Of a DNA stretch of 64,000 bases, positions 1 through 64,000 are shown piece after piece. This DNA is from Rudanella paleaurantiibacter (GTDB lineage Bacteria > Bacteroidota > Bacteroidia > Cytophagales > Spirosomataceae): contig NZ_WELI01000001.1 of assembly GCF_009184635.1 (NCBI RefSeq), positions 930,001-994,000 of the forward strand, written 5' to 3'. A program made the position numbers and the translations under genes. The stretch's first letter is position 1, and each line of letters opens with the position of its first letter. The notes under the pieces are model-generated. The model made no database searches. It was not told where the DNA came from and saw nothing but the letters and a program-made list of their open reading frames with translations.

Positions 1-2
1 CC

Positions 3-119
3 CTCTCGGCGGACTCGATAACCTTATTCACCCTCGAGGAGAATATCTTTAAGCAGGCTTCGAACTTCATCGGTAACAGAGCATTATTATTCTGCATCTG
101 TTTAGTTCATGATTGTTAA
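3..119 (+). pseudogene. Tail of a truncated paralogue of the next gene (partial at window edge)
   Basis: The frame starting at base 3 is open from the window edge to a TAA at 117-119. Its first residues, ADSITLFTLEEN, align with residues 32-43 of the next protein (ADSVVLFTIEED), and the DNA is also recognisably similar there. After about 20 residues the similarity ends and a short unrelated tail follows. This suggests a damaged or truncated tandem copy. The fragment is short and its 5' part lies outside the window, so the call rests on this local match only. Confidence 0.45.
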
Positions 120-244
120 GGATAATGTGTTAACATGGCTTCTCCATCGATTGTAACAACAAGGTTACTTTGCTTCCCAATTCGCCATCACGTATTTGAT
201 AAAACAACGAGAGTTTAATTCTGCAACTATATACCACCTTAACT

Positions 245-1075
245 ATGCACCGAACTGTACCATTTACACTCCTGCTTTTGGGGCTTACCCCCTGCACAAA
301 GGCCCAGCAGCCCAAAGCCCCACCAGTTACGATTACAGCCGACTCGGTGGTCCTGTTCACTATTGAGGAGGATGCCCTCCAGTCGGGCCGTGAGCTGTTG
401 CGTCAACAGGGCTATGTTTCTCAGATCCAGCTCACCCCTCAGGGGGGCATCCGCTTTGGCGTTTGGCGGCAGCACAACACCTACCTCACCGCTGATAAGG
501 CCACCCGCATCCGCACCGGTCTTAACACCCTGCCTGCCCTCATGCAGCTGAGCTATGAACCTGCTGCTGAAGGGCCCGGAGCCTTTGGCCCCGTGCAGGA
601 TACGCCTATCAGTCTCGCCAGTGGTTTAGCTGGGCCCTTACCCTTTCGGGCCAACCGCATCAGCAGTCTGGTCGGTGGGGTGCAAACCGATGGACTGCTC
701 GCCGATCAAACTACAGCAACCGATCTAAATATCCTCCTGGCCGATAAGGATGGAGCGGCCTGGGCAATGGGCTACCGGGGAGACCGCTATATCCGCAGCC
801 GGTTTGCCGTCATGGGCTCCGAGTTGGTCGTCGATTATCAGCCCTTTGCGTTTGTGCCTTTTGCGGCTCGCTATATACCTCAGGGCAAACCCACCATGCG
901 CACGCTGTCTCTGGATCCGGCGGCCAAAAACGGTATTCTCCACACCCGCTATCCGCTCTGGGGGCGGTTGAGCTACTACCACGCCAAAAACCGGGCCATC
1001 ATCACCCTCGACACCACCGGTAAGGTGTACAGTCAGCTGGGTCTGGCTCAGAATCTTAGAAGCTGTTTGAGTTAG
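245..1075 (+). CDS. Hypothetical secreted protein, C-terminus replaced by a MITE insertion
   Basis: The product is 276 aa and begins with a signal peptide (a hydrophobic stretch at about residues 5-17, then CTKAQQ, so cleavage is likely near residue 21). I recognise no enzyme family. The last five residues (RSCLS) and the stop codon are read from the terminal inverted repeat of the 161-bp element at 1059-1219. If the element and one copy of its TTA target duplication are removed, the frame continues from Leu271 into 38 further codons and ends at TGA 1336-1338, giving about 309 aa. The present protein is therefore a truncated version. A fragment of a related gene lies just upstream. Whether the shortened protein still works is unknown. 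Confidence 0.7.
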   Translation: MHRTVPFTLLLLGLTPCTKAQQPKAPPVTITADSVVLFTIEEDALQSGRELLRQQGYVSQIQLTPQGGIRFGVWRQHNTYLTADKATRIRTGLNTLPALMQLSYEPAAEGPGAFGPVQDTPISLASGLAGPLPFRANRISSLVGGVQTDGLLADQTTATDLNILLADKDGAAWAMGYRGDRYIRSRFAVMGSELVVDYQPFAFVPFAARYIPQGKPTMRTLSLDPAAKNGILHTRYPLWGRLSYYHAKNRAIITLDTTGKVYSQLGLAQNLRSCLS

Positions 1076-1219
1076 CGATTTGAGTATTTAAGGAGTGGAT
1101 TTTGGTTGGTAGCAAACCATTTTTTGCAGGTCGTAGCCATAGCTACGGCCCAAAAAAATGGTGCAGCTATCAGCCAAAAGACGCCCTTGAAGGCCAAAGC
1201 GATTAACTCAAACAGCTTC
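1059..1219. mobile_element. 161-bp MITE of IS5 type with TTA target-site duplication
   Basis: The element starts GAAGCTGTTTGAGTTA and ends with the inverted copy TAACTCAAACAGCTTC. The match continues imperfectly inwards (GCGATTTG against ATCGCTTTG). It is flanked by direct TTA repeats at 1056-1058 and 1220-1222, the 3-bp TNA duplication known for IS5-family IS1031/ISL2-type elements. It is too short to encode a transposase. A smaller internal palindrome (GTAGC/GCTAC) lies near 1135. It sits inside the 3' end of the preceding gene and rejoins that frame when excised in silico. Confidence 0.8.
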
Positions 1220-1363
1220 TTAACCTGCCCCAAGGCATGGTTCTGCTCAAACGGTCTGAGGTGACAGCCGCCGTGCGGGACATGGGTCGCCACGGCTACG
1301 CTCAATCGAACCAGCAAGCACCCCTCCGACTTTGTTGATTCTCCCTCCCGAAAATAGGAGGGT

Positions 1364-1403
1364 GTTCCGGCGTTCCGGCGTTCCGGCGCTCCGGCGCTCC
1401 GGG
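1364..1403. repeat. Octanucleotide tandem repeat (G(T/C)TCCGGC)5
   Basis: Five consecutive 8-bp units are present: three GTTCCGGC and then two of the form GCTCCGGC/G. Just upstream, 1343-1362 forms a CCCTCC/GGAGGG hairpin that resembles the palindromes of the 1864-2330 array. The tract lies between the interrupted secreted-protein gene and the DUF559 gene. No coding role is seen. Confidence 0.8.
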
Positions 1404-1442
1404 TTAGGGGGTAAAAAGTACACACAAAAAAACTTCACTAAT

Positions 1443-1450
1443 TATATTTG
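1443..1450 (+). promoter_or_regulatory. Bacteroidota -7 promoter box for the DUF559 gene
   Basis: TATATTTG matches the Bacteroidota -7 consensus TAnnTTTG. It lies 48 bp before the DUF559 start, which implies a leader of about 40 nt. No clear -33 TTG was found, so the call is moderate. Confidence 0.45.
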
Positions 1451-1498
1451 TGTCCTGATAATTAGCTATTTAATTCAGTTTTTGGCAAAGCTACACGA

Positions 1499-1858
1499 AT
1501 GGCCCAAGTCCATAATCTGAGCATTTTAAAGGAAATTCGGCAGTCGCTCCGAAATGAAGCTACCGAGGCTGAAGAGGCTTTGTGGGCTTGTCTGCGCCGA
1601 AGCCAGTTAGCAGGTCGAAAGTTTCGACGTCAGCACAGCGTTGGCTATTTTGTGCTTGATTTTTACTGTCCCTCCGAACGTCTGGCAATTGAACTTGACG
1701 GTAGCGTGCACGACGAGATAGCTGTGCAGGCATACGACGAAGAACGTCAGCAGGCGATTGAAAGCCTCAACATTCGTGTCTTACGATTTCGGAACGACGA
1801 AGTGCTGCACCATGTCGATTCGGTGTTGATGAGAATTCGTCAGGCATTTGTAAGGTAG
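1499..1858 (+). CDS. DUF559 endonuclease-like protein (Vsr-related fold)
   Basis: The product is 119 aa and has the full DUF559 pattern: EAEEALWACLR near the N-terminus, GRKFRRQHSVGYFVLDFYC, then AIELDGSVHD and a final VLRFRNDEVL segment. DUF559 proteins belong to the PD-(D/E)XK/Vsr-like nuclease superfamily. The DFYC Asp and the ELDG Glu/Asp are the expected metal-binding residues. Substrate and role are not established for this family. The gene stands alone and has its own promoter box. It is flanked on both sides by CCTCC/GGAGG palindromes, and the large 127-bp repeat array begins 5 bp after its stop. That context suggests a link to the repeats, which is inference. Confidence 0.85.
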   Translation: MAQVHNLSILKEIRQSLRNEATEAEEALWACLRRSQLAGRKFRRQHSVGYFVLDFYCPSERLAIELDGSVHDEIAVQAYDEERQQAIESLNIRVLRFRNDEVLHHVDSVLMRIRQAFVR

Positions 1859-1863
1859 CTTTT

Positions 1864-2330
1864 GTTTACCACCCCCTATTTTACCACCCCCTGCCCCCCT
1901 CCTGAAAAACAGGAGGGGGAATCGACAACGTCGAAGGGGTTCTTGTTTATACAGTTGAGAAAGACGGTCGATGCCTTTGAAATCTGTGTAAATATAGATT
2001 CTCAACATCCCTTTCGCACCTCCCCCTCCTGAAAAACAGGAGGGGGAATCGACAACGTCGGAGGGGTTCTTTTTTATGCGGTTGAGAAAGACGGTCGATG
2101 CCTTTGAAATCTGTGTAAATATAGATTCTCAACATCCCTTTCGCACCACCCCCTCCTGTTTTTCAGGAGGGGGAATCGACAACGTCGGAGGGGTTCTTTT
2201 TTATGCGGTTGAGAAAGACGGTCGATGCCCTTGAAATCTGTGTAAATATAGATTCTCAACATCCCTTTCGCACCACCCCCTCCTGTTTTTCAGGAGGGGG
2301 GCAGGGGGGTGGTAAAATGGGGTGGTAAAA
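1864..2330. repeat. Array of 127-bp palindrome-bounded repeats with inverted ends
   Basis: The 19-bp palindrome CCTCCTG-(A5 or T5)-CAGGAGG occurs at 1898, 2025, 2152 and 2279, exactly 127 bp apart. The three intervening segments are nearly identical. Each contains a second inverted repeat (GTTGAGAA/TTCTCAAC) around ATCT/AGAT. The array ends are themselves inverted copies: TTTACCACC...TTTTACCACCCCCTGC on the left (1864-1893) and its complement on the right (2301-2329). The palindrome loop is AAAAA in the first two copies and TTTTT in the last two. The short open frames on the minus strand are by-products of the repeat and show no protein family. The layout resembles REP/BIME-type elements more than an IS or CRISPR. 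Confidence 0.85.
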
Positions 2331-2368
2331 ACCACACCTCCGTTCCTTTCTGTCTGAAACAGCAGATC

Positions 2369-3394
2369 ATGAAAGTCCTTCTCTGCTGGCTGGTGTTGCT
2401 CGTCAGCCTGCCCACGTTCGCCCAGCGTACGTTTACCAACCCCATCAAAGCATCGGGACCCGATCCGTGGGTTTACAGGCACGACGGTTGGTACTACTAC
2501 ATGAATACCACCGGCCGTAACCTCACCCTCTGGCGTACCCGCAACGTGGCCGATCTGGCTACGGCGGAGCAAAAAGTGGTGTTTACCCCGCCCCCCAATA
2601 CGGCGTATTCGCGGGATTTGTGGGCCCCCGAAATTCATCGTATTGGGGGCAAATGGTACATCTATTTCGCGGCCGACAGCGTCAATAATCAGACCCACCG
2701 AATCTGGGTCGTCGAAAATGCCTCGGCCGATCCGTTTGCGGGCGAGTGGGTGCTCAAAGGCAAACTGGCCGATCCTGGCGACCATTGGGCTATCGACCTC
2801 ACCGTGCTCGAACACCGGGGGAAGCTGTATGCCGCCTGGTCGGGCTGGGCGGGCTCTAAAAATGGGCAGCAGGATATTTATATCGCCCAACTGAAAAACC
2901 CCTGGACCATGCAGGGCGACCGCGTTCGGATTTCGCAGCCGGAGTTGCCCTGGGAGCGGCACGGGCACACCTCCGACGGCGCACAGATGAACGGCGAGCC
3001 CCCCGTGGTGCTGGTCAACGAAGGGCCGGAGTTTCTGCAAAACGGCAACAAAACCTTCATCGTTTACTCGGCCAATGCCTGCTGGCTCGACTACTGCATG
3101 GGCCTGCTCGAACACACGGGCGGGAGCCTGCTCGACCCTAAAAACTGGCGCAAGCACCCGCAGCCCGTATTTACCCAGAACCCCGAAAACAGCGTGTGGG
3201 CACCCGGTCACGGCGGATTTTTTACGGCCTCAGATGGCCGTACGCCCTGGATGATTTACCACGCCAACCCCACCGAAACCGACGGATGCGGCAACCGTCG
3301 GGCTCCGCACATTCAGCCGTTTAGCTGGAACCCCGATGGCTCCCCCAACTTTGGTAAACCCGTGCCGAAAACGGCCATGGCTGTTCCCGAATAG
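2369..3394 (+). CDS. Glycoside hydrolase family 43 protein, secreted
   Basis: The product is 341 aa. I chose the ATG at 2369 because a clean signal peptide follows (MKVLLCWLVLLVSLPTFAQ). An upstream in-frame start at 2309 lies inside the repeat array and would add 20 unlikely residues. The GH43 five-bladed propeller hallmarks are visible: GPDPWV with the catalytic-base Asp, DLWAPEIH, AIDLTV with the second Asp, and NEGPEFL with the general-acid Glu. GH43 enzymes remove arabinose or xylose from plant polysaccharides. The exact substrate cannot be read here. The downstream serine hydrolase starts 100 bp later on the same strand. Confidence 0.9.
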   Translation: MKVLLCWLVLLVSLPTFAQRTFTNPIKASGPDPWVYRHDGWYYYMNTTGRNLTLWRTRNVADLATAEQKVVFTPPPNTAYSRDLWAPEIHRIGGKWYIYFAADSVNNQTHRIWVVENASADPFAGEWVLKGKLADPGDHWAIDLTVLEHRGKLYAAWSGWAGSKNGQQDIYIAQLKNPWTMQGDRVRISQPELPWERHGHTSDGAQMNGEPPVVLVNEGPEFLQNGNKTFIVYSANACWLDYCMGLLEHTGGSLLDPKNWRKHPQPVFTQNPENSVWAPGHGGFFTASDGRTPWMIYHANPTETDGCGNRRAPHIQPFSWNPDGSPNFGKPVPKTAMAVPE

Positions 3395-3493
3395 GGTAGG
3401 TGGACGAGTCCGCTGGCTGGCAAGTATGATCGGGGCCGCCGGAATATCTCGCTATTTCCGCATCTTTGCTCCCAAACTCTTGAGCAGATTGGC

Positions 3494-5092
3494 ATGAATC
3501 AGACTCGGCGCGAATTTTTAGAATGGTTTGGAATCGGACTGGCGGGCGTAGGCTTTATGTCGGCCGTGCCCAGCCGGGTAGCCGCCAAAGAAACCTACCT
3601 GCCGCGCAGCACGCCCGAAGCGCAGGGCGTGTCGCCCGCCGGTATCGTCAACTTCCTGCAAGTGACCGAACGGCGGAATTTTAAGCTGCACAGCCTCATG
3701 GTGGTGCGCAACGGGCACGTGGTGGCCGAGGGCTGGTGGGCACCGTACCGGGCCGACCGGAAACATACCCTTTACTCACTCAGCAAAAGCATTACGGCTA
3801 CGGCGGTGGGGTTGGCCGTGGGCGAACGACGCCTGACCGTTGAAGATACCGTGGTGTCGTTTTTCCCGGATGATGTGCCCGCCAACGCCGACCCCAAACT
3901 GGCGCGTATGAAGGTCAAACACCTGTTGACCATGTCGACCGGGCACGACCTCACTGACGCTGAGGTGTTTCCGCGCCTGTTCGATACGCCCAACGACAAC
4001 TGGGTACGCACCTTTCTGGCTTTGCCGATTGGGCAGGAGCCGGGTAGCCGGTTTCGGTACAATACCCTGGCTACGTATATGCTCGGGCGTATTGTCCAGA
4101 AACTGACCGGTCAAACACTGATCGAGTACCTGACCCCCCGTTTGTTCGAACCGCTGGGCATCGAAGGGGCCGATTGGGAAATTGACACCCAACGCTTCAA
4201 TGTGGGTGGTTGGGGCCTGCGCCTGAAAACCGAAGACATCGCCAAATTCGGGCAGCTCTACCTCCAATACGGGGTCTGGAACGAGAAGCAGGTGGTGCCT
4301 TCGGTTTGGATAGATGAGGCTACGCAGCAGCAAATTGTACAGCCGCGCCAACCCAATGCCCCGCGCCCGCCCGAAACCGACGATTGGATGCAGGGCTACG
4401 GCTACCAGCTTTGGGGATGCCGAAACGGTGCCTACCGGGCCGATGGAGCCTTCGGGCAGTTTTGTATCGTCATACCCGACCAGAATGCGGTGGTGGTCAT
4501 CACGGCCGAACAAGCCGATATGCAGGCCGTGCTCGATGAGGTCTGGAACCATCTGTTGCCCGCGTTTCAGCGCACCAACCAGATTACCGAAACCACCCGT
4601 AAAGCGTTTGAGCGGGCCTTCGCCGATTTAGCGATCAGTCCGCCAGCGGGTAGCCTCAGCTCGCCAACCGTCAACCGGGTCAACCGCCGAACCTACGCCA
4701 TTGGCGACAATCCGCAGGGGGTAAGTCTGGTCAGCCTGGACTTTGGCACCCGCGACTGGGTGCTCGATATGCAGGATCGACAGGGGAAGCATCAGCTCCG
4801 GGGCGGGCTGTTCGCCTGGCGCGAAGGCGTCACGACGCTCTCACCTTTGCCGCTCAAGCTCCTCCCAACCCCCGTACCGGGCGAAGTGCGGCATCCAGTA
4901 GCCGTAAGTGGAGCCTGGCGCGACCCCAACACGTTTCAGATCACATGCCGCTACGTCGAAACAGCGCATTACGACACCCTGACGTTCCGGTTTGAGGGCG
5001 ACACGGTACAGATTACCCCCCGCAGTAGCCTGACCGAACTTACCGGCCGACCCGACAAACGCGCCGTGCTCGAAGGAATCTCCCGGCGGTAA
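3494..5092 (+). CDS. Beta-lactamase-fold serine hydrolase, probable Tat substrate
   Basis: The product is 532 aa. The N-terminus carries a twin-arginine motif (TRREFLEWFG) followed by a hydrophobic stretch and AAKE, so Tat export is likely. The catalytic Ser-Lys tetrad SLSKS lies at about residues 94-98 and the YNT (YxN-type) motif near residue 187. The family covers class C beta-lactamases, DD-peptidases and esterases. About 170 residues follow the catalytic domain, with no family I can name. A near-consensus -7 box (CATCTTTG) lies near 3461. The exact substrate is unknown. Confidence 0.85.
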   Translation: MNQTRREFLEWFGIGLAGVGFMSAVPSRVAAKETYLPRSTPEAQGVSPAGIVNFLQVTERRNFKLHSLMVVRNGHVVAEGWWAPYRADRKHTLYSLSKSITATAVGLAVGERRLTVEDTVVSFFPDDVPANADPKLARMKVKHLLTMSTGHDLTDAEVFPRLFDTPNDNWVRTFLALPIGQEPGSRFRYNTLATYMLGRIVQKLTGQTLIEYLTPRLFEPLGIEGADWEIDTQRFNVGGWGLRLKTEDIAKFGQLYLQYGVWNEKQVVPSVWIDEATQQQIVQPRQPNAPRPPETDDWMQGYGYQLWGCRNGAYRADGAFGQFCIVIPDQNAVVVITAEQADMQAVLDEVWNHLLPAFQRTNQITETTRKAFERAFADLAISPPAGSLSSPTVNRVNRRTYAIGDNPQGVSLVSLDFGTRDWVLDMQDRQGKHQLRGGLFAWREGVTTLSPLPLKLLPTPVPGEVRHPVAVSGAWRDPNTFQITCRYVETAHYDTLTFRFEGDTVQITPRSSLTELTGRPDKRAVLEGISRR

Positions 5093-5208
5093 ATGGGCTT
5101 GGTGTTTGTTGTTTTGGAACCGTGCGCGTGCGCAATGCAGGGGTAAAAGCCTCGTGCGGGTTACTTTACCAGGTTGCGAGGTTATACCAACCCTACTCTG
5201 GCTTTTCT

Positions 5209-6405
5209 ATGCAAAAAATTATTTTTCCACTGTCCGTTGCAGCCTTGTTGTTTACGACGGGCTGCGGGTCAAAAAATGGTCAATCTGACTCAACCATGAC
5301 TGATTCAACCGCCAATGCTTCGGCGACATCGTCCGACTCGGCGTCGGCTATTGTGTATCAAGTGAACAACCCGGCAGCCTACGAAGGCGAGGTAAATGGG
5401 CAGGCCGTGAAGCTGTTTGTGCTTAAAGATGGCGACATGACGGCTACCCTGTCCAACTTCGGGGCGCGTATTGTACACCTGATTGTACCCGACAAAAACG
5501 GCACACCCACCGACGTATCGTTGGGTTTCAAGAGCCTTGCCGACTACCGGAAAGCCAAAGAAAGCTTTTTCGGGCCGGTAGTGGGGCGGTTTGGCAACCG
5601 GATTGCCAAAGGGCAGTTTACCCTCGATGGCAAAACCTACCAACTCGAACTGAACAATAACGGGAACACCCTGCACGGCGGGCCGTCGGGCTTCCATAAC
5701 CAGGTTTGGACCGCGAAGCAAACAGGCGACAAATCGGTTGAGATGACGTATGTGTCGAAAGACGGCGAAGGCGGCTTTCCGGGTACGGTAACGACCAAAG
5801 TGACGTTCACGCTCGAAAACAAGGGCCTTAAAATAGACTACGTAGCCACCACCGACAAGGCTACGCCGTATAACCCCACGAGCCACGGCTTTTTTAACCT
5901 CAACGGCGAAGGCAGCGGAACGGTCAACAACCACCTGATGCAGATCAATGCCGACCGGTACTCAGTGATCGATGCCGGACTCATTCCGCAGGGCGAACCG
6001 GCATCGGTTGAAGGAACGCCGTTCGACTTCCGCAAACCGACAACGATTGGGGCCCGTGTCGACGAGAAAAATGAGCAGCTAACCTTTGCCAAAGGCTACG
6101 ACCATAACTTTGTTCTGAATCGGAAAAACGCCGATGAGCTGACTGAAGCGTGCGTGGTTACGGGCGATAAGTCGGGGATTACCATGAAGGTGCTCACCAC
6201 CGAACCGGCCATGCAGTTTTACGGCGGTAACTTCTTCGCCGGGCAGGATACGGGCAAATACGGCCGGGCCATCAATTTCCGCGAAGGGTTGGCCCTCGAA
6301 GCGCAGCATTACCCCGATTCGCCCAATCACCCCACGTACCCGAGCACCATTCTGAAGCCCGGCCAAACCTACCGGCAGACTACCGTGTATCAGTTTGGGA
6401 AGTAA
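5209..6405 (+). CDS. galM: Aldose 1-epimerase, lipoprotein
   Basis: The product is 398 aa and interconverts alpha and beta anomers of galactose or glucose. I chose the ATG at 5209 because it opens a lipoprotein signal with lipobox FTTGC (Cys19). The track start at 5122 has no signal in front of it. Family motifs are seen: RFGNRIA, LHGGPSGFHNQVW with the first catalytic His, NPTSHGFFNLNG with the second His, GYDHNFVL, and the catalytic Glu region in EGLALEAQHYPDSPNHP. A periplasmic or outer-membrane lipid-anchored epimerase fits a neighbourhood of secreted glycan enzymes. The gene ends at a strong bidirectional terminator. Confidence 0.92.
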   Translation: MQKIIFPLSVAALLFTTGCGSKNGQSDSTMTDSTANASATSSDSASAIVYQVNNPAAYEGEVNGQAVKLFVLKDGDMTATLSNFGARIVHLIVPDKNGTPTDVSLGFKSLADYRKAKESFFGPVVGRFGNRIAKGQFTLDGKTYQLELNNNGNTLHGGPSGFHNQVWTAKQTGDKSVEMTYVSKDGEGGFPGTVTTKVTFTLENKGLKIDYVATTDKATPYNPTSHGFFNLNGEGSGTVNNHLMQINADRYSVIDAGLIPQGEPASVEGTPFDFRKPTTIGARVDEKNEQLTFAKGYDHNFVLNRKNADELTEACVVTGDKSGITMKVLTTEPAMQFYGGNFFAGQDTGKYGRAINFREGLALEAQHYPDSPNHPTYPSTILKPGQTYRQTTVYQFGK

Positions 6406-6423
6406 AGAGGTTTGTGGTTGAAG

Positions 6424-6483
6424 AGCGAAGCGATGTCCGCCGGGCGGCCCCGATCTTGTTTGGAAAGATGACATCGCTTCGCT
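6424..6483. terminator. Bidirectional terminator between galM and mgtE
   Basis: A perfect 14-bp stem AGCGAAGCGATGTC (6424-6437) pairs with GACATCGCTTCGCT (6470-6483). It is followed by a T run on the plus side, in the gap between convergent genes. Confidence 0.7.
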
Positions 6484-6485
6484 TT

Positions 6486-7838
6486 TTACAACTCGGCCAG
6501 TAGTAAATCGGCGATAAGAAAGTACACCCCGATGCCAATGAGATCGTTGGCCGTGGTGATGAAGGGCCCCGAAGCCACCGCCGGATTAATACCGATTCGG
6601 TTGAGCAGCAGCGGGGTTACAGTACCCATAAACGAAGCCAGCAGCACCACCGCCAGCAGGGCGGTGGCAACCACCGGAAACAGGCGCGGCTGCCCGATCA
6701 GGAAGGTGTACAGACCGGCAATGAGGCCCACCACCAGCCCGTTGATAACGGCCACGAGTAGCGTTCGCAACAACCGTCGGCCGGGGGGGGTACTCAGCCC
6801 AGAGGTATCGGCCAGACTTTGCAGAATAAGCGACGAGGTCTGAATCCCGACGTTGCCGCCCGTTGAGCCAATAATGGGAATAAAGGCCGCCAGGGCTGCT
6901 ATTTTGCCCAGTTCGCTCTGGAAACCATTGATCACGGTAGCCGCCAGCAAACTGCCAACCGCCCCCGCAATGAGCCACGGTAACTGCACTTTAGAGCGGG
7001 CCCACACGGTATCGTCTTCTTCAACCTCGCCCGACAGACCCGAAATGACCTGAATGTCTTCTTCAGCCTGCTCGGTAATCACGTCGACCACGTCGTCGAT
7101 GGTGATGCGCCCCAGCAGCCGCCCCTGCACGTTGACCACCGGAATAGCGTCGAGGTCGTAGCGTTGCATCACCTCAGCCACCTCGTCGACCGGGCGGTAG
7201 GTTTCCACGAAAATGATGTCTTTATCGTAGATGTCGGCGATTTTAGCCGTCCGGCGGGCCAGTACAATCTTTTTCAACGAGACCAGCCCGAGCAGTTTAC
7301 CCACATCGTCGACAACGTATACCGAGTACACTTTTTCTACGTTTTCGGCCTGTTCGCGAATCTCCTCGATACAGGCATTGACCGTCAGGTTGACGTTGAT
7401 TTTAATCAGCTCCTTCTGCATCAGGCCCCCGGCCACGTCTTCGTCGTAGTGGAGCAGATCGAGAATGAAGCGGGCCTGTTCGCGGTCTTCGAGCAGGCCA
7501 ATTATCTCCTCCCGAACCCGTATGGGCTGCTCGTTGAGCAAATCAACGGCATCGTCGGAGTCCATGACGTTGACCAGCGGGGCCAGTTCGGCCGAGTCGA
7601 ACGTAGCCAGCAGATCAAGCCGAACGGCGGGGTCCAGATTCGCCAGAATTTCGGCCCCCACCTCATTGTCGAGGAGGGTGAGCAGGTAACGGGCCTGCTC
7701 GGTATCCAACTCATACAGAATACCCGAAATATCGGCCGGGTACAGGGCGTCCATCTCGGCCCGCAGCGTAGTGGCATCGTGCAGGCTGATGGCGTCCTGA
7801 ATCCGGCTCAGGTATTCTTTGGTGAGTTCGAACGTCAT
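6486..7838 (-). CDS. mgtE: Magnesium transporter MgtE
   Basis: The product is 450 aa, the usual MgtE length, and carries Mg2+ across the inner membrane. I chose the ATG at 7838 (MTFELTKEYL). The longer frame to 7922 runs back through a tandem-repeat hairpin. An N-terminal helical superhelix domain occupies about residues 10-125. Two CBS domains follow at about 135-255, with the VVDVITEQAEEDIQ linker after them. A five-helix membrane domain at about 285-448 contains the pore signature IGSTGGNVGIQTSS. CBS and N domains close the pore when cytosolic Mg2+ is high. rsmA lies upstream on the same strand behind the repeat hairpin. Confidence 0.95.
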   Translation of the reverse strand: MTFELTKEYLSRIQDAISLHDATTLRAEMDALYPADISGILYELDTEQARYLLTLLDNEVGAEILANLDPAVRLDLLATFDSAELAPLVNVMDSDDAVDLLNEQPIRVREEIIGLLEDREQARFILDLLHYDEDVAGGLMQKELIKINVNLTVNACIEEIREQAENVEKVYSVYVVDDVGKLLGLVSLKKIVLARRTAKIADIYDKDIIFVETYRPVDEVAEVMQRYDLDAIPVVNVQGRLLGRITIDDVVDVITEQAEEDIQVISGLSGEVEEDDTVWARSKVQLPWLIAGAVGSLLAATVINGFQSELGKIAALAAFIPIIGSTGGNVGIQTSSLILQSLADTSGLSTPPGRRLLRTLLVAVINGLVVGLIAGLYTFLIGQPRLFPVVATALLAVVLLASFMGTVTPLLLNRIGINPAVASGPFITTANDLIGIGVYFLIADLLLAEL

Positions 7839-7853
7839 ACGTGAAGGAGGAGG

Positions 7854-7943
7854 GAGCGAAAGAGTGAAAGAGCGAAAGAGTGAAAGAGCGTTCTTGCACC
7901 GGCCTGTGGCCCGCTTTTTCACTCTTTCGCTCTTTCACTCATT
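7854..7943. repeat. Hairpin of GAGTGAAA/GAGCGAAA tandem repeats
   Basis: The left arm (7854-7890) is a run of GAGCGAAAGAGTGAAA units. The right arm (7912-7943) is its inverted copy. The right arm overlaps the end of rsmA and supplies codons for the last residues SERAKE and the TGA stop. It separates rsmA from mgtE, both on the minus strand, and may act as a terminator or an mRNA 3' end. This is one of several such hairpins in the window. Confidence 0.75.
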
Positions 7944-8731
7944 AAATTGGTCAGCGTCACAAAATCGGCTACGCTCAGTTGTTCGGCGCGCTTGTCCATG
8001 TACGCACTTTGGGCGGCAGCCTCGGTAATGCCGAGGGGTTTGAGGGCGTTCCGGAGGGTTTTCCGGCGCTGATTGAACCCGTGTTTGACGACCTGAATAA
8101 ACTTCCGTTCGTTGCAGCCCAGGTCTGTAACCCCATTGCGCCGGACACTGATCACGCCCGAATGTACCTTGGGGGGCGGGTTAAACACCTCCGGTGGCAC
8201 CGTAAACTCGTACTTGACATCGTACCAGGCTTGCAGAAACACGCTCAGGATCCCGTAATCTTTTTTGCTGGGGGGCGAGGCCAGCCGCATGGCGACCTCA
8301 CGCTGCAACATACAAACTACCTCCGGGATACGGTCGCGGTAGTCGAGTACTTTAAAGAAAATCTGCGATGAAATATTGTACGGAAAGTTACCCGCAATGG
8401 CAAACGGAGCTGTTTCGGGCAGGTTGGGTAGGTAATCGGCGGGGGTAAGTTCCAGAAAATCGCCCTCAACCAGTCGGGGAGTCAGCCCCGGAAACTCTTT
8501 TTTCAGATAAACCACCGACTCACTGTCGATCTCGATGGCGTGCGTTTCGAAGCGGCTGTCGGCCAGCAGAAACTGCGTGAGTACACCTGTGCCGGGGCCA
8601 ATTTCCAGTACATGCGCGTACGGTTGGCCGTCTGGACCGCGATGACCGCTCAGGAGATCCGCAATCTGATGGGCAATGGAGTGGTCGGTCAGAAAGTGCT
8701 GTCCGAGATTTTTTTTGGGTTTTACGTACAC
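7919..8731 (-). CDS. rsmA: 16S rRNA (adenine(1518)-N(6)/adenine(1519)-N(6))-dimethyltransferase
   Basis: The product is 270 aa and dimethylates two adjacent adenines in the 3'-terminal hairpin of 16S rRNA using S-adenosylmethionine. Diagnostic motifs are the N-terminal KKNLGQHFL, the SAM-binding EIGPGTGVLT, and NFPYNISS (catalytic NxPY type), followed by VQREVAMRL-like and PPKVHSGV segments. Length and start (MYVKPKKN) fit the family. The extreme C-terminus SERAKE is encoded by the tandem-repeat hairpin at 7854-7943, so repeat expansion has reached into the gene end. Confidence 0.95.
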   Translation of the reverse strand: MYVKPKKNLGQHFLTDHSIAHQIADLLSGHRGPDGQPYAHVLEIGPGTGVLTQFLLADSRFETHAIEIDSESVVYLKKEFPGLTPRLVEGDFLELTPADYLPNLPETAPFAIAGNFPYNISSQIFFKVLDYRDRIPEVVCMLQREVAMRLASPPSKKDYGILSVFLQAWYDVKYEFTVPPEVFNPPPKVHSGVISVRRNGVTDLGCNERKFIQVVKHGFNQRRKTLRNALKPLGITEAAAQSAYMDKRAEQLSVADFVTLTNLMSERAKE

Positions 8732-8738
8732 AAGTAAT

Positions 8739-8822
8739 GCGTGAATTAGTGAATGAGCGAATGAGTGAACTGTAAATTCAGCGTCAGGTATTCGCTATCC
8801 ACTCATTCACGCATTCGCTCAT
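8739..8822. repeat. Hairpin of GTGAATGAG(C/T)G tandem repeats
   Basis: The left arm (8739-8775) and right arm (8791-8822) consist of inverted GTGAATGAGCGAATG-type units with a few mismatches. The TGA stop of the upstream minus-strand gene (8819-9307) falls at the edge of the right arm. The element lies between two minus-strand genes and has the same design as the one at 7854-7943 but a different sequence. Confidence 0.7.
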
Positions 8823-9307
8823 TGAAAAAGCCCCCAGTCGTCGGGGATATCATTTGATTTATCGAAACTATTGACCCATTCAACAAAGAGCACCCGGAAG
8901 TTTTCGATCTCGTCGCGCAGCAACTGAATGTAAACGGGTTTGGAGAGCTTTTCGGCCCGGAGGTAGTTGGTTTGGGTGAGGAGTTCGCGGGCGTGGGTCT
9001 TGATAATCACCGCGTTTTCCATCCGTAAGGTATACAGGTCGGCCCCTTCGGCCCCGACAATTTTGGTGGGGAGCATCATGGCGTTGGCCATCATCTGCTC
9101 GCTCATCATCAGTACGTCGTCTTCGTCGTCGATTGTACCGACAATCGCCTGCGTAATTTCCAGAATTTCATTAGCTTTCCGAAGAATAGGCAGTTGCTCA
9201 ATCCGGCGATTCTCAGCCTCCATCTCACGCTGAGCTTCTTCGGGATCGTAATTCCGTTCAAATTCTTCCCAATCGAAAGCGTCGTCATCCTCGTCGTCAA
9301 AGTGCAT
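8819..9307 (-). CDS. Hypothetical acidic protein upstream of rsmA
   Basis: The product is 162 aa with no signal peptide or membrane segment, so it is probably cytoplasmic. The first 40 residues are strongly acidic (DDEDDDAFDWEEFE). The rest reads as helical, with segments such as ILRKANEILEITQAIV and MMSEQMMANAMMLP. I do not recognise a named domain. It is co-directional with rsmA, and the gap holds only the repeat hairpin. The ATG at 9307 starts the acidic segment and is the only good start. Confidence 0.7.
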   Translation of the reverse strand: MHFDDEDDDAFDWEEFERNYDPEEAQREMEAENRRIEQLPILRKANEILEITQAIVGTIDDEDDVLMMSEQMMANAMMLPTKIVGAEGADLYTLRMENAVIIKTHARELLTQTNYLRAEKLSKPVYIQLLRDEIENFRVLFVEWVNSFDKSNDIPDDWGLFQ

Positions 9308-9505
9308 TGCGGAGAGATTTTAGAGGTATCGTTTCTACAAAGCAACGCAAATAAGGGGCATCAGACAAGCCCCTGCCTGTTTACTTGAGTTCTAATAGAG
9401 TAAAATTTAACATCAATGATAACAATTTCATTTTAATTTGCTCTCGGGTGACCAAATCGGTAGAGGGTCGTACATCGTATTATTGTTGTGTGCGTAAAGA
9501 AAAGG

Positions 9506-12088
9506 ATGATGAGGGTTTGGCAAACAAAACAGGCGATTTGTAGTGGTATACTGTTTCTTTACTGCTTGTTGGCTTGGCAGGCACAAGCCCAAATTGATGT
9601 TACATACCCGCTGAGCCGTATGGTTTTTCAGCGGAACAGTGCTAACCAGGCAACATTTCAGGTAGCGGGTAGTTTCTCGGCTCCCATCGACCGGGTAGAG
9701 GTTCAAATTGTGGACCGGATCAACGCCAACTCAAACGTGGGCTGGACTACGTTGCAAACCAACCCAACCAACGGGCAGTTTGTGGGAACCGTGACGGTGT
9801 CGGGTGGTTGGTATCAGATCAATGTGCGAGGGCGGCTGGGGACGAGTGTGGTTGGCACCGACGCCGTTGATCGGGTAGGCGTAGGGGAGGTGTTCGCCAT
9901 TTTGGGGCATTCCAACGCGCAGGGTACGAGCTGCGGTAACGGAACGTGGGGCTATACCGGTCCCGATTTATGCCCCACCATTGATGGGGCGCTCGACGAC
10001 CGCGTCAGTTGCGCCCGGCTTAATCTTAACAACTCGGCCAACTTCAATAATCCTGCCTTTGATCTCTACGAGCAAACGGGGGATAATCGGTATCTGCCGG
10101 GCCTCACGGCTTTTGAAAAATACAATACGTATGTAGGCTCTTCACCGTTCTCGCGGTTTGCCTGGTTTTGGGGCAAAATGGGCGATTTGCTGGTGCAGCA
10201 ACTGGGTGTTCCGGTTTTGCTGTATAATGCCGGTTTTGGTGGTTCGCGGATGCAGGACGTGTACAATTCGGCCTATGATATTCCGTTTCAGCACGGGTTT
10301 ATCCGCTATGATATTCGGATGCCCTACGTCAATATTCGCAACATCATGAATCTGTATGTGCCTTCTACGGGTCTACGGGCGGTATTGGTACAACACGGAG
10401 TCAATGACCGCGACAATTCGACGGAAACGATCAGAACGCACTATTTGGGCGTAATCGACAAAGTTCGGGCGGAGTTTAACCTGCCTTCACTGGCCTGGAT
10501 TGTGTCGAAAGATTCGTATATCGGGGCTCCTTTTGAGAATGTGCGGGCGGCTCAGGATGCCGTCATCAACCGGGCCGAAGGTGATCAGATCTACCCCGGC
10601 CCTGACCTCGATCAGGTGGTGATGTTTAATCCGGCCTACAGCTTTGACGAAAACAATAACAACCCTGCCTTGCGTTGGCGGCCCGATGGTCTGCATTACT
10701 CACCGGCCGGGCAGCAGGAAGTAGCGGTTCGCTGGTCTAACGTGCTGGGGCAGCAAAGTTTGCTGAACGCGATTACGCCCGTGTTGCCCGTATCCCAGCC
10801 CTTAGCCAGTATTGCCTGCCCAACGAGCACTACCGGCCTTACCGTTACGTTTCCGACCGGCTACGAAGAGTACAATTGGGGAGATGGTACCAGCAATCAG
10901 AGCCGTAGCCTGCCCGGTGGGAGCTATACCGTTCGGTTGCGATTACCCAACAATCGGATTGCGTTTCCCCCTGCCGTGACTGTACCCAACTACACAACAA
11001 CAGTCGCCCCGGCTATCGCTATTGCTGGTAATCAACAGAGCTTTTGCACGACAACTGTCCTCTCGCTGACGAGCACGGCCGGTACGCCAGTCCGCTGGAA
11101 TGGGGCGGGGGCAACGGCCACCTCGTTTAGTATCACCACGCCCGGCAGCTACTCAGCCCAGACCGTCGATGCCGTGTATGGGTGTGTATCGGCTCCCACG
11201 GTGCTCACCATAGGGCTTGGGGCAGCTGATCTGAGCCTTGATATGTCGGTTAACAAGCGGGTTTTGAAAGTAGGTGACGAGGTGACGTATGCCATCTCGA
11301 TGACTAATAACGGCCCTTGTAATACAGGAACCTTTAGCTGGCGTGACCGACTCCCGGCTAATGTGCAGTTCATCAGCTCGCCCGATAATCTGACGGCCGT
11401 TAATGGCGAAGTGATCGGTACGGTCGCGGCCGGATTGAACCCCAATGCGTCTATCACACAACGGTTTACCGTCCGGATTCAACAACCTGGTTTGTACCTC
11501 AACGCAGCCGAAATCAGCGCCATGGCCACTACGGACCCGAATAGTGTGCCTAATTCCGGCACCGGGGATGGTCAGAACGACGCAGCCCTCACCGACCTGC
11601 GCACCGTTGAAAGTACCACCATGGTGTATGCCTCGCCCAACCCGAACCAAACGCCATTACCCGCTGTCATTCCGAATCAACCGACGCCCGAGCCGGGTAA
11701 GGCTGACCTGAGCCTACAGCTTCAGTCGAGCCGCCGGGTAGGCCGTGTGGGCGATCCGGTCATGTTTTCGCTCACGGTTAGCAATCGGGGTGGAGCAGCC
11801 GCTACGACCGCTACGGTTGGCATAACCTTACCCACCGGGCTGACATTTGTGTCGTCGGCGAGTGGGTTGGTGGTCAATTCAGGGACTGTGCAGGGGACTG
11901 TTACGAACCTGGCGGCTGGCGGGTCGGTTACGCTAACGTTTGTCGCGAGTGCTACGGCCACAGGTAATCTGATCGTTAACGCACAGGTGCTCACGGCTTC
12001 ACCTACCGACTCTGATTCGGAGCCGGGCAACGGGTTCACCAACGGAGAAGATGACACCGCGCAGGCGGATATCCGGGTCACACAATAA
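9506..12088 (+). CDS. Secreted SGNH-type carbohydrate esterase with two DUF11 domains
   Basis: The product is about 860 aa. The frame extends back to a GTG at 9488, but the ATGs at 9506 and 9509 give a normal signal peptide ending at AQAQ. The N-terminal half is a sialate-O-acetylesterase-like SGNH hydrolase: GHSNAQG with nucleophile Ser136, NAGFGGSRMQD, QHGVND, and RPDGLHYSPAG with the Asp394/His397 pair. A PKD/Ig-like stretch follows (about residues 430-570). Two DUF11 repeats (ADLSLDMSVNKRV... and ADLSLQLQSSRRV...) form the end. No T9SS sorting domain is visible. The giant protein on the opposite strand also ends in a DUF11 domain, so the two may act at the same surface. Confidence 0.85.
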   Translation: MMRVWQTKQAICSGILFLYCLLAWQAQAQIDVTYPLSRMVFQRNSANQATFQVAGSFSAPIDRVEVQIVDRINANSNVGWTTLQTNPTNGQFVGTVTVSGGWYQINVRGRLGTSVVGTDAVDRVGVGEVFAILGHSNAQGTSCGNGTWGYTGPDLCPTIDGALDDRVSCARLNLNNSANFNNPAFDLYEQTGDNRYLPGLTAFEKYNTYVGSSPFSRFAWFWGKMGDLLVQQLGVPVLLYNAGFGGSRMQDVYNSAYDIPFQHGFIRYDIRMPYVNIRNIMNLYVPSTGLRAVLVQHGVNDRDNSTETIRTHYLGVIDKVRAEFNLPSLAWIVSKDSYIGAPFENVRAAQDAVINRAEGDQIYPGPDLDQVVMFNPAYSFDENNNNPALRWRPDGLHYSPAGQQEVAVRWSNVLGQQSLLNAITPVLPVSQPLASIACPTSTTGLTVTFPTGYEEYNWGDGTSNQSRSLPGGSYTVRLRLPNNRIAFPPAVTVPNYTTTVAPAIAIAGNQQSFCTTTVLSLTSTAGTPVRWNGAGATATSFSITTPGSYSAQTVDAVYGCVSAPTVLTIGLGAADLSLDMSVNKRVLKVGDEVTYAISMTNNGPCNTGTFSWRDRLPANVQFISSPDNLTAVNGEVIGTVAAGLNPNASITQRFTVRIQQPGLYLNAAEISAMATTDPNSVPNSGTGDGQNDAALTDLRTVESTTMVYASPNPNQTPLPAVIPNQPTPEPGKADLSLQLQSSRRVGRVGDPVMFSLTVSNRGGAAATTATVGITLPTGLTFVSSASGLVVNSGTVQGTVTNLAAGGSVTLTFVASATATGNLIVNAQVLTASPTDSDSEPGNGFTNGEDDTAQADIRVTQ

Positions 12089-12105
12089 AGCCCGATCGGG
12101 TGGTT

Positions 12106-12486
12106 TTACAAAACGTCGGCAATTTGCTGTAGCTCCCATACTTTCCAGTTGTTGCAGTTCGCTTGTCGGACCAGAAGCTTGCGCCGGGTGAGCTGGGCTC
12201 GTTGATGCACCTCTTTTTGCTTTGAATTGGGTAATAGTTGAAGGAGCAAAGTCAGTTGTCGGATTGGTTTCAACGTGTTTGTTTCGTGCCCCAGAGCCGT
12301 TGCCAGCTGGCTAATTTCATCAATAGTCCAGAGATCTGGATTCTGCCGACGTAGCTGATAGCTATTCGGGTTGATTTGGGTGATACGGAGCACGTCGGCG
12401 GCAGCCACATCGCCGTAAGCAATGGCGCGAATGATGCTTCCTCTCAACGAAAGATACGAGTGGATTTGTTGGCTTAACAGCGACAT
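12106..12486 (-). CDS. Small protein with two HTH-like segments
   Basis: The product is 126 aa, soluble, without a signal peptide. Residues about 33-68 (VLRITQINPNSYQLRRQNP followed by WTIDEISQLATAL) read like the recognition half of a Cro/XRE helix-turn-helix. Residues about 95-126 (QRAQLTRRKLLVRQAN, then WKVWELQQIADVL) repeat the pattern, with the RR/RK and W-E-QIA positions aligned. A DNA-binding or regulatory role is therefore plausible but unproven. It sits between the esterase gene (convergent, 17 bp gap) and the giant repeat-protein gene (same strand, upstream), and could regulate either. Confidence 0.6.
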   Translation of the reverse strand: MSLLSQQIHSYLSLRGSIIRAIAYGDVAAADVLRITQINPNSYQLRRQNPDLWTIDEISQLATALGHETNTLKPIRQLTLLLQLLPNSKQKEVHQRAQLTRRKLLVRQANCNNWKVWELQQIADVL

Positions 12487-12504
12487 GATTCGGCTGAATT
12501 TAGA

Positions 12505-12551
12505 CCGACGGGGTTCCTGTATGATTGATGATCACACGGGAACCCCGTCGG
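12505..12551. terminator. Hairpin after the giant repeat-protein gene
   Basis: A perfect 13-bp stem CCGACGGGGTTCC (12505-12517) pairs with GGAACCCCGTCGG (12539-12551). It lies 20 bp beyond the stop of the minus-strand giant gene. There is no T run, so terminator function is an inference from position. Confidence 0.45.
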
Positions 12552-12570
12552 CTACCAAAGGTTTGGGATA

Positions 12571-15500
12571 TTAACGAATCTTACGAACAACTACGGGGAC
12601 ACAGACATTGGTGGGGCAGGCGCAACTTTCCACCACTGCTACCGTCAGATCGCGTGGACAGGCGGGCTGCCCGTTGATCATCAGCCATACCCGTACCGTG
12701 TAGTTGCCCGGCAACAGACCCGTTGCTACTACGCCGTTGGCTGGGATCGCCGTTGGGGTGGCCGGTGTGGCCTGCGCGGCATTGAAGCTCGTGCCCGGCG
12801 ATACCTGATAGTAGTACCGGCCTGCCGTGCCCAGATTCACCAGTGTAATCTGACCATCGGCCTGTGGGTTGCTTCCTACGCAGCTGCTGTTTTTCACCAG
12901 AGCGGTGAACGAGGGTACAGCTGTTTCTTCAATCACAATTGGGCAGCAACCCTGACTGGGGCAGGCATTGGCCAACCCGCTATCAATGAGCACACTGTAG
13001 CTGCCGGGTAGGGTAGCCGTGAAGCTGCTGAGGGTGCCATCGGCAACGAGCATACTGCTCGTTGAGCCGGGGGCGGTGAGGTACCACTGGTAGCGGCTGT
13101 AGCCGGTAGGCGCATCCAATCGAATGGCGAACGGTTCTCCCTGACACACCTTGATGGGTACACTCAGGCAGGTTGTAACGTCAGACGTAGGATCGCCGGG
13201 GATTATTGCCGTGTTAAAGACAGTGCCTTCGCCGGTGATGCTGGCTGAGTAAGTGAGGGTAGCCGTGGCACCAGCGGGCAGGCTGGCAATAGCCCACTGT
13301 CCGCCGTTCAGGCCGGACGTAAAGCTGCCCGTCGAGACGCTCACAGTGCCGGGGATAATGGTCATACCCGCTGTGTGGGTGTCGCTCACCACCACGCCCG
13401 TGGCTGAACCAGGGCCTGTATTGGTCAGTACAATCGTGAAGCTAACTACGTCGCCTACCTGCGCTTGCCGTTTGCTAACCAGCTTGTTCAGCTCCAGATT
13501 AGGCAGTTCAATGGGCGTGTTTCCGGTTACGGTTACGCTACCCACGGCGGTACATTGGACAGACCCTGCCGAAGTAGTACAAGTTGCCGAGTAGAGGTTG
13601 CTACCAGCAACAGGTGTTACCACGATGCTGCTACCCGTCTGTCCGGTGTTCCAGTTGACTAAGCCAACACAACCCGAGACGGTGAGTGTTACGTTTTGGC
13701 CCACGGTGACCGTGTTGCTACTAGCGGCTACGGTAGCGGCTGGCATTGGTACCACTGTTACGGAGCCAACTGCCGTAGTGGCGCTGCCCGTCGTAGTGGT
13801 ACAAGTAGTCGTGTAGCTGGTGGTCTGGGTTAAGGCCGGGGTTACGAGCGTATTACCCGATGTGCCGTTGCTCCAGGCAACCGTACCCGCACAACCAGCG
13901 GCTGTGAGCGTAGCAGACGAACCATGACATACGGTAGCCGATGAAACAACCAGCGATGCCGGTGCTTCGGTGTTGACTACGATGCTGGCCGTTGTGAAGC
14001 AGCCGGGGCCGGTGGTACAGGTGGCTGAGTAGGTCTGGGTGGCCTGCATTGGCATGACGACGATGCTGCTTCCGGTGCTACCGTTGTTCCAGGCAACCGA
14101 GCCCGTGCAACCGGTAGCTGTCAAGGTGACGTTGCTGCCTGCGGTCACCAGCGTGGCGCTGGCTGAGAGGTTGAGTACGGGTTGTGGCAGTACCGTGACG
14201 GTGCCCGTAGCCGTAGCCGAGCAGCCCGCCGAGCTGGTGCCGGTGACCGAGTAGGTAGTCGTTGCAGTTGGCGTAACCACTATGGATGCTGTTGTGGCTC
14301 CCGTGCTCCAGAGGTAGCTGTTGGCTCCAGAAGCAGTAAGGGTGGCTGAGCTACCGGCGCAAACCGTGGCTGAGGTTACGGTCACGACGGGGGCCGGATT
14401 CTGTACCACGGTGGTGGTAGCTGTGCCCGAGCACCCAGCGGCCGAAGTCGCCGTTACCGAGTAAGTACCCGCTGCGCTCACTGAGATGGCAGCGGTGGTG
14501 GCTCCGGTGCTCCAGCGGTAAGTGGCCCCACCCGAGGCTGTGAGGGTGGTGGTTTGGCCCGCACAAATGCTCAGGCTGGTTGCACTGATGGTGGCTGTAA
14601 CAGCCGGGTTGACCGTTACCGTTCCCACGGCGAAGGTGGTCGAGGTGGTCGTCGTACAGGTGGCCGTGTAACTGGTAGTCTGTGTGAGGGCCGGGGTCAC
14701 CAGGGTGTTGCCTGATGTGCCGTTGCTCCACGTCACCGTACCCGCACAGCCAGCGGCCGTCAGGGTAGCCGACGAACCCGCGCAGATGGTGGCCGAGGTG
14801 ACCACCAAATTGGCGGGGGCTTCGGTGTTGACCACGATGGAAGCCGTGGTAAAGCAAGCGGGGCCGGTCGTACAGGTGGCCGAGTAGGGCTGGGTCGTTT
14901 GGGTTGGAGTTACGACGATGCTGCTTCCCGTACTGCCGTTGCTCCAGGTAACCGAGCCGGTGCAACCGTTGGCCGTCAAGGTCACGTTGCTACCTGCGGT
15001 CACCAGCGTGGCGCTGGCGCTCAGGTTGAGCACGGGTTGTGGTAGTACCGTCACCGTCCCCACCGCAAAGGTAGTCGAGGTCGTAGTGGTACAAGTAGCC
15101 GTGTAGCTGGTGGTCTGGGTTAAGGCCGGGGTGACGAGCGTGTTACCCGATGTGCCGTTGCTCCACGTCACCGTGCCCGCACAACCGGCGGCTGTGAGCG
15201 TAGCCGACGAACCATGACATACGGTGGCTGATGAGACGATCAGTGAAGCCGGTGCTTGAGTGTTAATCACAATCGAAGCCGTTGTAAAGCAAGCGGGGCC
15301 GGTGGTACACGTGACCGAGAAAGTCTGGGTGGCCTGCATTGGCATTACCACGATGCTTGCTCCGGTGCTACCGTTGCTCCAGGCAACCGTGCCCGTGCAC
15401 CCGGTAGCGGTCAGGGTGACGTTGCTGCCTGCGGTCACCAGCGTGGCGCTGGCTGAGAGGTTGAGTACTGGCTGAGGTAGTACTGTGACGGTGCCCGTAG

Positions 15501-18500
15501 CCGTAGCCGAGCAGCCCGCCGAGCTGGTGCCGGTGACCGAGTAGGTGGTCGTTGCGGTTGGTGCAACCACAATGGAGGCCGTGTTTGCTCCCGTGCTCCA
15601 CTGATAAGTGGCCGCTCCGCTAGCAGTCAAGGTTGCACTCTGTCCGGCGCAAACTGTGGTTGAGGTTACGGTCACGACGGGGCCCGGGTTGAGTACCACG
15701 GTGGTGGTAGCGGTGCCCGAGCACCCGGCGGCTGAAGTCGCCGTTACCGAGTAAGTACCCGCTGCGCTCACTGAGATGGCAGCGGTGGTGGCTCCGGTGC
15801 TCCAGCGGTAGGTGGCCCCACCCGAGGCTGTGAGGGTGGTGGTTTGGCCCGCGCAAATGCTCATGCTGCCCGCACTGATGGTGGCCGTGACAGCTGGGTT
15901 GACGGTGACGGTACCCACCGCAAAGGTAGTCGAGGTGGTCGTCGTACAGGTGGCCGTGTAGCTGGTTGTCTGTGTGAGGGCCGGGGTGACGAGCGTGTTA
16001 CCCGATGTGCCGTTGCTCCAGCTCACTGTGCCTGCGCAACCGGCTGCGATTAGCGTAGCCGATGAACCGTGGCATACCGTAGCCGATGAAACAACCAGCG
16101 ATGCCGGGGCTTGAGTGTTAATCACAATCGAAGCCGTTGTGAAACAGGCCGGGCCCGTGGTACACGTTGCTGAGTACATTTGGGTGGCCTGCATTGGCAT
16201 TACAACGATGCTGCTTCCCGTGCTACCGTTGCTCCAGGCAACCGTCCAGGTGCAACCGGTAGCGGTCAGGGTGACGTTGCTACCTGCGGTCACCAGCGTG
16301 GCGCTGGCTGAGAGGTTGAGTACCGGCTGAGGCAGTACCGTGACGGTGCCCACCGCTGTAGCCGAGCAGCCCGCCGAGCTGGTGCCAGTGACCGAGTAGG
16401 TGGTCGTTGCGGTTGGCGTAACCACAATGGATGCCGTTGTGGCTCCGTTGCTCCAGAGGTAGCTATTGGCCCCTGATGCCGTGAGGGTGGCTGAGCTACC
16501 GGCGCAAACCGTGGCTGAGGTTACCGTCACAACGGGGGCTGGGTTCTGCACCACGGTGGTGGTAGCGGTGCCCGAGCACCCGGCGGCCGAAGTCGCCGTT
16601 ACCGAGTAAGTACCCGCTGCGCTCACTGAGATAGCAGCGGTGGTCGCACCGGTGCTCCACCGGTAAGTGGCCCCACCCGAGGCTGTCAGGGTGGTGGTTT
16701 GGCCCGCGCAAATGCTCAGGCTGCCCGCACTAATGGTGGCTGTTACAGCCGGGTTGACCGTCACCGTTCCCACGGCAAAGGTGGTGGAGGTGGTGGTCGT
16801 ACAGGTAGCTGTGTAACTGGTAGTTTGGGTCAGCGCGGGCGTCACCAGGGTGTTGCCTGATGTGCCGTTGCTCCAGGCAACCGTACCCGCACAGCCTGCT
16901 GCCGTCAGGGTGGCCGATGAACCGGCACAAATGGTGGCCGAGGTTACAATCAGATTGGCCGGGGCTTCGGTGTTGACCACGATGGAAGCCGTGGTAAAGC
17001 AAGCGGGGCCGGTAGTACAGGTGGCCGAGTAGGTCTGGGTCGTTTGCGTTGGGGTAACCACGATGCTGCTTCCCGTGCTACCGTTGCTCCAGGCAACCGT
17101 GCCGGTACAACCGTTGGCTGTCAGGGTCACGTTGCTGCCTGCTGTAACCAGCGTGGCGCTGGCTGAGAGGTTAATCACTGGCTGGGGTAGTACGGTCACG
17201 GTGCCCACCGCGAAGGTAGTTGCACTGGCTGTGGTACAGGTGGCTGTATAACTGGTGGTCTGCGTGAGGGCCGACGTTACCAGGGTATTGCCCGTTGTTC
17301 CGTTGCTCCAGGCTACTGTTCCGGCACAGCCCGAAGCGGTGAGGGTGGCCGAATTACCGAAGCAAACCGTGGCCGAAGTCACGGTGATGGTTGCGGCCAC
17401 CGTACAGCTGGCCGGAGCGCTATAGGTCGCCGTGGCCGAGCCGCAACCGGGCAGATTAACCACTACCGTGTGCGAGCCGGTGCCCGACGTCAGGCCCGTG
17501 AGTGAGTAAGCGACCGAGGTAGCCCCGGTCGGTACCGTCACTGTGGTGCTGCGGGTACCGTCGGTGATGGTGGCTGTTCCCGCTATTGTACTGGTCAGGC
17601 TAATCGTACCTGAAACCGTGTACTGGTTCGTTGCTGGGGTACAGGTACTGGGGGTAGCTGTGGTTGCCAAGGCACAGGGTAGTTGTAGAGTCAGATTGGT
17701 GGTGGCTGTGGCTGTACAACCCGTGCCGTTGCTGACGACTACCGTGTAAGTGTACGTACCTGCCGTGGTAGGTGCCACTACGGTGCGGCTGGCTATTGTG
17801 GTCGCTGAGGGGGAACTGATGCCGGGACCGCTCCAGATGTAGGTAGTTACGCCAGCTGTGGTACCACTGGCGGTGGTATTCAGCGTCACGTTTGTACCGG
17901 GAGCCACGTTGTTGGGAGTTACGGAAGCAGCAACATTGGAAGGGGTTATACAGGGGAGTTGCTGCAAGCAAAGTGCATCAATTTTAGCGGCACCAGAAAT
18001 GCCTTGACCAGACAAGCCAACAGCACAAACCCGAAGAGCCGTAGCAGTGGCCGGGGCCGCCCCAATACTCAGGCTGTAGGGGCCTCCAAACTGTCCGTTT
18101 GATTCCAGTATATGCGTAATTGGCTGAGACTGCGCTGTGCCTATTGCCGATGTTCCATTGTAATACTGCAAGGTCACGGTTTGCCCTAGTACCTGATGAA
18201 CCCCTGCATAATACGACAGCGAATAGCTTGAGCCGGTGCTGACGGTTACGTTTTGGCAAAGTGTGGGATTGGCAGCATCGGCCGTATAACCAAACCCAAC
18301 CCCATCGGCAGCGGCAAATCCTGCTCCGTTACTTATCTGGTCAGAAACACCCCCTGTCCAGCTGGGTGGAGGAGATATGGAGAAGACACCACTTGAAAAA
18401 CCTTGTTCAAAGCTGGGGTTGAGTAGCTTGTTGCCTACACAGGCGATAACAGGATTGACAGATACCACCGTCAAGCTTGTCGTAGTCGTTGCTGTACATC

Positions 18501-20268
18501 CTGTGCCATTGTTAACGATTACAGTATACGTGTATACACCCGCTGTGGCAGGTGCGGCTACCGTACGGCTCGCTACCGTGCTGGCGGTGGGGCTGCTGAT
18601 ACCCGAACCACTCCAGGTGTAGCTGGTGCTGCCAGGTGTTGTATTACCGGCCGATACTGCTAACGTTACTGTGGTCCCCGGTGCTACGGTGCTGGGGGTA
18701 ATAGTGGGGTTGAGGTTGGTAGGTGTTGTACACGCTACGGGTGTACAGGCCGGCCCAGGGCCAAGCTCACACAACACAACGTTATCAATTAATAAACCGT
18801 CACGCTGCGCATCTTTAATACTGATCAATAAACCAAAGTCGACTGGAGTCTGACTATTGCCATCGGTTGTGAATGAAAGTTCAACCTGTGTCCACTGGAT
18901 CGCAGCGCAGTCTGAGGTAGTGTTGACCTGGTAATTGGTCCGTACCCAGTTGCCAACGACTCCTGCATTCTGTTCGAGGAAGAAATCAACTTTGCCGTCG
19001 GAGCCGCTAACAATGCTGTTGGGGCTCCATCCTGCAACTTTAGCTCTGAGAACATACCGTGTACAGCTTTTTAGAGGAAACTGTTCAAAGGTAGCTGGGG
19101 AGAGGCATTGATCTTCAGAACCATTGCGGATCCAGATCATCTTGTTGCCGTTGCTGTTGAGGTAGAAAATACCGTTGTAGTCTCCCTGGTCCTGGAAAGG
19201 GTTAGGGAAAGGGTTCGCCCAACCGCTCGGAGCTGCTTCGTTTCCTGTGGGTTGCGTATTATCTTTTTGGAGGAACGAAGCAGCTACACCTGCCACATTA
19301 TCATTGAATGTGTTAGTACCAGCTACAGTCTCAAAGTTTCCGTTCGGAATCAGGTTGGTACCGCAGGATGTGGATTGCGTAGGAATAGGAATAGTGCAAT
19401 TACAGCTCGCTGGCTTTACACTAATGTTGTCCAGAAAATAAGCCCAGATATCCCCTTGGGTGTCGCCGAAGGTTGTAAACTGGAGTATAGCACTCGAACC
19501 GGTTGCGGTGAAAGTGAACGTCTTTTGTTCCCATCGAACCGGGTTACCTGTTGAGCAAGGGTTGGTAGGGTCCGGGATTTTATCCGCCTGATTGACAGGA
19601 AAATCATTAGAATACGTGCCACCGCTCACGATTGCGGCATTCCAGCCACCACCATTCGGAATATCAACACAGGTACCTGATGGAGCCCGCCATTTCGCCC
19701 CGGGAGCAATGTAGAAACAAACCGTGTACTGCTTTCCACTCGTCAGGCCAGTTAAGGTCTGCGATATTCTGGTTTGCCCATTATTCTGCGTTAGGTAGCC
19801 GACCAGAAATTTAGTGCCGTCTTGTGGCTTATAACAAGTCGTAGACCCGCCCGAAAAGAACAAGCTGGGCCAATAGCCGTCGCCCACAGCTTGATTTGAT
19901 GTCCATGAGTCTAAGTCTGGAATATCAAAGTGAGCATCCGGGAGGTCGGGGGTGACGTAAAGGGGGGTATAATTATCCGATTCAAAGCTATTATTGATCA
20001 CCACGTTGGGTTCGGATGGGCACCCGCACGATTGCCCCCTTGCGTCAGAGGCCAATAGGCTAAGCAAGGCCAATCCGCAAACGTTGACGAGCATACACCA
20101 CCCTGAAAAAGTGAGCCCGTTTGTTCGGTGCATCCAACTGGTTTTCGGCCTAAATAGCCTAGTCCAGACCTTGTCGAAAGGACGTAAACTCCTAACGATT
20201 GTAAGAAGGGAGCCGATAAGCAGTTTAAGCCAGCGTGTATAGCTCCGAAAAGCGGAAATGTGTGTCAT
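12571..20268 (-). CDS. Giant secreted adhesin-like protein with about 18 Ig-like modules
   Basis: The product is about 2,565 aa. The start is uncertain. ATG 20268 gives a long basic N-terminal extension before the signal segment, and ATG 20133 (MHRTNGL) would start directly at it, with cleavage near DARGQS. The first 850 residues hold three jelly-roll-like NSFE/NGNFE/NPSFE domains of carbohydrate-binding type and Ig-like linkers. Then come about 18 modules of 65-75 aa in four recurring types (A: WSNGTSGNTLVTPALTQTTS; B: YRWSTGATTAAISVS; C: TASIVVTPTATTTYSV; D: GSTGSSIVV), mostly ordered D-A-B-C. A DUF11 domain and a Cys-rich end (CACPTNVCVPVVVRKIR) close it. No standard T9SS domain is visible. 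An adhesion or surface role is inferred. Confidence 0.8.
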   Translation of the reverse strand: MTHISAFRSYTRWLKLLIGSLLTIVRSLRPFDKVWTRLFRPKTSWMHRTNGLTFSGWCMLVNVCGLALLSLLASDARGQSCGCPSEPNVVINNSFESDNYTPLYVTPDLPDAHFDIPDLDSWTSNQAVGDGYWPSLFFSGGSTTCYKPQDGTKFLVGYLTQNNGQTRISQTLTGLTSGKQYTVCFYIAPGAKWRAPSGTCVDIPNGGGWNAAIVSGGTYSNDFPVNQADKIPDPTNPCSTGNPVRWEQKTFTFTATGSSAILQFTTFGDTQGDIWAYFLDNISVKPASCNCTIPIPTQSTSCGTNLIPNGNFETVAGTNTFNDNVAGVAASFLQKDNTQPTGNEAAPSGWANPFPNPFQDQGDYNGIFYLNSNGNKMIWIRNGSEDQCLSPATFEQFPLKSCTRYVLRAKVAGWSPNSIVSGSDGKVDFFLEQNAGVVGNWVRTNYQVNTTSDCAAIQWTQVELSFTTDGNSQTPVDFGLLISIKDAQRDGLLIDNVVLCELGPGPACTPVACTTPTNLNPTITPSTVAPGTTVTLAVSAGNTTPGSTSYTWSGSGISSPTASTVASRTVAAPATAGVYTYTVIVNNGTGCTATTTTSLTVVSVNPVIACVGNKLLNPSFEQGFSSGVFSISPPPSWTGGVSDQISNGAGFAAADGVGFGYTADAANPTLCQNVTVSTGSSYSLSYYAGVHQVLGQTVTLQYYNGTSAIGTAQSQPITHILESNGQFGGPYSLSIGAAPATATALRVCAVGLSGQGISGAAKIDALCLQQLPCITPSNVAASVTPNNVAPGTNVTLNTTASGTTAGVTTYIWSGPGISSPSATTIASRTVVAPTTAGTYTYTVVVSNGTGCTATATTNLTLQLPCALATTATPSTCTPATNQYTVSGTISLTSTIAGTATITDGTRSTTVTVPTGATSVAYSLTGLTSGTGSHTVVVNLPGCGSATATYSAPASCTVAATITVTSATVCFGNSATLTASGCAGTVAWSNGTTGNTLVTSALTQTTSYTATCTTASATTFAVGTVTVLPQPVINLSASATLVTAGSNVTLTANGCTGTVAWSNGSTGSSIVVTPTQTTQTYSATCTTGPACFTTASIVVNTEAPANLIVTSATICAGSSATLTAAGCAGTVAWSNGTSGNTLVTPALTQTTSYTATCTTTTSTTFAVGTVTVNPAVTATISAGSLSICAGQTTTLTASGGATYRWSTGATTAAISVSAAGTYSVTATSAAGCSGTATTTVVQNPAPVVTVTSATVCAGSSATLTASGANSYLWSNGATTASIVVTPTATTTYSVTGTSSAGCSATAVGTVTVLPQPVLNLSASATLVTAGSNVTLTATGCTWTVAWSNGSTGSSIVVMPMQATQMYSATCTTGPACFTTASIVINTQAPASLVVSSATVCHGSSATLIAAGCAGTVSWSNGTSGNTLVTPALTQTTSYTATCTTTTSTTFAVGTVTVNPAVTATISAGSMSICAGQTTTLTASGGATYRWSTGATTAAISVSAAGTYSVTATSAAGCSGTATTTVVLNPGPVVTVTSTTVCAGQSATLTASGAATYQWSTGANTASIVVAPTATTTYSVTGTSSAGCSATATGTVTVLPQPVLNLSASATLVTAGSNVTLTATGCTGTVAWSNGSTGASIVVMPMQATQTFSVTCTTGPACFTTASIVINTQAPASLIVSSATVCHGSSATLTAAGCAGTVTWSNGTSGNTLVTPALTQTTSYTATCTTTTSTTFAVGTVTVLPQPVLNLSASATLVTAGSNVTLTANGCTGSVTWSNGSTGSSIVVTPTQTTQPYSATCTTGPACFTTASIVVNTEAPANLVVTSATICAGSSATLTAAGCAGTVTWSNGTSGNTLVTPALTQTTSYTATCTTTTSTTFAVGTVTVNPAVTATISATSLSICAGQTTTLTASGGATYRWSTGATTAAISVSAAGTYSVTATSAAGCSGTATTTVVQNPAPVVTVTSATVCAGSSATLTASGANSYLWSTGATTASIVVTPTATTTYSVTGTSSAGCSATATGTVTVLPQPVLNLSASATLVTAGSNVTLTATGCTGSVAWNNGSTGSSIVVMPMQATQTYSATCTTGPGCFTTASIVVNTEAPASLVVSSATVCHGSSATLTAAGCAGTVAWSNGTSGNTLVTPALTQTTSYTTTCTTTTGSATTAVGSVTVVPMPAATVAASSNTVTVGQNVTLTVSGCVGLVNWNTGQTGSSIVVTPVAGSNLYSATCTTSAGSVQCTAVGSVTVTGNTPIELPNLELNKLVSKRQAQVGDVVSFTIVLTNTGPGSATGVVVSDTHTAGMTIIPGTVSVSTGSFTSGLNGGQWAIASLPAGATATLTYSASITGEGTVFNTAIIPGDPTSDVTTCLSVPIKVCQGEPFAIRLDAPTGYSRYQWYLTAPGSTSSMLVADGTLSSFTATLPGSYSVLIDSGLANACPSQGCCPIVIEETAVPSFTALVKNSSCVGSNPQADGQITLVNLGTAGRYYYQVSPGTSFNAAQATPATPTAIPANGVVATGLLPGNYTVRVWLMINGQPACPRDLTVAVVESCACPTNVCVPVVVRKIR

Positions 20269-20600
20269 ACCCGGAAGTCGATCAAGTATTTTTACCGTGA
20301 AAAGGCAAGGGTCAGGCAATGAATTGTCCTGCCGGAGTCGAATCAATTTCTATGCAAAGCAGAGGGGGAAATAAGCGAAGGGTGGTTATCGTGACTTTTT
20401 GGTACAAAAACCCAGCGCAGAGCCTCATAAAACAGGCGAGAATGGATGTAAGGCCTATTAGTAAAAATGGGGCCAGAAAAGAGCAGGGCGCATTAAGTAC
20501 CTAAAAGTTAGTACATTTATGGCCTAACAGCCCACTTTTTGCCGAATGGTTTAATCTAGGCTGTTACTCATTTACTTATACTTAACCTTACTCGTGATAT
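20269..20600. other. Intergenic region between divergent genes
   Basis: These 332 bases separate the giant protein gene and the histidine kinase gene, which point away from each other, so both promoters should be here. The best plus-strand candidate is TACATTTA near 20513 (one mismatch to TAnnTTTG). I see no RNA gene, repeat or conserved ORF. Confidence 0.4.
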
Positions 20601-22586
20601 ATGTGTACAGACCTCATTCGGATGGGGATGGTGCCGCTGTTTTTTTGTAGTCTGCTACTAAATATTCAGGTGAGCCGGGCTCAATCGTTTGCCGATACAT
20701 ATCCTGTAAATAAGCCCGATAGTCTGGTGCAATGGCTGCGTGCCAACCCAAAGGCCCACCCACAGGCGCGGCTGAAAGCCCTGATTACGCTCGAACGAAC
20801 CTACACCTGGAACTATCACGATAAAGTGGGGGAGCATCTTCCCGAAATCAGTCGGCTGGCTAAAGCCTTGAACCATACGGGGGCAAGGGCGTCGGCCGCG
20901 TACATCCAGGCGTATCGGTTGTTCAATCAGAATCGGTTAGCCGATGTAATATCCCTGGCTAATCAGTCTCTTAAGCTTTTTGGGGCAGCGAATGATCATT
21001 CCGGGCAGCTCCATGCGTACGGATTGCTGGTGCTGACCAATTCGACTTTGTATGGCAACCGGGTGACGTCGAGTCGGGCGCTTAGTGAGCAGTATTTGGG
21101 AAAAATGGAAACACTGCTGCGCGACAACAATAATGTGCATGATTTCCTGACGACTCAGCTTGTACATACCCGCTTTCAGTATGGTGAAATGGAAGACGGT
21201 GCCCGGTCGATGCGCCAGACATTAGACAATGCTGCTCAGGTGATTCAACAACGGCCCGATTGTGCCTACGCACGGTATCGGTTTGGGCGGGTTGAGGCTA
21301 TCTATTACGGTCTTATTGGCGAACATGAAAAGGCGTATGCCCTCAATAAGCAGGTGTTACAACAAATAAAGCCCGAGCAGGGCTGGGAGATGGCTACTTT
21401 AACCTACAACCTGGCTACCGATTGTTATAAACTCAACCGCATCGACGAGGGAATTGCGCTTTGCCAGCACAGTATTGCTATGCTGACGGGTGTGAAGCCG
21501 GTCAATTACGCAATTCTGGCCGGCCCCTATACCAAGTACCGGGAGTTGATGCAGAAGAAAGGAGACTTTGTGGCTGCTAACCGCCTGGCCGACAGCGTAC
21601 AGAAGTACAACGGAATGGTGTTTCTGGCCCAAAATGACCAGAAGATGCTGGAGCTTCAGGTCCGGTACGAGACAGAGCGTAAACAGGCACAGATTGCCGA
21701 GCTGAAACGGTTGAACGAGGTAACGGCCGTTCAGAACCGAATGTACCTGATCGGGTTGGGGTTAGCCATGGTTGTGATTGGGCTGGTGGTGTACCTGAGC
21801 TTACGGCTGCACCGAGCCAATGCCCGGCTTTCACTTGCCCTTGCCGAAGTACAGCAGCTGAATAAAGCCCGCGAGCAGTTTATTGGCATCATTGCGCACG
21901 ATATGCGCAAGCCGCTTGTCTCGTTTCAGGGCCTGGCCGACCTGATCAACGACCGACTCAAACAACGGGCTTACGCCGACATCGGCCAAATATCGCAGGC
22001 TATCGATTCGGCCGGGGTGCAGATCGAAACCATGCTCGACAATCTCCTCCGTTGGGCCTTGTCGCAGCGCGAAGCGATTCCGTATCACCCCGACAATATC
22101 CGGGTCACCGACCTGCTGCACCGCGTAACGGAACTACACCGGCATCTGGTACAATTTCACAACATCAATATTGCCGTTGACTGCCCCAGTTCCGTGCTGG
22201 TATGGGCCGACGTCGACAGTCTGGAGCTGATTGTACGCAATTTGATCGATAATGCCTTGAAAGCCATCGGAACCAGTGGCTGTATTCAATTATCGGGTGA
22301 GGTGACCGACCAACAGGAGGTGCAGATTCGGGTTTGGAATTCGGGCCGTGGGGTTAGCCCCGATAAGCTGCTGTTTTTACAGGGCGTGCTGACCGGCCGC
22401 CGGGCGGTGCAGATCGGTGAGCATGGGTTAGGGCTGGGTTTGTTGCTGGTGCGCGATTTCGTGGCCCGTAACAAAGGGCGCGTAACTGTGGAGCCGGGCA
22501 AGCCCGAGGGAATTTGTTTTGTGGTCACGCTCCCGAAGAGTGTGCAGGCCGACACGCTTCGGGCTGCCCAGACGGAGTACGCATGA
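20601..22586 (+). CDS. Sensor histidine kinase with periplasmic helical-repeat domain
   Basis: The product is 661 aa. A signal peptide (to about residue 27, SRAQS) is followed by about 330 residues of TPR-like helical repeats, then a coiled segment and one membrane helix at about 381-400 (YLIGLGLAMVVIGLVVYLSL). The kinase core has HisKA motif GIIAHDMRKPL with phospho-acceptor His433, N-box DNALKA with Asn551, and a G-box EHGLGLGLLL near residues 607-617. It probably senses an extracytoplasmic cue and signals to the LytTR regulator encoded 120 bp downstream. The ligand is unknown. Confidence 0.9.
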   Translation: MCTDLIRMGMVPLFFCSLLLNIQVSRAQSFADTYPVNKPDSLVQWLRANPKAHPQARLKALITLERTYTWNYHDKVGEHLPEISRLAKALNHTGARASAAYIQAYRLFNQNRLADVISLANQSLKLFGAANDHSGQLHAYGLLVLTNSTLYGNRVTSSRALSEQYLGKMETLLRDNNNVHDFLTTQLVHTRFQYGEMEDGARSMRQTLDNAAQVIQQRPDCAYARYRFGRVEAIYYGLIGEHEKAYALNKQVLQQIKPEQGWEMATLTYNLATDCYKLNRIDEGIALCQHSIAMLTGVKPVNYAILAGPYTKYRELMQKKGDFVAANRLADSVQKYNGMVFLAQNDQKMLELQVRYETERKQAQIAELKRLNEVTAVQNRMYLIGLGLAMVVIGLVVYLSLRLHRANARLSLALAEVQQLNKAREQFIGIIAHDMRKPLVSFQGLADLINDRLKQRAYADIGQISQAIDSAGVQIETMLDNLLRWALSQREAIPYHPDNIRVTDLLHRVTELHRHLVQFHNINIAVDCPSSVLVWADVDSLELIVRNLIDNALKAIGTSGCIQLSGEVTDQQEVQIRVWNSGRGVSPDKLLFLQGVLTGRRAVQIGEHGLGLGLLLVRDFVARNKGRVTVEPGKPEGICFVVTLPKSVQADTLRAAQTEYA

Positions 22587-22706
22587 GTTTGAAACTGAGT
22601 GGGTTTAATTATCCACTTTTTTTGTTCAATTATCCTATCTGTTGCCAATTCTCCAAACAGATATCCTTTGGTTCGCATTTTAGTTGCCACCTGCCCACTT
22701 GTAATA

Positions 22707-23423
22707 ATGACCGATGCGTTAATCATTGAAGACAATCTTCTTGAACAAATCCGCCTGAAGGCGATGATTGCAGAACAGGGGTTCTCCCAGATTGAAGTAG
22801 TCAGTTCGCTATATGAAGCCCGTGAAGTGTTAAAAAAAGGGCCCCCCTTATTAGTATTGGCCGATGTGTATCTGCAAAACGAATCAATTCTGGAGCTGCT
22901 TGATGAACTCCGGGCCCTGGCTGTACCAACCGTTTTTGTGAGCGTTTCGAACAATGAGGAGCTCTGTCGGCAACTGACGGTCAATTCAAATTTCGGGTAT
23001 CTGGTCAGGCCGTTCGATAAGCTCAGTTTGCAGTCGATGATCCGTCTGGTTAGCAACACGGCACAAGCGGCCAAAGGGGCGCAAAGCTTTTTGCTGGTGC
23101 GCCATCAACATGGTCAGAAAAAACTTCCCTTAGACGAAATTCTGTGGCTTGAAACGTCGGGTAATTACGCCATCCTCGTGACGGCTACCGAACGTTTCTG
23201 CATGAAAAAATCACTACGTCAATTACTCAAACAACTCGACGAGCGGTTTGTGCGGGTACATAAGCAATTCTGCGTTGATGTACAGAAAGTTAGTCACCTG
23301 AAAGCGCATTCGGTATTGATCGACGGACACGAGATACCGGTAAGCTACCATTGCAAAAAAGAACTGCTCCGAAAACTCCTGCAGTTCAACCGGGCCTACA
23401 CGGAGGTTGGGGGGCTTTCGTGA
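22707..23423 (+). CDS. LytTR-family response regulator
   Basis: The product is 238 aa. I chose the ATG at 22707 because the receiver domain begins at once (MTDALIIEDN). The longer frame to 22599 adds residues with no homology. The receiver has the acidic pair Glu8-Asp9 and phospho-acceptor Asp53 (VLADVYLQNE). The C-terminal LytTR DNA-binding domain spans about residues 135-235, with LDEILWLETSGNYAILVT, the RFVRVHKQFCV segment and HEIPVSY. Such regulators bind direct repeats at promoters. Its partner is presumably the kinase just upstream. Transcription probably ends at the hairpin at 23529. Confidence 0.9.
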   Translation: MTDALIIEDNLLEQIRLKAMIAEQGFSQIEVVSSLYEAREVLKKGPPLLVLADVYLQNESILELLDELRALAVPTVFVSVSNNEELCRQLTVNSNFGYLVRPFDKLSLQSMIRLVSNTAQAAKGAQSFLLVRHQHGQKKLPLDEILWLETSGNYAILVTATERFCMKKSLRQLLKQLDERFVRVHKQFCVDVQKVSHLKAHSVLIDGHEIPVSYHCKKELLRKLLQFNRAYTEVGGLS

Positions 23424-23528
23424 ACTTTTTTTGACTGTTCATCACCCTTTCTTTTTTGTAGGTAGTTCGTCAGTATAGAATTTGATTGCTTTGTCACTGT
23501 ATACTTTTTTTATAGACCGGTAGTTAGG

Positions 23529-23563
23529 AAAGCTGTCTTCGCCACGTAAGACAGCTTTTTTGT
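23529..23563 (+). terminator. Rho-independent terminator after the response regulator
   Basis: An AAAGCTGTCTT stem (23529-23539) pairs with AAGACAGCTTT (23548-23558) and runs into T residues. It lies 106 bp after the regulator stop. Confidence 0.75.
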
Positions 23564-23702
23564 TTGTGCACGTATAGAAAAGTCCGGCCTTCGCCAGAAA
23601 TCCGGTGGCGACCGGGAAAGCAACCGGAGGCAGGTTATGGCAAAAATTTGGCTTTTGCCGCCCTACTTTCGACCTTTGGCCTTCGACTTGTTTTCTATTG
23701 TT

Positions 23703-24446
23703 ATGACCTATTGTTTAGGTATCAAAGTGCGTTCGGGCCTGGTGGCCATTGCCGATACCCGCCTGACATCGGGCACCGAAGTGTCGAGTAACCGGAAAAT
23801 TACCGTTCATCAGGTAGAACACCACTCGCTGTTTGTGATGACCTCAGGGCTGCGGTCGGTGCGCGACAAAGCCATTACCTACTTCCGCGAAGTGCTGGCC
23901 GAACAAGATCGTTCGTTCAATAAACTCTACAAGGCCGTGAACGCGTTTGGGGAGCAGGTGAAGCGCGTGGCTCGCGAAGATCGGGAGTCACTCACCGCCA
24001 GTGGCCTTAATTTCAACCTTAATGCCATTGTGGGCGGCCAACTCGAAGACGACGACGAACACAAGCTCTTTATGCTGTACCCCGAGGGGAACTGGGTTGA
24101 GGTTGACAACGGATCGCTGTTCAAAATTATCGGTAACTCGGGCTACGGGAAACCGTTGCTGTTCCGAAATCTGACCTACGACACTAGCCTGGCCGACGCG
24201 CTTAAGATTGGCTTTCTGGCGTTCGATGCCACCCGCGTGAGTGCCAACGACGTTGATTACCCGCTCGATGTGGTCATCTACCCCAACAACAGCTTCCACA
24301 TGACCGAGCACCGGCTCGAAAAGGACGATATGGACGAAATATCGCATCAGTGGAGTGCGCTGCTCAATAATTCGGTTCGGAAACTGCCCAACTACTGGAT
24401 GGACCCTATTTTTGAGAAGCTGGGGTCCGGAAACCGGTATCCGTAA
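23703..24446 (+). CDS. Anbu-type proteasome-homologue peptidase
   Basis: The product is 247 aa. I chose the ATG at 23703 because it gives MTYCLGIKVRSGLVAIADTR, the typical Anbu N-terminus in which Thr2 becomes the N-terminal nucleophile after Met removal. The frame upstream to 23637 would bury that Thr. The family is the HslV/20S-beta-related Ntn hydrolase Anbu, which forms helical or ring assemblies of poorly known function. Further family features are SDTR/ADTR-like and the SGLRSVRDKAI segment. The next gene encodes a transglutaminase-like protein, the usual partner. The other usual partners (alpha-E and ATP-grasp proteins) are not seen here. Confidence 0.85.
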   Translation: MTYCLGIKVRSGLVAIADTRLTSGTEVSSNRKITVHQVEHHSLFVMTSGLRSVRDKAITYFREVLAEQDRSFNKLYKAVNAFGEQVKRVAREDRESLTASGLNFNLNAIVGGQLEDDDEHKLFMLYPEGNWVEVDNGSLFKIIGNSGYGKPLLFRNLTYDTSLADALKIGFLAFDATRVSANDVDYPLDVVIYPNNSFHMTEHRLEKDDMDEISHQWSALLNNSVRKLPNYWMDPIFEKLGSGNRYP

Positions 24447-24497
24447 ACAACCGCCCGAATTTCCCGGTTGAACCTCTATCTACTCTTTGTTGCGCTT

Positions 24498-25367
24498 ATG
24501 CACCTCCACGTTCGGCATACGTCTACGTACCAGTACAATGGACCCGTTGCCCTGAATCCGCATACCCTTTACCTGTACCCCCGCATGTACCCGTATCAGC
24601 GGTTGATCGCGTACGAGCTCATCATCGACCCGGTACCGTCGAAGGTGGTGCGGAACGTCGATGTGGAGGGCAACGTACAGCAGGTGGTGTACTTTCACGG
24701 GCCGACTCAGCGTCTGAGCGTTACGGCTGATATGGTGCTGCAATCCGACGATTTCAACTCGTTCGATTTTGTGATTTTTCCGTTCGAGAGCAAAAAACTG
24801 CCCGGCTTCCGCTACCAGGCTGGGGTAGAGTCTTTGCTGCATCCGTACCTGGACCGCACGGGCGTCACGGCCGAGGTAGAGCTTTGGGCGCGTCGGCTGG
24901 CGGCCGGGGCCAACTGGGAAACGGTTCCGTTTCTGTCGGTGCTGAACCAGACTATCCGGGGTTTTGCCTACGAGAAGCGTGAACATGGGGCCCCCAACGC
25001 CCCCGAGGATACGCTACAGGCCCGGCGGGGTTCCTGCCGCGATTACACGACCTTGTTTATGGCTGCCTGCCGGAGTCTGGGCCTGGCCGCCCGGTTTGTG
25101 AGTGGGTATCTGTTTGGGAATCCGCAGCAGGAACACGAACTCCACGCCTGGGCTGAGGTGTACCTGCCTGGTGCCGGCTGGCGGGGGTTCGACCCAACTG
25201 AAGGGTCAGTAGTCAATAACCGCCATATTTTTCTGACGAGTACGGCCCGCCCTGAGCTGGCGGCTCCCATTGCGGGTAGCTACAACGGCTCGGCCACTTC
25301 TGTGTTCTCCAACGAACTTTTGATTACAAATGATGGGGGAATAGCTGTTCCGAATCCGGCTGTCTGA
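24498..25367 (+). CDS. Transglutaminase-like protein of the Anbu cluster
   Basis: The product is 289 aa. The ATG at 24498 (MHLHVRHTSTYQY) is preferred over a TTG at 24468. It has an N-terminal bacterial transglutaminase-like beta domain (about residues 1-90) and a transglutaminase core with Cys in RRGSCRDYTTLF, His in ELHAWAEVYLPGAGW and Asp in GFDPTEG. The same family accompanies Anbu in many genomes, and the genes are 51 bp apart and co-directional. It is probably a peptide or amide-bond enzyme. Whether it makes or cleaves isopeptide bonds is unknown. Confidence 0.88.
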   Translation: MHLHVRHTSTYQYNGPVALNPHTLYLYPRMYPYQRLIAYELIIDPVPSKVVRNVDVEGNVQQVVYFHGPTQRLSVTADMVLQSDDFNSFDFVIFPFESKKLPGFRYQAGVESLLHPYLDRTGVTAEVELWARRLAAGANWETVPFLSVLNQTIRGFAYEKREHGAPNAPEDTLQARRGSCRDYTTLFMAACRSLGLAARFVSGYLFGNPQQEHELHAWAEVYLPGAGWRGFDPTEGSVVNNRHIFLTSTARPELAAPIAGSYNGSATSVFSNELLITNDGGIAVPNPAV

Positions 25368-25601
25368 CAGCTACGAGTGGGGGAAAAGAGATGAAGACAA
25401 CTGAATGTGCCAAGCTGATTCAGTTGTCTCAATGCAATTAAATGGGTTGGATAAGTCGGAAAACTGCCTCAATTCTAAACAACTCTGACCTCACTTCAAC
25501 GGTCAATCTCCACCAAATCCGGTTTTTTCTCCACTAAGTAAAAACACGGTTGCTATAAGGTGTTTACCATTGTAAGTTTACCCTAAGGTTGGTGGCCTTA
25601 T

Positions 25602-27296
25602 ATGGATAAACTTCTACTATTTGTTTTCTTCCTGGGATCGGGTTGGGCGCTGGGGCAGTCGACCACACAACAGAAGATTCTGGCTGCTCAGGCCGAATAC
25701 CGTACGGCTGTAGCGCGTTGCGACACGCCCGCTATGGCCGAGGCCGCCTATCTGCTGGGGAAACGATACCGGTCAGCAGGCGAGGGGGCTGCAAGCTGGC
25801 GCTGGCTGCTGCATTCGCTCCGGCTCCGCGAAAGCCGGGGGCCGTCTGTAGAGCTGAACAAAGTGTATATTCAGCTGGGGAATGCCAGTGGTACCATCAA
25901 AGATTATGCACAGACGTATGCCTATGGACAGAAAGCCCTGGCCAACAGCCGGAAACTGAACCATCCGCATAGCCAGATGAGCGCCTACACGTTTATGAGT
26001 GGGGTTCATTGGACGGCAAGCCGCGCTTTTCGATTTACGCCCGAACGCCCGTTCGCCTATTCAGCGGATAGTGCCCTGTTTTATATTCAACGGGCCGAGG
26101 CTATTGCCCGGCAAATGAAGGTCCCACTCGAAATCGCCTACGTGCTACGAAGCAAGGGAGGGATTTTGGCAGAAAGAGAGCCCAGAAAGGCCATCGACTG
26201 CTTCACCGAAGCCCTAAAGGTGCATCAGACCCTTAAAAATTGGGGGCAGATCATTAATCTGAATCTGGAACTGGTGCAGGCGTATCTCAACTTGGGTGAT
26301 CTGCGCACCGCACGAGCTCACCTACTGACAGCCGAGCAAGTCAATCGAGTTGCCCCCATCGACTACATGGAGGGCAAGGTTTTGTTGCACCAAACTCTGG
26401 CGCGCTACTACCGGGCTACCCAAAACTGGAAAGAAGCCCATCGGGAGGCTATGGTGGTCGACTCGCTGGAGAAAATCTCCGAGAGTCTTGAACACCGGGC
26501 GGCCATTGCCCAGCTTAGTATTCTGTACGACACCGAAAAACAGGCTGCTTTGCTCAAAGCCCGCGACGCCGAGCTTGCCTTGCAGAACAACACCCTCCAA
26601 ACCCAGCGGTACATCACGTACGGCATGATGGGGTTACTGATGCTGTCGGTAGGGGTTGGCTTCGGGTTTTACCGGCTGAATCGGCAAAACCGGCAGATTA
26701 GCCTCCAAAATGCTCATCTGGTGCGGGAGCAGAGCCACCGTATGAAAAATCACCTGCACACGGTGTCGGCCCTGCTGAGCCTGCAATCGAACCGGCTCAC
26801 CGACGATAGTGCCCGCCGGGCTGTTGAAGAAAGTCAGCTGCGGGTACACACCATTGCCCTGCTCAACCAGCAGCTCCATCAGGGCGAAGAACTCGTAACC
26901 CTGGGTCTGCCTCATTTTATTCCAAAACTGGTTCGGACTATTCTCGATAGCTATGGCTTTAGTCAGATTCAGCCTGAGTATCAGTTGCAAAATGTGCCCA
27001 TTCACATCGATCAGGCTATACCGCTGGCTCTTATTATCAACGAACTGGTAACCAACGCCTGTAAATACGCGTTTAACGCTCATCCAGACCCACAGTTGAC
27101 CGTTCAGTGCTGGGAGGCAAACGGGAAGCTGCATTTGCAGGTTCGGGACAATGGCCCTGGTTGGTTGGCAGGCCCCAATAGCGAGACCGGATTCGGCCAA
27201 CGCCTGATCGATTTGCAGGTTCGGCAGCTACGGGGAGAATGTACGTTTTCGGGGCCGCCGGGCGTTACATTCGACCTGGTCATTGGAATTAAGTAG
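25602..27296 (+). CDS. Sensor histidine kinase, HisKA_2 type, with TPR-like sensor
   Basis: The product is 564 aa. A signal peptide (GSGWALGQS, to about residue 19) precedes TPR-like helices up to about residue 320. One membrane helix follows at about 339-357 (TYGMMGLLMLSVGVGFGFY). The kinase belongs to the HisKA_2 type: EQSHRMKNHLHTVSALLSLQ with phospho-acceptor His379, N-box NELVTNACKYAF with Asn485, and G-box DNGPGW. The response regulator gene starts 19 bp downstream, so the two form a pair. It is the second TPR-kinase/LytTR pair within 8 kb and is not closely similar to the first in its kinase core. Confidence 0.9.
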   Translation: MDKLLLFVFFLGSGWALGQSTTQQKILAAQAEYRTAVARCDTPAMAEAAYLLGKRYRSAGEGAASWRWLLHSLRLRESRGPSVELNKVYIQLGNASGTIKDYAQTYAYGQKALANSRKLNHPHSQMSAYTFMSGVHWTASRAFRFTPERPFAYSADSALFYIQRAEAIARQMKVPLEIAYVLRSKGGILAEREPRKAIDCFTEALKVHQTLKNWGQIINLNLELVQAYLNLGDLRTARAHLLTAEQVNRVAPIDYMEGKVLLHQTLARYYRATQNWKEAHREAMVVDSLEKISESLEHRAAIAQLSILYDTEKQAALLKARDAELALQNNTLQTQRYITYGMMGLLMLSVGVGFGFYRLNRQNRQISLQNAHLVREQSHRMKNHLHTVSALLSLQSNRLTDDSARRAVEESQLRVHTIALLNQQLHQGEELVTLGLPHFIPKLVRTILDSYGFSQIQPEYQLQNVPIHIDQAIPLALIINELVTNACKYAFNAHPDPQLTVQCWEANGKLHLQVRDNGPGWLAGPNSETGFGQRLIDLQVRQLRGECTFSGPPGVTFDLVIGIK

Positions 27297-27315
27297 TGAG
27301 CGAATAACCACACCT

Positions 27316-28092
27316 ATGAAAGAACCCTTACAACTCTTGCTGGTTGAAGATGATTTGTTGATTGCCGATGTTATTGAAAACGAACTGAACCGGGCCGGTT
27401 TTCAGGTAGGTGCAGTAGCCCACACCGCTGAGGAGGCTATGTTGTTTCTGGAAAACAACCGGTTCGACCTCGCCTTGATCGACATTAACCTCGACCCCCT
27501 CTCGGCGGGCGATGGCGTGGCCGTGGCGCAGGCACTGCTCCTGACGCAACCCATTCCGTTTATCTACCTGACCGGCGTCACCATCAGCACGGACCCGGCT
27601 ACCTTTGAGCGGGCCAAAATGACTCGACCGGCGGCTTTTCTGAACAAACCATTCCGAACCGACGAACTGATTGGCCAAATCGAACTGGCGGTGTCGAACC
27701 ATAAGCCAGGAGAGTTCCCACCGGCCCCCGAACCCGAGGAGCCCGTTTACCTGCCCATTCGGAACGGATTCAGCCGGGTCAGTCAGATGGAGATCTTTTG
27801 TCTGGAGGCTGCCCGCAACTTTACTACCGTGTACCTGACCCGCGAAGCCGCCGAACGGATCATGACACCCAACGGTGGGCAGGCCGTAATCGTGACTGGA
27901 AATCTGAGTTATGTGAACCGGTATTTGTCGCCCCGGTTGTTCTATCGGCTCGATAAGTCGCTTGTAATCAATCTAAAACATATAGATCGAGTAGAGAAAG
28001 AGCAGATTTGGGTAGGTGGCCGTACGGTTGCCATTAAAGAAGGGGCCCGCAAAGAGCTCCTGAAGCGGTTGCCAGTCATTCGAACCCGGTAG
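27316..28092 (+). CDS. LytTR-family response regulator
   Basis: The product is 258 aa, starting at ATG 27316 (MKEPLQLLLVEDD). The receiver domain has acidic residues Glu11-Asp13, phospho-acceptor Asp56 (LALIDINLD) and the conserved Lys in LNKPF (about residue 115). A short Pro/Glu-rich linker (PPAPEPEEP) leads to a LytTR domain from about residue 145 (ISQMEIFCLEAARNFTTVYL-type segment). It most likely receives phosphate from the HisKA_2 kinase encoded directly upstream. The target genes are not known. Confidence 0.9.
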   Translation: MKEPLQLLLVEDDLLIADVIENELNRAGFQVGAVAHTAEEAMLFLENNRFDLALIDINLDPLSAGDGVAVAQALLLTQPIPFIYLTGVTISTDPATFERAKMTRPAAFLNKPFRTDELIGQIELAVSNHKPGEFPPAPEPEEPVYLPIRNGFSRVSQMEIFCLEAARNFTTVYLTREAAERIMTPNGGQAVIVTGNLSYVNRYLSPRLFYRLDKSLVINLKHIDRVEKEQIWVGGRTVAIKEGARKELLKRLPVIRTR

Positions 28093-28169
28093 CGAATGGG
28101 GTAGGGGCAGGCCCGGATGTAGCGGACATTTTTCTGACAAACGGTACGTACCCAACCGCGCAGAGTGGT

Positions 28170-28177
28170 TATCTTTG
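28170..28177 (+). promoter_or_regulatory. Bacteroidota -7 promoter box for glmM
   Basis: TATCTTTG matches TAnnTTTG and lies 33 bp before the GTG start of glmM, so the leader would be about 27 nt. No good -33 element is visible. Confidence 0.5.
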
Positions 28178-28210
28178 CCGATTCACAGACGACTTTTTTA
28201 ACCGATTCAC

Positions 28211-29635
28211 GTGGCATTAATTAAATCTATCTCCGGGATTCGCGGAACGATTGGGGGGCGCAGCGGAGAAGGTCTGACACCGTTGGACGTTGTAAAATTT
28301 ACGGCTGCTTTCGGCCAGTGGCTTCGCCAGCGGGCAACGACACTGGGCAACAACACGGCCCCAACCGTCGTGATTGGCCGCGATGCCCGACTGTCGGGCG
28401 AAATGGTGTCGCGAATTGTGTCGGCCACCTTGCAGGGGTTGGGTATCAACGTCGTTGACCTCGGTCTGTCGACTACCCCCACCGTTGAGCTGGCCGTTCC
28501 TGCCGAAAACGCAGCGGGCGGCATCATTCTCACGGCCAGTCATAACCCCATCCAGTGGAATGCCCTCAAGCTCCTCAACGAGAAAGGGGAATTTATCTCT
28601 GGCGACGATGGCGCGGAGGTACTCGCTATTGCCGAGGCCGAAGCCATCGACTTTGCCGAAGTGCGCAAGCTGGGGAGCTATCGCACCGACGATACGTACC
28701 TCCAGAAGCACATTGACCAGATTCTGGCCCTGCCGCTCGTAGACCGGGAGGCCATTGCAGCTCGGAACTTCCGAATCGCAGTCGACGCCGTTAACTCAAC
28801 CGGTGGCATTGCGGTGCCCATGCTGTTACAAGCGTTGGGGGTCGAAACCATTACGAAACTGCATTGTGAACCCACGGGGAACTTCGCGCACAACCCGGAG
28901 CCATTGCCCGAAAACCTGACCGATATTATCAATCTAACCCGGAAAGATAATATTGATCTCGGCATTGTGGTTGACCCCGATGTGGACCGGCTGGCCTTGA
29001 TTTGCGAAGATGGTTCACCGTTTGGCGAAGAGTACACCCTGGTAGCTGTGGCCGATTATGTGCTTAAAAACCGGCCGGCCGATGGACGGGCGGGCAATAC
29101 GGTCTCGAACCTGTCGAGTACGGTGGCCCTGCGCGACGTAACCCGTAAAGCCGGTGGTGAGCATTTTGCGTCGGCCGTGGGTGAGGTGAATGTAGTCGAA
29201 ATGATGAAAGCCAACGATGCTGTAATCGGGGGCGAGGGCAACGGTGGGGTCATCTATCCCGACTTGCACTACGGGCGCGACGCGCTGGTAGGCATTGCTC
29301 TGTTTTTGAGCCATTTGGCTAAGTTTGGCAAGTCGGCTTCGATTTTGCGCCGGACGTATCCGAGCTATTACATCTCGAAAAACAAAATTGAACTGACGCC
29401 AACCATCGACGTGGATTCGGTGCTGGAACGTATCAAGTCGAAGTATTCGCGCAACCCGATCAATACCATCGATGGCGTGAAAATCGAGTTCGATCGGGAG
29501 TGGGTACACCTGCGTAAGTCGAACACCGAGCCGATTATTCGGATTTACTCCGAATCGGACACGCTCTCGACAGCCGAACACCTCGCCAGTAAAATCATCT
29601 CCGACATTAAGGAGGTGATTTCCGAAAAGCGGTAG
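28211..29635 (+). CDS. glmM: Phosphoglucosamine mutase / phosphohexomutase
   Basis: The product is 474 aa and belongs to the alpha-D-phosphohexomutase superfamily. It probably converts glucosamine-6-phosphate to glucosamine-1-phosphate for peptidoglycan precursors. Motifs are SISGIRGTIGG at the N-terminus, TASHNP with phosphoserine Ser110, the metal loop DPDVDRLAL, the sugar-binding EGNGG, and a phosphate-binding SNTEPIIRIY. The start is a GTG at 28211, supported by the family N-terminus and the promoter box 34 bp upstream. Distinguishing GlmM from a phosphomannomutase by sequence alone is uncertain. Confidence 0.88.
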   Translation: MALIKSISGIRGTIGGRSGEGLTPLDVVKFTAAFGQWLRQRATTLGNNTAPTVVIGRDARLSGEMVSRIVSATLQGLGINVVDLGLSTTPTVELAVPAENAAGGIILTASHNPIQWNALKLLNEKGEFISGDDGAEVLAIAEAEAIDFAEVRKLGSYRTDDTYLQKHIDQILALPLVDREAIAARNFRIAVDAVNSTGGIAVPMLLQALGVETITKLHCEPTGNFAHNPEPLPENLTDIINLTRKDNIDLGIVVDPDVDRLALICEDGSPFGEEYTLVAVADYVLKNRPADGRAGNTVSNLSSTVALRDVTRKAGGEHFASAVGEVNVVEMMKANDAVIGGEGNGGVIYPDLHYGRDALVGIALFLSHLAKFGKSASILRRTYPSYYISKNKIELTPTIDVDSVLERIKSKYSRNPINTIDGVKIEFDREWVHLRKSNTEPIIRIYSESDTLSTAEHLASKIISDIKEVISEKR

Positions 29636-29655
29636 GCGTTCGCGCCCCTGGATTC

Positions 29656-29690
29656 AAAAAAGACCCTACCTGGAGAGGCAGGGTCTTTTT
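29656..29690. terminator. Bidirectional terminator between glmM and the DUF1648 gene
   Basis: AAAAAGACCCT (29657-29667) pairs with AGGGTCTTTTT (29680-29690), with an A run on one side and a T run on the other. It overlaps the stop codon of the convergent minus-strand gene. Confidence 0.8.
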
Positions 29691-30177
29691 ATTGGTTTTG
29701 GATCGATTGCCAGAGATAATACCCAATTACTGCAAACAACCCGCCTATGAGTACTCCGGTTGACAGGAATGACGGCATTTGGGTGCTGCCCAGGGCCAGC
29801 TGGCAAATTTCGAATTGCATAACCGCCATCAGTAAAGCCAGAACTAAACTGATTGCGGCCATCATTTGATACGCGAGCCGAATTTGTTTGTCGCGGTTTT
29901 CGGGGGTAATCTTCACCGGCATGTTAAACGACTCGGCCGGAGCCACTTCCCGAATCAGGAGCAGAAAGGCAATAGTTCCTGTGATGAGACCCGGCCCCAG
30001 AAAAACAGTCTGTTTGCTACCCCAGCCATTAGGCGTTCCGGCCAGATCAACGTGAATGGCCATACGGTCGGGGAGGTTGGGGTACACATACACCGTAGCG
30101 GCCCAGGTGAGCAGCACTACCAGCCCGGTAAGGCGATACAATAGGCGTTCAGAACCAGAAACCGGGGGCGTTTTCAT
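29689..30177 (-). CDS. DUF1648-domain membrane protein
   Basis: The product is 162 aa. I chose the ATG at 30177 (MKTPPVSGS). The frame to 30243 overlaps the upstream gene. Four membrane helices are apparent at about residues 16-34, 63-80, 106-124 and 136-154. The DUF1648 signature is seen around YPNLPDRMAIHVDLAGTPNG. The family occurs near small membrane regulators such as SdpI, but no function is assigned here. It is the last gene of a tight minus-strand run behind the carboxylase. Confidence 0.75.
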   Translation of the reverse strand: MKTPPVSGSERLLYRLTGLVVLLTWAATVYVYPNLPDRMAIHVDLAGTPNGWGSKQTVFLGPGLITGTIAFLLLIREVAPAESFNMPVKITPENRDKQIRLAYQMMAAISLVLALLMAVMQFEICQLALGSTQMPSFLSTGVLIGGLFAVIGYYLWQSIQNQ

Positions 30178-30178
30178 T

Positions 30179-30484
30179 CTATCGAGTGTATTTACGAAGT
30201 CCGTACATATAGCCGACAATAGCCAGCTGAGAACCCAGTACAAACAGGATCATCACCCCGATTTGGCCGTTCTGCGTGGTGGTTTGTTGTGCTAGGTACC
30301 CGCATAAAACCGCGTAAACGCCCAGCCCTATGAGGAAAATACCGGCAAACCGGGCCAGTCCGTCATGGTCTTTTACATCGAGGTTGTTTACGTTAGATAG
30401 CCACGACGTGAGTTTAAACCGCCAGATGGCGAGGCCCAGCAAGGCCAGGATGCTGCCGATCAGGGAATACATTATCAACAACAT
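30179..30484 (-). CDS. DUF3784-like small membrane protein
   Basis: The product is 101 aa with three membrane helices (about residues 2-20, 47-66 and 75-93). The segment KDHDGLARFAGIFLIGLGVY resembles DUF3784 proteins. The function is unknown. Its stop is one base before the start of the DUF1648 gene and its start is 7 bp after the 36-codon ORF, so the genes are almost certainly co-transcribed. Two in-frame ATGs (30484 and 30472) are possible starts. Confidence 0.7.
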   Translation of the reverse strand: MLLIMYSLIGSILALLGLAIWRFKLTSWLSNVNNLDVKDHDGLARFAGIFLIGLGVYAVLCGYLAQQTTTQNGQIGVMILFVLGSQLAIVGYMYGLRKYTR

Positions 30485-30491
30485 AGGCTAC

Positions 30492-30602
30492 TCAGCTAAA
30501 CACCGTAGAGAGCCAGCCGACGAGCAGGGCAAATCCGAGAATGATCAGAAAGCCAATCAGGAATGTTTGGGCAACACTGCCTTTGGGGCGCGTAGATGGC
30601 AT
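30492..30602 (-). CDS. 36-aa single-span membrane peptide
   Basis: An ATG at 30602 opens 36 codons to TGA at 30494-30492. The peptide starts MPSTRPKGS and then has one long hydrophobic helix (FLIGFLIILGFALLVGWL). The start lies 3 bp after the carboxylase stop and the end 7 bp before the next gene, which fits a translationally coupled gene. No family is recognised. A role as a small subunit of the carboxylase cannot be claimed from sequence. Confidence 0.6.
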   Translation of the reverse strand: MPSTRPKGSVAQTFLIGFLIILGFALLVGWLSTVFS

Positions 30603-30605
30603 AGG

Positions 30606-32174
30606 TTACAGCGGTATGTTTCCGTGTTTTTTGCGGGGTAACGTGGCTACTTTGTTTTCGAGCATTTTAAACGCCCGGATGAGCTTATGCCGGGTTTCGC
30701 GCGGGTAAATTACCTCGTCGATGTAGCCGCGGTGGGCAGCCCGGTAGGGGTTCGCAAACTTCTCGGTGTACTCCTGTACTTTCTCCTGAAGTTTGGCCTG
30801 CGGGTCTTCAGCTTCGGCAATTTCGCGTTTAAAGATAATCTCGGCGGCTCCGCTGGCACCCATCACGGCAATCTCGGCCGAGGGCCAGGCGTAGTTCAGG
30901 TCGGCCCCGATGTGCTTAGAGTTCATCACGTCGTAAGCTCCGCCGTAGGCTTTGCGGGTAATCACCGTAACGCGGGGCACCGTAGCCTCGCAGAACGCAT
31001 AAAGCAGCTTGGCGCCGTTGGTAATAATGGCGTTCCACTCCTGATCGGTGCCGGGCAAAAAGCCGGGTACGTCTTCGAGTACCAGCAGCGGGATGTTAAA
31101 CGAATCGCAGAAGCGTACAAACCGGGCGGCTTTGGTGCTGGCGTTAATGTCGAGTACGCCCGCCAGTACGGCCGGTTGGTTGCCTACTACGCCGATGCTC
31201 CGGCCCGCCATCCGGGCAAAGCCCACCACAATGTTCTCGGCGAAGTTTTTGTGTACTTCCAGAAAACTGCCGGGGTCCACCAGTTCGTCGATCACTTCAC
31301 GCATGTCGTACGGCTGGTTGGGGTTGTCGGGAATGATGCTGTCCAGTGCCGGGCGCATCTCGCCATCGCCCGATCCACCTGCCTCGTAAGGCAGCATAGG
31401 AGGCTCATCTTCGCAGTTTTGCGGCATGTAGCTCAGTAACTGCTTAATGTGCTCAATACAGGCTACTTCGTTGGCGCAGGCAAAGTGCGTAACGCCCGAC
31501 TTGGTGCTGTGCGTGCTGGCCCCGCCCAGTTCTTCCGACGTTACCTCTTCGTGGGTTACCGTTTTTACCACGTTAGGGCCTGTCACAAACATATAACTGG
31601 TGTTTTCGACCATCAGGATAAAGTCGGTGATGGCGGGCGAATACACGGCTCCACCCGCGCAGGGTCCCATAATGGCCGAAATTTGCGGGATCACGCCCGA
31701 TGCCAGTGTGTTGCGGTAGAAAATGTCGGCGTAACCAGCCAACGAAAGCACCCCCTCCTGAATCCGGGCTCCGCCCGAATCGTTGAGACCAATAACGGGT
31801 GCCCCGTTTTTCATGGCGAGGTCCATGATCTTACAAATCTTTTCGGCATGGGTTTCTGATAGGGCCCCGCCAAAAACCGTGAAATCCTGCGCAAACACGT
31901 ACACCAGCCGACCATCAACCGTACCATAGCCAGTCACAACCCCATCGCCGAGGTAGTATTCCTTATCGAGCCCAAAATCTTTGGTCCGGTGCATCACAAA
32001 CTTGCCCGTTTCTTCAAACGAGCCTTCGTCGAGGAGGAGGGCGATGCGTTCGCGGGCAGTGAGCTTCCCTTTTTTATGCTGGGCGTCGATGCGTTTCTGG
32101 CCGCCACCCAGTAGGGCTTCGGCGTTTTTCCGGTCGAGCGTTTCGGTTGCAGTGGGTTTGCTTATGGTGTCCAT
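30606..32174 (-). CDS. Acyl-CoA carboxylase, carboxyltransferase (beta) subunit
   Basis: The product is 522 aa, starting at ATG 32174 (MDTISKP). It has the two crotonase-like halves of a propionyl/methylmalonyl-CoA carboxyltransferase. The first contains [13 protein letters not shown] and [12 protein letters not shown] (biotin/acyl oxyanion holes). The second contains [11 protein letters not shown] and the [18 protein letters not shown] segment. It transfers carboxyl from carboxybiotin to an acyl-CoA, most likely propionyl-CoA. The biotin carboxylase partner is not in this window. A promoter box lies at 32252-32259. Three small membrane-protein genes follow in the same direction. Confidence 0.9.
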
Positions 32175-32251
32175 GCAGAGCGTTTTTCGAAGTTTGTGCA
32201 AGCGTAATTCGGTCGGGGGTGGGTTGGTTTACCCACCGACTATCGTCGAAG

Positions 32252-32280
32252 CAAAGTTAAATTTTCTGAGCCGATTACAA
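32252..32280 (-). promoter_or_regulatory. Promoter for the carboxylase operon
   Basis: On the minus strand a TTG (32280-32278) is followed, after 18 bp, by TAACTTTG (32259-32252). This matches the Bacteroidota -33/-7 pattern. The expected transcript start is about 70 bp before the gene. Confidence 0.55.
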
Positions 32281-32330
32281 CCCTTTGACCTGCTTTTGTA
32301 TCTTCAATACAACCTTTTTTATCGATAGCT

Positions 32331-32879
32331 ATGCCCTTACTACCTCACAAAACAATGCGTTGGCTCCTGCTGGGTATTCCCCTGCTCGATGCCTGCACCA
32401 ATAACCAGGTGTCTCCGCCGGGGCAAACTACCGACAACCGCCCTATTTACCGCCCTATCTACGGCTCGTACGAGTCGGTGCGCAACGTTCGGACCATGGC
32501 TGTGCAGCCCATCCGGCAGGCGGGCAAAATTTACCTGAAAGATGGCTTCCTGTTTGTGAATGAGGTGGGGGCGGGTGTCCATATTGTCGACAATCGGAAC
32601 CCCGAGAGACCGGTGCCTGTATCCTTTGTGAGTATTCCGGGAGCCCGTGAACTGGCCGTTAAAGACAGTATTCTGTACGCCGACAATACCGTTGACCTTG
32701 TGGCGCTCAACATTGCCAATCCGCTGAATGTACGTCTGGTAAAACGCATCGAGAACGCGTATCCGGTTACGGCGTATCCGCCTATGCGCAATGTTCGGTT
32801 TGAGTGTCCTGATCCGGCAAAAGGGTTAGTGGTGGGCTGGCAGCGCAGCGAAAACGAATCGGCTAAATGCTGGCGATAA
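32331..32879 (+). CDS. LVIVD-repeat lipoprotein
   Basis: The product is 182 aa. The lipoprotein signal has lipobox LLDAC (Cys22). The segments VHIVDNRNPERPVPV and LVALNIANPLNVRLV are typical LVIVD propeller-like repeats, in which a value is stated and then named after a domain-like N-P pair. Two in-frame starts (32331 and 32355) exist, and the second gives a shorter signal. The next gene, 16 bp downstream, encodes a longer lipoprotein of the same kind, so this is a paralogous pair. The function is unknown. Confidence 0.75.
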   Translation: MPLLPHKTMRWLLLGIPLLDACTNNQVSPPGQTTDNRPIYRPIYGSYESVRNVRTMAVQPIRQAGKIYLKDGFLFVNEVGAGVHIVDNRNPERPVPVSFVSIPGARELAVKDSILYADNTVDLVALNIANPLNVRLVKRIENAYPVTAYPPMRNVRFECPDPAKGLVVGWQRSENESAKCWR

Positions 32880-32895
32880 CTGGACAAATGGAACC

Positions 32896-33669
32896 ATGAG
32901 AACACTCTGTATTTGCATACTCGCCCTAGTCATGAGCGGGGCTGGCTGCTCGGGCGATTTTGGCCTGAGCAAAAGTGAAAACTCGGCCACGCCAGGGGCT
33001 GGTATCGGCGGGTCGACGGCCCGGTTTACCCTTCTCGACAATACGCTTTACGTGGTTAATAGTACAACACTGCGGGCCTACGACGTGAGTAATAGCATGA
33101 ATCCCATACCCGGTCGGCAGACCAAGTTGGGGTTCGGAATCGAGACGATTTTTCCATATTCTGGAAACCTGTTTATCGGTACGCAGACCGGAATGCTTAT
33201 TTATGATGCTTCCCGGCCGGGCGATCCGCGGTATCTGAGCACCTACACGCACGTGCTCAGTTGCGATCCCGTGGTGGTGCAGGGCACCTTGGCCTACGTG
33301 ACGCTGCGTAGTGGTGCCGATTGCCGAAACAACGCGGTGGCGGCCAATCTGCTGGAAGTAATTGATGTGAGCAATCTGCAGGCTCCGCGCATTATCCGGT
33401 CGATTCCGATGATTAACCCGCGCGGCCTCGGCGTAGACGGCGACGTACTGTTTGTGTGCGAGGGCGATTCGGGTTTGAAAATGTTCGACCTCACGAACCC
33501 AACAGCCCCCAGGCTGATGCAGCATCTGGAAGGGGTACGCTCGTACGATGTCATTCCGAACCGCGATGTTCTTATCGTAACGGGTAAAGACGGTATTTAT
33601 CAGTACAGTTATGCCGACCGCAAGCAGTTGAAGCTACTCAGCAAACTGGCAATTGAACCGCTGGCATGA
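32896..33669 (+). CDS. LVIVD-repeat lipoprotein, paralogue of the preceding gene
   Basis: The product is 257 aa with lipobox SGAGC (Cys18). LVIVD-like units recur: LRAYDVSNSMNPIP, MLIYDASRPGDPRYL, LEVIDVSNLQAPRII and LKMFDLTNPTAPRLM. These repeats are thought to form a beta-propeller at the cell surface. Its stop overlaps the ATG of the next gene by 4 bp (ATGA), so the genes are translated together. The ligand is unknown. Confidence 0.8.
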   Translation: MRTLCICILALVMSGAGCSGDFGLSKSENSATPGAGIGGSTARFTLLDNTLYVVNSTTLRAYDVSNSMNPIPGRQTKLGFGIETIFPYSGNLFIGTQTGMLIYDASRPGDPRYLSTYTHVLSCDPVVVQGTLAYVTLRSGADCRNNAVAANLLEVIDVSNLQAPRIIRSIPMINPRGLGVDGDVLFVCEGDSGLKMFDLTNPTAPRLMQHLEGVRSYDVIPNRDVLIVTGKDGIYQYSYADRKQLKLLSKLAIEPLA

Positions 33670-34460
33670 GAGCATTCATTCTCGTTGGGTTTGGGGGGCT
33701 ATTGCTCCTGACCCGCCCCGTGTGGGCTCAGTTTCCGGTTACGGATAGTTTCGACCGACCGACGGAGCGTATTGATACCGTGCGGGTTGAAGGGTTACGG
33801 AAAGCCCCTGGATGGGTTGTGAAATGGAACCCGCTGGCCATGATCGATTTTGATAGCCGTTACCAGTTCGATGTGGAGCGTATGGTGGGCCGTCGCTATA
33901 GTATACAGGGCGGGGTAGGGTACGGAAATGAACGAATCCAGATCGCCAAACAAGTTGATAATCGGTTCCGGGAGCGAGAAGTTTGGCGAACGCAGCTGGA
34001 GGGCCGCCTGTACACCGACCGCGATTTGCCCCAAAACCGTTGGCGCCGGGTTCGAACCGTTACCCAGACGCCGTTGGGTAATTATCTGGCCATCAATACA
34101 TTCTACAAACAGGTAAACGCGCCTTTTGAGGGTACCTTAGCGCGTGGGTGCGACGATGGAAGCTGTCAGTTTTTTGAGCGCTACAGCGCCCGGGCGGTTC
34201 GTTACGTGATGGGGGCGCACCTCAAAATGGGGCATCAGGGGTCGATTCAGGTATCGCCCAATAACAATCGACTGCTGTTAGATGTGTACGCCGGTATTGG
34301 TATCCGCTGGCGGTGGTTCAGGCAGTTCGGTATCCCGAATTACGAAGATGCCCGCCCGGAGTTTATTGATGCCGACCGCGACTTGACCTCGGAGTGGTCG
34401 CTTCAGCGGGGTCGGTTTCCGAGTTTAATGCTTGGTTTACAAATAGGTTACACCTTGTGA
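33666..34460 (+). CDS. Hypothetical secreted protein, possible outer-membrane beta-barrel
   Basis: The product is 264 aa with a signal peptide ending near VWAQF (about residue 22). The mature part has the alternating strand pattern of a small barrel (YSIQGGVGYGNERIQ, RYVMGAHLKMGHQGSI, LLLDVYAGIGIRWRW) and ends in SLMLGLQIGYTL, an aromatic-terminated last strand. It overlaps the upstream lipoprotein gene by 4 bp. The next gene encodes a smaller protein of the same general type. No named family is certain. Confidence 0.65.
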   Translation: MRAFILVGFGGLLLLTRPVWAQFPVTDSFDRPTERIDTVRVEGLRKAPGWVVKWNPLAMIDFDSRYQFDVERMVGRRYSIQGGVGYGNERIQIAKQVDNRFREREVWRTQLEGRLYTDRDLPQNRWRRVRTVTQTPLGNYLAINTFYKQVNAPFEGTLARGCDDGSCQFFERYSARAVRYVMGAHLKMGHQGSIQVSPNNNRLLLDVYAGIGIRWRWFRQFGIPNYEDARPEFIDADRDLTSEWSLQRGRFPSLMLGLQIGYTL

Positions 34461-34473
34461 GTTTGGTTGTGCT

Positions 34474-35115
34474 ATGAAACTGTTTATTTGCCTTTTACTC
34501 TTGTTGCCGGCTTTAGCCTGGGGGCAGGATACCCTGCCAGCGCGGGTAAGCCCCGGACCGGTACTGAAATTAGCCCCGCTGAGTCTGATTAGCCCCGACC
34601 CTACGGTGCAGGCCGCTATCGAGTTGCCGCTTACGTCGCGGCTGAGCGTACAGCCCGGAATCGGTATAGGAGCATTTCAGGTTGGGCCGGGTGTTCGGGT
34701 AGGTACGGCTTCAGAGTCGGTACAGGCGCGTACCGAAATTCGGTACTACATTAGCCCGGCACTGGGTGGAAAACTCAAATCGGGGCGCTCGCCCGGCGGC
34801 TTTTATGTAGCTGGTGAGGGGGCACTCGCCCGGCAAAAACTCAAAGTCCCCCGCGAGGGTGCTTTGTCGGCCGCCGAAATGGCGCAGGTAAACCGGCATA
34901 TTTATGGCTTGAACGCCAAAGTTGGCTATCAACAGGCCCCCATTGCAAAGTTACCCCGGTTTATTGTCGATGTGTATGTGGGCGTGGGGTATCGAATTGT
35001 GAGCGTCCGTCAGGTAGGTGGTACTGACAGCAGTACGCTGCACAAGCCGGGCGTCACGGCCGGGGTATCTATTGGCTGGATGATTAACTCGGGTAAAAAA
35101 ATACCTAAGAAATAA
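34474..35115 (+). CDS. Hypothetical secreted protein, barrel-like
   Basis: The product is 213 aa with a signal peptide ending at ALAWGQD (about residue 17). LKLAPLSLISPDPTVQAAIE and RLSVQPGIGIGAFQVGPGVR resemble the start of DUF3575-like outer-membrane barrels, and later segments alternate in the same way. It follows the previous barrel-like gene by 13 bp. The four genes 32331-35115 look like one operon of surface lipoproteins and barrels of unknown role. Confidence 0.65.
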   Translation: MKLFICLLLLLPALAWGQDTLPARVSPGPVLKLAPLSLISPDPTVQAAIELPLTSRLSVQPGIGIGAFQVGPGVRVGTASESVQARTEIRYYISPALGGKLKSGRSPGGFYVAGEGALARQKLKVPREGALSAAEMAQVNRHIYGLNAKVGYQQAPIAKLPRFIVDVYVGVGYRIVSVRQVGGTDSSTLHKPGVTAGVSIGWMINSGKKIPKK

Positions 35116-35208
35116 AGGCAACAAGAACAGATTATAAAACTACTTAAGGAGTAATACTACAGACGCAAACTGGTCGTTCATAAAAATGAACAAGTATTCA
35201 ATTGTTTT

Positions 35209-35817
35209 ATGAAAACAAACCATTTTGCTTACGTAGCATCATTATTATGCCTGGCAACGGCCTGCCAACCGCAGCAGGAACAGATTCTCACACAAACACC
35301 CCAGCCGGTAGCTTCTTCGATTTGGAAAGAGAATAACGAGACGCCCATTGTGCAAACCCCTCAGGCTGGCGGAAGCGGTCGGGTTGCAGCAGCCACAACG
35401 GTACAGCAACAAGAAATTCTGACGTATCTGAATCAGGCCCGTTCGAAGTCATGCCTTTGTGGATCAACCACATACCCCGCTACTACGCCCCTACAGCTCA
35501 ACACAAAACTCAACGCAGCCTCCGACAAGCATGCGGTTGATATGGCTACCTACAACTATTTCAGCCACACGGGTCGTGATGGGTCCCGGCCCTGGGATCG
35601 GATGACCCGTGAGGGGTATGTTTGGCGTACGGCTGGCGAAAATATCGCGGCTGGTTACACCACAACCCGGGCGGTGGTCGATGGGTGGCTGCGCTCACCG
35701 GGTCATTGTGCGAATATTATGAACCCGAACTTTAAAGAGGTAGGGGTTGGGTATGGATATAGTACTACCAGCACGTATAAACACTATTGGGTAACCGATT
35801 TCGGAACGCAGCTATAA
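35209..35817 (+). CDS. CAP-domain lipoprotein
   Basis: The product is 202 aa. The lipoprotein signal has lipobox LATAC (Cys19). A linker of about 50 residues rich in Gln, Thr and Pro precedes a CAP (SCP/PR-1-like) domain at about residues 66-200. Motifs are YLNQARSKS, LNAASDKHAVDMATYNYFSH with the conserved His, GENIAAGY with the conserved Glu, and GHCANIMNPNFKEVGVGY with the second His. Bacterial CAP proteins have been linked to protease-like or matrix-binding roles, but the activity is not settled. Confidence 0.88.
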   Translation: MKTNHFAYVASLLCLATACQPQQEQILTQTPQPVASSIWKENNETPIVQTPQAGGSGRVAAATTVQQQEILTYLNQARSKSCLCGSTTYPATTPLQLNTKLNAASDKHAVDMATYNYFSHTGRDGSRPWDRMTREGYVWRTAGENIAAGYTTTRAVVDGWLRSPGHCANIMNPNFKEVGVGYGYSTTSTYKHYWVTDFGTQL

Positions 35818-35904
35818 GCGAATCGCCGGCCGTACCACACACGATTCTACCCCATTTCCACGGCTACTGCTCTCGGTAATTGGCGTTAAAAGGATGTGAA
35901 AAAT

Positions 35905-35955
35905 AAACCGGTAGGGATGTCATCTGCTCAAATCAGATGACATCCCTACCGGTTT
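35905..35955. terminator. Perfect 22-bp-stem hairpin between convergent genes
   Basis: The arm at 35905-35926 (ending ATGTCATCTG) is perfectly complementary to 35934-35955, with a 7-nt loop CTCAAAT. It lies between the CAP lipoprotein gene and the convergent lipoprotein gene. A few T residues follow. It probably terminates both transcripts. Confidence 0.65.
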
Positions 35956-35976
35956 GCTTTGGAGATTATTTCCCGT

Positions 35977-37017
35977 TTACTGATACTGTACGTAAACCAC
36001 TTTGGGCGTAAGCGACAGTACTTCCTGCGGGGTCATGAGGTGAGGAACCTTATGCTTCGAACGCATGTCGACTTTCTTCAAATCGTTTTTGTAGAACAGT
36101 TTAAAGCCGGTATACTGCACGGGCTCTTTCACGATGTAGTCGCGGTAGGTATCCATCTTGAGCGACGGCGGCCCCCAACCGTCCATGTGCATCACAATCT
36201 GCACATTAGGGTTCAGCTTGATGTTTTTGTAGTTCGTAACCATCCGCTGTGTAAAGCGGTGTACCACCAGAATTTTGGGCGGCAGATTATTCGCTTTGAC
36301 AATGTCGCTCAGGAAGTTAACCGCCTGGTTAATGTCGGCCGCATCGTACGTACCAATCTTGGTACCGGGCCGGGCGCCGGTTTTCATCGAAAATTCAGGA
36401 TCGATACCCAGGTGTACGTAGGGTAGCTTGAGGTAGGGCTTCAGAAACTCCATTTCGGGGCCGAGCGGAGCCAAACCTACCTGAATATCAAGGAAACAGA
36501 TGGCGTTGTGTTCGGCTGCCCACCGGATTACCTTCCGAATGGTTTTGTCGCTCATGCGCATCCGGTAGTACCCGTCTTTACCCGGCGCACCCTGGGCCGA
36601 AATAGCAACGAGGTGAAGGGCCTGTTGTACCGGCAGTGAGTCGGCTTTGGCCCACTCCTGGCTCTGGCGGTCGAGCCGCTGAAGCATGTCGTCTTTAGGG
36701 TACTCGCCCAATGCACCCATTTTTTTCGAGTGTGGGTTGCCGTAGTACGCTACAATCCGCTTGTTAGGCAGAATAGCTCCGGTAATTTTCGGGCCAATCA
36801 GCTTGAGCGAATCAAGGGGTGAAAGCGGCTCGGCTGTACTTACCCCAGTTGAGTCGGGGGCAGGAGCAGCTGCCGAAACAGACGATGTGGTGGCCGAAAC
36901 CGGCGTTTGTACCGAATCGGGGGGGCTGGCCGATCCTTCGGTCGGCTTCGAACTGGATTGGCATCCGGCCAGGAAAAGGGTAGCAAGCAGGGATGCAGAG
37001 AGCGTACTTTTGAACAT
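35977..37017 (-). CDS. Hypothetical lipoprotein
   Basis: The product is 346 aa. The lipoprotein signal has lipobox LFLAGC (Cys19). A low-complexity linker rich in Ser, Thr, Pro and Ala runs to about residue 70. The remaining 275 residues contain the segments IVAYYGNPHSKKMGALGEYP, NAICFLDIQVGLAPLGPE, VHLGIDPEFSM and VQIVMHMDGWGPPSL. These recall a TIM-barrel-type glycosidase or deacetylase core, with acidic residues at strand ends. I do not recognise a named family. It stands alone between the terminator and tsaC. Confidence 0.65.
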   Translation of the reverse strand: MFKSTLSASLLATLFLAGCQSSSKPTEGSASPPDSVQTPVSATTSSVSAAAPAPDSTGVSTAEPLSPLDSLKLIGPKITGAILPNKRIVAYYGNPHSKKMGALGEYPKDDMLQRLDRQSQEWAKADSLPVQQALHLVAISAQGAPGKDGYYRMRMSDKTIRKVIRWAAEHNAICFLDIQVGLAPLGPEMEFLKPYLKLPYVHLGIDPEFSMKTGARPGTKIGTYDAADINQAVNFLSDIVKANNLPPKILVVHRFTQRMVTNYKNIKLNPNVQIVMHMDGWGPPSLKMDTYRDYIVKEPVQYTGFKLFYKNDLKKVDMRSKHKVPHLMTPQEVLSLTPKVVYVQYQ

Positions 37018-37081
37018 AATGCCGAAAAATACGACCTCAGGTAATTATTTCTAAGGACTTGGTGGATTAAATTGACTTTAT

Positions 37082-37702
37082 TCAAAAATCGACGACACCC
37101 AGCCCCTCTCGAACAACCTCTACTTCGGTACCCTCGGCCCGAATAATGGTCGACGGAACATTGCCGCCGTACCCGCCATCAATCACAATATCAACCTGAT
37201 GCTGAAACCGCTCGAAAATAATCTCGGGGTCGGTGGGGTACTCAATAATTTCGTCGTCGTCCTTAATTGACGTCGTGATAATAGGGTTACCCAGTTCGTA
37301 CACAATTCGGCGCGGAATTTCGTGGTCGGGTACCCGGATACCCACGGTTTTCTTGTTCGTGTTCAGGAGTTTAGGTACGCGATTGGTGGCGTCCAGAATA
37401 AACGTGTACGGCCCCGGTAGCAACCGTTTCATGAGTTTGAACGCTCCGTTATCGACCCGGGCATAGTCGGCAATGTGGCTCAGGTCGTAACAGATAAACG
37501 AGAAGTCGTTTTTCTGGGGTTTGATGCCTTTGATCCGGGCGATCCGCTCCACGGCCCGGGCATTATGAATGTCGCAACCCATCCCGTAAATCGTGTCGGT
37601 CGGGTAAATGATCACCGCGCCGTCGCGCAGGGCCGATACCACATGCCGGATCTTCCGTTCTTCGGGCGTTTGGGGGTGAATATGAATGTATTCGGCTGGC
37701 AT
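37082..37702 (-). CDS. tsaC: L-threonylcarbamoyladenylate synthase (YrdC/Sua5 domain)
   Basis: The product is 206 aa and makes threonylcarbamoyl-AMP from Thr, bicarbonate and ATP, the first step of tRNA t6A37 synthesis. The YrdC fold is shown by [40 protein letters not shown] and a final [17 protein letters not shown] segment. Length fits the short YrdC form without a Sua5 C-terminal domain. The start [11 protein letters not shown] fits Bacteroidota homologues. Confidence 0.92.
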
Positions 37703-37872
37703 AGCGGCAAGTTTACGGTTTTTCGTTTACAGTTTTGTCTGGTATGGCGCTGATGTTGGCCCTCAGGTTTAACTATCTATGGCCCAAAATGTATGGTAAT
37801 GAACCCGACGAATGCCCAAAAGATGATTCTGTAGCATTGACGTACACAACGTAGCGTTAGTACAGAGAGTGG

Positions 37873-38889
37873 CTAAACGAACCGTAGCCGAAGCCGGATG
37901 TACTGCTGATACAAGCTGTTGACGGGCAGGTGCAGGCGGCTCAAAAACAGAATGCCCGATGTAAGCAGGCCGGGGCTTTCAATATGGTTGAGTAACTCCC
38001 CGAACCGGAGGGCCAGCTCAAACTGCTCCGCATAGAACGCTTTGCGCAGAAACTGCCGCACCCGGTTGGCCAGTGCATGGTACTCGTCGGGGGTTTGGCA
38101 GCGGTCAAAGGCTTTGTAACACACGTCGAGGGTAGAGGCCAGCAGCCGGTTGTGCGGCTCAATCACCTGCATGGATTGGGAGTTGGGGAGTCGACGCTTG
38201 TAGGTCAGAATCTCGTCGATGTACCCGTAGGCGTAGTGCCGGGCCGAGCGCACCCAAAAATCAAAGTCTTCGTAGTCCAGCGATTCGTCGTAGCCGCCCA
38301 GTTCGTCCAGCACGGCCCGGCGCATCATCATGGTGGGGGTACAGATGAAGTAGCGCTCCAGAATCTTGCTGAACACATACCCCGATGGCACCTCCGACAC
38401 GGCCCGGCCCCGCTCGTCGGTCGGGAAGTGAATAGACAGGGAGTGCCCCGCTTCGTCGATGTACACGGCGTTGCTAAACACAACGGCGTATTCGGGCGGG
38501 AGTTGTTCAAAACGCTCAACCTGCCGGGCAATCCGGTCGGGGAAAAGAATGTCGTCGGCAGCCAGGTCGATCAGGTATTTGCCGTTAGCGTGCCGCAGGC
38601 CCTGGTTAAAAGCCCGGCACAGACCAATGTTTTCGGTATTCTGGATAAACCGTACGCCGGGGTGCCGTTTCACAAACTCGGCAATCCGGCGGGCGCTCCC
38701 GTCGCTGCTGGCATTGTCGATCACAATCAGCTCCACATTCGGGTAACGCTGATCAACTACCGACTGTAGGGCCTCCTGCACGTATGCCTCGTGGTTGTAA
38801 CACGTACACACAACGGTCACCCACGGCTTTATCTGATTTAGATAAGGCCCCATTGGCAGAGTGGTTGTTTGGTCGGTTACGGAGGTCAT
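37873..38889 (-). CDS. Glycosyltransferase family 2
   Basis: The product is 338 aa from ATG 38889. A GTG two codons earlier is also possible. It has the GT-A fold signatures VTVVCTCYNHEAYVQEALQS, VDQRYPNVELIVIDNASSDG and the DxD-like LAADDILFPDR. A later YEDFDFWVRSARHY segment is the acceptor-side ED motif common in GT2. It probably adds a sugar to a surface polysaccharide or protein, with donor unknown. No other glycan genes are adjacent. Confidence 0.88.
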   Translation of the reverse strand: MTSVTDQTTTLPMGPYLNQIKPWVTVVCTCYNHEAYVQEALQSVVDQRYPNVELIVIDNASSDGSARRIAEFVKRHPGVRFIQNTENIGLCRAFNQGLRHANGKYLIDLAADDILFPDRIARQVERFEQLPPEYAVVFSNAVYIDEAGHSLSIHFPTDERGRAVSEVPSGYVFSKILERYFICTPTMMMRRAVLDELGGYDESLDYEDFDFWVRSARHYAYGYIDEILTYKRRLPNSQSMQVIEPHNRLLASTLDVCYKAFDRCQTPDEYHALANRVRQFLRKAFYAEQFELALRFGELLNHIESPGLLTSGILFLSRLHLPVNSLYQQYIRLRLRFV

Positions 38890-39153
38890 GCGCACGTCAG
38901 GTAGTCACAGCTACCCGTGTCGGATATACAGATTAACGTTCAGGTTTGTTTGAGTGACACAATATTACACCAACCTGTATTCGTGTGGTCAGACGTTTTA
39001 GGGAACGGAATTATTTTAACGTTTACGGTATCAATCGAAAGTTTGGCACGGTTTTTAATTGATCCTAACCGGTTGCTTCCGCAGTTTAGTACACAGCCTC
39101 AAAGGGAGCAATCATTAATCACATTTTATGGGTTAGGGTTTGCAAACACCACA

Positions 39154-40146
39154 CTACTTGTTTAGAGTGGTGTTTGTTGTTTTTGTGTCCGTAGTTTTCT
39201 CCTCGGGTTTGGGGTTTTTCTCCCCTTCCAAACCATACAACGACACGTTCATCTCGAACCCAAGTACCACCAGCAATGCGATCAGGTTAATCCAGACCAT
39301 TAAGGCAATTAGTGTACCTATTGAACCGTAAATTTTATTATAAGAACCAAAATTGGACAGGTAGAACGAAAAAAGGAGGGTGGTCAGCACAATCAGGATG
39401 GAAGCCGTGAGCGAGCCGGGTGTGATAAACGTCCACTTCATATCAACGTCGGGCCCGAACTTGTAGATCACCGAAACCACGCCAACAAACACCGCGAATA
39501 CCAGTAAATACCTAACAAAACTAAGGAGGTAAGCGATAACCGGATTGCTAAAAAAGCCGAACTGAAGCAGGTACTCCGTAATGACACCGCCTACGAGTAG
39601 CACGATTATTGCTACAACAATTGCCACACCTAATGAGAAGGTAAGAGCCAGTGCGGTTAATCGGATTTTCAAAAAACTTCGCCGGTCGGGCGTTTCCTGC
39701 GAGGTATGAAACGCATTCATAAGGGCCACCATGCCGTTGGTGGCGGCATAGACCGTAGCCAGAAAACCGAACGACAGCACACCACTCCGCTGTCGGCCAA
39801 TAATATCCCGAATAGTTGTATCAACCGCTTCGAACGTACCAGCCGGTATGACCCGGCTCAGTAGGCTCATGATCTGTGGTTGCAGGTTCGGTATTGGGAT
39901 GTACGGAATAAGGGTAAACAAGAAGATAATAGCGGGAAAAATGGCCAGAAACAGGTTGAACGCAACGGCTGCCGCCCGCTCGCTAAGGTCGTTACCCGCT
40001 ATTTTATCGATTATCTTGTTGATGAAATCGTACCACGTAATGACCTTCGAATCAAAGGGTCGGTGATTGCGCAGCCAGTCGCGAGCGCCTGAAAGCGCTG
40101 GCAAACCCATGAGTTTGTCAAACATATCGTCAGTGAGGTTGCTCAA
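39154..40146 (-). CDS. YihY/UPF0761 family membrane protein
   Basis: The product is 330 aa with six predicted helices between residues about 60 and 305. YihY motifs are seen: DLSERAAAVAFNLFLAIFPA, LSFGFLATVYAATNGMVALM, NAFHTSQETPDRRSFLKIR and YGSIGTLIALMVWINLIALL. The C-terminus is a charged Lys/Thr-rich tail. The family was once called RNase BN, but its members are now thought to be membrane proteins of uncertain role. The thioesterase gene lies 3 bp upstream on the same strand. A CAAACACCAC hairpin (39143-39176) overlaps the stop. Confidence 0.85.
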   Translation of the reverse strand: MSNLTDDMFDKLMGLPALSGARDWLRNHRPFDSKVITWYDFINKIIDKIAGNDLSERAAAVAFNLFLAIFPAIIFLFTLIPYIPIPNLQPQIMSLLSRVIPAGTFEAVDTTIRDIIGRQRSGVLSFGFLATVYAATNGMVALMNAFHTSQETPDRRSFLKIRLTALALTFSLGVAIVVAIIVLLVGGVITEYLLQFGFFSNPVIAYLLSFVRYLLVFAVFVGVVSVIYKFGPDVDMKWTFITPGSLTASILIVLTTLLFSFYLSNFGSYNKIYGSIGTLIALMVWINLIALLVVLGFEMNVSLYGLEGEKNPKPEEKTTDTKTTNTTLNK

Positions 40147-40149
40147 CGT

Positions 40150-40569
40150 TCAAACTGACTCACTAAAAAAAGGTTTCAGGGCCTGAAGCAACGGTTCGGG
40201 GGCTGCGCAGAGCCGCCCGGTATCGCGCCGTTGAAACACGAGCGTTGTCTCGCCCGTGTTGAGCAGCAGACCGGCTTCGTTCCGAATGGCGTATTGAAAC
40301 ACAATGCGGGCCTTGGGCAGGCTCGGAATCGTCACGGTCACCGAGAGCAGGTCGTCGTACCGGGCGGGCTGAAGATACCGCGAGTGATTTTCGTACACGG
40401 GCATCATCACACCGGATTCCTCCATCTCTTTGTAATGAAACCCCAGGCTCCGCAATGCCTCTACCCGCCCGATCTCGTAAAACCGGGCGTAGTTGCCGTA
40501 ATACACGTAACCCATCTGATCCGTATCGGCGTACCGAACCCGGATGTCTGAAACAAGAAAAGTAAACAT
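40150..40569 (-). CDS. Acyl-CoA thioesterase, YbgC/4HBT family
   Basis: The product is 139 aa, starting at ATG 40569 (MFTFLVSDIRVRYADTDQMG). The longer frame to 40638 runs through a purine-rich repeat hairpin and codes for an unlikely Phe/Pro/Ser leader. The hot-dog-fold catalytic motif RYADTDQMGYVYYGNYARFYE contains the Asp and Tyr typical of YbgC enzymes, which hydrolyse acyl-CoA thioesters. It forms a close pair with the YihY gene and follows mltG behind the repeat. Confidence 0.88.
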   Translation of the reverse strand: MFTFLVSDIRVRYADTDQMGYVYYGNYARFYEIGRVEALRSLGFHYKEMEESGVMMPVYENHSRYLQPARYDDLLSVTVTIPSLPKARIVFQYAIRNEAGLLLNTGETTLVFQRRDTGRLCAAPEPLLQALKPFFSESV

Positions 40570-40689
40570 GGGAAAGAAAGGGAGGAAGGAGGAAAGGGAA
40601 AAAGGAAGAAAGGGAGAAAGGAGGAAAGTATTACCCAAATCGGGCTTCTCCCTTTTCCTTTCTCCCTTTCCTCCCTTCTCCTTCTATTT
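40569..40689. repeat. Hairpin of GGAAAGAA-type purine repeats
   Basis: The left arm (40569-40629) is a run of GGGAAAGAAAGGGAGGAAGG-like units. The right arm (40642-40689) is the complementary pyrimidine run. It fills the gap between mltG and the thioesterase gene, both on the minus strand. The right arm ends within a few bases of the mltG stop. It has the same design as the other tandem-repeat hairpins here. Confidence 0.75.
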
Positions 40690-41718
40690 CATAATCTTCC
40701 GCTCGGTCAGAGCCTTCTGGTAGAGCCGGGCGTTGGCGAGGTGTTCGCTCAGCGTTTTCGAGAACGTGTGGTAGCCATTGAAACGGGCGTCGACCACGAA
40801 GAACAGGTAATCGTGCTTTTCGGCATTCAGCACGGCGTCGATGGCATTGATCGACGGCAGGTTGATGGGGCCGGGGGGCAAGCCGGTGTACCGGTAGGTA
40901 TTGTACGGCGAGTCGACGGTCAGTTGCTTGTTCAGGAGCCGCCGGATCGTGAAGTCGCGCAGGGCAAAAATCACCGTTGGGTCGGCTTCGAGCTTAATGC
41001 CCCGCTCCAGCCGGTTCAGGTACACACCCGCTACCCGAGGCTGTTCGTCGACCTTGTTCGTTTCGCCCTGTACAATAGATGCCAGCGTCTGCACCTGCGT
41101 TTGCGTCATGTTGAGCGCTTTCGCTTTTGCCTGCCGAGCGGGTGTCCAGAACGACTTGTATTCTTTGGCCATACGGTCGAGCAGGGCTTTGGGCTTAATG
41201 GTCCAGAACATCTCGTAGCTGTTCGGGATAAACATGCAAACGATCGTGGTGGTATCGAACCCGTATTCTTTACACACGGCGGGGTCGTCGAGGTATTTGC
41301 CGAGTGAGTCGGGGCCAAACGCAAACTTGGCACCCAGGCGTCGCGACAGGTCCTGCTTCAGCCGGATATTGTTAAACGTCACCGTGAGTGGGTCCTGACT
41401 ACCACTCCGCAATTTCTTGATGGCTTCGTAATTGCCCATGTCCGGCTGAATTTCGTACCGGCCCACCTTCACATTCTGGTCGTATTTCATCAGCCGCGAC
41501 AAAAACCGGAACGACTTTTCGTCGTTGAGAATTTTGTTGGCCTTCAGGGAGTCCAGCACGGTTTGGAAGGTAGCCCCCCGCGGTACCAGCAAGGCTACCG
41601 GCTTTTCGCTTTCCAGGTTGAGGTTGGGCGTCCGAAACACCTGCCAGAAGTAAAACGAAAAGGTTACTGAGATGACGGAGACGGCGATGAAAAGGCCAAT
41701 CTTGACGTTTTGAGACAT
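40684..41718 (-). CDS. mltG: Endolytic transglycosylase MltG
   Basis: The product is 344 aa. I chose the ATG at 41718 (MSQNVKIGLF), which opens an N-terminal membrane anchor at about residues 7-27. The longer frame to 41832 lies upstream of the likely promoter. MltG cleaves nascent glycan strands in the periplasm and sets strand length. The YceG domain has LASIVQGETNK with the catalytic Glu, RVAGVYLNRLERGIKLEADP, SPYNTYRYTGLPPGPINLPS and the final FSKTLSEH. The gene is followed by a repeat hairpin and the thioesterase gene. Confidence 0.93.
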   Translation of the reverse strand: MSQNVKIGLFIAVSVISVTFSFYFWQVFRTPNLNLESEKPVALLVPRGATFQTVLDSLKANKILNDEKSFRFLSRLMKYDQNVKVGRYEIQPDMGNYEAIKKLRSGSQDPLTVTFNNIRLKQDLSRRLGAKFAFGPDSLGKYLDDPAVCKEYGFDTTTIVCMFIPNSYEMFWTIKPKALLDRMAKEYKSFWTPARQAKAKALNMTQTQVQTLASIVQGETNKVDEQPRVAGVYLNRLERGIKLEADPTVIFALRDFTIRRLLNKQLTVDSPYNTYRYTGLPPGPINLPSINAIDAVLNAEKHDYLFFVVDARFNGYHTFSKTLSEHLANARLYQKALTERKIMK

Positions 41719-41758
41719 GGTCGTAAAGCGTTGGCCAGGTAAGAAGCCAAACAGGCCG

Positions 41759-41766
41759 CAAAAATA
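41759..41766 (-). promoter_or_regulatory. Bacteroidota -7 promoter box for mltG
   Basis: On the minus strand TATTTTTG matches TAnnTTTG. It lies about 40 bp before the chosen mltG start. The -33 region is not convincing. Confidence 0.4.
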
Positions 41767-41916
41767 GGCAGAACCGACCGTAAACCGAAGGATGTACGAA
41801 ACCGCTACGCGATTGCCGACCACTTTTTGCAAACAAAAAAGCCCCGTAGCGATTTATTTGGGTAGGGCCACCAACGTTCAGCGTGGTCGCTAAACTCGAC
41901 GTAAATAGATACGATT

Positions 41917-42288
41917 ATGCAGGAAGACGAAACATTAGACGGAGTTCGCTTAGACATTGAAGCCGTTGGATTCACGCTCGACGAAGACCTGGAAGCTTCG
42001 GTGATGGATGCCCTGGGTAAGCTCCGGCGCTATTACAAAGGCGATGTGATTACGGCCGAGGTGTATCTTAAACTGGAACCGAATCAGCGCAGCAATGATA
42101 AGCATGTAGGGATCAAATATGGGGTACCCGGCAATGATGTGTTTGCCGACGATAACGGCGACAACTGGTACACGCTCATCAACAACGTAGCGGCCAAGCT
42201 GCAAAAGCAACTGGAAAAGCGATTTGGGAATCATACCAATGCGAACCGGGGCAATATTGACGAGATTGATCCGGCCAGTTTAGCCTAA
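41917..42288 (+). CDS. HPF/RaiA-family ribosome-associated protein
   Basis: The product is 123 aa. The beta-alpha-beta fold of the ribosome hibernation factor family is suggested by VGFTLDEDLEASVMDALGKL, ITAEVYLKLEPNQRSNDKHV and the closing helix KLQKQLEKRFGNHTN. Short HPF-type proteins bind the 30S A and P sites in slow growth. The C-terminal tail (NRGNIDEIDPASLA) is not typical. A strong terminator follows 22 bp after the stop. Confidence 0.75.
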   Translation: MQEDETLDGVRLDIEAVGFTLDEDLEASVMDALGKLRRYYKGDVITAEVYLKLEPNQRSNDKHVGIKYGVPGNDVFADDNGDNWYTLINNVAAKLQKQLEKRFGNHTNANRGNIDEIDPASLA

Positions 42289-42309
42289 CCAGCCTTGTTA
42301 CCAATCCGG

Positions 42310-42344
42310 CCCTGACTTTTGAAGACCAGAAGTCAGGGTTTTTT
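42310..42344 (+). terminator. Rho-independent terminator of the HPF-like gene
   Basis: The stem CCCTGACTT (42310-42318) pairs with AAGTCAGGG (42330-42338) and is followed by TTTTTT. Confidence 0.85.
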
Positions 42345-42397
42345 GTACCTGTAGAATTTACAGTTGTCTGACATTTTTTGTGGAGACTCGGCATTCT

Positions 42398-42494
42398 GTG
42401 TAGCTCCGGCCTGTGCGGTTCGACCGGAGGGCCGTTAGGCCAATTACACGCTTTTTTGGCCTGTCGGCCCTCCGGCCAAAGGCCAGAGCTACAC
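42398..42494. repeat. 97-bp imperfect palindrome
   Basis: The arm that starts GTGTAGCTCCGGCCT returns as its inverse ending AGGCCAGAGCTACAC. The inner arms CCGGAGGGCCG..AGGCCAA and TTGGCCT..CGGCCCTCCGG also pair. The loop is about 12 nt (TTACACGCTTTT), and one arm has about 8 extra bases. The 460-base gap 42289-42749 otherwise contains the HPF-gene terminator, an AT-rich stretch (42500-42650) and a promoter box. The palindrome may be a REP-like or MITE-type repeat. Only one copy was seen here. Confidence 0.7.
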
Positions 42495-42655
42495 GACTTC
42501 CACATAATTTGATAAATAACCAAAAATACTTACTTTTGAGTGTGTTTGATTCTAAGCGTGTACATGTAATTATACTTATTGCTTTTAACGGTTTATCTGT
42601 GATTAATCTAATATTTTATTAATCAATTTATAATAAACTATCTGCAACGATACCG

Positions 42656-42663
42656 TAGTTTTG
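42656..42663 (+). promoter_or_regulatory. Bacteroidota -7 promoter box for the methyltransferase
   Basis: TAGTTTTG matches TAnnTTTG. It lies 87 bp before the methyltransferase ATG in an AT-rich region. No clear -33 TTG is visible. Confidence 0.4.
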
Positions 42664-42749
42664 TACGTAATGCTTGCCTCTCTGAAAGTAATACTAACAC
42701 CAAGGCTCGTTTTACCCAACAACGTAACCTGTACTTCTCCTTATAAACT

Positions 42750-43388
42750 ATGAGCGAAAGTGTACCAACTGCGAAATCACAAGGCCCGTTAGCGGGTATC
42801 TCGTCTTTCTTTAACCGTAAAATTCTGCGTACCGACCGCTCTCGGTGGAACTACCAGTACGAGAAGGGGCTTTGGGATGGGCTCGAAAACCTCGACGAGT
42901 TGGCGCGGTTTAGTGTGTTGGCGGGCTACGTACAGTTTCTGAAGCCCAACAACCCGGCTATTCTGGAGATTGGTTGTGGTGAAGGTATCATGGCGCAGCG
43001 AATTGGTCGGCAGCATTACGGCTCGTATCTGGGCACCGACGTAGCCGATACGGCCATTGAACGGGCCCGGCAGCGGTTTGGCGATGAGCAAACCCAGTTT
43101 GAAGCCGTGGATATGAACAACTTGCGGACGGAGCAGAAGTTCGACGTCATCATCTTCAACGAGGCAATTTATTACCTGGAGCCGATGGTCGACAAGCTGG
43201 TGACGCAGTATGCGCCGATGCTGAAGCCCGACGGCCTGCTCATTATCTCAATGAACACCGGTCGGCATGCCAACAGCGAGGCTCGCTGGAAGGAAATTGA
43301 GGCCGGTTTTGCCACTGTCGACAGCACGTTTGTGAAAACTGACAAAAACGGCTGGGACGTAAAAGTACTGCGACCCCTTACGGCATAA
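42750..43388 (+). CDS. Class I SAM-dependent methyltransferase
   Basis: The product is 212 aa. The Rossmann-fold SAM-binding core has motif I LEIGCGEGIMAQRIG (about residues 70-84), motif II YLGTDVADTAIERARQRF and motif III KFDVIIFNEAIYYLEP. The first 45 residues include SRWNYQYEKGLWDGLENLDEL, which recalls small-molecule or lipid methyltransferases. The substrate cannot be told. It stands as a single gene before the MFS transporter. Confidence 0.85.
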   Translation: MSESVPTAKSQGPLAGISSFFNRKILRTDRSRWNYQYEKGLWDGLENLDELARFSVLAGYVQFLKPNNPAILEIGCGEGIMAQRIGRQHYGSYLGTDVADTAIERARQRFGDEQTQFEAVDMNNLRTEQKFDVIIFNEAIYYLEPMVDKLVTQYAPMLKPDGLLIISMNTGRHANSEARWKEIEAGFATVDSTFVKTDKNGWDVKVLRPLTA

Positions 43389-43412
43389 AGCGACTTTTGC
43401 CGTAAAACCCCG

Positions 43413-43452
43413 AACAGCGGTTGTATCTTTGCACCCCGATACAACCGCTGTT
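43413..43452 (+). promoter_or_regulatory. Palindromic operator overlapping the MFS-gene promoter
   Basis: AACAGCGGTTGTATC (43413-43427) is perfectly inverted at 43438-43452. The -7 box TATCTTTG (43424-43431) overlaps the left arm and loop, so the expected start point is about 43438, at the right arm. The transporter ATG is only 2 bp after the palindrome. This placement fits a repressor operator better than a terminator. The regulator is not identified. Confidence 0.5.
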
Positions 43453-43454
43453 TG

Positions 43455-44642
43455 ATGTTTGCTGCTACCCAATCCCGTCCGTCGCTGTACACCTTGCCGT
43501 TCTGGTTGCTGAGTACGAGTAACTTCCTTTTCTCGGCCAGTTTTTCCATGATGATTCCCGAATTGCCCGCTTACCTGGAGGGTATGGGCGGCCGGGAGTA
43601 TGTCGGGCTCATTATTGCGTTGTTTACCCTCACGGCGGGCCTGTCGCGCCCGTTTAGCGGCAAGCTAACCGACCGTATCGGGCGTGTGCCTGTTATGGCG
43701 TTTGGGTCGGTGGTGTGTTTTGTGTGCGGGTTTATGTATCCCCTGGCTCTCTCGGTCTGGGGTTTTTTGTTGTTACGACTCATTCACGGGTTTTCAACGG
43801 GTACCAAACCCACCGCTACCGCAGCCTACGTTGCCGATGTTGTGCCCGCCGACCGCCGGGGCGAAGCGATGGGCGCACTGGGTTTGTTTACGGCCACGGG
43901 GATGTCGTTGGGGCCGGCCATCGGGAGTTGGCTGGCCGAGTCGTTTTCGCTCAACGTGATGTTTTACACCTCCTCGGCATTTGCGCTGCTGTCGATCCTG
44001 ATTCTGCTCCGAATGCCCGAAACGCTGACCGGTCGGGAGCCGTTTCGGTGGGGGTTGCTGAAGCTGAAAGCCGACGAGTTGTTCGACCGAAACGCCCGCT
44101 GGCCCTTCTGGATTCTGTTGCTGCTCTCGTTTTCGTCGGGGGCTGTCCTGACCGTTATTCCGGCCCTGAGCATGAAGCTGGGCGTGGCCAATAAGGGGCT
44201 ATTTTTCACCGTTTACACGATTGCGTCGCTGGTAGTGCGGGTGCTCTTTGCCCGAACTTCCGACCGCTACGGCCGGGTGCCGGTACTGCTGGTATCGTCT
44301 GGGGCATTGGCGGTGGCAATGGGGATGCTGGTGCTGGCTGGCCTGGCCGACGCGGCCGCGCCCGTCTGGTTTTGGGCGGGTTGTGTGGTGTACGGTCTCT
44401 CGTGGGGCATGAACTCGCCCACCGTGCAGGCCTGGACCGCCGACCTGAGCGACGAGCATACGCGCGGCCGGGCTATGGCTACCATGTACATTGCCCTCGA
44501 AGCGGGGATTGGTTTGGGAGCTGTAGTAGCTGGCTGGCTCTACAACCACATGGCGGGTGGCACGCAGGCTTCGTTTGCCGCTTCGGCCTTGCTGGCGCTG
44601 GTGTCGGTTGGGGCGTTGTGGTGGCGGTGGTGTAAAAAATGA
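43455..44642 (+). CDS. MFS transporter
   Basis: The product is 395 aa from ATG 43455 (a TTG one codon earlier is less likely). It has twelve predicted helices. The first-half signature RPFSGKLTDRIGRVPVMAFG is the loop 2-3 motif, repeated as RVLFARTSDRYGRVPVLLVS in the second half. RRGEAMGALGLFTATGMSLGPAIG is the helix 5 motif C typical of drug/H+ antiporters. A multidrug or metabolite exporter is likely, with substrate unknown. Its promoter carries a 15-bp inverted repeat, so expression may be ligand-controlled. Confidence 0.9.
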   Translation: MFAATQSRPSLYTLPFWLLSTSNFLFSASFSMMIPELPAYLEGMGGREYVGLIIALFTLTAGLSRPFSGKLTDRIGRVPVMAFGSVVCFVCGFMYPLALSVWGFLLLRLIHGFSTGTKPTATAAYVADVVPADRRGEAMGALGLFTATGMSLGPAIGSWLAESFSLNVMFYTSSAFALLSILILLRMPETLTGREPFRWGLLKLKADELFDRNARWPFWILLLLSFSSGAVLTVIPALSMKLGVANKGLFFTVYTIASLVVRVLFARTSDRYGRVPVLLVSSGALAVAMGMLVLAGLADAAAPVWFWAGCVVYGLSWGMNSPTVQAWTADLSDEHTRGRAMATMYIALEAGIGLGAVVAGWLYNHMAGGTQASFAASALLALVSVGALWWRWCKK

Positions 44643-44703
44643 GTTAGTGAAGGGGTGCCGAACAAACAGAATTTGCCGTTCAGCACCTCCTTCACGTGCT
44701 AAC
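44643..44703. terminator. Hairpin between the convergent MFS and metalloprotease genes
   Basis: GTTAGTGAAGGGGTGCCGAAC (44643-44663) pairs imperfectly with the arm ending CCTTCACGTGCTAAC (44678-44703). It begins directly at the MFS stop codon and ends 8 bp before the other stop. Confidence 0.6.
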
Positions 44704-44711
44704 TGATAAAA

Positions 44712-47700
44712 TTACTGCTTCAGTAATTTATGAACAACTCGCTGTTGATCGAGCAATACTTCCAGGCCATATAGCCCGGCTGGTAATGATGAGACGTTCA
44801 AAGTTTTTTCGTTCGTACCTCCAATTCCCGCATGTGTGTGCTGTTGTAAAGTACGGCCCTGTAGATCAACGATGCGTAAAGTAACAGTTTGGGCCTTTGA
44901 CAAACTGAAGTTGATTGTTACTTCGTCCTGAACCGGATTCGGACGTACTCGTACAAGGGCTACATCGTCGGCGGTGAGTTCGCGGGCTATACGGGCTCCC
45001 CCCGTCTGAAAGAAGATAGCTCCATCTGCTTCGGTTCCCTGGGTATATCCTGGCTGTGGGGTAATGCCTGAAGGAAATCCTAAACCCCACCAGCCGGTTT
45101 GACCCGCATTCAAACAACCTCGCCATGTATCAGCACCGGCGTCTTTGGTGAAGTTGTCCCAGAAATTATCGCCCCTTGGATAGTGCTTATCGGTGGGAGA
45201 CCCCACAATTTTTGTGGCGAGTGCCCATTTTTGACCGGGGTATTGCCGAATTTCAACATCTAAGCCATTCCAGGTACCTACGCGTTGTACTGAAAAATTG
45301 CAAGGGTTTGACCCGCCTTGTTGGAAGAAGATGGCTCCATCCTGTTCAGTGCCCTGCACATATCCCGATGGTGGTATAAGGCCACCCGGAAAGCCTAAGC
45401 CCCACCAACCGGTTTGCCCAGCATTGAGACAAGCCTGTAGGTTCGAAACGCCTGGATCCTTTGTAAAGGAGTCCCAGAAGTTATCTCCTCGGGGATAATA
45501 TTTATCGGTTGGCGAACCAACTATTGCCGTAACCAGTGCGCGTTTGCCATTGGGAAAAGCCCGGATTTGCACCTCCAGCCCATTCCAGCTACCCACTCGG
45601 CGGGGCGTTGTGATAGCACATGGATCGCTGCCCGTAATCAGAATGGTATGCGTAGCCGACTTGACATAACAATTCCAGGCGGGCTTATCCATACGAACAG
45701 TATAGGTAACATTGCCCGACCCCGTTGGAATCTGTATCTGTGTTGTATTGGTGCTTCCGAATGGTTGCTGATTAAAGCTGTATCGAACATCATTACAAGC
45801 CTCAAACTGATTCGGGGAGCATTGGGCCTGTAGAGTCACTATCTGCCCAGGTGTGGCAGTGGCTGGCCCTGTAAAGGTTGGCTGGTAATCGCACAGTCTG
45901 TTACATTGGTAGTTAAAAGGGAAACCACGCCCTACGTGTTGCCACGTTTCAACTACTGTCCGTTCCTGGGGTGAACAATTGCCAAATAAGTCCTGAGCCG
46001 CAGCAAGAGTAGCGTTACGGGCATCAAGGAAGTTTGATGATTCGATCATGTAAAAATCAAGCGCATGAATAACAATCTTCATGGCATCGTCGAAACCCAC
46101 TGATCCAGCTCCCCAGTTGTTCATGAGGTAAAACCAATGGCTTAGAACCGTTGAATTACGATGCCCTGAAGTATTTGGATCCGAATCCCAGTTATTTCCT
46201 TGATATGTGGACGCTTGGGGAGTTCCAGACGCTGCTGGATTTGCCAAATTTCGAATTTGATTATTTTGTCCGGTATCCTCACCGATCGTCCAGTTCCACT
46301 CATTAGGCATCAAATGCCGTTCAAGAGCAGTGCCAAAAATATCTGAGAATCCTTCGTTCAGCGCTCGGGCCTCGGCAAAAAGAGATCCATCTCCATTTAA
46401 GCCATTTCCTCCGACTAGCAATTGAGATACCCCGTGTCCGTATTCGTGTCCAACTATATCCAAAGAAGCCATACTTCGTGTGGTATTTGACAATATGCTT
46501 CTTCCAAAATATAGATAGGGTAGATTGTCAAATGGGTAGCGGACGTAGAACGCATTGTTTGGTAGGTTGGTATTTACTAAAACCCGTGCTACAAAGCCAT
46601 TTCCATTTAGACCGTTGATGCCGAATGGACGAAAGTATTCATAGGCACGCCAAGTAGCCCAGTGCGCTACGGTAGCATCTTGGGAATTAGTCCCCCAAGT
46701 ATTAGACGTATTAACTACCAAGTCATCATCTCCCCAGCGTAAGTCAGCGGGGCGACCGGTTACACCAAATATGACTCCATTCCCATTTTGGTCGATCCGC
46801 GTATCTAACGAACCTATAACATTGGGAACAGGAGTACTCATAGTCAGGCGAAATCCTGCCTGACCATTGGATTCTGTCTCAAACGTTTGCTGCCGTTGTC
46901 CAGAGGGATAGCGACTATTTAAGTGGACAAACGTTCCAGGCAAAAAGACTGCATTGACCGGAGTGGACTTTGAGGCTCTCTGCGAGGTCGGAGAAACTAC
47001 GCTAGTAAAATCGCTTTTGCCGAAGTTGTCGAAATTTACGACTGAGTAGTTGCCGATTGTTTTACCGGTGAGGGCATCGACATAAACACGATTTAGGTTG
47101 ATGGTAAAAATGTACGCCAGCCTGAAGTTACTCGCGACCATTTGATCGGAGAGAGAAGTCAGAATAAGTTCGCCTTTAGGTAGCTTGTCGCTTCCACGCA
47201 AAGATTCGCGACTTAATCCTAGTGTACTGAGGGCTGCCTCTAGAGCGATTCGCTCTTGGATAGGTTTGTGGATATCAATCGTTAACCCATCCGGTATCCG
47301 ACCATGAGCAGAAACTAAGGCTCCATCTCGCGAATGTAAACCATACTCGGCTCCCTCAACCAAAATATTCTTGTAGTATAGCTGATAACGCTGATGACGA
47401 TTTTGCCTTACATCGGCTTTGTCCCTGACAAGCTGAAAGCGGTAGTCCTTAGTGAGGCCCAGAACTTCGCCAAAAGTTTCGAAGAAAGTAGCTGGATTTA
47501 TTTTAGGCTTATCTTTTCGAAATTCTATCCAGCCTTCGTCTGTGGCGCGGGAGGTCAGCTCTTGAAAGTCTTTATTGGACTCCCGCAGGTATTTGGCTTG
47601 TACTTATCTTGCGCTATTGCCCCCCCCCTGCAATGACCATACCAATAATAAAACAAATGTAGGCAAACGTCAATCTTAAAGTGTGAATAATTCGGTGCAT
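44712..47700 (-). pseudogene. M4 (thermolysin-like) metalloprotease with T9SS domain, frameshifted near its signal peptide
   Basis: The long open frame runs from 47603 to 44712 but has no normal start. It begins within an FTP-type propeptide (RFQLVRDKADVRQNRHQRYQ, then VEGAEYGLHS). The catalytic domain has the zinc motif HEYGHG, the downstream EARALNEGFSDIFG and HRNSTVLSHWFYLMNN, all typical of M4. Two tandem domains of about 95 aa (WNGLEVQIRAFPNGKRALV... and WNGLDVEIRQYPGQKWALA...) and a type A T9SS sorting domain (RVRPNPVQDEVTINFSL to the end) follow. A signal peptide (MHRIIHTLRL, from ATG 47700) is in another frame, separated by a run of nine G residues and a stop. At least two indels separate the parts. 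It may be a pseudogene or contain sequence errors. Confidence 0.75.
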
Positions 47701-47715
47701 CGTTGTGTGAGATGG

Positions 47716-48141
47716 TTAGTTAACTCGTTCTACTCGCTCAAATTTTACCCAGTATGTGGGTATCCCAAAAACTCCAAAACCTCGGTCTTTATATAAGACC
47801 CCCCACACTCTAAATTTGAACGGTGGAGGAATAGAGTCAGCACTTGTGAACGTGCGGTTATATGTCACCGGTGAAGAGTCAAATACTTCGTTTTTCGGCT
47901 GAAAAAGGCAGGGGAAAATAGCCTCATTCAGGTTATAGCCCTTTAAAACCATTGAAGTGCTGCCAACTTTATCCATTGGTACGCCTTCCAAACGGTTCAC
48001 AAAAAAGACCTCTACGTTAGTGCAGCATCCAATACCACATTCGTAATCAGGCTCTGGCGGGTCCTTCTGGCAACTGGCCCCAATGCCCAGCCATAGCACG
48101 CTCACTATGAGCCGCTGGAAGAGTAGGTGTAGTTTTTTCAT
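47716..48141 (-). CDS. Small lipoprotein beside the metalloprotease (copy 1)
   Basis: The product is 141 aa. The lipoprotein signal has lipobox GIGASC (Cys24), followed by QKDPPEP. The mature domain of about 110 aa begins with a Cys-rich segment (CGIGCC) and ends with KFRVWGVLYKD and a strand-rich tail. It lies 15 bp upstream of the protease signal peptide, and a paralogue lies 13 bp further on. The signal and linker are nearly identical to the paralogue, and the rest diverges. The function is unknown. A protease-associated or protective role is only a guess from position. Confidence 0.7.
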   Translation of the reverse strand: MKKLHLLFQRLIVSVLWLGIGASCQKDPPEPDYECGIGCCTNVEVFFVNRLEGVPMDKVGSTSMVLKGYNLNEAIFPCLFQPKNEVFDSSPVTYNRTFTSADSIPPPFKFRVWGVLYKDRGFGVFGIPTYWVKFERVERVN

Positions 48142-48154
48142 GGTTGTGTGAATG

Positions 48155-48580
48155 TTAGGGTACTACTTCTAAACGGTCTACTTGTAGTGCATAGGCCCGC
48201 GAGCCTGTCATGATTGGTATTACAGTGTAATCTTCATAGAGAATACCCCAGACCCGATATTTGCGGCCAGTTTGTGGGGGAGACTTGGCTAAAAAGTTCT
48301 GAACGTAACTCATTGACAACTCGCAGGGGAAAATAAGCCCAACTGGTGAAGGTGGAGATAGTCTAGAGTCCAACAAAGGAGACTCGAAACTGACAAAGGA
48401 AGCACTCAAACGGTTGATTAACACCCCCTCTACTCGTTGTACAAACTTTAGGCTATTGGCTGTGCCGTTTGGGCTACAGTCTGTTGGATTTGGCTCTGGT
48501 GGGTCCTTCTGGCAACTGGCCCCAATGCCCAGCCATAGCACGCCCACTATGAGCCGGAGAAATAGAGAACGGTTTAACAT
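48155..48580 (-). CDS. Small lipoprotein beside the metalloprotease (copy 2)
   Basis: The product is 141 aa, the same length as its neighbour. It shares the segment LWLGIGASCQKDPPEP almost exactly, and the motif KYRVWGILYED near the C-terminus aligns with KFRVWGVLYKD of copy 1. The middle parts differ, including the loss of the CGIGCC cluster. This is a tandem duplication with a conserved export signal and a diverging mature domain. No family is recognised. Confidence 0.7.
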   Translation of the reverse strand: MLNRSLFLRLIVGVLWLGIGASCQKDPPEPNPTDCSPNGTANSLKFVQRVEGVLINRLSASFVSFESPLLDSRLSPPSPVGLIFPCELSMSYVQNFLAKSPPQTGRKYRVWGILYEDYTVIPIMTGSRAYALQVDRLEVVP

Positions 48581-48792
48581 GATTTAACAAGTGTTTATAT
48601 AAAACAAACCGTAATGTTAGTGGCTGAATTAAATTTTGTCAAGAAATTACTCAATAAAATGTAGGGGTATTTGTGTAATCGGTATAAATGGGCACAAATG
48701 TGCGGTCTGGCTCGTTGGCAAACAGATAGATTCTCTGCTTAAGCAGGGTAATGGTTTATCGAAAATTTTGTATTTTTCATAAAAAAGCAGCC

Positions 48793-48981
48793 ATGACAAC
48801 GATTGAAATAAATGTTCTTGCCCATGAGGATGAGGAATTTGTAATTAATATTCTGACGGCGCTTGCCCAGAAGCAGATCATTGAGTTTGATCTGGTCGAT
48901 TCGTTTCCAGCCGAGGGACCACCATTAACTGAAGCTGACCTATTGACTCGTTTAGACAAGGCTGAACAGGGACGCTCGTAA
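48793..48981 (+). CDS. Small antitoxin-like protein
   Basis: The product is 62 aa from ATG 48793 (MTTIEINVLAHED). The 48751 start would lie in an AT-rich leader. The acidic, mostly helical make-up, with a short N-terminal strand and a C-terminal ADLLTRLDKAEQGR helix, is like antitoxins paired with RelE-type toxins in Bacteroidota. No toxin gene follows. The next gene encodes a different protein and starts 8 bp later. The call is tentative. Confidence 0.5.
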   Translation: MTTIEINVLAHEDEEFVINILTALAQKQIIEFDLVDSFPAEGPPLTEADLLTRLDKAEQGRS

Positions 48982-48988
48982 TAAATAG

Positions 48989-49411
48989 TTGCCATTGAAT
49001 CCCATAGAACCCGGTATTCTGCCGCTTGTTGAGGCCCTCAACGCCACCGGACTGGTGCAAACGTTTTCGAGTTGCGAAGGACATTTCGATGCCGACGGCA
49101 AGGGCGTGTCCGGTCGGGCCTTTGTCGACCGGGGCCATGCCTACGTGCGGTTTATTCCTGCGCCCGATATGCCCACCGAACACATCGAGCGGCTGTTGGG
49201 TAACTGGCTGCTTACCTACAAAAAAAAGCACGGACTCATGCCCGTGCGTGTGGTTGGCTACAAACTGTTTACGCCCGTCGATGATGAAATCGACGTGACG
49301 TTTGTGCTCGAACTGCACCCCTTCAACCGCTTCGACCCGGCCCCGACCCAACGGGCTGATATTGACCGGGCTGCGCGCCAACTAGCGAACTACGTTGGTA
49401 ATAATGCGTAA
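48989..49411 (+). CDS. Conserved hypothetical protein with SCEGHF motif
   Basis: The product is 140 aa. No ATG lies near the beginning, so the start is a TTG at 48989 or 48995. The upstream in-frame stop at 48986 rules out a longer frame. FSSCEGHFDADG, GHAYVRFIPAPD and YKLFTPVDDEIDVTFVLELH suggest a small alpha/beta fold with a Cys-His pair. I know no assigned function. The last residues NNA and the TAA stop are encoded by the arm of the repeat hairpin at 49402-49485. Confidence 0.65.
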   Translation: MPLNPIEPGILPLVEALNATGLVQTFSSCEGHFDADGKGVSGRAFVDRGHAYVRFIPAPDMPTEHIERLLGNWLLTYKKKHGLMPVRVVGYKLFTPVDDEIDVTFVLELHPFNRFDPAPTQRADIDRAARQLANYVGNNA

Positions 49412-49485
49412 TGATGAATGCGTAATGCGTAATGGGCTGACGCGAGAGCTCTCATTATGCATTACGCATTCATCATTACGCATTA
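49402..49485. repeat. 33-bp-arm hairpin of TAATGCG/TGAATG repeats between convergent genes
   Basis: The arm 49402-49434 (TAATGCGTAATGATGAATGC...) is inverted at 49453-49485 with a single mismatch. The arm on the plus side contains the stop TAA of the SCEGHF gene. The first three bases of the other arm are the TAA stop of hslU. Both genes therefore end inside the repeat. The loop is 18 nt (GGCTGACGCGAGAGCTCT). It probably also terminates both transcripts. Confidence 0.85.
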
Positions 49486-50895
49486 CAAAATGTATTGACT
49501 CAAATCGCGGTTCTGTACCAGGCCGTTTAGTTTTTCGGCGACGAGTTCTTTCGTGACCAGTACGTGCGCGTTGGGTCCGATTACGTCGGGGATGTCGAAC
49601 ATGAAATCGTTGAGCAGCTGGCTCAGTACCGTCTGGAGTCGGCGGGCACCGATGTTTTCAACCTCCGAATTGACCTGAAACGCAATCCGAGCTAATTCGC
49701 GCAGGGCCTCGTCGTCGAACGAGAGGTCGACACCTTCGGCGGCCATCATGGCTACGTACTGCTTGGTGAGCGCGTTTTTGGGCTCTTTCAGAATCTGGTA
49801 AAAATCGTCTTCCGACAGGCTTTGCAACTCCACCCGGATCGGGAAACGGCCTTGTAGCTCCGGGATAAGGTCGCTCGGTTTGGAGACGTGGAACGCCCCG
49901 GCTGCGATAAACAGGATATGGTCGGTGTGGATGGTGCCGTATTTGGTGTTTACGGTGCTGCCTTCCACAATCGGGAGCAGGTCGCGCTGCACGCCCTCGC
50001 GGCTCACATCGGGCCCGCCCGACCCGCCTGAGCGGTTGGTGGCAATCTTGTCGATTTCATCAATAAAAATGATACCGGCATTCTCCGCCTTCCGAATGGC
50101 TTCTTCCTTCACCTCGTCCATGTCGATGAGTTTGGCGGCCTCTTCGTCGAGCAGAATTTTGCGGGCCTCGGCAATGGTCACCCGGCGTTTCTTGCCTTTT
50201 TTGGGCATCATGCCGCCGAGCATTTCCTGCAGGTTCATCATCGACATGTCGTCGATAGCCCCGCCCATCACGCCGATATTGGGCATTTGGCTCTGCTGCA
50301 CGTCGATTTCGATGTGCCGACTGTCCATCTCGCCCGATTGCACCTTGGCCCGGAACCGTTCGCGGGTGCGTTCGTTCAGTTCGGCATCGGTGTCGCGGAT
50401 ACCGTCGCCGTTATTGTCGCCTGTATCGCCAAAACCCAGCGGCCGCACCATAGACGATGATGGCCGCACCGGCGGAATGAGAATGTCCAGAATCAGGTCG
50501 TCGACAATCTGGCTCGCCCGTACTTTCACGGCTTCTTTTTTGGCCGCTTTCACCATATTGATGGCCTGCTCAACCAGGTCGCGTACCATGCTTTCGACAT
50601 CGCGGCCTACGTAGCCAACCTCCGTAAACTTCGAGGCTTCGACTTTGGTAAAGGGCGCATCGGCCAGTTTGGCCAGTCGGCGGGCAATCTCGGTTTTACC
50701 GACGCCGGTGGCCCCGATCATCAGAATATTGTTGGGGGTAATTTCGCGCTGCATATCGACCGGGGCATTCATCCGGCGCCAGCGGTTGCGCAGGGCAATA
50801 GCTACGTTGCGTTTGGCATCGTGCTGCCCAATAATGTATCCGTCCAGTTCGGCAACAATCTGCCGGGGCGTAAGGTCTTTCAGTAATGGGGTCAT
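49483..50895 (-). CDS. hslU: HslU, ATPase subunit of the HslVU protease
   Basis: The product is 470 aa. HslU unfolds proteins with ATP and feeds them to the HslV peptidase. Walker A GATGVGKTE and Walker B IIFIDEID are clear. Family segments GYVGRDVESMVRDL and TKYGTIHTDHILFIAAGAFH are also present. The C-terminus LSQYIL ends in the hydrophobic residues that dock into HslV. The start MTPLLKDLTPRQIV fits the family. hslV is not adjacent. The Anbu peptidase at 23703 is a distant relative of HslV. Confidence 0.95.
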   Translation of the reverse strand: MTPLLKDLTPRQIVAELDGYIIGQHDAKRNVAIALRNRWRRMNAPVDMQREITPNNILMIGATGVGKTEIARRLAKLADAPFTKVEASKFTEVGYVGRDVESMVRDLVEQAINMVKAAKKEAVKVRASQIVDDLILDILIPPVRPSSSMVRPLGFGDTGDNNGDGIRDTDAELNERTRERFRAKVQSGEMDSRHIEIDVQQSQMPNIGVMGGAIDDMSMMNLQEMLGGMMPKKGKKRRVTIAEARKILLDEEAAKLIDMDEVKEEAIRKAENAGIIFIDEIDKIATNRSGGSGGPDVSREGVQRDLLPIVEGSTVNTKYGTIHTDHILFIAAGAFHVSKPSDLIPELQGRFPIRVELQSLSEDDFYQILKEPKNALTKQYVAMMAAEGVDLSFDDEALRELARIAFQVNSEVENIGARRLQTVLSQLLNDFMFDIPDVIGPNAHVLVTKELVAEKLNGLVQNRDLSQYIL

Positions 50896-51036
50896 TCGGT
50901 TAACAGGCCTTGTGGTGGCTCTTGGTTAAAGAAACGTATTCGGGGCAAAATTGTGCCAGAATGGGCCGGATTAATTCGGCTGGTGGGGGCCAGGAGCCAT
51001 TAACGAACTTATTGGCCGCAAGAAAAATACTGTGTG

Positions 51037-51044
51037 TACGTTTG
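51037..51044 (+). promoter_or_regulatory. Bacteroidota -7 promoter box for the FHA/kinase cluster
   Basis: TACGTTTG matches TAnnTTTG. It predicts a transcript start near 51051, only about 9 nt before the ATG at 51060. This supports that start over the longer frame that begins at 50910, which overlaps hslU upstream DNA. The downstream genes are so close that this may drive the whole cluster. Confidence 0.5.
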
Positions 51045-51059
51045 CGGCAAAGGTTCGTT

Positions 51060-52127
51060 ATGTATCCGATGGAAAAGCAACCCAAGACCTTTTGGGATCA
51101 GTTAAGTAACCTGCTCGTGCCCAAGCGGCAGTCGGGCGTGCCCGAGCCAATCAAAAGCGACCGGATTCTGCACGAGCTGATCCGTTGTTTTGAGGCCTCG
51201 CTCAACCGCGAAAGCATTGGGAACAGCCTGCTTTTTGATGCCCACTACATTGTCATTCTCCACCCGTCGAGCTATACCGAACGGCTGGCGGCTCTGCCTG
51301 TGATTGTCAACGAGGCCGTCAATGCGTTTTATGCCGCCATAGACCGGCGCAAGGGCGGAGACGACCGCATTGTGACCGTGGCCTCGCACTGGCAGTTTAA
51401 GTTTGGGCCGGGCACCGAGTTTGAAGGCCGCGCCATTGGCCCTGCCGATATTGAGGTGATTGGCTCGTTGACCGGGCATTCGCTCGAAATCGACCCCGGC
51501 CCCCGGCCGTCGGCAAACAGTAATCTGAAGGCTACGCGCAAGGTGAAAAACACGAACGTCTACGAAAAAATGGACGTGAACCTGCCCGCTTTTGGGCACA
51601 TCGACTTCCGCGAGTCGGGGGCGTTTGCCGTGCGTATCGACCCGGCCCGGTTGGCCCCCCCGGTGCCCGGCCCGGCTGTTACCGACGGGGTTGCATCAGC
51701 GAATGCCCCGGCCCCGCAGTCGGTGGCACCCGCCACCGCGCCCGGCCCAGTAGTGCCACCAGTAGCTCCGGTCCGGCCCGAACACCTGGCCCGGATTGAT
51801 TGCTACATGGCCGATCAGAACACCGAAGAAACCCACTGGATGAAAGACCGCGAAGTGGTTATTGCCCGGCATGAGCCCGACAATGGCGCGTTTGCCAATT
51901 ACATCCGGCTTCGGTCGCCCTACGTGTCGAACCCGCACGCCCGGATTCGGTACGATGCCTCCGCCGGGGTGTTTCAGCTGGCTTCGTTCAGCGGACACGA
52001 AACCCGCCTGAACGAGCAGATTGTGGCCCGCAGCGAACCGACCAACCCGGTTTGGGTGGAGTTGCCGAGCCCGTCGCAGATTTTGCTCAATGGGGTTGTT
52101 ACGCTCACGTTTACCCGCACCGACTGA
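51060..52127 (+). CDS. FHA-domain protein with DUF3662-like N-terminus (FhaA-like)
   Basis: The product is 355 aa (or 352 aa from the ATG at 51069). The N-terminal domain (about residues 30-175, with FDAHYIVILHPSSYTERLAAL) resembles the DUF3662 domain of actinobacterial FhaA. A Pro/Ala-rich linker runs from about 200 to 238 (PAPQSVAPATAPGPVVPPV). The C-terminal FHA-like domain has SNPHARIRYD in place of the usual SxxHxxI and RLNEQ. FHA domains bind phosphothreonine, so a kinase substrate or scaffold role is likely. It opens the PP2C-kinase-SEDS/PBP cluster. Confidence 0.8.
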   Translation: MYPMEKQPKTFWDQLSNLLVPKRQSGVPEPIKSDRILHELIRCFEASLNRESIGNSLLFDAHYIVILHPSSYTERLAALPVIVNEAVNAFYAAIDRRKGGDDRIVTVASHWQFKFGPGTEFEGRAIGPADIEVIGSLTGHSLEIDPGPRPSANSNLKATRKVKNTNVYEKMDVNLPAFGHIDFRESGAFAVRIDPARLAPPVPGPAVTDGVASANAPAPQSVAPATAPGPVVPPVAPVRPEHLARIDCYMADQNTEETHWMKDREVVIARHEPDNGAFANYIRLRSPYVSNPHARIRYDASAGVFQLASFSGHETRLNEQIVARSEPTNPVWVELPSPSQILLNGVVTLTFTRTD

Positions 52128-52130
52128 CGT

Positions 52131-52214
52131 ATGATTGATGTGATTATTGCGCTCGTGTTAACCGTGTTTGTGGGCGTGCTGCTGGTGCGGCACTTCCTAA
52201 ATCTGCCCCAATAA
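52131..52214 (+). CDS. 27-aa single-span membrane peptide
   Basis: An ATG at 52131 opens 27 codons (MIDVIIALVLTVFVGVLLVR, then HFLNLPQ) ending in TAA. It begins 3 bp after the FHA stop and ends 11 bp before the PP2C start, so it is translated within the operon. Its near-complete hydrophobic helix fits a small membrane protein. No family is recognised, and chance cannot be excluded at this length. Confidence 0.55.
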   Translation: MIDVIIALVLTVFVGVLLVRHFLNLPQ

Positions 52215-52225
52215 CGCCCTGCCGC

Positions 52226-53284
52226 ATGACGACGCTTTTAGAGATAGCTGGTCAGACCGACGTGGGTCAGAACCGGCACGACAATCAGGATACGTATCTG
52301 GCCGGGCCGCTCTGGACCGACCATAGTGTGCTGTTGGCGGTGATCGATGGTGTGGGCGGATACGCGGGCGGAGCCGAGGCTGCAGCCCTGGCGCGGGAGT
52401 CGATTGGGCAGTACATGGCTACACCTACGGGCGACACACTCACCATGCTCCGCGAGGCCGTGGTGTTTGCCAATAACCAGATTGTGCAGCAACGGCAGCA
52501 AAACCCGGCCCTGGCCCGGATGTGTTGTGTGCTGACGGTTGTGGTGGCCGATGCGCAGCTCGGGCGCCTGTACTACGTACACGTGGGCGACACCCGGCTG
52601 TACCGATTCCGGCAGGGCCAACTCGAAAAAATCACCCACGACCACTCACTCGTGGGCGTACGCGAAGACGCCAATCAGCTCACCGAACGGGAGGCCATGC
52701 GGCATCCGCGCCGGAACGAAATTCTTCGCGATGTGGGCTCCATGCCTCATCGGGTCGATGATCCCGATTTTCTGGAATCGGGTGAAAGCGATTTTGAGCC
52801 GGGCGACGTGCTGTTGCTGTGCAGCGACGGCCTGACGGATATGCTGACGCGGGCTCAACTGGTGGAGGTACTTGGTCGGCCGATGCCGGTAGCCGAACAG
52901 ATTGAGGCCCTGATTCAAGCGGCCAACGAAGCGGGTGGGCACGACAATATTACGGTGGTGCTCGGTCGTTATTCAGCACCGGAGGGAGCAGAAATAGCCC
53001 CGGCCCTTCCGATAGATGACTCCCGGTCAGCTACGGCCTCGATACGGGTGGGAACCCAGGGGCTGATGCAATCGGAGGCCACTCTGGCCGCTGAGGCTTT
53101 ACCCGAACAGCCGCCCAAACGCCGGTGGGGTGCACTCGTGCTTGTTGTGTTGGGGGTATTGGCTGGGGTACTCTGGTGGCAACTTAGCCCCTCCGAACCT
53201 ACACCGCGCCCCCAACCTGTACGAGCCGACTCGGCCCGAACCCCGAAACCATTCACAACGATTGACTCAACTCGAACGCCTTGA
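52226..53284 (+). CDS. PP2C-family Ser/Thr protein phosphatase, membrane anchored
   Basis: The product is 352 aa. Metal-binding motifs of PPM phosphatases are present: RHDNQD near residues 18-23, VIDGVGGYAGG, the YVHVGDTRLYRF strand, LLCSDGLTDML and GGHDNITVVL. A single membrane helix (ALVLVVLGVLAGVLWW, about residues 294-311) and a short Pro/Thr-rich tail follow, as in actinobacterial PstP. It should reverse phosphorylation by the two kinases encoded directly downstream. The stop is 5 bp before the first kinase ATG. Confidence 0.93.
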   Translation: MTTLLEIAGQTDVGQNRHDNQDTYLAGPLWTDHSVLLAVIDGVGGYAGGAEAAALARESIGQYMATPTGDTLTMLREAVVFANNQIVQQRQQNPALARMCCVLTVVVADAQLGRLYYVHVGDTRLYRFRQGQLEKITHDHSLVGVREDANQLTEREAMRHPRRNEILRDVGSMPHRVDDPDFLESGESDFEPGDVLLLCSDGLTDMLTRAQLVEVLGRPMPVAEQIEALIQAANEAGGHDNITVVLGRYSAPEGAEIAPALPIDDSRSATASIRVGTQGLMQSEATLAAEALPEQPPKRRWGALVLVVLGVLAGVLWWQLSPSEPTPRPQPVRADSARTPKPFTTIDSTRTP

Positions 53285-53289
53285 CGACT

Positions 53290-54855
53290 ATGCCAACCGT
53301 TAGTTTCAATACCAATTTTCCGGGCTATGACGTTTTGGGCGAGATAAACCGCAGCAACGCCCGCGTGCTCAAAGCCCGGCATATTGCCACCGGCGATCTG
53401 GTGGCCATCAAACACTTTTCGCTCAATACGGACGCCGATACCTTACGCCGTTTCGAGCGCGAATCGGCCATTATGACCCGAATGAGCCACCCCAACATTG
53501 TGCGGGTGCGCGAGGTCCGGCTCGATACCGACCTGCCTTATCTGGTGATGGACTACGTGGAAGGGGGCAGTTTGCGGCATTTGCTCAGCACGCAACATAA
53601 CCTGCCCGTCGATGTGACTATCCGGCTGGGGTTGCAAATGCTCGATGTGTTCCGGCTCATTCACACGCAGGGCATTATCCACCGCGATCTGAAGCCCGAA
53701 AACATCCTGTACCGGCAGCTGTCGAGTGGGGAGCTACACTTTCTCTTGACTGATTTTGGCGTGGCGCGTCTGCACGAACAGCCCGTTACGGTAACCGGGC
53801 AGTCGCTGATGACGTACGAGTACGCGGCCCCTGAGCAGTTCGATAATCCCCGTCAAATCGACGAGGCCGCCGATTACTACGCTCTGGGCGTGGTGCTGTA
53901 CGAATGCCTGACCGGTCGCGTACCGTTTGCCATGCGCGATGAGAGCGGGCTGGTCACGTTTATGAACATGGTGCTCAGTACCCCACCCCCTCCGCCTGTG
54001 CTGCCTTCGGGCGAAGCCCTGCCGGGGAGCATGGTGGCTCTGCTGGATCAGTTGCTGACCAAAAATTGCCGCGAACGGCTACATAATCCCGATGTGGCCA
54101 AGCTGGCTCTCAAACAGGCTGAGGTGGAGCAGTTATACCATCAGCAAAAACCCGTTTCGGGGCAAACGGTGGCGTTTCGGCCCCCGGTACGGGAAAAAGC
54201 CGCGCCCGAGCCCCCCGTTCGTCCGGCATCGAACACGGATAGAGAGAGCATAGCGGTACCTCGTCGGAGCCGTTCGGTATGGCCAATGACTGCGTTGGTA
54301 GGGGCTTTGTTGCTGACCGGACTGTGGGTGTACTGGTATTTCTCCCCGACAGCATCTCGGTCGGTACGGCCCGGTTTGGCCGGTGTGAGCCGTACCGAAA
54401 ACCCCGAAAGTGACTCGGAAACGTTTGAATTTTCAGACCTGACAGTGTCGGCTGCCGAAAAACGGGCGCAGGAAGAGCGTCGGCGACAACAGGCACTCGA
54501 AGCGGCCCGCAAACGCTATCAGGAAGAGGTTAGCCGGGCAACCAAACAGCTCGAAGCAACTGCCTTTGGCGGAAAAGTAGGCTTTTTCGGGGGCGTGAAA
54601 GGCTTATCGGTGAAGCTGAACAATCCGTCGGCGGTCACGTTTAAGTCGGTGGCGGTGCAGGTGACGTATGTGAAAGATAATGGCGAAACGTTTAAATCGC
54701 CGATCATGTACTTCAACAATATCGGCCCCGGCGGCACCATCACCCGTCGGGCACCCGACAGCCAACGGGGCATCCGGTTCAGTGCCCGTGTGCTTCGGGC
54801 CGATGCCGCCCCGCCCGACAGCCTTGCTTCAACCTCCTCGTTGCCCAACCCCTGA
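53290..54855 (+). CDS. Membrane Ser/Thr protein kinase with extracytoplasmic domain
   Basis: The product is 521 aa from ATG 53290. Kinase hallmarks are Lys41 (VAIKHF), HRDLKPEN with catalytic Asp133, DFG at 155-157 and APE at 180-182. The glycine-rich loop is degenerate (GEINRSNARV instead of GxGxxG). One membrane helix lies at about 329-349. The external part starts with a charged coiled segment (EKRAQEERRRQQALEAARKR) and ends in a beta domain of FxLYD type (SVKLNNPSAVTFKSVAVQV). There are no PASTA repeats. The neighbouring kinase is a close paralogue, and their kinase domains share long identical runs. Confidence 0.92.
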   Translation: MPTVSFNTNFPGYDVLGEINRSNARVLKARHIATGDLVAIKHFSLNTDADTLRRFERESAIMTRMSHPNIVRVREVRLDTDLPYLVMDYVEGGSLRHLLSTQHNLPVDVTIRLGLQMLDVFRLIHTQGIIHRDLKPENILYRQLSSGELHFLLTDFGVARLHEQPVTVTGQSLMTYEYAAPEQFDNPRQIDEAADYYALGVVLYECLTGRVPFAMRDESGLVTFMNMVLSTPPPPPVLPSGEALPGSMVALLDQLLTKNCRERLHNPDVAKLALKQAEVEQLYHQQKPVSGQTVAFRPPVREKAAPEPPVRPASNTDRESIAVPRRSRSVWPMTALVGALLLTGLWVYWYFSPTASRSVRPGLAGVSRTENPESDSETFEFSDLTVSAAEKRAQEERRRQQALEAARKRYQEEVSRATKQLEATAFGGKVGFFGGVKGLSVKLNNPSAVTFKSVAVQVTYVKDNGETFKSPIMYFNNIGPGGTITRRAPDSQRGIRFSARVLRADAAPPDSLASTSSLPNP

Positions 54856-54860
54856 TAGTC

Positions 54861-56150
54861 ATGTCGACGGTTAATTTTAACACACACCTGCCCGGTTATG
54901 AGGTGCTGGCCGAACTGGGCCGGGGCAACACCCGCGTGCTCAAAGCGCGGCACACGGCTACGGGCGAGGTGGTGGCTATTAAACAATACGCTTTCCCGGC
55001 CGACCCCGATACGCTCCGGCGGTTTGAGCGGGAGTCGGTCATTATGACCCAACTGAATCACCCCAATGTAGTGCGGGTGCGTGAGGTGCAACTCACCGCA
55101 GCCATGCCGTACGTGGTGATGGATTATGTAGAAGGGGGCGACGTGCGCGGGCTGTTACGCCAGCAGGGGCCGTTGCCTATTCCAATGGTGATCCGGTTAG
55201 GCTTGCAATTGACCGAGGCTTTTCGGGCGGTACACCCGCTCCGGGTGGTTCACCGCGACCTAAAACCCGAAAATATTCTGTACCGAAAGCTGGTGAGTGG
55301 AGAGCTGCATGTGCTGCTTACTGATTTTGGAATTGCCAAATTCTGGTCGGACGACAACGCCCGCACCCGCACCGGGCAGTCGATGATGACCTGTGAGTAT
55401 GCGGCCCCCGAACAGTTCGATAATCCGCGTCAGATTGACGAGGCTGCCGATTACTACGCCCTGGGTGTGGTGCTGTACGAGTGCCTCACCGGGCAGGTGC
55501 CCTTTCGGCTGGAGCATGAAACGGGGTTGGCGTATTTCATGCAGCAAGTGCTTACGGCGCCCATACCCGCACCGGTACGGCCATCGGGCGAGCCCATTCC
55601 GCTCCGCCTGCAAAACCTGCTCATGCGCTTGTTGGAACGGAATCCGCAGGAGCGCCTTCGGAACCCCGACGAACTGGAACTGGCCCTCGAACAAAGTCGG
55701 GTAGAGCATTTGCAGGCCAATTGGTCGGCGAAAGAACCCGCCGGATACGGTCCCAAAACAAGGATTGGCCCAACGGTCCAGCGGTTACCCGATGCGGTGG
55801 TGCCTGTCGATGAGCCACGTACCAGCCCGTGGGCGTGGTGGGGCATTGGGGGTGGGGTTGCCGCTGCGGCTCTGGCCCTGTTTCTGTACACCCGCCCCGC
55901 CGACGGTAATGCCCAAAACCAGACGCTTCCGACTGATTCGACCGCCGTTGTAGCTGTCGACAGTACGCTGGGGGAGCCTGAATCAAACGCTATTTCGCCC
56001 GATACCGCTACGGAGGGGGAGGGTGATACCGAACGTGAGAACGAGGCCGGCCCCCTTGCGACCGAAACGACCTCGGAGGAAATTCCTCAGGAGCAGACAG
56101 CGGTACCCGATTCGGTTGGGGAAGCCGCCCCCGACACGACACAAAATTAG
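54861..56150 (+). CDS. Membrane Ser/Thr protein kinase, paralogue of the preceding one
   Basis: The product is 429 aa. The kinase domain spans about residues 12-275 with a normal loop ELGRGNTRV, VAIKQY, HRDLKPENILYRK, TDFGIAKFW and YAAPEQFDNPRQIDEAADYY. The last stretch is identical to the first kinase, so the pair is a tandem duplication. A membrane helix lies at about 322-342. The tail (345-429) is a low-complexity Thr/Glu/Ser/Asp segment with no domain. It follows its paralogue by 5 bp and precedes the SEDS/PBP gene by 18 bp. Confidence 0.92.
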   Translation: MSTVNFNTHLPGYEVLAELGRGNTRVLKARHTATGEVVAIKQYAFPADPDTLRRFERESVIMTQLNHPNVVRVREVQLTAAMPYVVMDYVEGGDVRGLLRQQGPLPIPMVIRLGLQLTEAFRAVHPLRVVHRDLKPENILYRKLVSGELHVLLTDFGIAKFWSDDNARTRTGQSMMTCEYAAPEQFDNPRQIDEAADYYALGVVLYECLTGQVPFRLEHETGLAYFMQQVLTAPIPAPVRPSGEPIPLRLQNLLMRLLERNPQERLRNPDELELALEQSRVEHLQANWSAKEPAGYGPKTRIGPTVQRLPDAVVPVDEPRTSPWAWWGIGGGVAAAALALFLYTRPADGNAQNQTLPTDSTAVVAVDSTLGEPESNAISPDTATEGEGDTERENEAGPLATETTSEEIPQEQTAVPDSVGEAAPDTTQN

Positions 56151-56168
56151 ACGTCAGCTTATTCCTGC

Positions 56169-59100
56169 ATGATGAATGAACGATTGTTTCCGGCCGGGCG
56201 CGGTTATCTGCTCGGAGCTACGGTGCTGCTGTTGCTGTTGTTTACCCGCCTGTATATCAACCGGGTGCCGGTGCTTCGCGAGGCCGAACAGGCCTACCTG
56301 ACCGGCAACCGGCTCAACCTCGAACCGGGTCTGGGGGGCGAGGCTATCCGGCGGCTGTTTCGGCAAGGAAATTACCTGTCGGATAGCCGCGATGTTGGTC
56401 TGATTGCCGATTCACTGCCCGCCAAACTGCGGCAGGAGGGAACCCCCGACAATTTGGGCACCATCAACAAACGGGCCTTTGCCATTAGGACGCCCCTGCC
56501 GTGGAAAAGCCCTATTGGGGGCGATAACTTTGCCAGCCGACTGCGGGTGTCCCGGCAACTGATTGGCTTCGATTCGGTCAGTTACGTGCGGGAATTGAAA
56601 AATCCGCGCCCTTACCCGTCGGTGGTAGGAGCGGGTGGCCTACAAGTGTCGGGGCAGGTGCTCGACAACGCCGAACAGCCCCGCCCACTGGCCGACGTAC
56701 TTGTGCAACTTAAGCGTTACGACGCCCGGCGTAGCGACGCCCGGCGTAGCGACTCGCTTCTGTACGCCCGCACCGATGCCGACGGCCGGTTTGTGTTTGG
56801 GGGCCTGCAACCTGAGGGGTCGTACAGCGTATTACCACTTCGGCCGGGGTTTGAATTTGGCGGTCGGCGGGGCACAAGTAACCTGACCCGTTCACTCGAT
56901 TTTCAGTTTTCGGCCCGCCCGCACACCCTGCGGCTCATTGGCCCGGTGGCTTACGGGCAGCTCAAAAGCGACGGAGCTTTCACGGTGCGTACGCCCACGC
57001 AGTTTGCGGGGCTGTTCTGGCTACAGGTGGGTTTGTTTTTACTGGCCTTCTGGGCGGTGTATGGCTTCTGGTCGATTCGACGGTTTCGGCCCGACCCGCT
57101 GTTACTGCCGGTGCTTATGTTGCTCACCGGATTGTCGTTGCTTACGTTGATGGCGATTCAAGACCCGTTGCAGGACACGTTTTACGGTGGCCAAACCATG
57201 CTGGGTGTGGGGCTGGGTTTGCTGGGGCTGGCGTTGGTGTCGCAACTGAACGTAGGTCGCTTTTACACCCGCTGGTGGTTCGATCCGCTGGTGAACCTGC
57301 GCCGTCGGTCAACGTTTCGGCTCACGGGTTGGACCTGGCTCGTGCTGGCCTTTGCGCTGGCGGGCCTCACGCTCGCTTTCGGCACCGGCCCCGAAGGGAG
57401 TGGGGTGCGGGTCAACCTGAACGTAGGTGGCTTGCTTTTTCAACCGAGCGAACTCACTAAATACCTCATTCTGCTGTTTCTGGCGGGCTTTTTTGCCGCC
57501 CACGAAGAGCAGCTTCGCACCCTGCCCGACCTGCGCTGGCGCTGGCGTGTGAGTGCCGGGGTGTTTATGGGGGTGAGTGGGCTCATGGGGCTGTACCTGT
57601 TGCTTGGCGACATGGGCCCGGCTTTGGTGGTAGGCTTCACGTTTCTCTTGTTTTACACCATTGCCCGCCAAACGCTGGGTATCACGCTGCTCACGGGTGT
57701 AGCGTATGGCGTAGCACTTTGGTTACTGCCGGTGGGGCTGGCTACCGGGGTTGCGGTGATTGTGGCCCTCGGCCTGCTGGTGCTGACGGGCCATGCCCGG
57801 TCGGCCACGCCCGCGGGTTGGCTGGCCCTGGCCGCCGAAGGGCCGGTGTTGCTCGTGCTGGTAATGGCTGCTTTTGCCTTCGGCGATCAGATTCCGGTGG
57901 TGGGCGACCGCCTGGCCGACCGCAAAGCCATGTGGCTTAGCCCGTGGAATAACGACGTGTATGGGGGCGACCACCTTGCGCATAGCCTCTGGACGCTGGC
58001 CACCAGCGGCTGGACCGGGCAGGGCCTTGGCAAAGGGTTTGCAACGGCCATGCCTGCCGCACATACCGATATGGTGCTGCCGAGCCTGGCCGAAGAACTG
58101 GGCTGGACCGGGCTGGTGACCATTTGTTTGCTCTTGTTTATTCTCCTGCACCGAACCCTGCTCCACGCCCGGCGGGCGGGTCAGCCGTTTAGTTTTTACC
58201 TCTGCGCGGGTATTGCGCTGGCTACGGGCGTTCAGTTTTTTTTGATTGCGGGCGGCTCATTGGGGCTGTTTCCGCTCACGGGCATTTCGGTGCCTTTTCT
58301 GAGCTACGGTAAAGTGTCGCTCATTATCAACCTGACGGCTATGGGCGTGGTGTTTGCTCTCTCGACCCGGCCCGGCGATGTGCAACAGCATGTGTATCTG
58401 GAAAAACAGTACGACCCTGTGCTCGCTACCGGGATTGCCGGTTTTCTGATCGGGATGCTGGTGCTGATTGGGCGGGCGGGCGAGGTGGCCCTGCTCAACT
58501 GGTCCGACTATATTGTGCGGCCGAGCCGGGTGCTGAGTCGCGATGGCTTGCCCGTTTACAGCTATAATCCGCGTATCAACCGCCTGACCGATGTATTGGC
58601 GGCCGGTACCCTCTACGACCGGAACGGGCAGGTGCTGGCTACAAGTTCGCCCGATACCGTCCGCCGGAATCTGCCCCGGCTTCGGCAGGCGGGCCTCGAC
58701 CCAGCCGACCTGACTGCCCTCAGCCGACGGCGGCTGAAGCGGTTTTACCCCTTTGGTGAGCAGCTGTTTTACTGGGTTGGCGATGCCAATACCCGGTTGT
58801 TCTGGGCGCAACAAAACGGCTACTTTGCCGAAGCATCGCACCTGAGCGACCTGCGGGGCTTTGATAATCATCCCCGTCAAAATACACTTCTCACCACCCG
58901 CTACCGGCCCGACCGCTTTACGGCCCCCGTTGACCGGGCGTTGACCCTCCCCCTGTACGATTACCGTGAACTGGCCCCGGCCATCCGGTCGGGAATCGAC
59001 GGGCAGGTGGTGGAGGAATACCGGGCCCGCAACCGTAATCTGTGCCTGAGTGTCGATGCGGCCTTGCAGGTTGAATTACAGAAAGCACTGGCCCAGTCGG

Positions 59101-60152
59101 AGTTCAACGACAAACGGATGTCGGTGGCGGTGCTCGATGCCGCTTCGGGTGAGGTGCTGGCGTCGGCCGTGTACCCGTTGCCCAACCTGAAACGTCCCGA
59201 CGAGCTGGCCCTGCCCGACCGTGACCGGCTGGCTCTGCCGTATCTGGTCACCGAGCGCGACCTGGCCCTGACCTACCCAACAGCCCCCGGCTCCACGGCC
59301 AAGATTATGACCGCTACGGCCGGGCTGAACAAACTGGGTATTGAGGGGGCCGACGTACGGTTTCCGGTAAGCTGTGGCGAAATTATTCGTCGGGGTAAGG
59401 TCGAGAGTGAGCCTTGCGGGGGGGCGGTGGATATGCGGCAGGCCATTGTTCGGTCGAGCAACGTGTATTTTATCCGTCTGGCCAATGAATACGCCCTGGA
59501 CAATGAAATGGCGAACCTTTACCTGGCTACGGGCATGAACATCGACTACGTGGGTGGCTACTCGTTTACCGACCCGCACACCGCTACCGACCGGGCCGAG
59601 ATTATGAAACACTGGCACGATTCGTCGTTTGTGGTTCGTCGGAAACTGTACAACGATTTGCGCTACCCCCGGCGTTACCGGAGCGAATTTTCGGGGCTGG
59701 CCTGGGGGCAGGGGCAACTCACGGCTACGCCTATTGCGCTGGCCCGGATGGCCGGGGCCGTGGCCCACGGGGGCATTATGCAGCCCTCGCGTTACGTAGT
59801 TCGGCGGGCGGGCAAGCGGGTGGCTTTGGACAAAGGCGTGCCGCTGATGCGCGACCGGGCCTACGCCGACCGGCTCCGGGAGTTTATGATTGAGCAATCG
59901 AATCCGGGTGGACGGGTCAAGATCGAAGTCGCTAAAGTGGCGGGTAAAACCGGTACACCTGAGCGCATTGTCATGGGCGAAAAGCAAAACGATGGCTGGT
60001 ACGTCTTCTTCGCGCCTACGCCCGACGGCCGCTCCCAAACGGTCACCTGTATCCGTATCGAACTCACGGAGTCGTCGGCCGATGCGGTGAAGCTGGCCAA
60101 TATAGCCGTTGCGCCTATCCTGAAAGCGCGGGGGTATTTGGGGACGTATTAA
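56169..60152 (+). CDS. RodA/FtsW (SEDS) glycan polymerase fused to a class B penicillin-binding transpeptidase
   Basis: The product is 1,327 aa. After a first membrane helix (about 12-30), an external segment holds a small carboxypeptidase-regulatory-like domain (about 159-235, VSGQVLDNAEQPRPL to GSYSVLPLRPG). A multi-helix SEDS domain spans about 275-785, with VGGLLFQPSELTKYLIL, LLLGDMGPALVVGF and HTDMVLPSLAEELGWTG. A linking helix leads into a class B PBP from about residue 805 (YDRNGQVLATS). The transpeptidase has STAK with Ser1042, SSN (1096-1098) and KTG (1260-1262). It should both polymerise and crosslink peptidoglycan. RodA and PbpA are normally separate proteins. Nothing indicates a frameshift at the joint. 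Confidence 0.92.
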   Translation: MMNERLFPAGRGYLLGATVLLLLLFTRLYINRVPVLREAEQAYLTGNRLNLEPGLGGEAIRRLFRQGNYLSDSRDVGLIADSLPAKLRQEGTPDNLGTINKRAFAIRTPLPWKSPIGGDNFASRLRVSRQLIGFDSVSYVRELKNPRPYPSVVGAGGLQVSGQVLDNAEQPRPLADVLVQLKRYDARRSDARRSDSLLYARTDADGRFVFGGLQPEGSYSVLPLRPGFEFGGRRGTSNLTRSLDFQFSARPHTLRLIGPVAYGQLKSDGAFTVRTPTQFAGLFWLQVGLFLLAFWAVYGFWSIRRFRPDPLLLPVLMLLTGLSLLTLMAIQDPLQDTFYGGQTMLGVGLGLLGLALVSQLNVGRFYTRWWFDPLVNLRRRSTFRLTGWTWLVLAFALAGLTLAFGTGPEGSGVRVNLNVGGLLFQPSELTKYLILLFLAGFFAAHEEQLRTLPDLRWRWRVSAGVFMGVSGLMGLYLLLGDMGPALVVGFTFLLFYTIARQTLGITLLTGVAYGVALWLLPVGLATGVAVIVALGLLVLTGHARSATPAGWLALAAEGPVLLVLVMAAFAFGDQIPVVGDRLADRKAMWLSPWNNDVYGGDHLAHSLWTLATSGWTGQGLGKGFATAMPAAHTDMVLPSLAEELGWTGLVTICLLLFILLHRTLLHARRAGQPFSFYLCAGIALATGVQFFLIAGGSLGLFPLTGISVPFLSYGKVSLIINLTAMGVVFALSTRPGDVQQHVYLEKQYDPVLATGIAGFLIGMLVLIGRAGEVALLNWSDYIVRPSRVLSRDGLPVYSYNPRINRLTDVLAAGTLYDRNGQVLATSSPDTVRRNLPRLRQAGLDPADLTALSRRRLKRFYPFGEQLFYWVGDANTRLFWAQQNGYFAEASHLSDLRGFDNHPRQNTLLTTRYRPDRFTAPVDRALTLPLYDYRELAPAIRSGIDGQVVEEYRARNRNLCLSVDAALQVELQKALAQSEFNDKRMSVAVLDAASGEVLASAVYPLPNLKRPDELALPDRDRLALPYLVTERDLALTYPTAPGSTAKIMTATAGLNKLGIEGADVRFPVSCGEIIRRGKVESEPCGGAVDMRQAIVRSSNVYFIRLANEYALDNEMANLYLATGMNIDYVGGYSFTDPHTATDRAEIMKHWHDSSFVVRRKLYNDLRYPRRYRSEFSGLAWGQGQLTATPIALARMAGAVAHGGIMQPSRYVVRRAGKRVALDKGVPLMRDRAYADRLREFMIEQSNPGGRVKIEVAKVAGKTGTPERIVMGEKQNDGWYVFFAPTPDGRSQTVTCIRIELTESSADAVKLANIAVAPILKARGYLGTY

Positions 60153-60189
60153 AAGAGTGAATGAGTGAGTGCGGGGCGCGAATAGAAAT

Positions 60190-60303
60190 GAATGAATAGT
60201 GAATAATGGGTTGTGGATTATTTTGTTGATTGTCAGTTTATTCGCTATTCATTACACATTACACATTACACATTACACATTACACATTACACATTACACA
60301 TTT
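60190..60303. repeat. Imperfect hairpin and CATTACA heptamer tandem repeat before the second FHA gene
   Basis: AATGAATAGTGAATAA (60190-60206 region) is inverted at about 60238-60255 with one mismatch. From 60250 the sequence CATTACA is repeated seven to eight times up to about 60303. The tract ends 9 bp before the FHA ATG, so it would be in the leader or promoter of that gene. It belongs to the same general class as the other tandem-repeat hairpins here. Confidence 0.75.
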
Positions 60304-60311
60304 GATTGTGC

Positions 60312-61235
60312 ATGGCTTTTATCGATAATCTGAAACAGTTTTTTGGGTTGGGTTCGGGGGCGGCTTCGTCTGGGCCAGATGGCGCACGGCCGGAACCGGT
60401 ACCCGCCGAATCGCCTGAGCAGCGGCCGATTGTTCCGCCGGTGGCCCCCCCGCCCGATTTGGCGCGGGGCACTATGCCCGCCACTCCGCAGCAACGCGAG
60501 CAGTTGTACCGGTTTGTGGTGGATAAACTGGCGGCTTACGTGAGCGAAACCGATGGCTTGCCGGTGGGCCTGACCTTGTGGATTCGGTGCGCAAGCCCGG
60601 AAGAGGAAGACCGCATGGGAGTAGCCCTGTACGCGGGGCAGCCGGGGCATTTCAAGGCCGAATTGAGCCGACATTTAGCCAATCAGTACATCAAACTGGC
60701 TCCGGCCTGGCAGTTCGACTGGCAGTTTGTACGTGATGCCCTTCCGCCCGACTGTACGTACCAACAGGGGAATCTGGGCCTGACGGTGGTGCATCCGCAG
60801 AGTAGTCAGCCGTTGCGGGCGCGCTTGCGGACCCTAACAGGCCAAACCATACAGGAAACGTATCTGCTCGACCCGGCGGTGCAGGCTGAGTTTCGGATTG
60901 GCCGGGGCGACATGGTGCAAACGGCATCGGGGCGGGTTCGTACCAACGACATCGCCTTTGTTGACTCGGGCGAACCTCATTTTGACCCGCAGCGGGGCGA
61001 GCCCAACCTGAGTGTGAGCCGTCAACACGCTACTATCCGGTACGATGCGGCCAACCGGCAGTACCGACTCTTTGCCGATGCCGGAGGGCTGCCAGCCAAC
61101 GGCAATAAAACAAAAATCCTGCGCGTAGATGATACCGTGGAGCGCGCCGACCTGCCGGGCGTGGGGTATCGCCTGGCCCATGCCGATCAGATTGAGCTCG
61201 GGGGCGAAGCAAAGCTGTTGATTGAGATGCTGTAA
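60312..61235 (+). CDS. FHA-domain protein closing the kinase cluster
   Basis: The product is 307 aa from ATG 60312 (MAFIDNLKQFF). A Gly/Pro/Ala-rich linker (residues 17-60) leads to a middle domain (about 65-185) of unknown type with LPVGLTLWIRCASPEEEDRM. The C-terminal FHA domain (about 195-305) has FRIGRGD and NLSVSRQHATIRYD, the canonical GR and SxxH motifs. It ends in a TKILR...ELGGEAKL segment. It should read phosphothreonines made by the kinases. The 5' leader contains the heptamer repeat. Confidence 0.88.
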   Translation: MAFIDNLKQFFGLGSGAASSGPDGARPEPVPAESPEQRPIVPPVAPPPDLARGTMPATPQQREQLYRFVVDKLAAYVSETDGLPVGLTLWIRCASPEEEDRMGVALYAGQPGHFKAELSRHLANQYIKLAPAWQFDWQFVRDALPPDCTYQQGNLGLTVVHPQSSQPLRARLRTLTGQTIQETYLLDPAVQAEFRIGRGDMVQTASGRVRTNDIAFVDSGEPHFDPQRGEPNLSVSRQHATIRYDAANRQYRLFADAGGLPANGNKTKILRVDDTVERADLPGVGYRLAHADQIELGGEAKLLIEML

Positions 61236-61238
61236 ATT

Positions 61239-61670
61239 TTAAAGCAAAGTCAGTAGAGAAAGAAACTGACCCATCGTTACGATAGTAGTACTTTGGTAGG
61301 TTTCCAGAGAGAGCAAATCTTTGTCGCCGGTTACAAGAAAATCAGCCTTGCAACCTGTACAAATGCCTAATAAATAATTGTCGTTAGGATCACGGACAAT
61401 CTCGGGGCTGTTTATTGGGTTTGTCTTTTTTAGGAATGAAAGTGTAATAGTTTTAAAGCGATTTACTTGATCTTGCTTGATAAGCTTCGCGAATTTCGGT
61501 CTCATGATTACCCCATCAAATTCAGAAAGAAGTTCTGTGGAATAGAACACCTGTAACCGTGGATCTTTCAAAATCCGATAGTACAGTGTTTGTCGTGATC
61601 CACGGCTAATACACGCTGATATAAACCAGTTTGCATCGATCACAAGGCGCACTTTACGCTTTTTGGTCAC
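61239..61670 (-). CDS. PIN-domain toxin
   Basis: The product is 143 aa. The PIN-type acidic residues are seen in VIDANWFISACI (first Asp), STELLSEFDGV (Glu), VRDPNDNYLL (Asp) and LVTGDKDLL (Asp). Such proteins are Mg2+-dependent RNases. It overlaps the upstream 65-codon antitoxin gene by 17 bp, the classic toxin-antitoxin layout. It matches the COG1569-type PIN family. The convergent FHA gene ends 3 bp away. Confidence 0.85.
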   Translation of the reverse strand: MTKKRKVRLVIDANWFISACISRGSRQTLYYRILKDPRLQVFYSTELLSEFDGVIMRPKFAKLIKQDQVNRFKTITLSFLKKTNPINSPEIVRDPNDNYLLGICTGCKADFLVTGDKDLLSLETYQSTTIVTMGQFLSLLTLL

Positions 61671-61851
61671 GGCGATAGGCGGTAATCTCTTGTTGAATCT
61701 CGTCGGTTGTCAACGGGGCATCGGGTAGTTCAGCATCAAGCTCTTCGAACAACTCGTCGATCATTCGTGCCTGAATTTTCCTGGCAATAGCTAATCGTGC
61801 TTTTGCTGGGAACGATTCAAACGTTTTTATAAATTCGGTTTGTGTCATCAT
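61654..61851 (-). CDS. Antitoxin of the PIN-domain pair
   Basis: The product is 65 aa, rich in helices and acidic residues: FIKTFESFPAKARLAIARKI followed by QARMIDELFEELDAELPDAP. Its C-terminus ITAYRRDQKA is probably the toxin-binding end, but no known DNA-binding domain is clear. The gene precedes and overlaps the PIN gene, so a toxin-antitoxin role is inferred from context. Two adjacent ATGs (61851 and 61848) are possible starts. Confidence 0.7.
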   Translation of the reverse strand: MMTQTEFIKTFESFPAKARLAIARKIQARMIDELFEELDAELPDAPLTTDEIQQEITAYRRDQKA

Positions 61852-61948
61852 ACTATCAGATCTGACCAGTGGAATAAACCGGTTATTGATAATAACACCT
61901 CAAGTTACAAGAAAATTGAACAGTATTGGTGAAATGATACGAGTACCC

Positions 61949-62995
61949 TTACAACAGCCGGGCCAGATCAATGCGGAGGGAGAGCTGACTGTTGCCGCCT
62001 GCCGTGGGGGTGTACACAAACCGGGCGTAGGTGAGCTGAAAGGCCCGCGCCTGTACCGAAGCCCCAAATGATAGCCCCGATAAACCGGCCCCGTTGAGCA
62101 GGCGCCCTTCCTGCCGTTGCCGGTGATTGTAAGCAACCATCACATTGACGTTGCGGCTGATGAGCAACTCGGTGCCCACAATCAGGTGGTGCGCCAGTCG
62201 GTTCGCCAGACCCACCCGTCGGGGAATGGCGTTGCCGTTCAGGTCGAAGGTGACGTTGAGGGCCGGGTCGTTGTAAACAATGTCGAAGCGATGCAATTGA
62301 TAAGCCGTGAGCGTGACCCGAACGGGCGCGTAACGCGGTTTGAACGTAACGCCAGCCTGTAAATCGAACGGAAGCTCGGCCTCGCGTGAGGGGCCGTAGT
62401 TGCGCAGCAAAACCCCCGCGTTTTTAGCGGTAATGCCCACCGTCAGGGCTTGTTTGGGGTGCCGCCACACGCCCCCAAAATCGGCCATCAGCCCAAACGC
62501 CGAATAGGTCTCAATGGCCGAACCCACGGCCTTCACCGTTGCCCCGAGGCTAAAGGCTCCCTCGGTGCGGGCGTGCGTCAGGCCCAGGGCGTAGTCATTG
62601 GCCGAAAACGTACCGAGGGTGTTACCCTGTGGGTCGGTGAGGTTCATTTGGCCGTAGCTGAGGTACTGCAAACCAGCGGCCCAGCGACCTTTACTCCGAA
62701 CCGGGAGCCCGTACTGCAGGGTGTAGTACCGGGCTGCGGCCAGGTACGGCATAAAACTAAGACCCAGCTCGTGCGGAGCGAGCGAGTCGGCGAGGGCGGG
62801 ATTGTTCTGGAAATAAACTCCATCGGGTTCGGTGGCCGACGCCACCTGCCCGCCCAAAGCGGCTACGCGGGCGTGGGTAGGCAGATTCAGAAATGGGAAC
62901 ACCCGCTGCCCGCCAAACGACTGAGCGTGGGCGGTTGGGCGGGCGAGCATGGTGCCGAGCCAAAGGAATACCCCAAAAAAAGTCAGTCGTGTCAA
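61949..62995 (-). CDS. porQ: Type IX secretion protein PorQ
   Basis: The product is about 348 aa from a TTG at 62995, which gives a clean signal peptide (LTRLTFFGVFLWLGTMLARP, cleavage after AHAQ). An ATG at 63133 would add 46 residues before it and is less likely. The mature protein has the PorV/PorQ-like outer-membrane barrel start GGQRVFPFLNLPTHARVAAL, GGQVASATEPDGVYFQNNPA, and closing strands such as SFGASVQARAFQLTYARFVY. PorQ works in the type IX attachment complex, which adds lipopolysaccharide to exported proteins with T9SS domains such as the M4 protease here. Confidence 0.85.
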   Translation of the reverse strand: MTRLTFFGVFLWLGTMLARPTAHAQSFGGQRVFPFLNLPTHARVAALGGQVASATEPDGVYFQNNPALADSLAPHELGLSFMPYLAAARYYTLQYGLPVRSKGRWAAGLQYLSYGQMNLTDPQGNTLGTFSANDYALGLTHARTEGAFSLGATVKAVGSAIETYSAFGLMADFGGVWRHPKQALTVGITAKNAGVLLRNYGPSREAELPFDLQAGVTFKPRYAPVRVTLTAYQLHRFDIVYNDPALNVTFDLNGNAIPRRVGLANRLAHHLIVGTELLISRNVNVMVAYNHRQRQEGRLLNGAGLSGLSFGASVQARAFQLTYARFVYTPTAGGNSQLSLRIDLARLL

Positions 62996-63220
62996 AGGCC
63001 GAATCCCATGTTTATACCGGCAATCAGACTGAGTTTCTGCCACCCAGTCCGCCCGAATTTCGGCACCAAAATACACATCAAACCCCACACAACCCGCTTT
63101 TTTGCCCGAACCAATGCGTGTAAACAGCGCCATCCAAACGGCAAAAAGCCCAATTAAGCGGGTATGTTCTGCCCGGAAAGCCGTTTCTTTGTCGACTGCA
63201 CGAAAAAAGAAAATCTACGT

Positions 63221-64000
63221 ATGCTATACCGAGCCTTCCGGTGTTTACTTCTTTCATTTGCCTTGTCGGCCACTGCCTATGCCCAACCCGCCGACCCCGT
63301 TGAGCTGGTGAATACGCTGATGGGTACCGACTCTAAACCCAGCCTCTCGAACGGTAACACCTACCCGGCTATTGCCCTGCCCTGGGGCATGAATTTCTGG
63401 ATGCCGCAAACCGGCAAAATGGGTAGTGGCTGGGCCTACACCTACGCAGCCGATAAAATTCGGGGCTTCAAGCAAACCCATCAGCCATCGCCCTGGATGA
63501 ATGATTACGGGCAGTTTTCGCTCATGCCTGTGACTGGCAAACTTCGGATTGATGAGGACGAACGCGCCAGTTGGTATTCGCACAAGGCCGAGGTGGCCAA
63601 GCCGTACTATTACAGCGTGTACCTCGCCGACCACGACGTGACCACCGAGATTACCCCCACCGAACGGGCTGCGAGTTTCCGGTTTACGTTTCCTAAAACC
63701 GATAGCGCGTATGTACTCATCGACGCGTTTGACAAGGGCTCGTATGTGAAAGTACTGCCCCGTGAGCGCAAGATTATTGGCTACACCACCAAGAACAGCG
63801 GGGGCGTACCGGCCAACTTCAAAAACTACTTTGTTATCTACTTTGATAAACCGTTTGTGACGGCCCAAACCTGGCACGGTAAAACAATTGCCCGCGATAC
63901 GCTGGAGTTGCAGGCGGCTCATGCCGGGGCTGCTGTACAGTTCAAAACGGCCAAAGGCGAGGTGGTACATGCCCGGGTGGCGTCCTCGTTTATTAGCTTC
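63221..64000 (+). CDS. GH92 alpha-mannosidase, 5' part (cut by window end)
   Basis: The frame is open from ATG 63221 to the window end (260 codons). A signal peptide ends at ATAYAQ (about residue 22). The family-92 N-terminus is clear: VNTLMGTDSKPSLSNGNTYP, WGMNFWMPQT, and FKQTHQPSPWMNDYGQFSLM. GH92 enzymes are exo-acting alpha-mannosidases, mostly alpha-1,2. The catalytic residues lie in the missing C-terminal part. The gene is divergent from porQ. Confidence 0.9.
   Translation, partial: MLYRAFRCLLLSFALSATAYAQPADPVELVNTLMGTDSKPSLSNGNTYPAIALPWGMNFWMPQTGKMGSGWAYTYAADKIRGFKQTHQPSPWMNDYGQFSLMPVTGKLRIDEDERASWYSHKAEVAKPYYYSVYLADHDVTTEITPTERAASFRFTFPKTDSAYVLIDAFDKGSYVKVLPRERKIIGYTTKNSGGVPANFKNYFVIYFDKPFVTAQTWHGKTIARDTLELQAAHAGAAVQFKTAKGEVVHARVASSFISF

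Follow-up and report, generated by a model that had tools for sequence, protein, structure and literature searches.

Introduction

In Bacillota, wall growth is controlled by the PrkC/PASTA kinase-Stp1 pair, that is, a Hanks kinase together with a PP2C phosphatase. The gene unit described here likewise joins Hanks kinases with a PP2C, whereas the Bacillota pair relies on PASTA sensing and includes neither FHA proteins nor a SEDS-PBP. A closer counterpart is the actinobacterial fhaA-fhaB-pstP-rodA-pbpA-pknA-pknB locus (PMC6554272), which shares with the present unit two FHA proteins, one PP2C and two kinases, and for which binding of FhaA to phosphorylated CwlM is in print (PMC6554272, PMC6180346). 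The natural SEDS-PBP fusion as such is also already in print: single-ORF examples exist, with the Rhodococcus sp. RHA1 genome cited, and an engineered RodA-PBP2 fusion is active (PMC10449877). One ORF encodes polymerase and transpeptidase there as here, but that passage of the source deals with no locus, phylum survey or phospho-control, whereas the present fusions make up a clade that spans Bacteroidota and Acidobacteriota and is accompanied by an FHA/PP2C core. We found no description of the unit in either phylum in open PMC full texts (subscription journals and preprints lie outside that scope).

Gene content of the unit

The window, a 64,000-nucleotide stretch of the Rudanella paleaurantiibacter genome, carries the unit at positions 51060-61235, where ORF calls and Pfam identify seven genes, all on the + strand:

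51060..52127, + strand: FhaA, 355 aa; a proline-rich linker joins an N-terminal domain distantly resembling FhaA_N/DUF3662 to a C-terminal FHA domain
52131..52214, + strand: 27-aa hydrophobic micropeptide, probably a single-span membrane peptide
52226..53284, + strand: PP2C phosphatase with a C-terminal membrane span (residues 302-320, hydropathy)
53290..54855, + strand: Ser/Thr kinase 1; one membrane span and a ~170-aa extracytoplasmic tail without PASTA
54861..56150, + strand: Ser/Thr kinase 2; one membrane span (324-342, hydropathy) and an acidic tail without PASTA
56169..60152, + strand: SEDS-class B PBP fusion, 1327 aa; SEDS polymerase and transpeptidase in one frame
60312..61235, + strand: FhaB, 307 aa; C-terminal FHA domain, preceded by an N-terminal domain with distant resemblance to FhaA_N

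The intergenic gaps, in 5'-to-3' order, are 3, 11, 5, 5 and 18 bp, followed by 159 bp before FhaB; the initial annotation had the same seven co-directional genes with gaps of at most 18 bp and 160 bp before the last. The start of kinase 1 is placed at the in-frame ATG at 53290 (the ORF tool begins at a TTG at 53281). Promoter and terminator scans gave no signal above shuffled sequence. According to a genome-wide profile search, the unit contains two of the three Hanks kinases of the host and the only FHA that exceeds the cut-off.

FhaA and FhaB both show, in sequence and structural models, an FHA fold with the Arg/Ser/His residues that bind phosphothreonine. The FHA domain of FhaA falls below the Pfam cut-off of 20.7 bits in the window search (E 0.0031, 18.3 bits) and above it in the genome search (21.7 bits), and that of FhaB is below the cut-off in both (E 0.022, 15.6 bits in the window). 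AlphaFold models, which are of moderate quality only (pTM 0.53 for FhaA and 0.55 for FhaB), match FHA structures in Foldseek with best E-values of 2.0e-7 for FhaA (Rv0020c FHA, 9.1e-6) and 3.1e-6 for FhaB (FhaA FHA domain 3oun, 1.4e-4). In ten-row alignments, R270, S290 and H293 of FhaA and G197, R198, S236, R237 and H239 of FhaB are invariant. The label "DUF3662-like" given to FhaA by the initial annotation finds no Pfam FhaA_N match in the window protein, yet gains some support from two acidobacterial FhaA with sub-threshold FhaA_N matches (23.1 and 22.9 bits, cut-off 25) and from a profile comparison (score 27.6, probability 30.5, against a maximum of 15.7 in 20 shuffles). The corresponding values for the FhaB N-terminal domain are 23.2 and 11.7, against a shuffled maximum of 15.4; hhalign probabilities for these domains are low throughout (9-76%), and homology of the FhaA N-terminal domain is suggestive only. 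Similarity between the FhaA and FhaB N-terminal domains is at noise level (scores 13.5 and 12.0), none of the 50 Foldseek matches listed for each protein covers these domains by name, and the FhaB profile gives only weak matches to PDB sequences, the best (E 0.038) being to a designed protein.

Among the 25 Bacteroidota loci in which FhaA and PP2C share a strand, 24 have the micropeptide in the same position, and pairs among eight of its sequences show 194 synonymous versus 83 non-synonymous one-base codon differences. The phosphatase matches Pfam PP2C_2 (E 4.9e-13) and reaches 188 bits with the Stp1 model, below its cut-off of 230. In the PP2C tree, a single clade (100/99) unites the 20 locus PP2Cs and leaves outside it 17 other PP2C rows and 4 PstP; 18 rows come from 19 loci chosen out of 35 listed, locus PP2Cs included (G179b gave none), and the "other" rows in part represent one gene twice (G328a/b are identical, G162a/b and G280a/b nearly so). 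PstP forms its own clade, the position of which relative to the locus PP2Cs is not fixed by the tree.

Both kinases match Pfam Pkinase (E 3.8e-47 and 1.3e-45 for kinases 1 and 2) and are 63% identical over 284 aa; the membrane span of kinase 1 corresponds to residues 332-350 of the 524-aa ORF that starts at TTG (hydropathy). As the initial annotation had it, they lack PASTA domains: there is no Pfam PASTA match in either window kinase, nor in one acidobacterial kinase or four more full-length related kinases. The kinase tree gives no resolved tie of the locus kinases to PknA/PknB and places them in three positions, with starred branches that are compatible with a single origin of the in-locus kinases. 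The kinases of the unit seem replaceable; their slot was perhaps filled on more than one occasion, and therefore recruitment seems to occur.

The fusion protein consists of a membrane span, an insert with a CarboxypepD_reg-like domain, the SEDS polymerase, a second membrane span and the transpeptidase, with Pfam matches to FTSW_RODA_SPOVE (E 5.5e-40) and Transpeptidase (E 2.9e-22) in one frame. Its SEDS residues are Glu428, Lys431 and Asp634, the Asp presumably equivalent to the catalytic Asp262 of E. coli RodA and the other two to Glu114/Lys117, and its PBP motifs are STAK at 1042, SSN at 1096 and KTG at 1260. Across 20 aligned fusions, the Asp and Glu are present in all, the Lys in 17 (Arg in the other 3), and SxxK, SxN and K(T/S)G in all. 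When the fusion profile was compared with the PDB, the first match was "Penicillin-binding protein A", 3un7 (9.4e-42), which we take to be M. tuberculosis PbpA. The CarboxypepD_reg-like domain in the N-terminal part (residues 159-229; 28.9 bits, below the cut-off of 32.3) was absent from the initial description of the protein.

Descent of the synthase

In a tree of 52 rows built from concatenated SEDS+PBP, the 20 fusions and the FHA-linked pairs of Actinobacteria and Bacillota are found together on the same side of a branch supported at 100/99, and the corresponding rows come together likewise in a SEDS-only tree of 55 rows (100/99); a single actinobacterial FtsW/FtsI control groups with FtsW/FtsI in the concatenated tree. 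The trees are unrooted, several rows are long and four actinobacterial pairs are included; because there is no root, the "sister" status of the fusions and the actinobacterial pairs hinges on where it is placed. In the PBP-only tree, support for the branch that would unite the fusions with actinobacterial PbpA is weak (80/48), and an unrelated Nocardia PBP on a long branch groups with PbpA (89/71). Sampling comprised Bacteroidota, Acidobacteriota, a few Actinomycetota and Bacillota, and E. coli only, with 20 of the fetched fusions picked so as to be widely spread; neither the second copy of the acidobacterial G541 (a partial ORF) nor that of G148 was included. The concatenated tree further omits one other Nocardia PBP and rows that have no partner, namely the SEDS rows of Streptantibioticus, Streptomyces BHT-5-2, Monoglobus RodA, B. 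velezensis SpoVE and FtsW of G544, and the PBP row FtsI of G541.

Within this sampled set, the synthase is supported as kin to actinobacterial RodA/PbpA and not to the host's RodA/PBP2 or FtsW/FtsI, in keeping with the initial view of an actinobacterial-type RodA-PBP; the parallel with the fhaA-pstP-rodA-pbpA-pkn locus is, as judged by the trees, one of homology, at least for the synthase. AU tests reject an origin in which the host fused its own RodA/PBP2 (p 8.8e-5) or FtsW/FtsI (p 1.6e-4). A convergent origin, in which such a fusion was later joined by unrelated signalling genes, could draw on a kinase slot that was perhaps filled repeatedly, but both placements that it allows for the synthase are contradicted by these tests in the sampled set, the locus PP2Cs are distinct from the hosts' other PP2Cs and the same gene order recurs in two phyla; we give it hardly any credence.

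Like the actinobacterial locus, the unit has a SEDS protein and a class B PBP from one shared lineage, and in both FhaA comes first, then PP2C (A. oris by annotation, Tsukamurella by profile). SEDS and PBP are fused here, whereas each has a gene of its own in the loci compared, four from Actinobacteria and one from Bacillota; the second FHA protein stands at the end and carries an N-terminal domain of its own, a micropeptide is added, and the same genome has further SEDS proteins. The synthase precedes the kinases in Actinobacteria and lies after or between them in the present unit. In the Bacillota locus (L160), that of Monoglobus pectinilyticus, an FHA gene stands directly before adjacent, unfused SEDS and PBP genes, which group with the actinobacterial pairs (99/97, concatenated tree); no kinase or PP2C was found there by annotation or profile within the 12.5 kb fetched. 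A one-to-one correspondence of all parts is not supported: the window kinases, besides lacking PASTA, have no resolved tie to PknA/PknB, the PP2C-PstP link is not fixed and the FhaA N-terminal homology is at best a hint.

The fusions form one deep clade (100/100) whose internal branches are long and which takes in Acidobacteriota as well as several groups of Bacteroidota, and the unit is therefore old. That the host lineage recently acquired the actinobacterial locus by horizontal transfer, although it would account for the same kinds of parts with FhaA leading and PP2C following, is very improbable given this clade, the different kinases and the changed positions of synthase and kinases relative to each other. 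The choice put forward initially, between transfer into a Bacteroidota genome and convergence, is not supported.

Distribution, synteny and accessory status

The fusion does not reflect a one-off transfer: it is present in 36 of 150 host-family genomes, 15 of 395 Bacteroidota genomes and 7 of the 297 genomes taken from around an acidobacterial MAG. Its profile had no match in a single scan of viral contigs. Of the 150 family genomes, 37 have FhaA, among them all 36 with the fusion; in the remaining one (G118), FhaA and PP2C lie at a contig end and the fusion was not found elsewhere in the assembly. Leaving the kinases aside, the core order FhaA-PP2C-fusion-FhaB on one strand is conserved in 25 of the 31 Bacteroidota loci with enough flanking DNA, and among 12 acidobacterial loci, all on MAG contigs, FhaA-PP2C-kinase-SEDS/PBP-FhaB occur in order in 6, while 5 are broken by contig ends and 1 is without FhaA. 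The arrangement is not due to chance, because it recurs in two phyla, and a pattern in which the nearest relatives are unrelated Bacteroidota paralogues devoid of synteny was looked for and not found for SEDS, SEDS+PBP and PP2C. No PP2C or kinase was found within about 19 kb of loci L083 and L085, and neither FHA protein nor PP2C at the paralogue locus L086. In L087, one of the 25 Bacteroidota loci with the core order, PP2C, SEDS and PBP form a single ORF, continuous where the gene boundary falls elsewhere, which we have kept as a real fusion. An apparent SEDS-PBP-FHA fusion in L063 was rejected; model coverage ends at 1011/1118 and unrelated letters precede FhaB, and hence this reading is most likely a metagenome-assembly frameshift.

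FHA-PP2C-kinase sets occur in other systems as well, e.g., in the threonine phosphorylation of type VI secretion. The FHA, PP2C and kinase genes might accordingly control another process of this sort, with the synthase a chance neighbour, and FhaA does lie away from the locus in some genomes (about 80 kb off in G142, on another contig in G056, and also in L039). Nevertheless, the core order is kept across phyla, FhaA accompanies the fusion throughout the host family and L087 joins PP2C to the synthase in one ORF, and we consider this reading improbable.

All 13 fusion-bearing genomes checked carry two further SEDS proteins, the separate rodA/pbp2 and ftsW looked for in the host were found elsewhere in its genome, Spirosoma oryzicola has a plasmid-borne copy of the unit and two Spirosomataceae genomes have second, divergent copies. 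Because of the two further SEDS proteins and the plasmid-borne copy we regard the unit as accessory, and it looks like an accessory gene unit of Bacteroidota and Acidobacteriota. The sparse distribution, the further SEDS proteins and the plasmid and second copies would suit a backup synthase, that is, an inducible SEDS-PBP for a special stage or stress, or one less sensitive to cell-wall inhibitors, for which the phospho-genes serve mainly as an on-switch of assembly or expression and not as a moment-to-moment controller of growth. This alternative has no direct counter-evidence and overlaps with the phospho-controlled synthase that we favor, differing in when the enzyme works; we give it a minor but real chance.

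Discussion

Starting from the genes observed and their synteny, the descent of the synthase as seen in the sampled set, the catalytic and phosphothreonine-reading residues and the co-occurring SEDS proteins, we think it reasonably probable that the unit provides an accessory peptidoglycan synthase and switches it through reversible phosphorylation of threonines. We infer the following scheme, in which the enzyme's catalytic activity, every phosphorylation event, the direction in which control runs and the signal are putative. A SEDS polymerase and a class B transpeptidase would be held at 1:1 within one membrane protein, and the membrane-spanning kinases would sense an envelope signal through their variable extracytoplasmic tails and phosphorylate cytoplasmic sites on themselves, on FhaA/FhaB, on cytoplasmic loops of the synthase or on a precursor-supply partner. 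FhaA and FhaB would bind the phosphothreonines, leading to assembly or release of the synthase and its precursor supply, and PP2C would reset the phospho-state of the system. By its descent with actinobacterial RodA/PbpA, the synthase would represent a third SEDS/PBP lineage beside the RodA/PBP2 elongasome and the FtsW/FtsI divisome, and is most likely a third, phosphothreonine-switched SEDS-PBP, its activity and switching being predicted. More tentatively, and with somewhat less than even confidence, we suggest that this ancient SEDS/class B PBP lineage with FHA and PP2C coupling became the main growth synthase in Actinobacteria and a fused accessory synthase with interchangeable kinases or sensors in Bacteroidota and Acidobacteriota.

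A locus regarded as actinobacterial growth control becomes a wider design, and the unit hints at its division into a stable core (FhaA, PP2C, SEDS-PBP and FhaB) and a replaceable input (the kinases). Culturable environmental hosts of the unit are available in Spirosoma, Larkinella and Fibrella, in which a 1:1 single-protein synthase beside normal elongation and division enzymes would allow direct tests of phosphothreonine-read SEDS-PBP control; such tests would avoid the essentiality that hampers work in Actinobacteria.

Architecture of the Gene Unit

The window lies on contig C12 (positions 930001-994000) of the 6.72-Mb host genome. The seven co-directional, closely set genes described in the initial annotation are confirmed, with five intergenic gaps in the range 3-18 bp (3, 11, 5, 5, and 18 bp) and a last gap of 159 bp. 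The features of the unit and of its SEDS-PBP fusion are as follows (locus and genome labels beginning with L and G below denote fetched loci and genomes, respectively).

Features of the unit and the fusion protein
Window 51060-61235: FhaA, 27-aa peptide, PP2C, kinase, kinase, 1327-aa SEDS-PBP fusion, FhaB, in this order
Fusion, ~residues 12-30: N-terminal membrane span
Fusion, residues 159-229: CarboxypepD_reg-like domain (Pfam score under the cut-off), within a long insert
Fusion, ~residues 310-734: SEDS part
Fusion, residues 750-768: a further membrane span
Fusion, residues 984-1292: transpeptidase

Alignment on E. coli RodA places Glu428, Lys431, and Asp634 of the fusion at the positions of Glu114, Lys117, and Asp262, and alignment on E. 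coli PBP2 identifies the motifs STAK (1042), SSN (1096), and KTG (1260). The SEDS Asp and Glu and all three PBP motifs are present in 20 of 20 aligned fusions; the SEDS Lys is conserved in 17 and replaced by Arg in the other 3. By hydropathy, each window kinase has one C-terminal span, as does the PP2C, which also shows a second peak within the catalytic domain that we read as a core strand of that domain.

The 159-bp gap before fhaB contains a perfect heptanucleotide array (CATTACA, 7.6 copies, window 60250-60302) adjoined by a 16-nt inverted repeat (60191-60206/60238-60253, 94% complementary); length-variable control of fhaB by these elements is possible. Convergent with fhaB, and 3 bp from it, is a gene for a PIN-domain protein (PF13470; 61239-61670, - strand). 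Elsewhere the window holds a 127-bp tandem repeat (1910-2300, 3.1 copies, 95% matches) and a 2591-aa ORF (12571-20346, - strand) with an internal 435-bp repeat at 14612-15483, whose product may be a surface protein of repetitive type.

Of 25 Bacteroidota loci, 23 passed an automatic test for a short hydrophobic ORF (22-49 aa, with lengths read from the first start) situated between the FhaA and PP2C genes. Visual inspection added a 24th locus, L084, where the ORF was read to the end of the inspected stretch; the remaining locus, L093, is without one. Candidates are present in three of nine acidobacterial loci examined (L056, L058, and L060), and in most of those without a candidate FhaA and PP2C overlap or nearly overlap. 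Pairwise comparison of eight equally long micropeptide sequences gives 194 synonymous and 83 non-synonymous one-base codon differences (counts not independent).

Conservation of Gene Order

Gene order was read with profiles for five proteins. The 31 Bacteroidota loci with sufficient flanking sequence comprise 15 from a scan of genome contigs, 14 from another set, a plasmid locus (L101), and the window; L036 and L044 were excluded as cut. A search of Bacteroidota for the same order, put forward as a check in the initial annotation, shows that the core is kept: FhaA, PP2C, fusion, and FhaB lie in order on one strand, kinases aside, in 25 of the 31. This count includes L087 (G328, a single-contig genome), where PP2C, SEDS, and transpeptidase form one 1384-aa ORF (7262-11416) with a kinase-WD40 protein upstream. 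The six exceptions are L038 (FhaB 7.6 kb off; no PP2C, kinase, or FhaA detected within 24 kb), L039 (without FhaA at the locus), L083 and L085 (no PP2C or kinase found in ~19 kb), L086 (kinase alone beside the fusion), and L091 (FhaB on the opposite strand). Kinase position varies: loci of the Spirosoma family and L048 have one or two inside the unit, L082, L084, L088-L090, and L096 have theirs on the flanks, and those of L081 (~8 kb) and L087 lie some kilobases upstream.

The order FhaA-PP2C-kinase-SEDS/PBP-FhaB, all on the same strand, is also found in 6 of 12 loci from acidobacterial metagenome-assembled genomes (L054-L058 and L064). Five others (L059-L063) end at contig ends, with parts of the same order visible, and L053 has the last four genes, with no FhaA within 5.7 kb upstream.

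Distribution

A protein search (E 1e-30 or better) detects the fusion in 36 of 150 Spirosomataceae genomes (35 of 134 near-complete ones) and does not find it in the other 114 (99 near-complete). A search with a profile built from 12 fusions (E 1e-120 or better) detects it in 15 of 395 genomes of the phylum, 10 from the host's class and 5 from outside, and in 7 of 297 genomes of the acidobacterial phylum of L053, L053 itself counted. The contig scan yielded 29 loci, 12 of them the acidobacterial ones, at 29-33% identity over the part present; close relatives of the window fusion come from Rudanella sp. (L044, 78%), Fibrella, Fibrivirga, Spirosoma, Larkinella, and Fibrisoma. The L038 contig, titled Flavobacterium sp. 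SUN052, carries a fusion with 78% identity to that of the window, a level seen within the Spirosoma family, and may be mislabeled.

FhaA was detected in 37 of the 150 family genomes, and these include all 36 with the fusion. In the 37th, G118, FhaA and PP2C adjoin a contig end, and no fusion was found elsewhere in the assembly. The FhaA-fusion distance is ~8 kb in G113 versus 4 kb in the window, and reaches ~80 kb in G142; in G056 (L039) FhaA is on another contig, with the PP2C and kinases in place.

A 137-kb plasmid from Spirosoma oryzicola (L101, NZ_CP089545.1) also carries the unit, near a response regulator-histidine kinase pair. Two family genomes, G139 and G148, carry second, divergent fusion copies (L090:7057-11178 and L091:6529-10494; 43-45% identical). 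The G139 copy groups with the fusion of f4, another Bacteroidota group, in the concatenated SEDS and PBP tree (95/89), a placement that points to transfer within Bacteroidota.

Descent of the Synthase

Trees were built for SEDS (55 rows), PBP (53 rows), and the two concatenated (52 rows); all are unrooted, sample few phyla, and contain some long branches. In the SEDS tree the fusions form one clade (100/100), and a 100/99 branch sets the fusions, five actinobacterial SEDS, and an FHA-linked SEDS from Monoglobus (Clostridia) on one side and every RodA and FtsW row, the host's own included, on the other. One of the five actinobacterial rows, the plasmid-borne Streptantibioticus SEDS, has no neighboring PBP gene that we could find. 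In the PBP tree the fusions are again one clade (100/100), and the order fusions, actinobacterial PbpA, FtsI plus PBP2 agrees, on a weak branch (80/48); a different, long-branched Nocardia PBP groups with PbpA (89/71). The concatenated tree separates fusions, actinobacterial pairs, and the Monoglobus pair from RodA/PBP2 and FtsW/FtsI (100/99), and the single actinobacterial control, Tsukamurella FtsW/FtsI, groups with FtsW/FtsI. Grouping the fusions with RodA/PBP2 is rejected (AU p 8.8e-5), as is grouping them with FtsW/FtsI (AU p 1.6e-4).

Searched against the PDB, the fusion profile matches "Penicillin-binding protein A" best (3un7, 9.4e-42), an entry that we take to be M. tuberculosis PbpA; its lead over MrdA (1.1e-40) is small. 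On the Monoglobus plasmid record (L160, 2428-7849) the FHA, SEDS, and PBP genes are adjacent and separate; the 767-aa protein preceding the FHA gene has no Pfam match at E 0.01.

Descent of the Kinases, Phosphatase, and FHA Proteins

In a PP2C tree of 41 rows, the 20 locus PP2Cs form a single clade (100/99) that excludes the 17 other PP2C rows and the 4 PstP, and no grouping with PstP as nearest kin is resolved. A kinase tree of 53 rows contains one clade of Bacteroidota in-locus kinases (11 rows, 100/100), one of acidobacterial in-locus kinases (5 rows, 100/99), and a third with most flank kinases of f4 and a further Bacteroidota group, f5 (6 rows, 100/98), which is joined to another G162 kinase (95/92). 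FLup_G416 and the upstream kinases of G179 and G328 fall elsewhere. PknA and PknB have their own clade (97/95), and well-backed branches neither join it to the locus-kinase sets nor bar a sister tie. The three kinase sets lie apart in the best tree; because the deeper forks are open, separate origin is forced only for the flank kinases. The window's two kinases share 63% identity over 284 aa, consistent with tandem duplication.

Among the acidobacterial proteins, two FhaA (23.1 and 22.9 bits) and one FhaB (14.9 bits) match Pfam FhaA_N, each below the cut-off of 25. Against four actinobacterial FhaA, N-terminal profiles score 27.6 for FhaA and 23.2 for FhaB (hhalign probabilities 30.5% and 11.7%), and 23.3 and 34.5 for acidobacterial FhaA and FhaB (9.2% and 75.9%), compared with shuffled maxima of 14.4-15.9 (20 shuffles each). 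In full-length comparisons, the alignment is confined to the FHA domains, and structural models of both FhaA and FhaB predict an FHA fold.

Discussion

PMC6554272 describes conservation of the actinobacterial locus across the whole of Actinobacteria and the presence of pknB-fhaA in some Firmicutes, and PMC10449877 mentions natural SEDS-PBP single ORFs, citing the Rhodococcus sp. RHA1 genome; the portion of PMC8262863 consulted holds nothing bearing on whether the unit is known or new. In open PMC full texts, a scope that leaves aside subscription journals and preprints, we found no description of the unit in Bacteroidota or Acidobacteriota.

As to the separate rodA and pbp2 that the initial annotation proposed looking for, the host has a PBP2-RodA pair on contig C1, and FtsW on C23. 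Each of the 13 fusion-bearing genomes searched (G000, G004, G162, G179, G182, G248, G328, G416, and G541-G545) has two further SEDS proteins, with class B PBPs. Since the fusion was not found in most Spirosomataceae genomes, the family can do without it. The unit holds two of the host's three Hanks kinases (E 1e-10 or better), its one FHA protein detected at E 0.01 or better, and one of its two PP2C_2 proteins.

Kinase and phosphatase tails vary by lineage. In one acidobacterial locus a right-handed beta-helix follows the membrane span of the PP2C (L064:2704-4368; Beta_helix 1.3e-11, NosD 1e-5), and from this domain architecture the phosphatase may be the sensor in that lineage. According to PMC6180346, mycobacterial FhaA binds CwlM and the pseudokinase domain of MurJ, each in its phosphorylated form. 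If function carries over from mycobacterial FhaA, the FHA proteins of the unit would couple the synthase to precursor supply.
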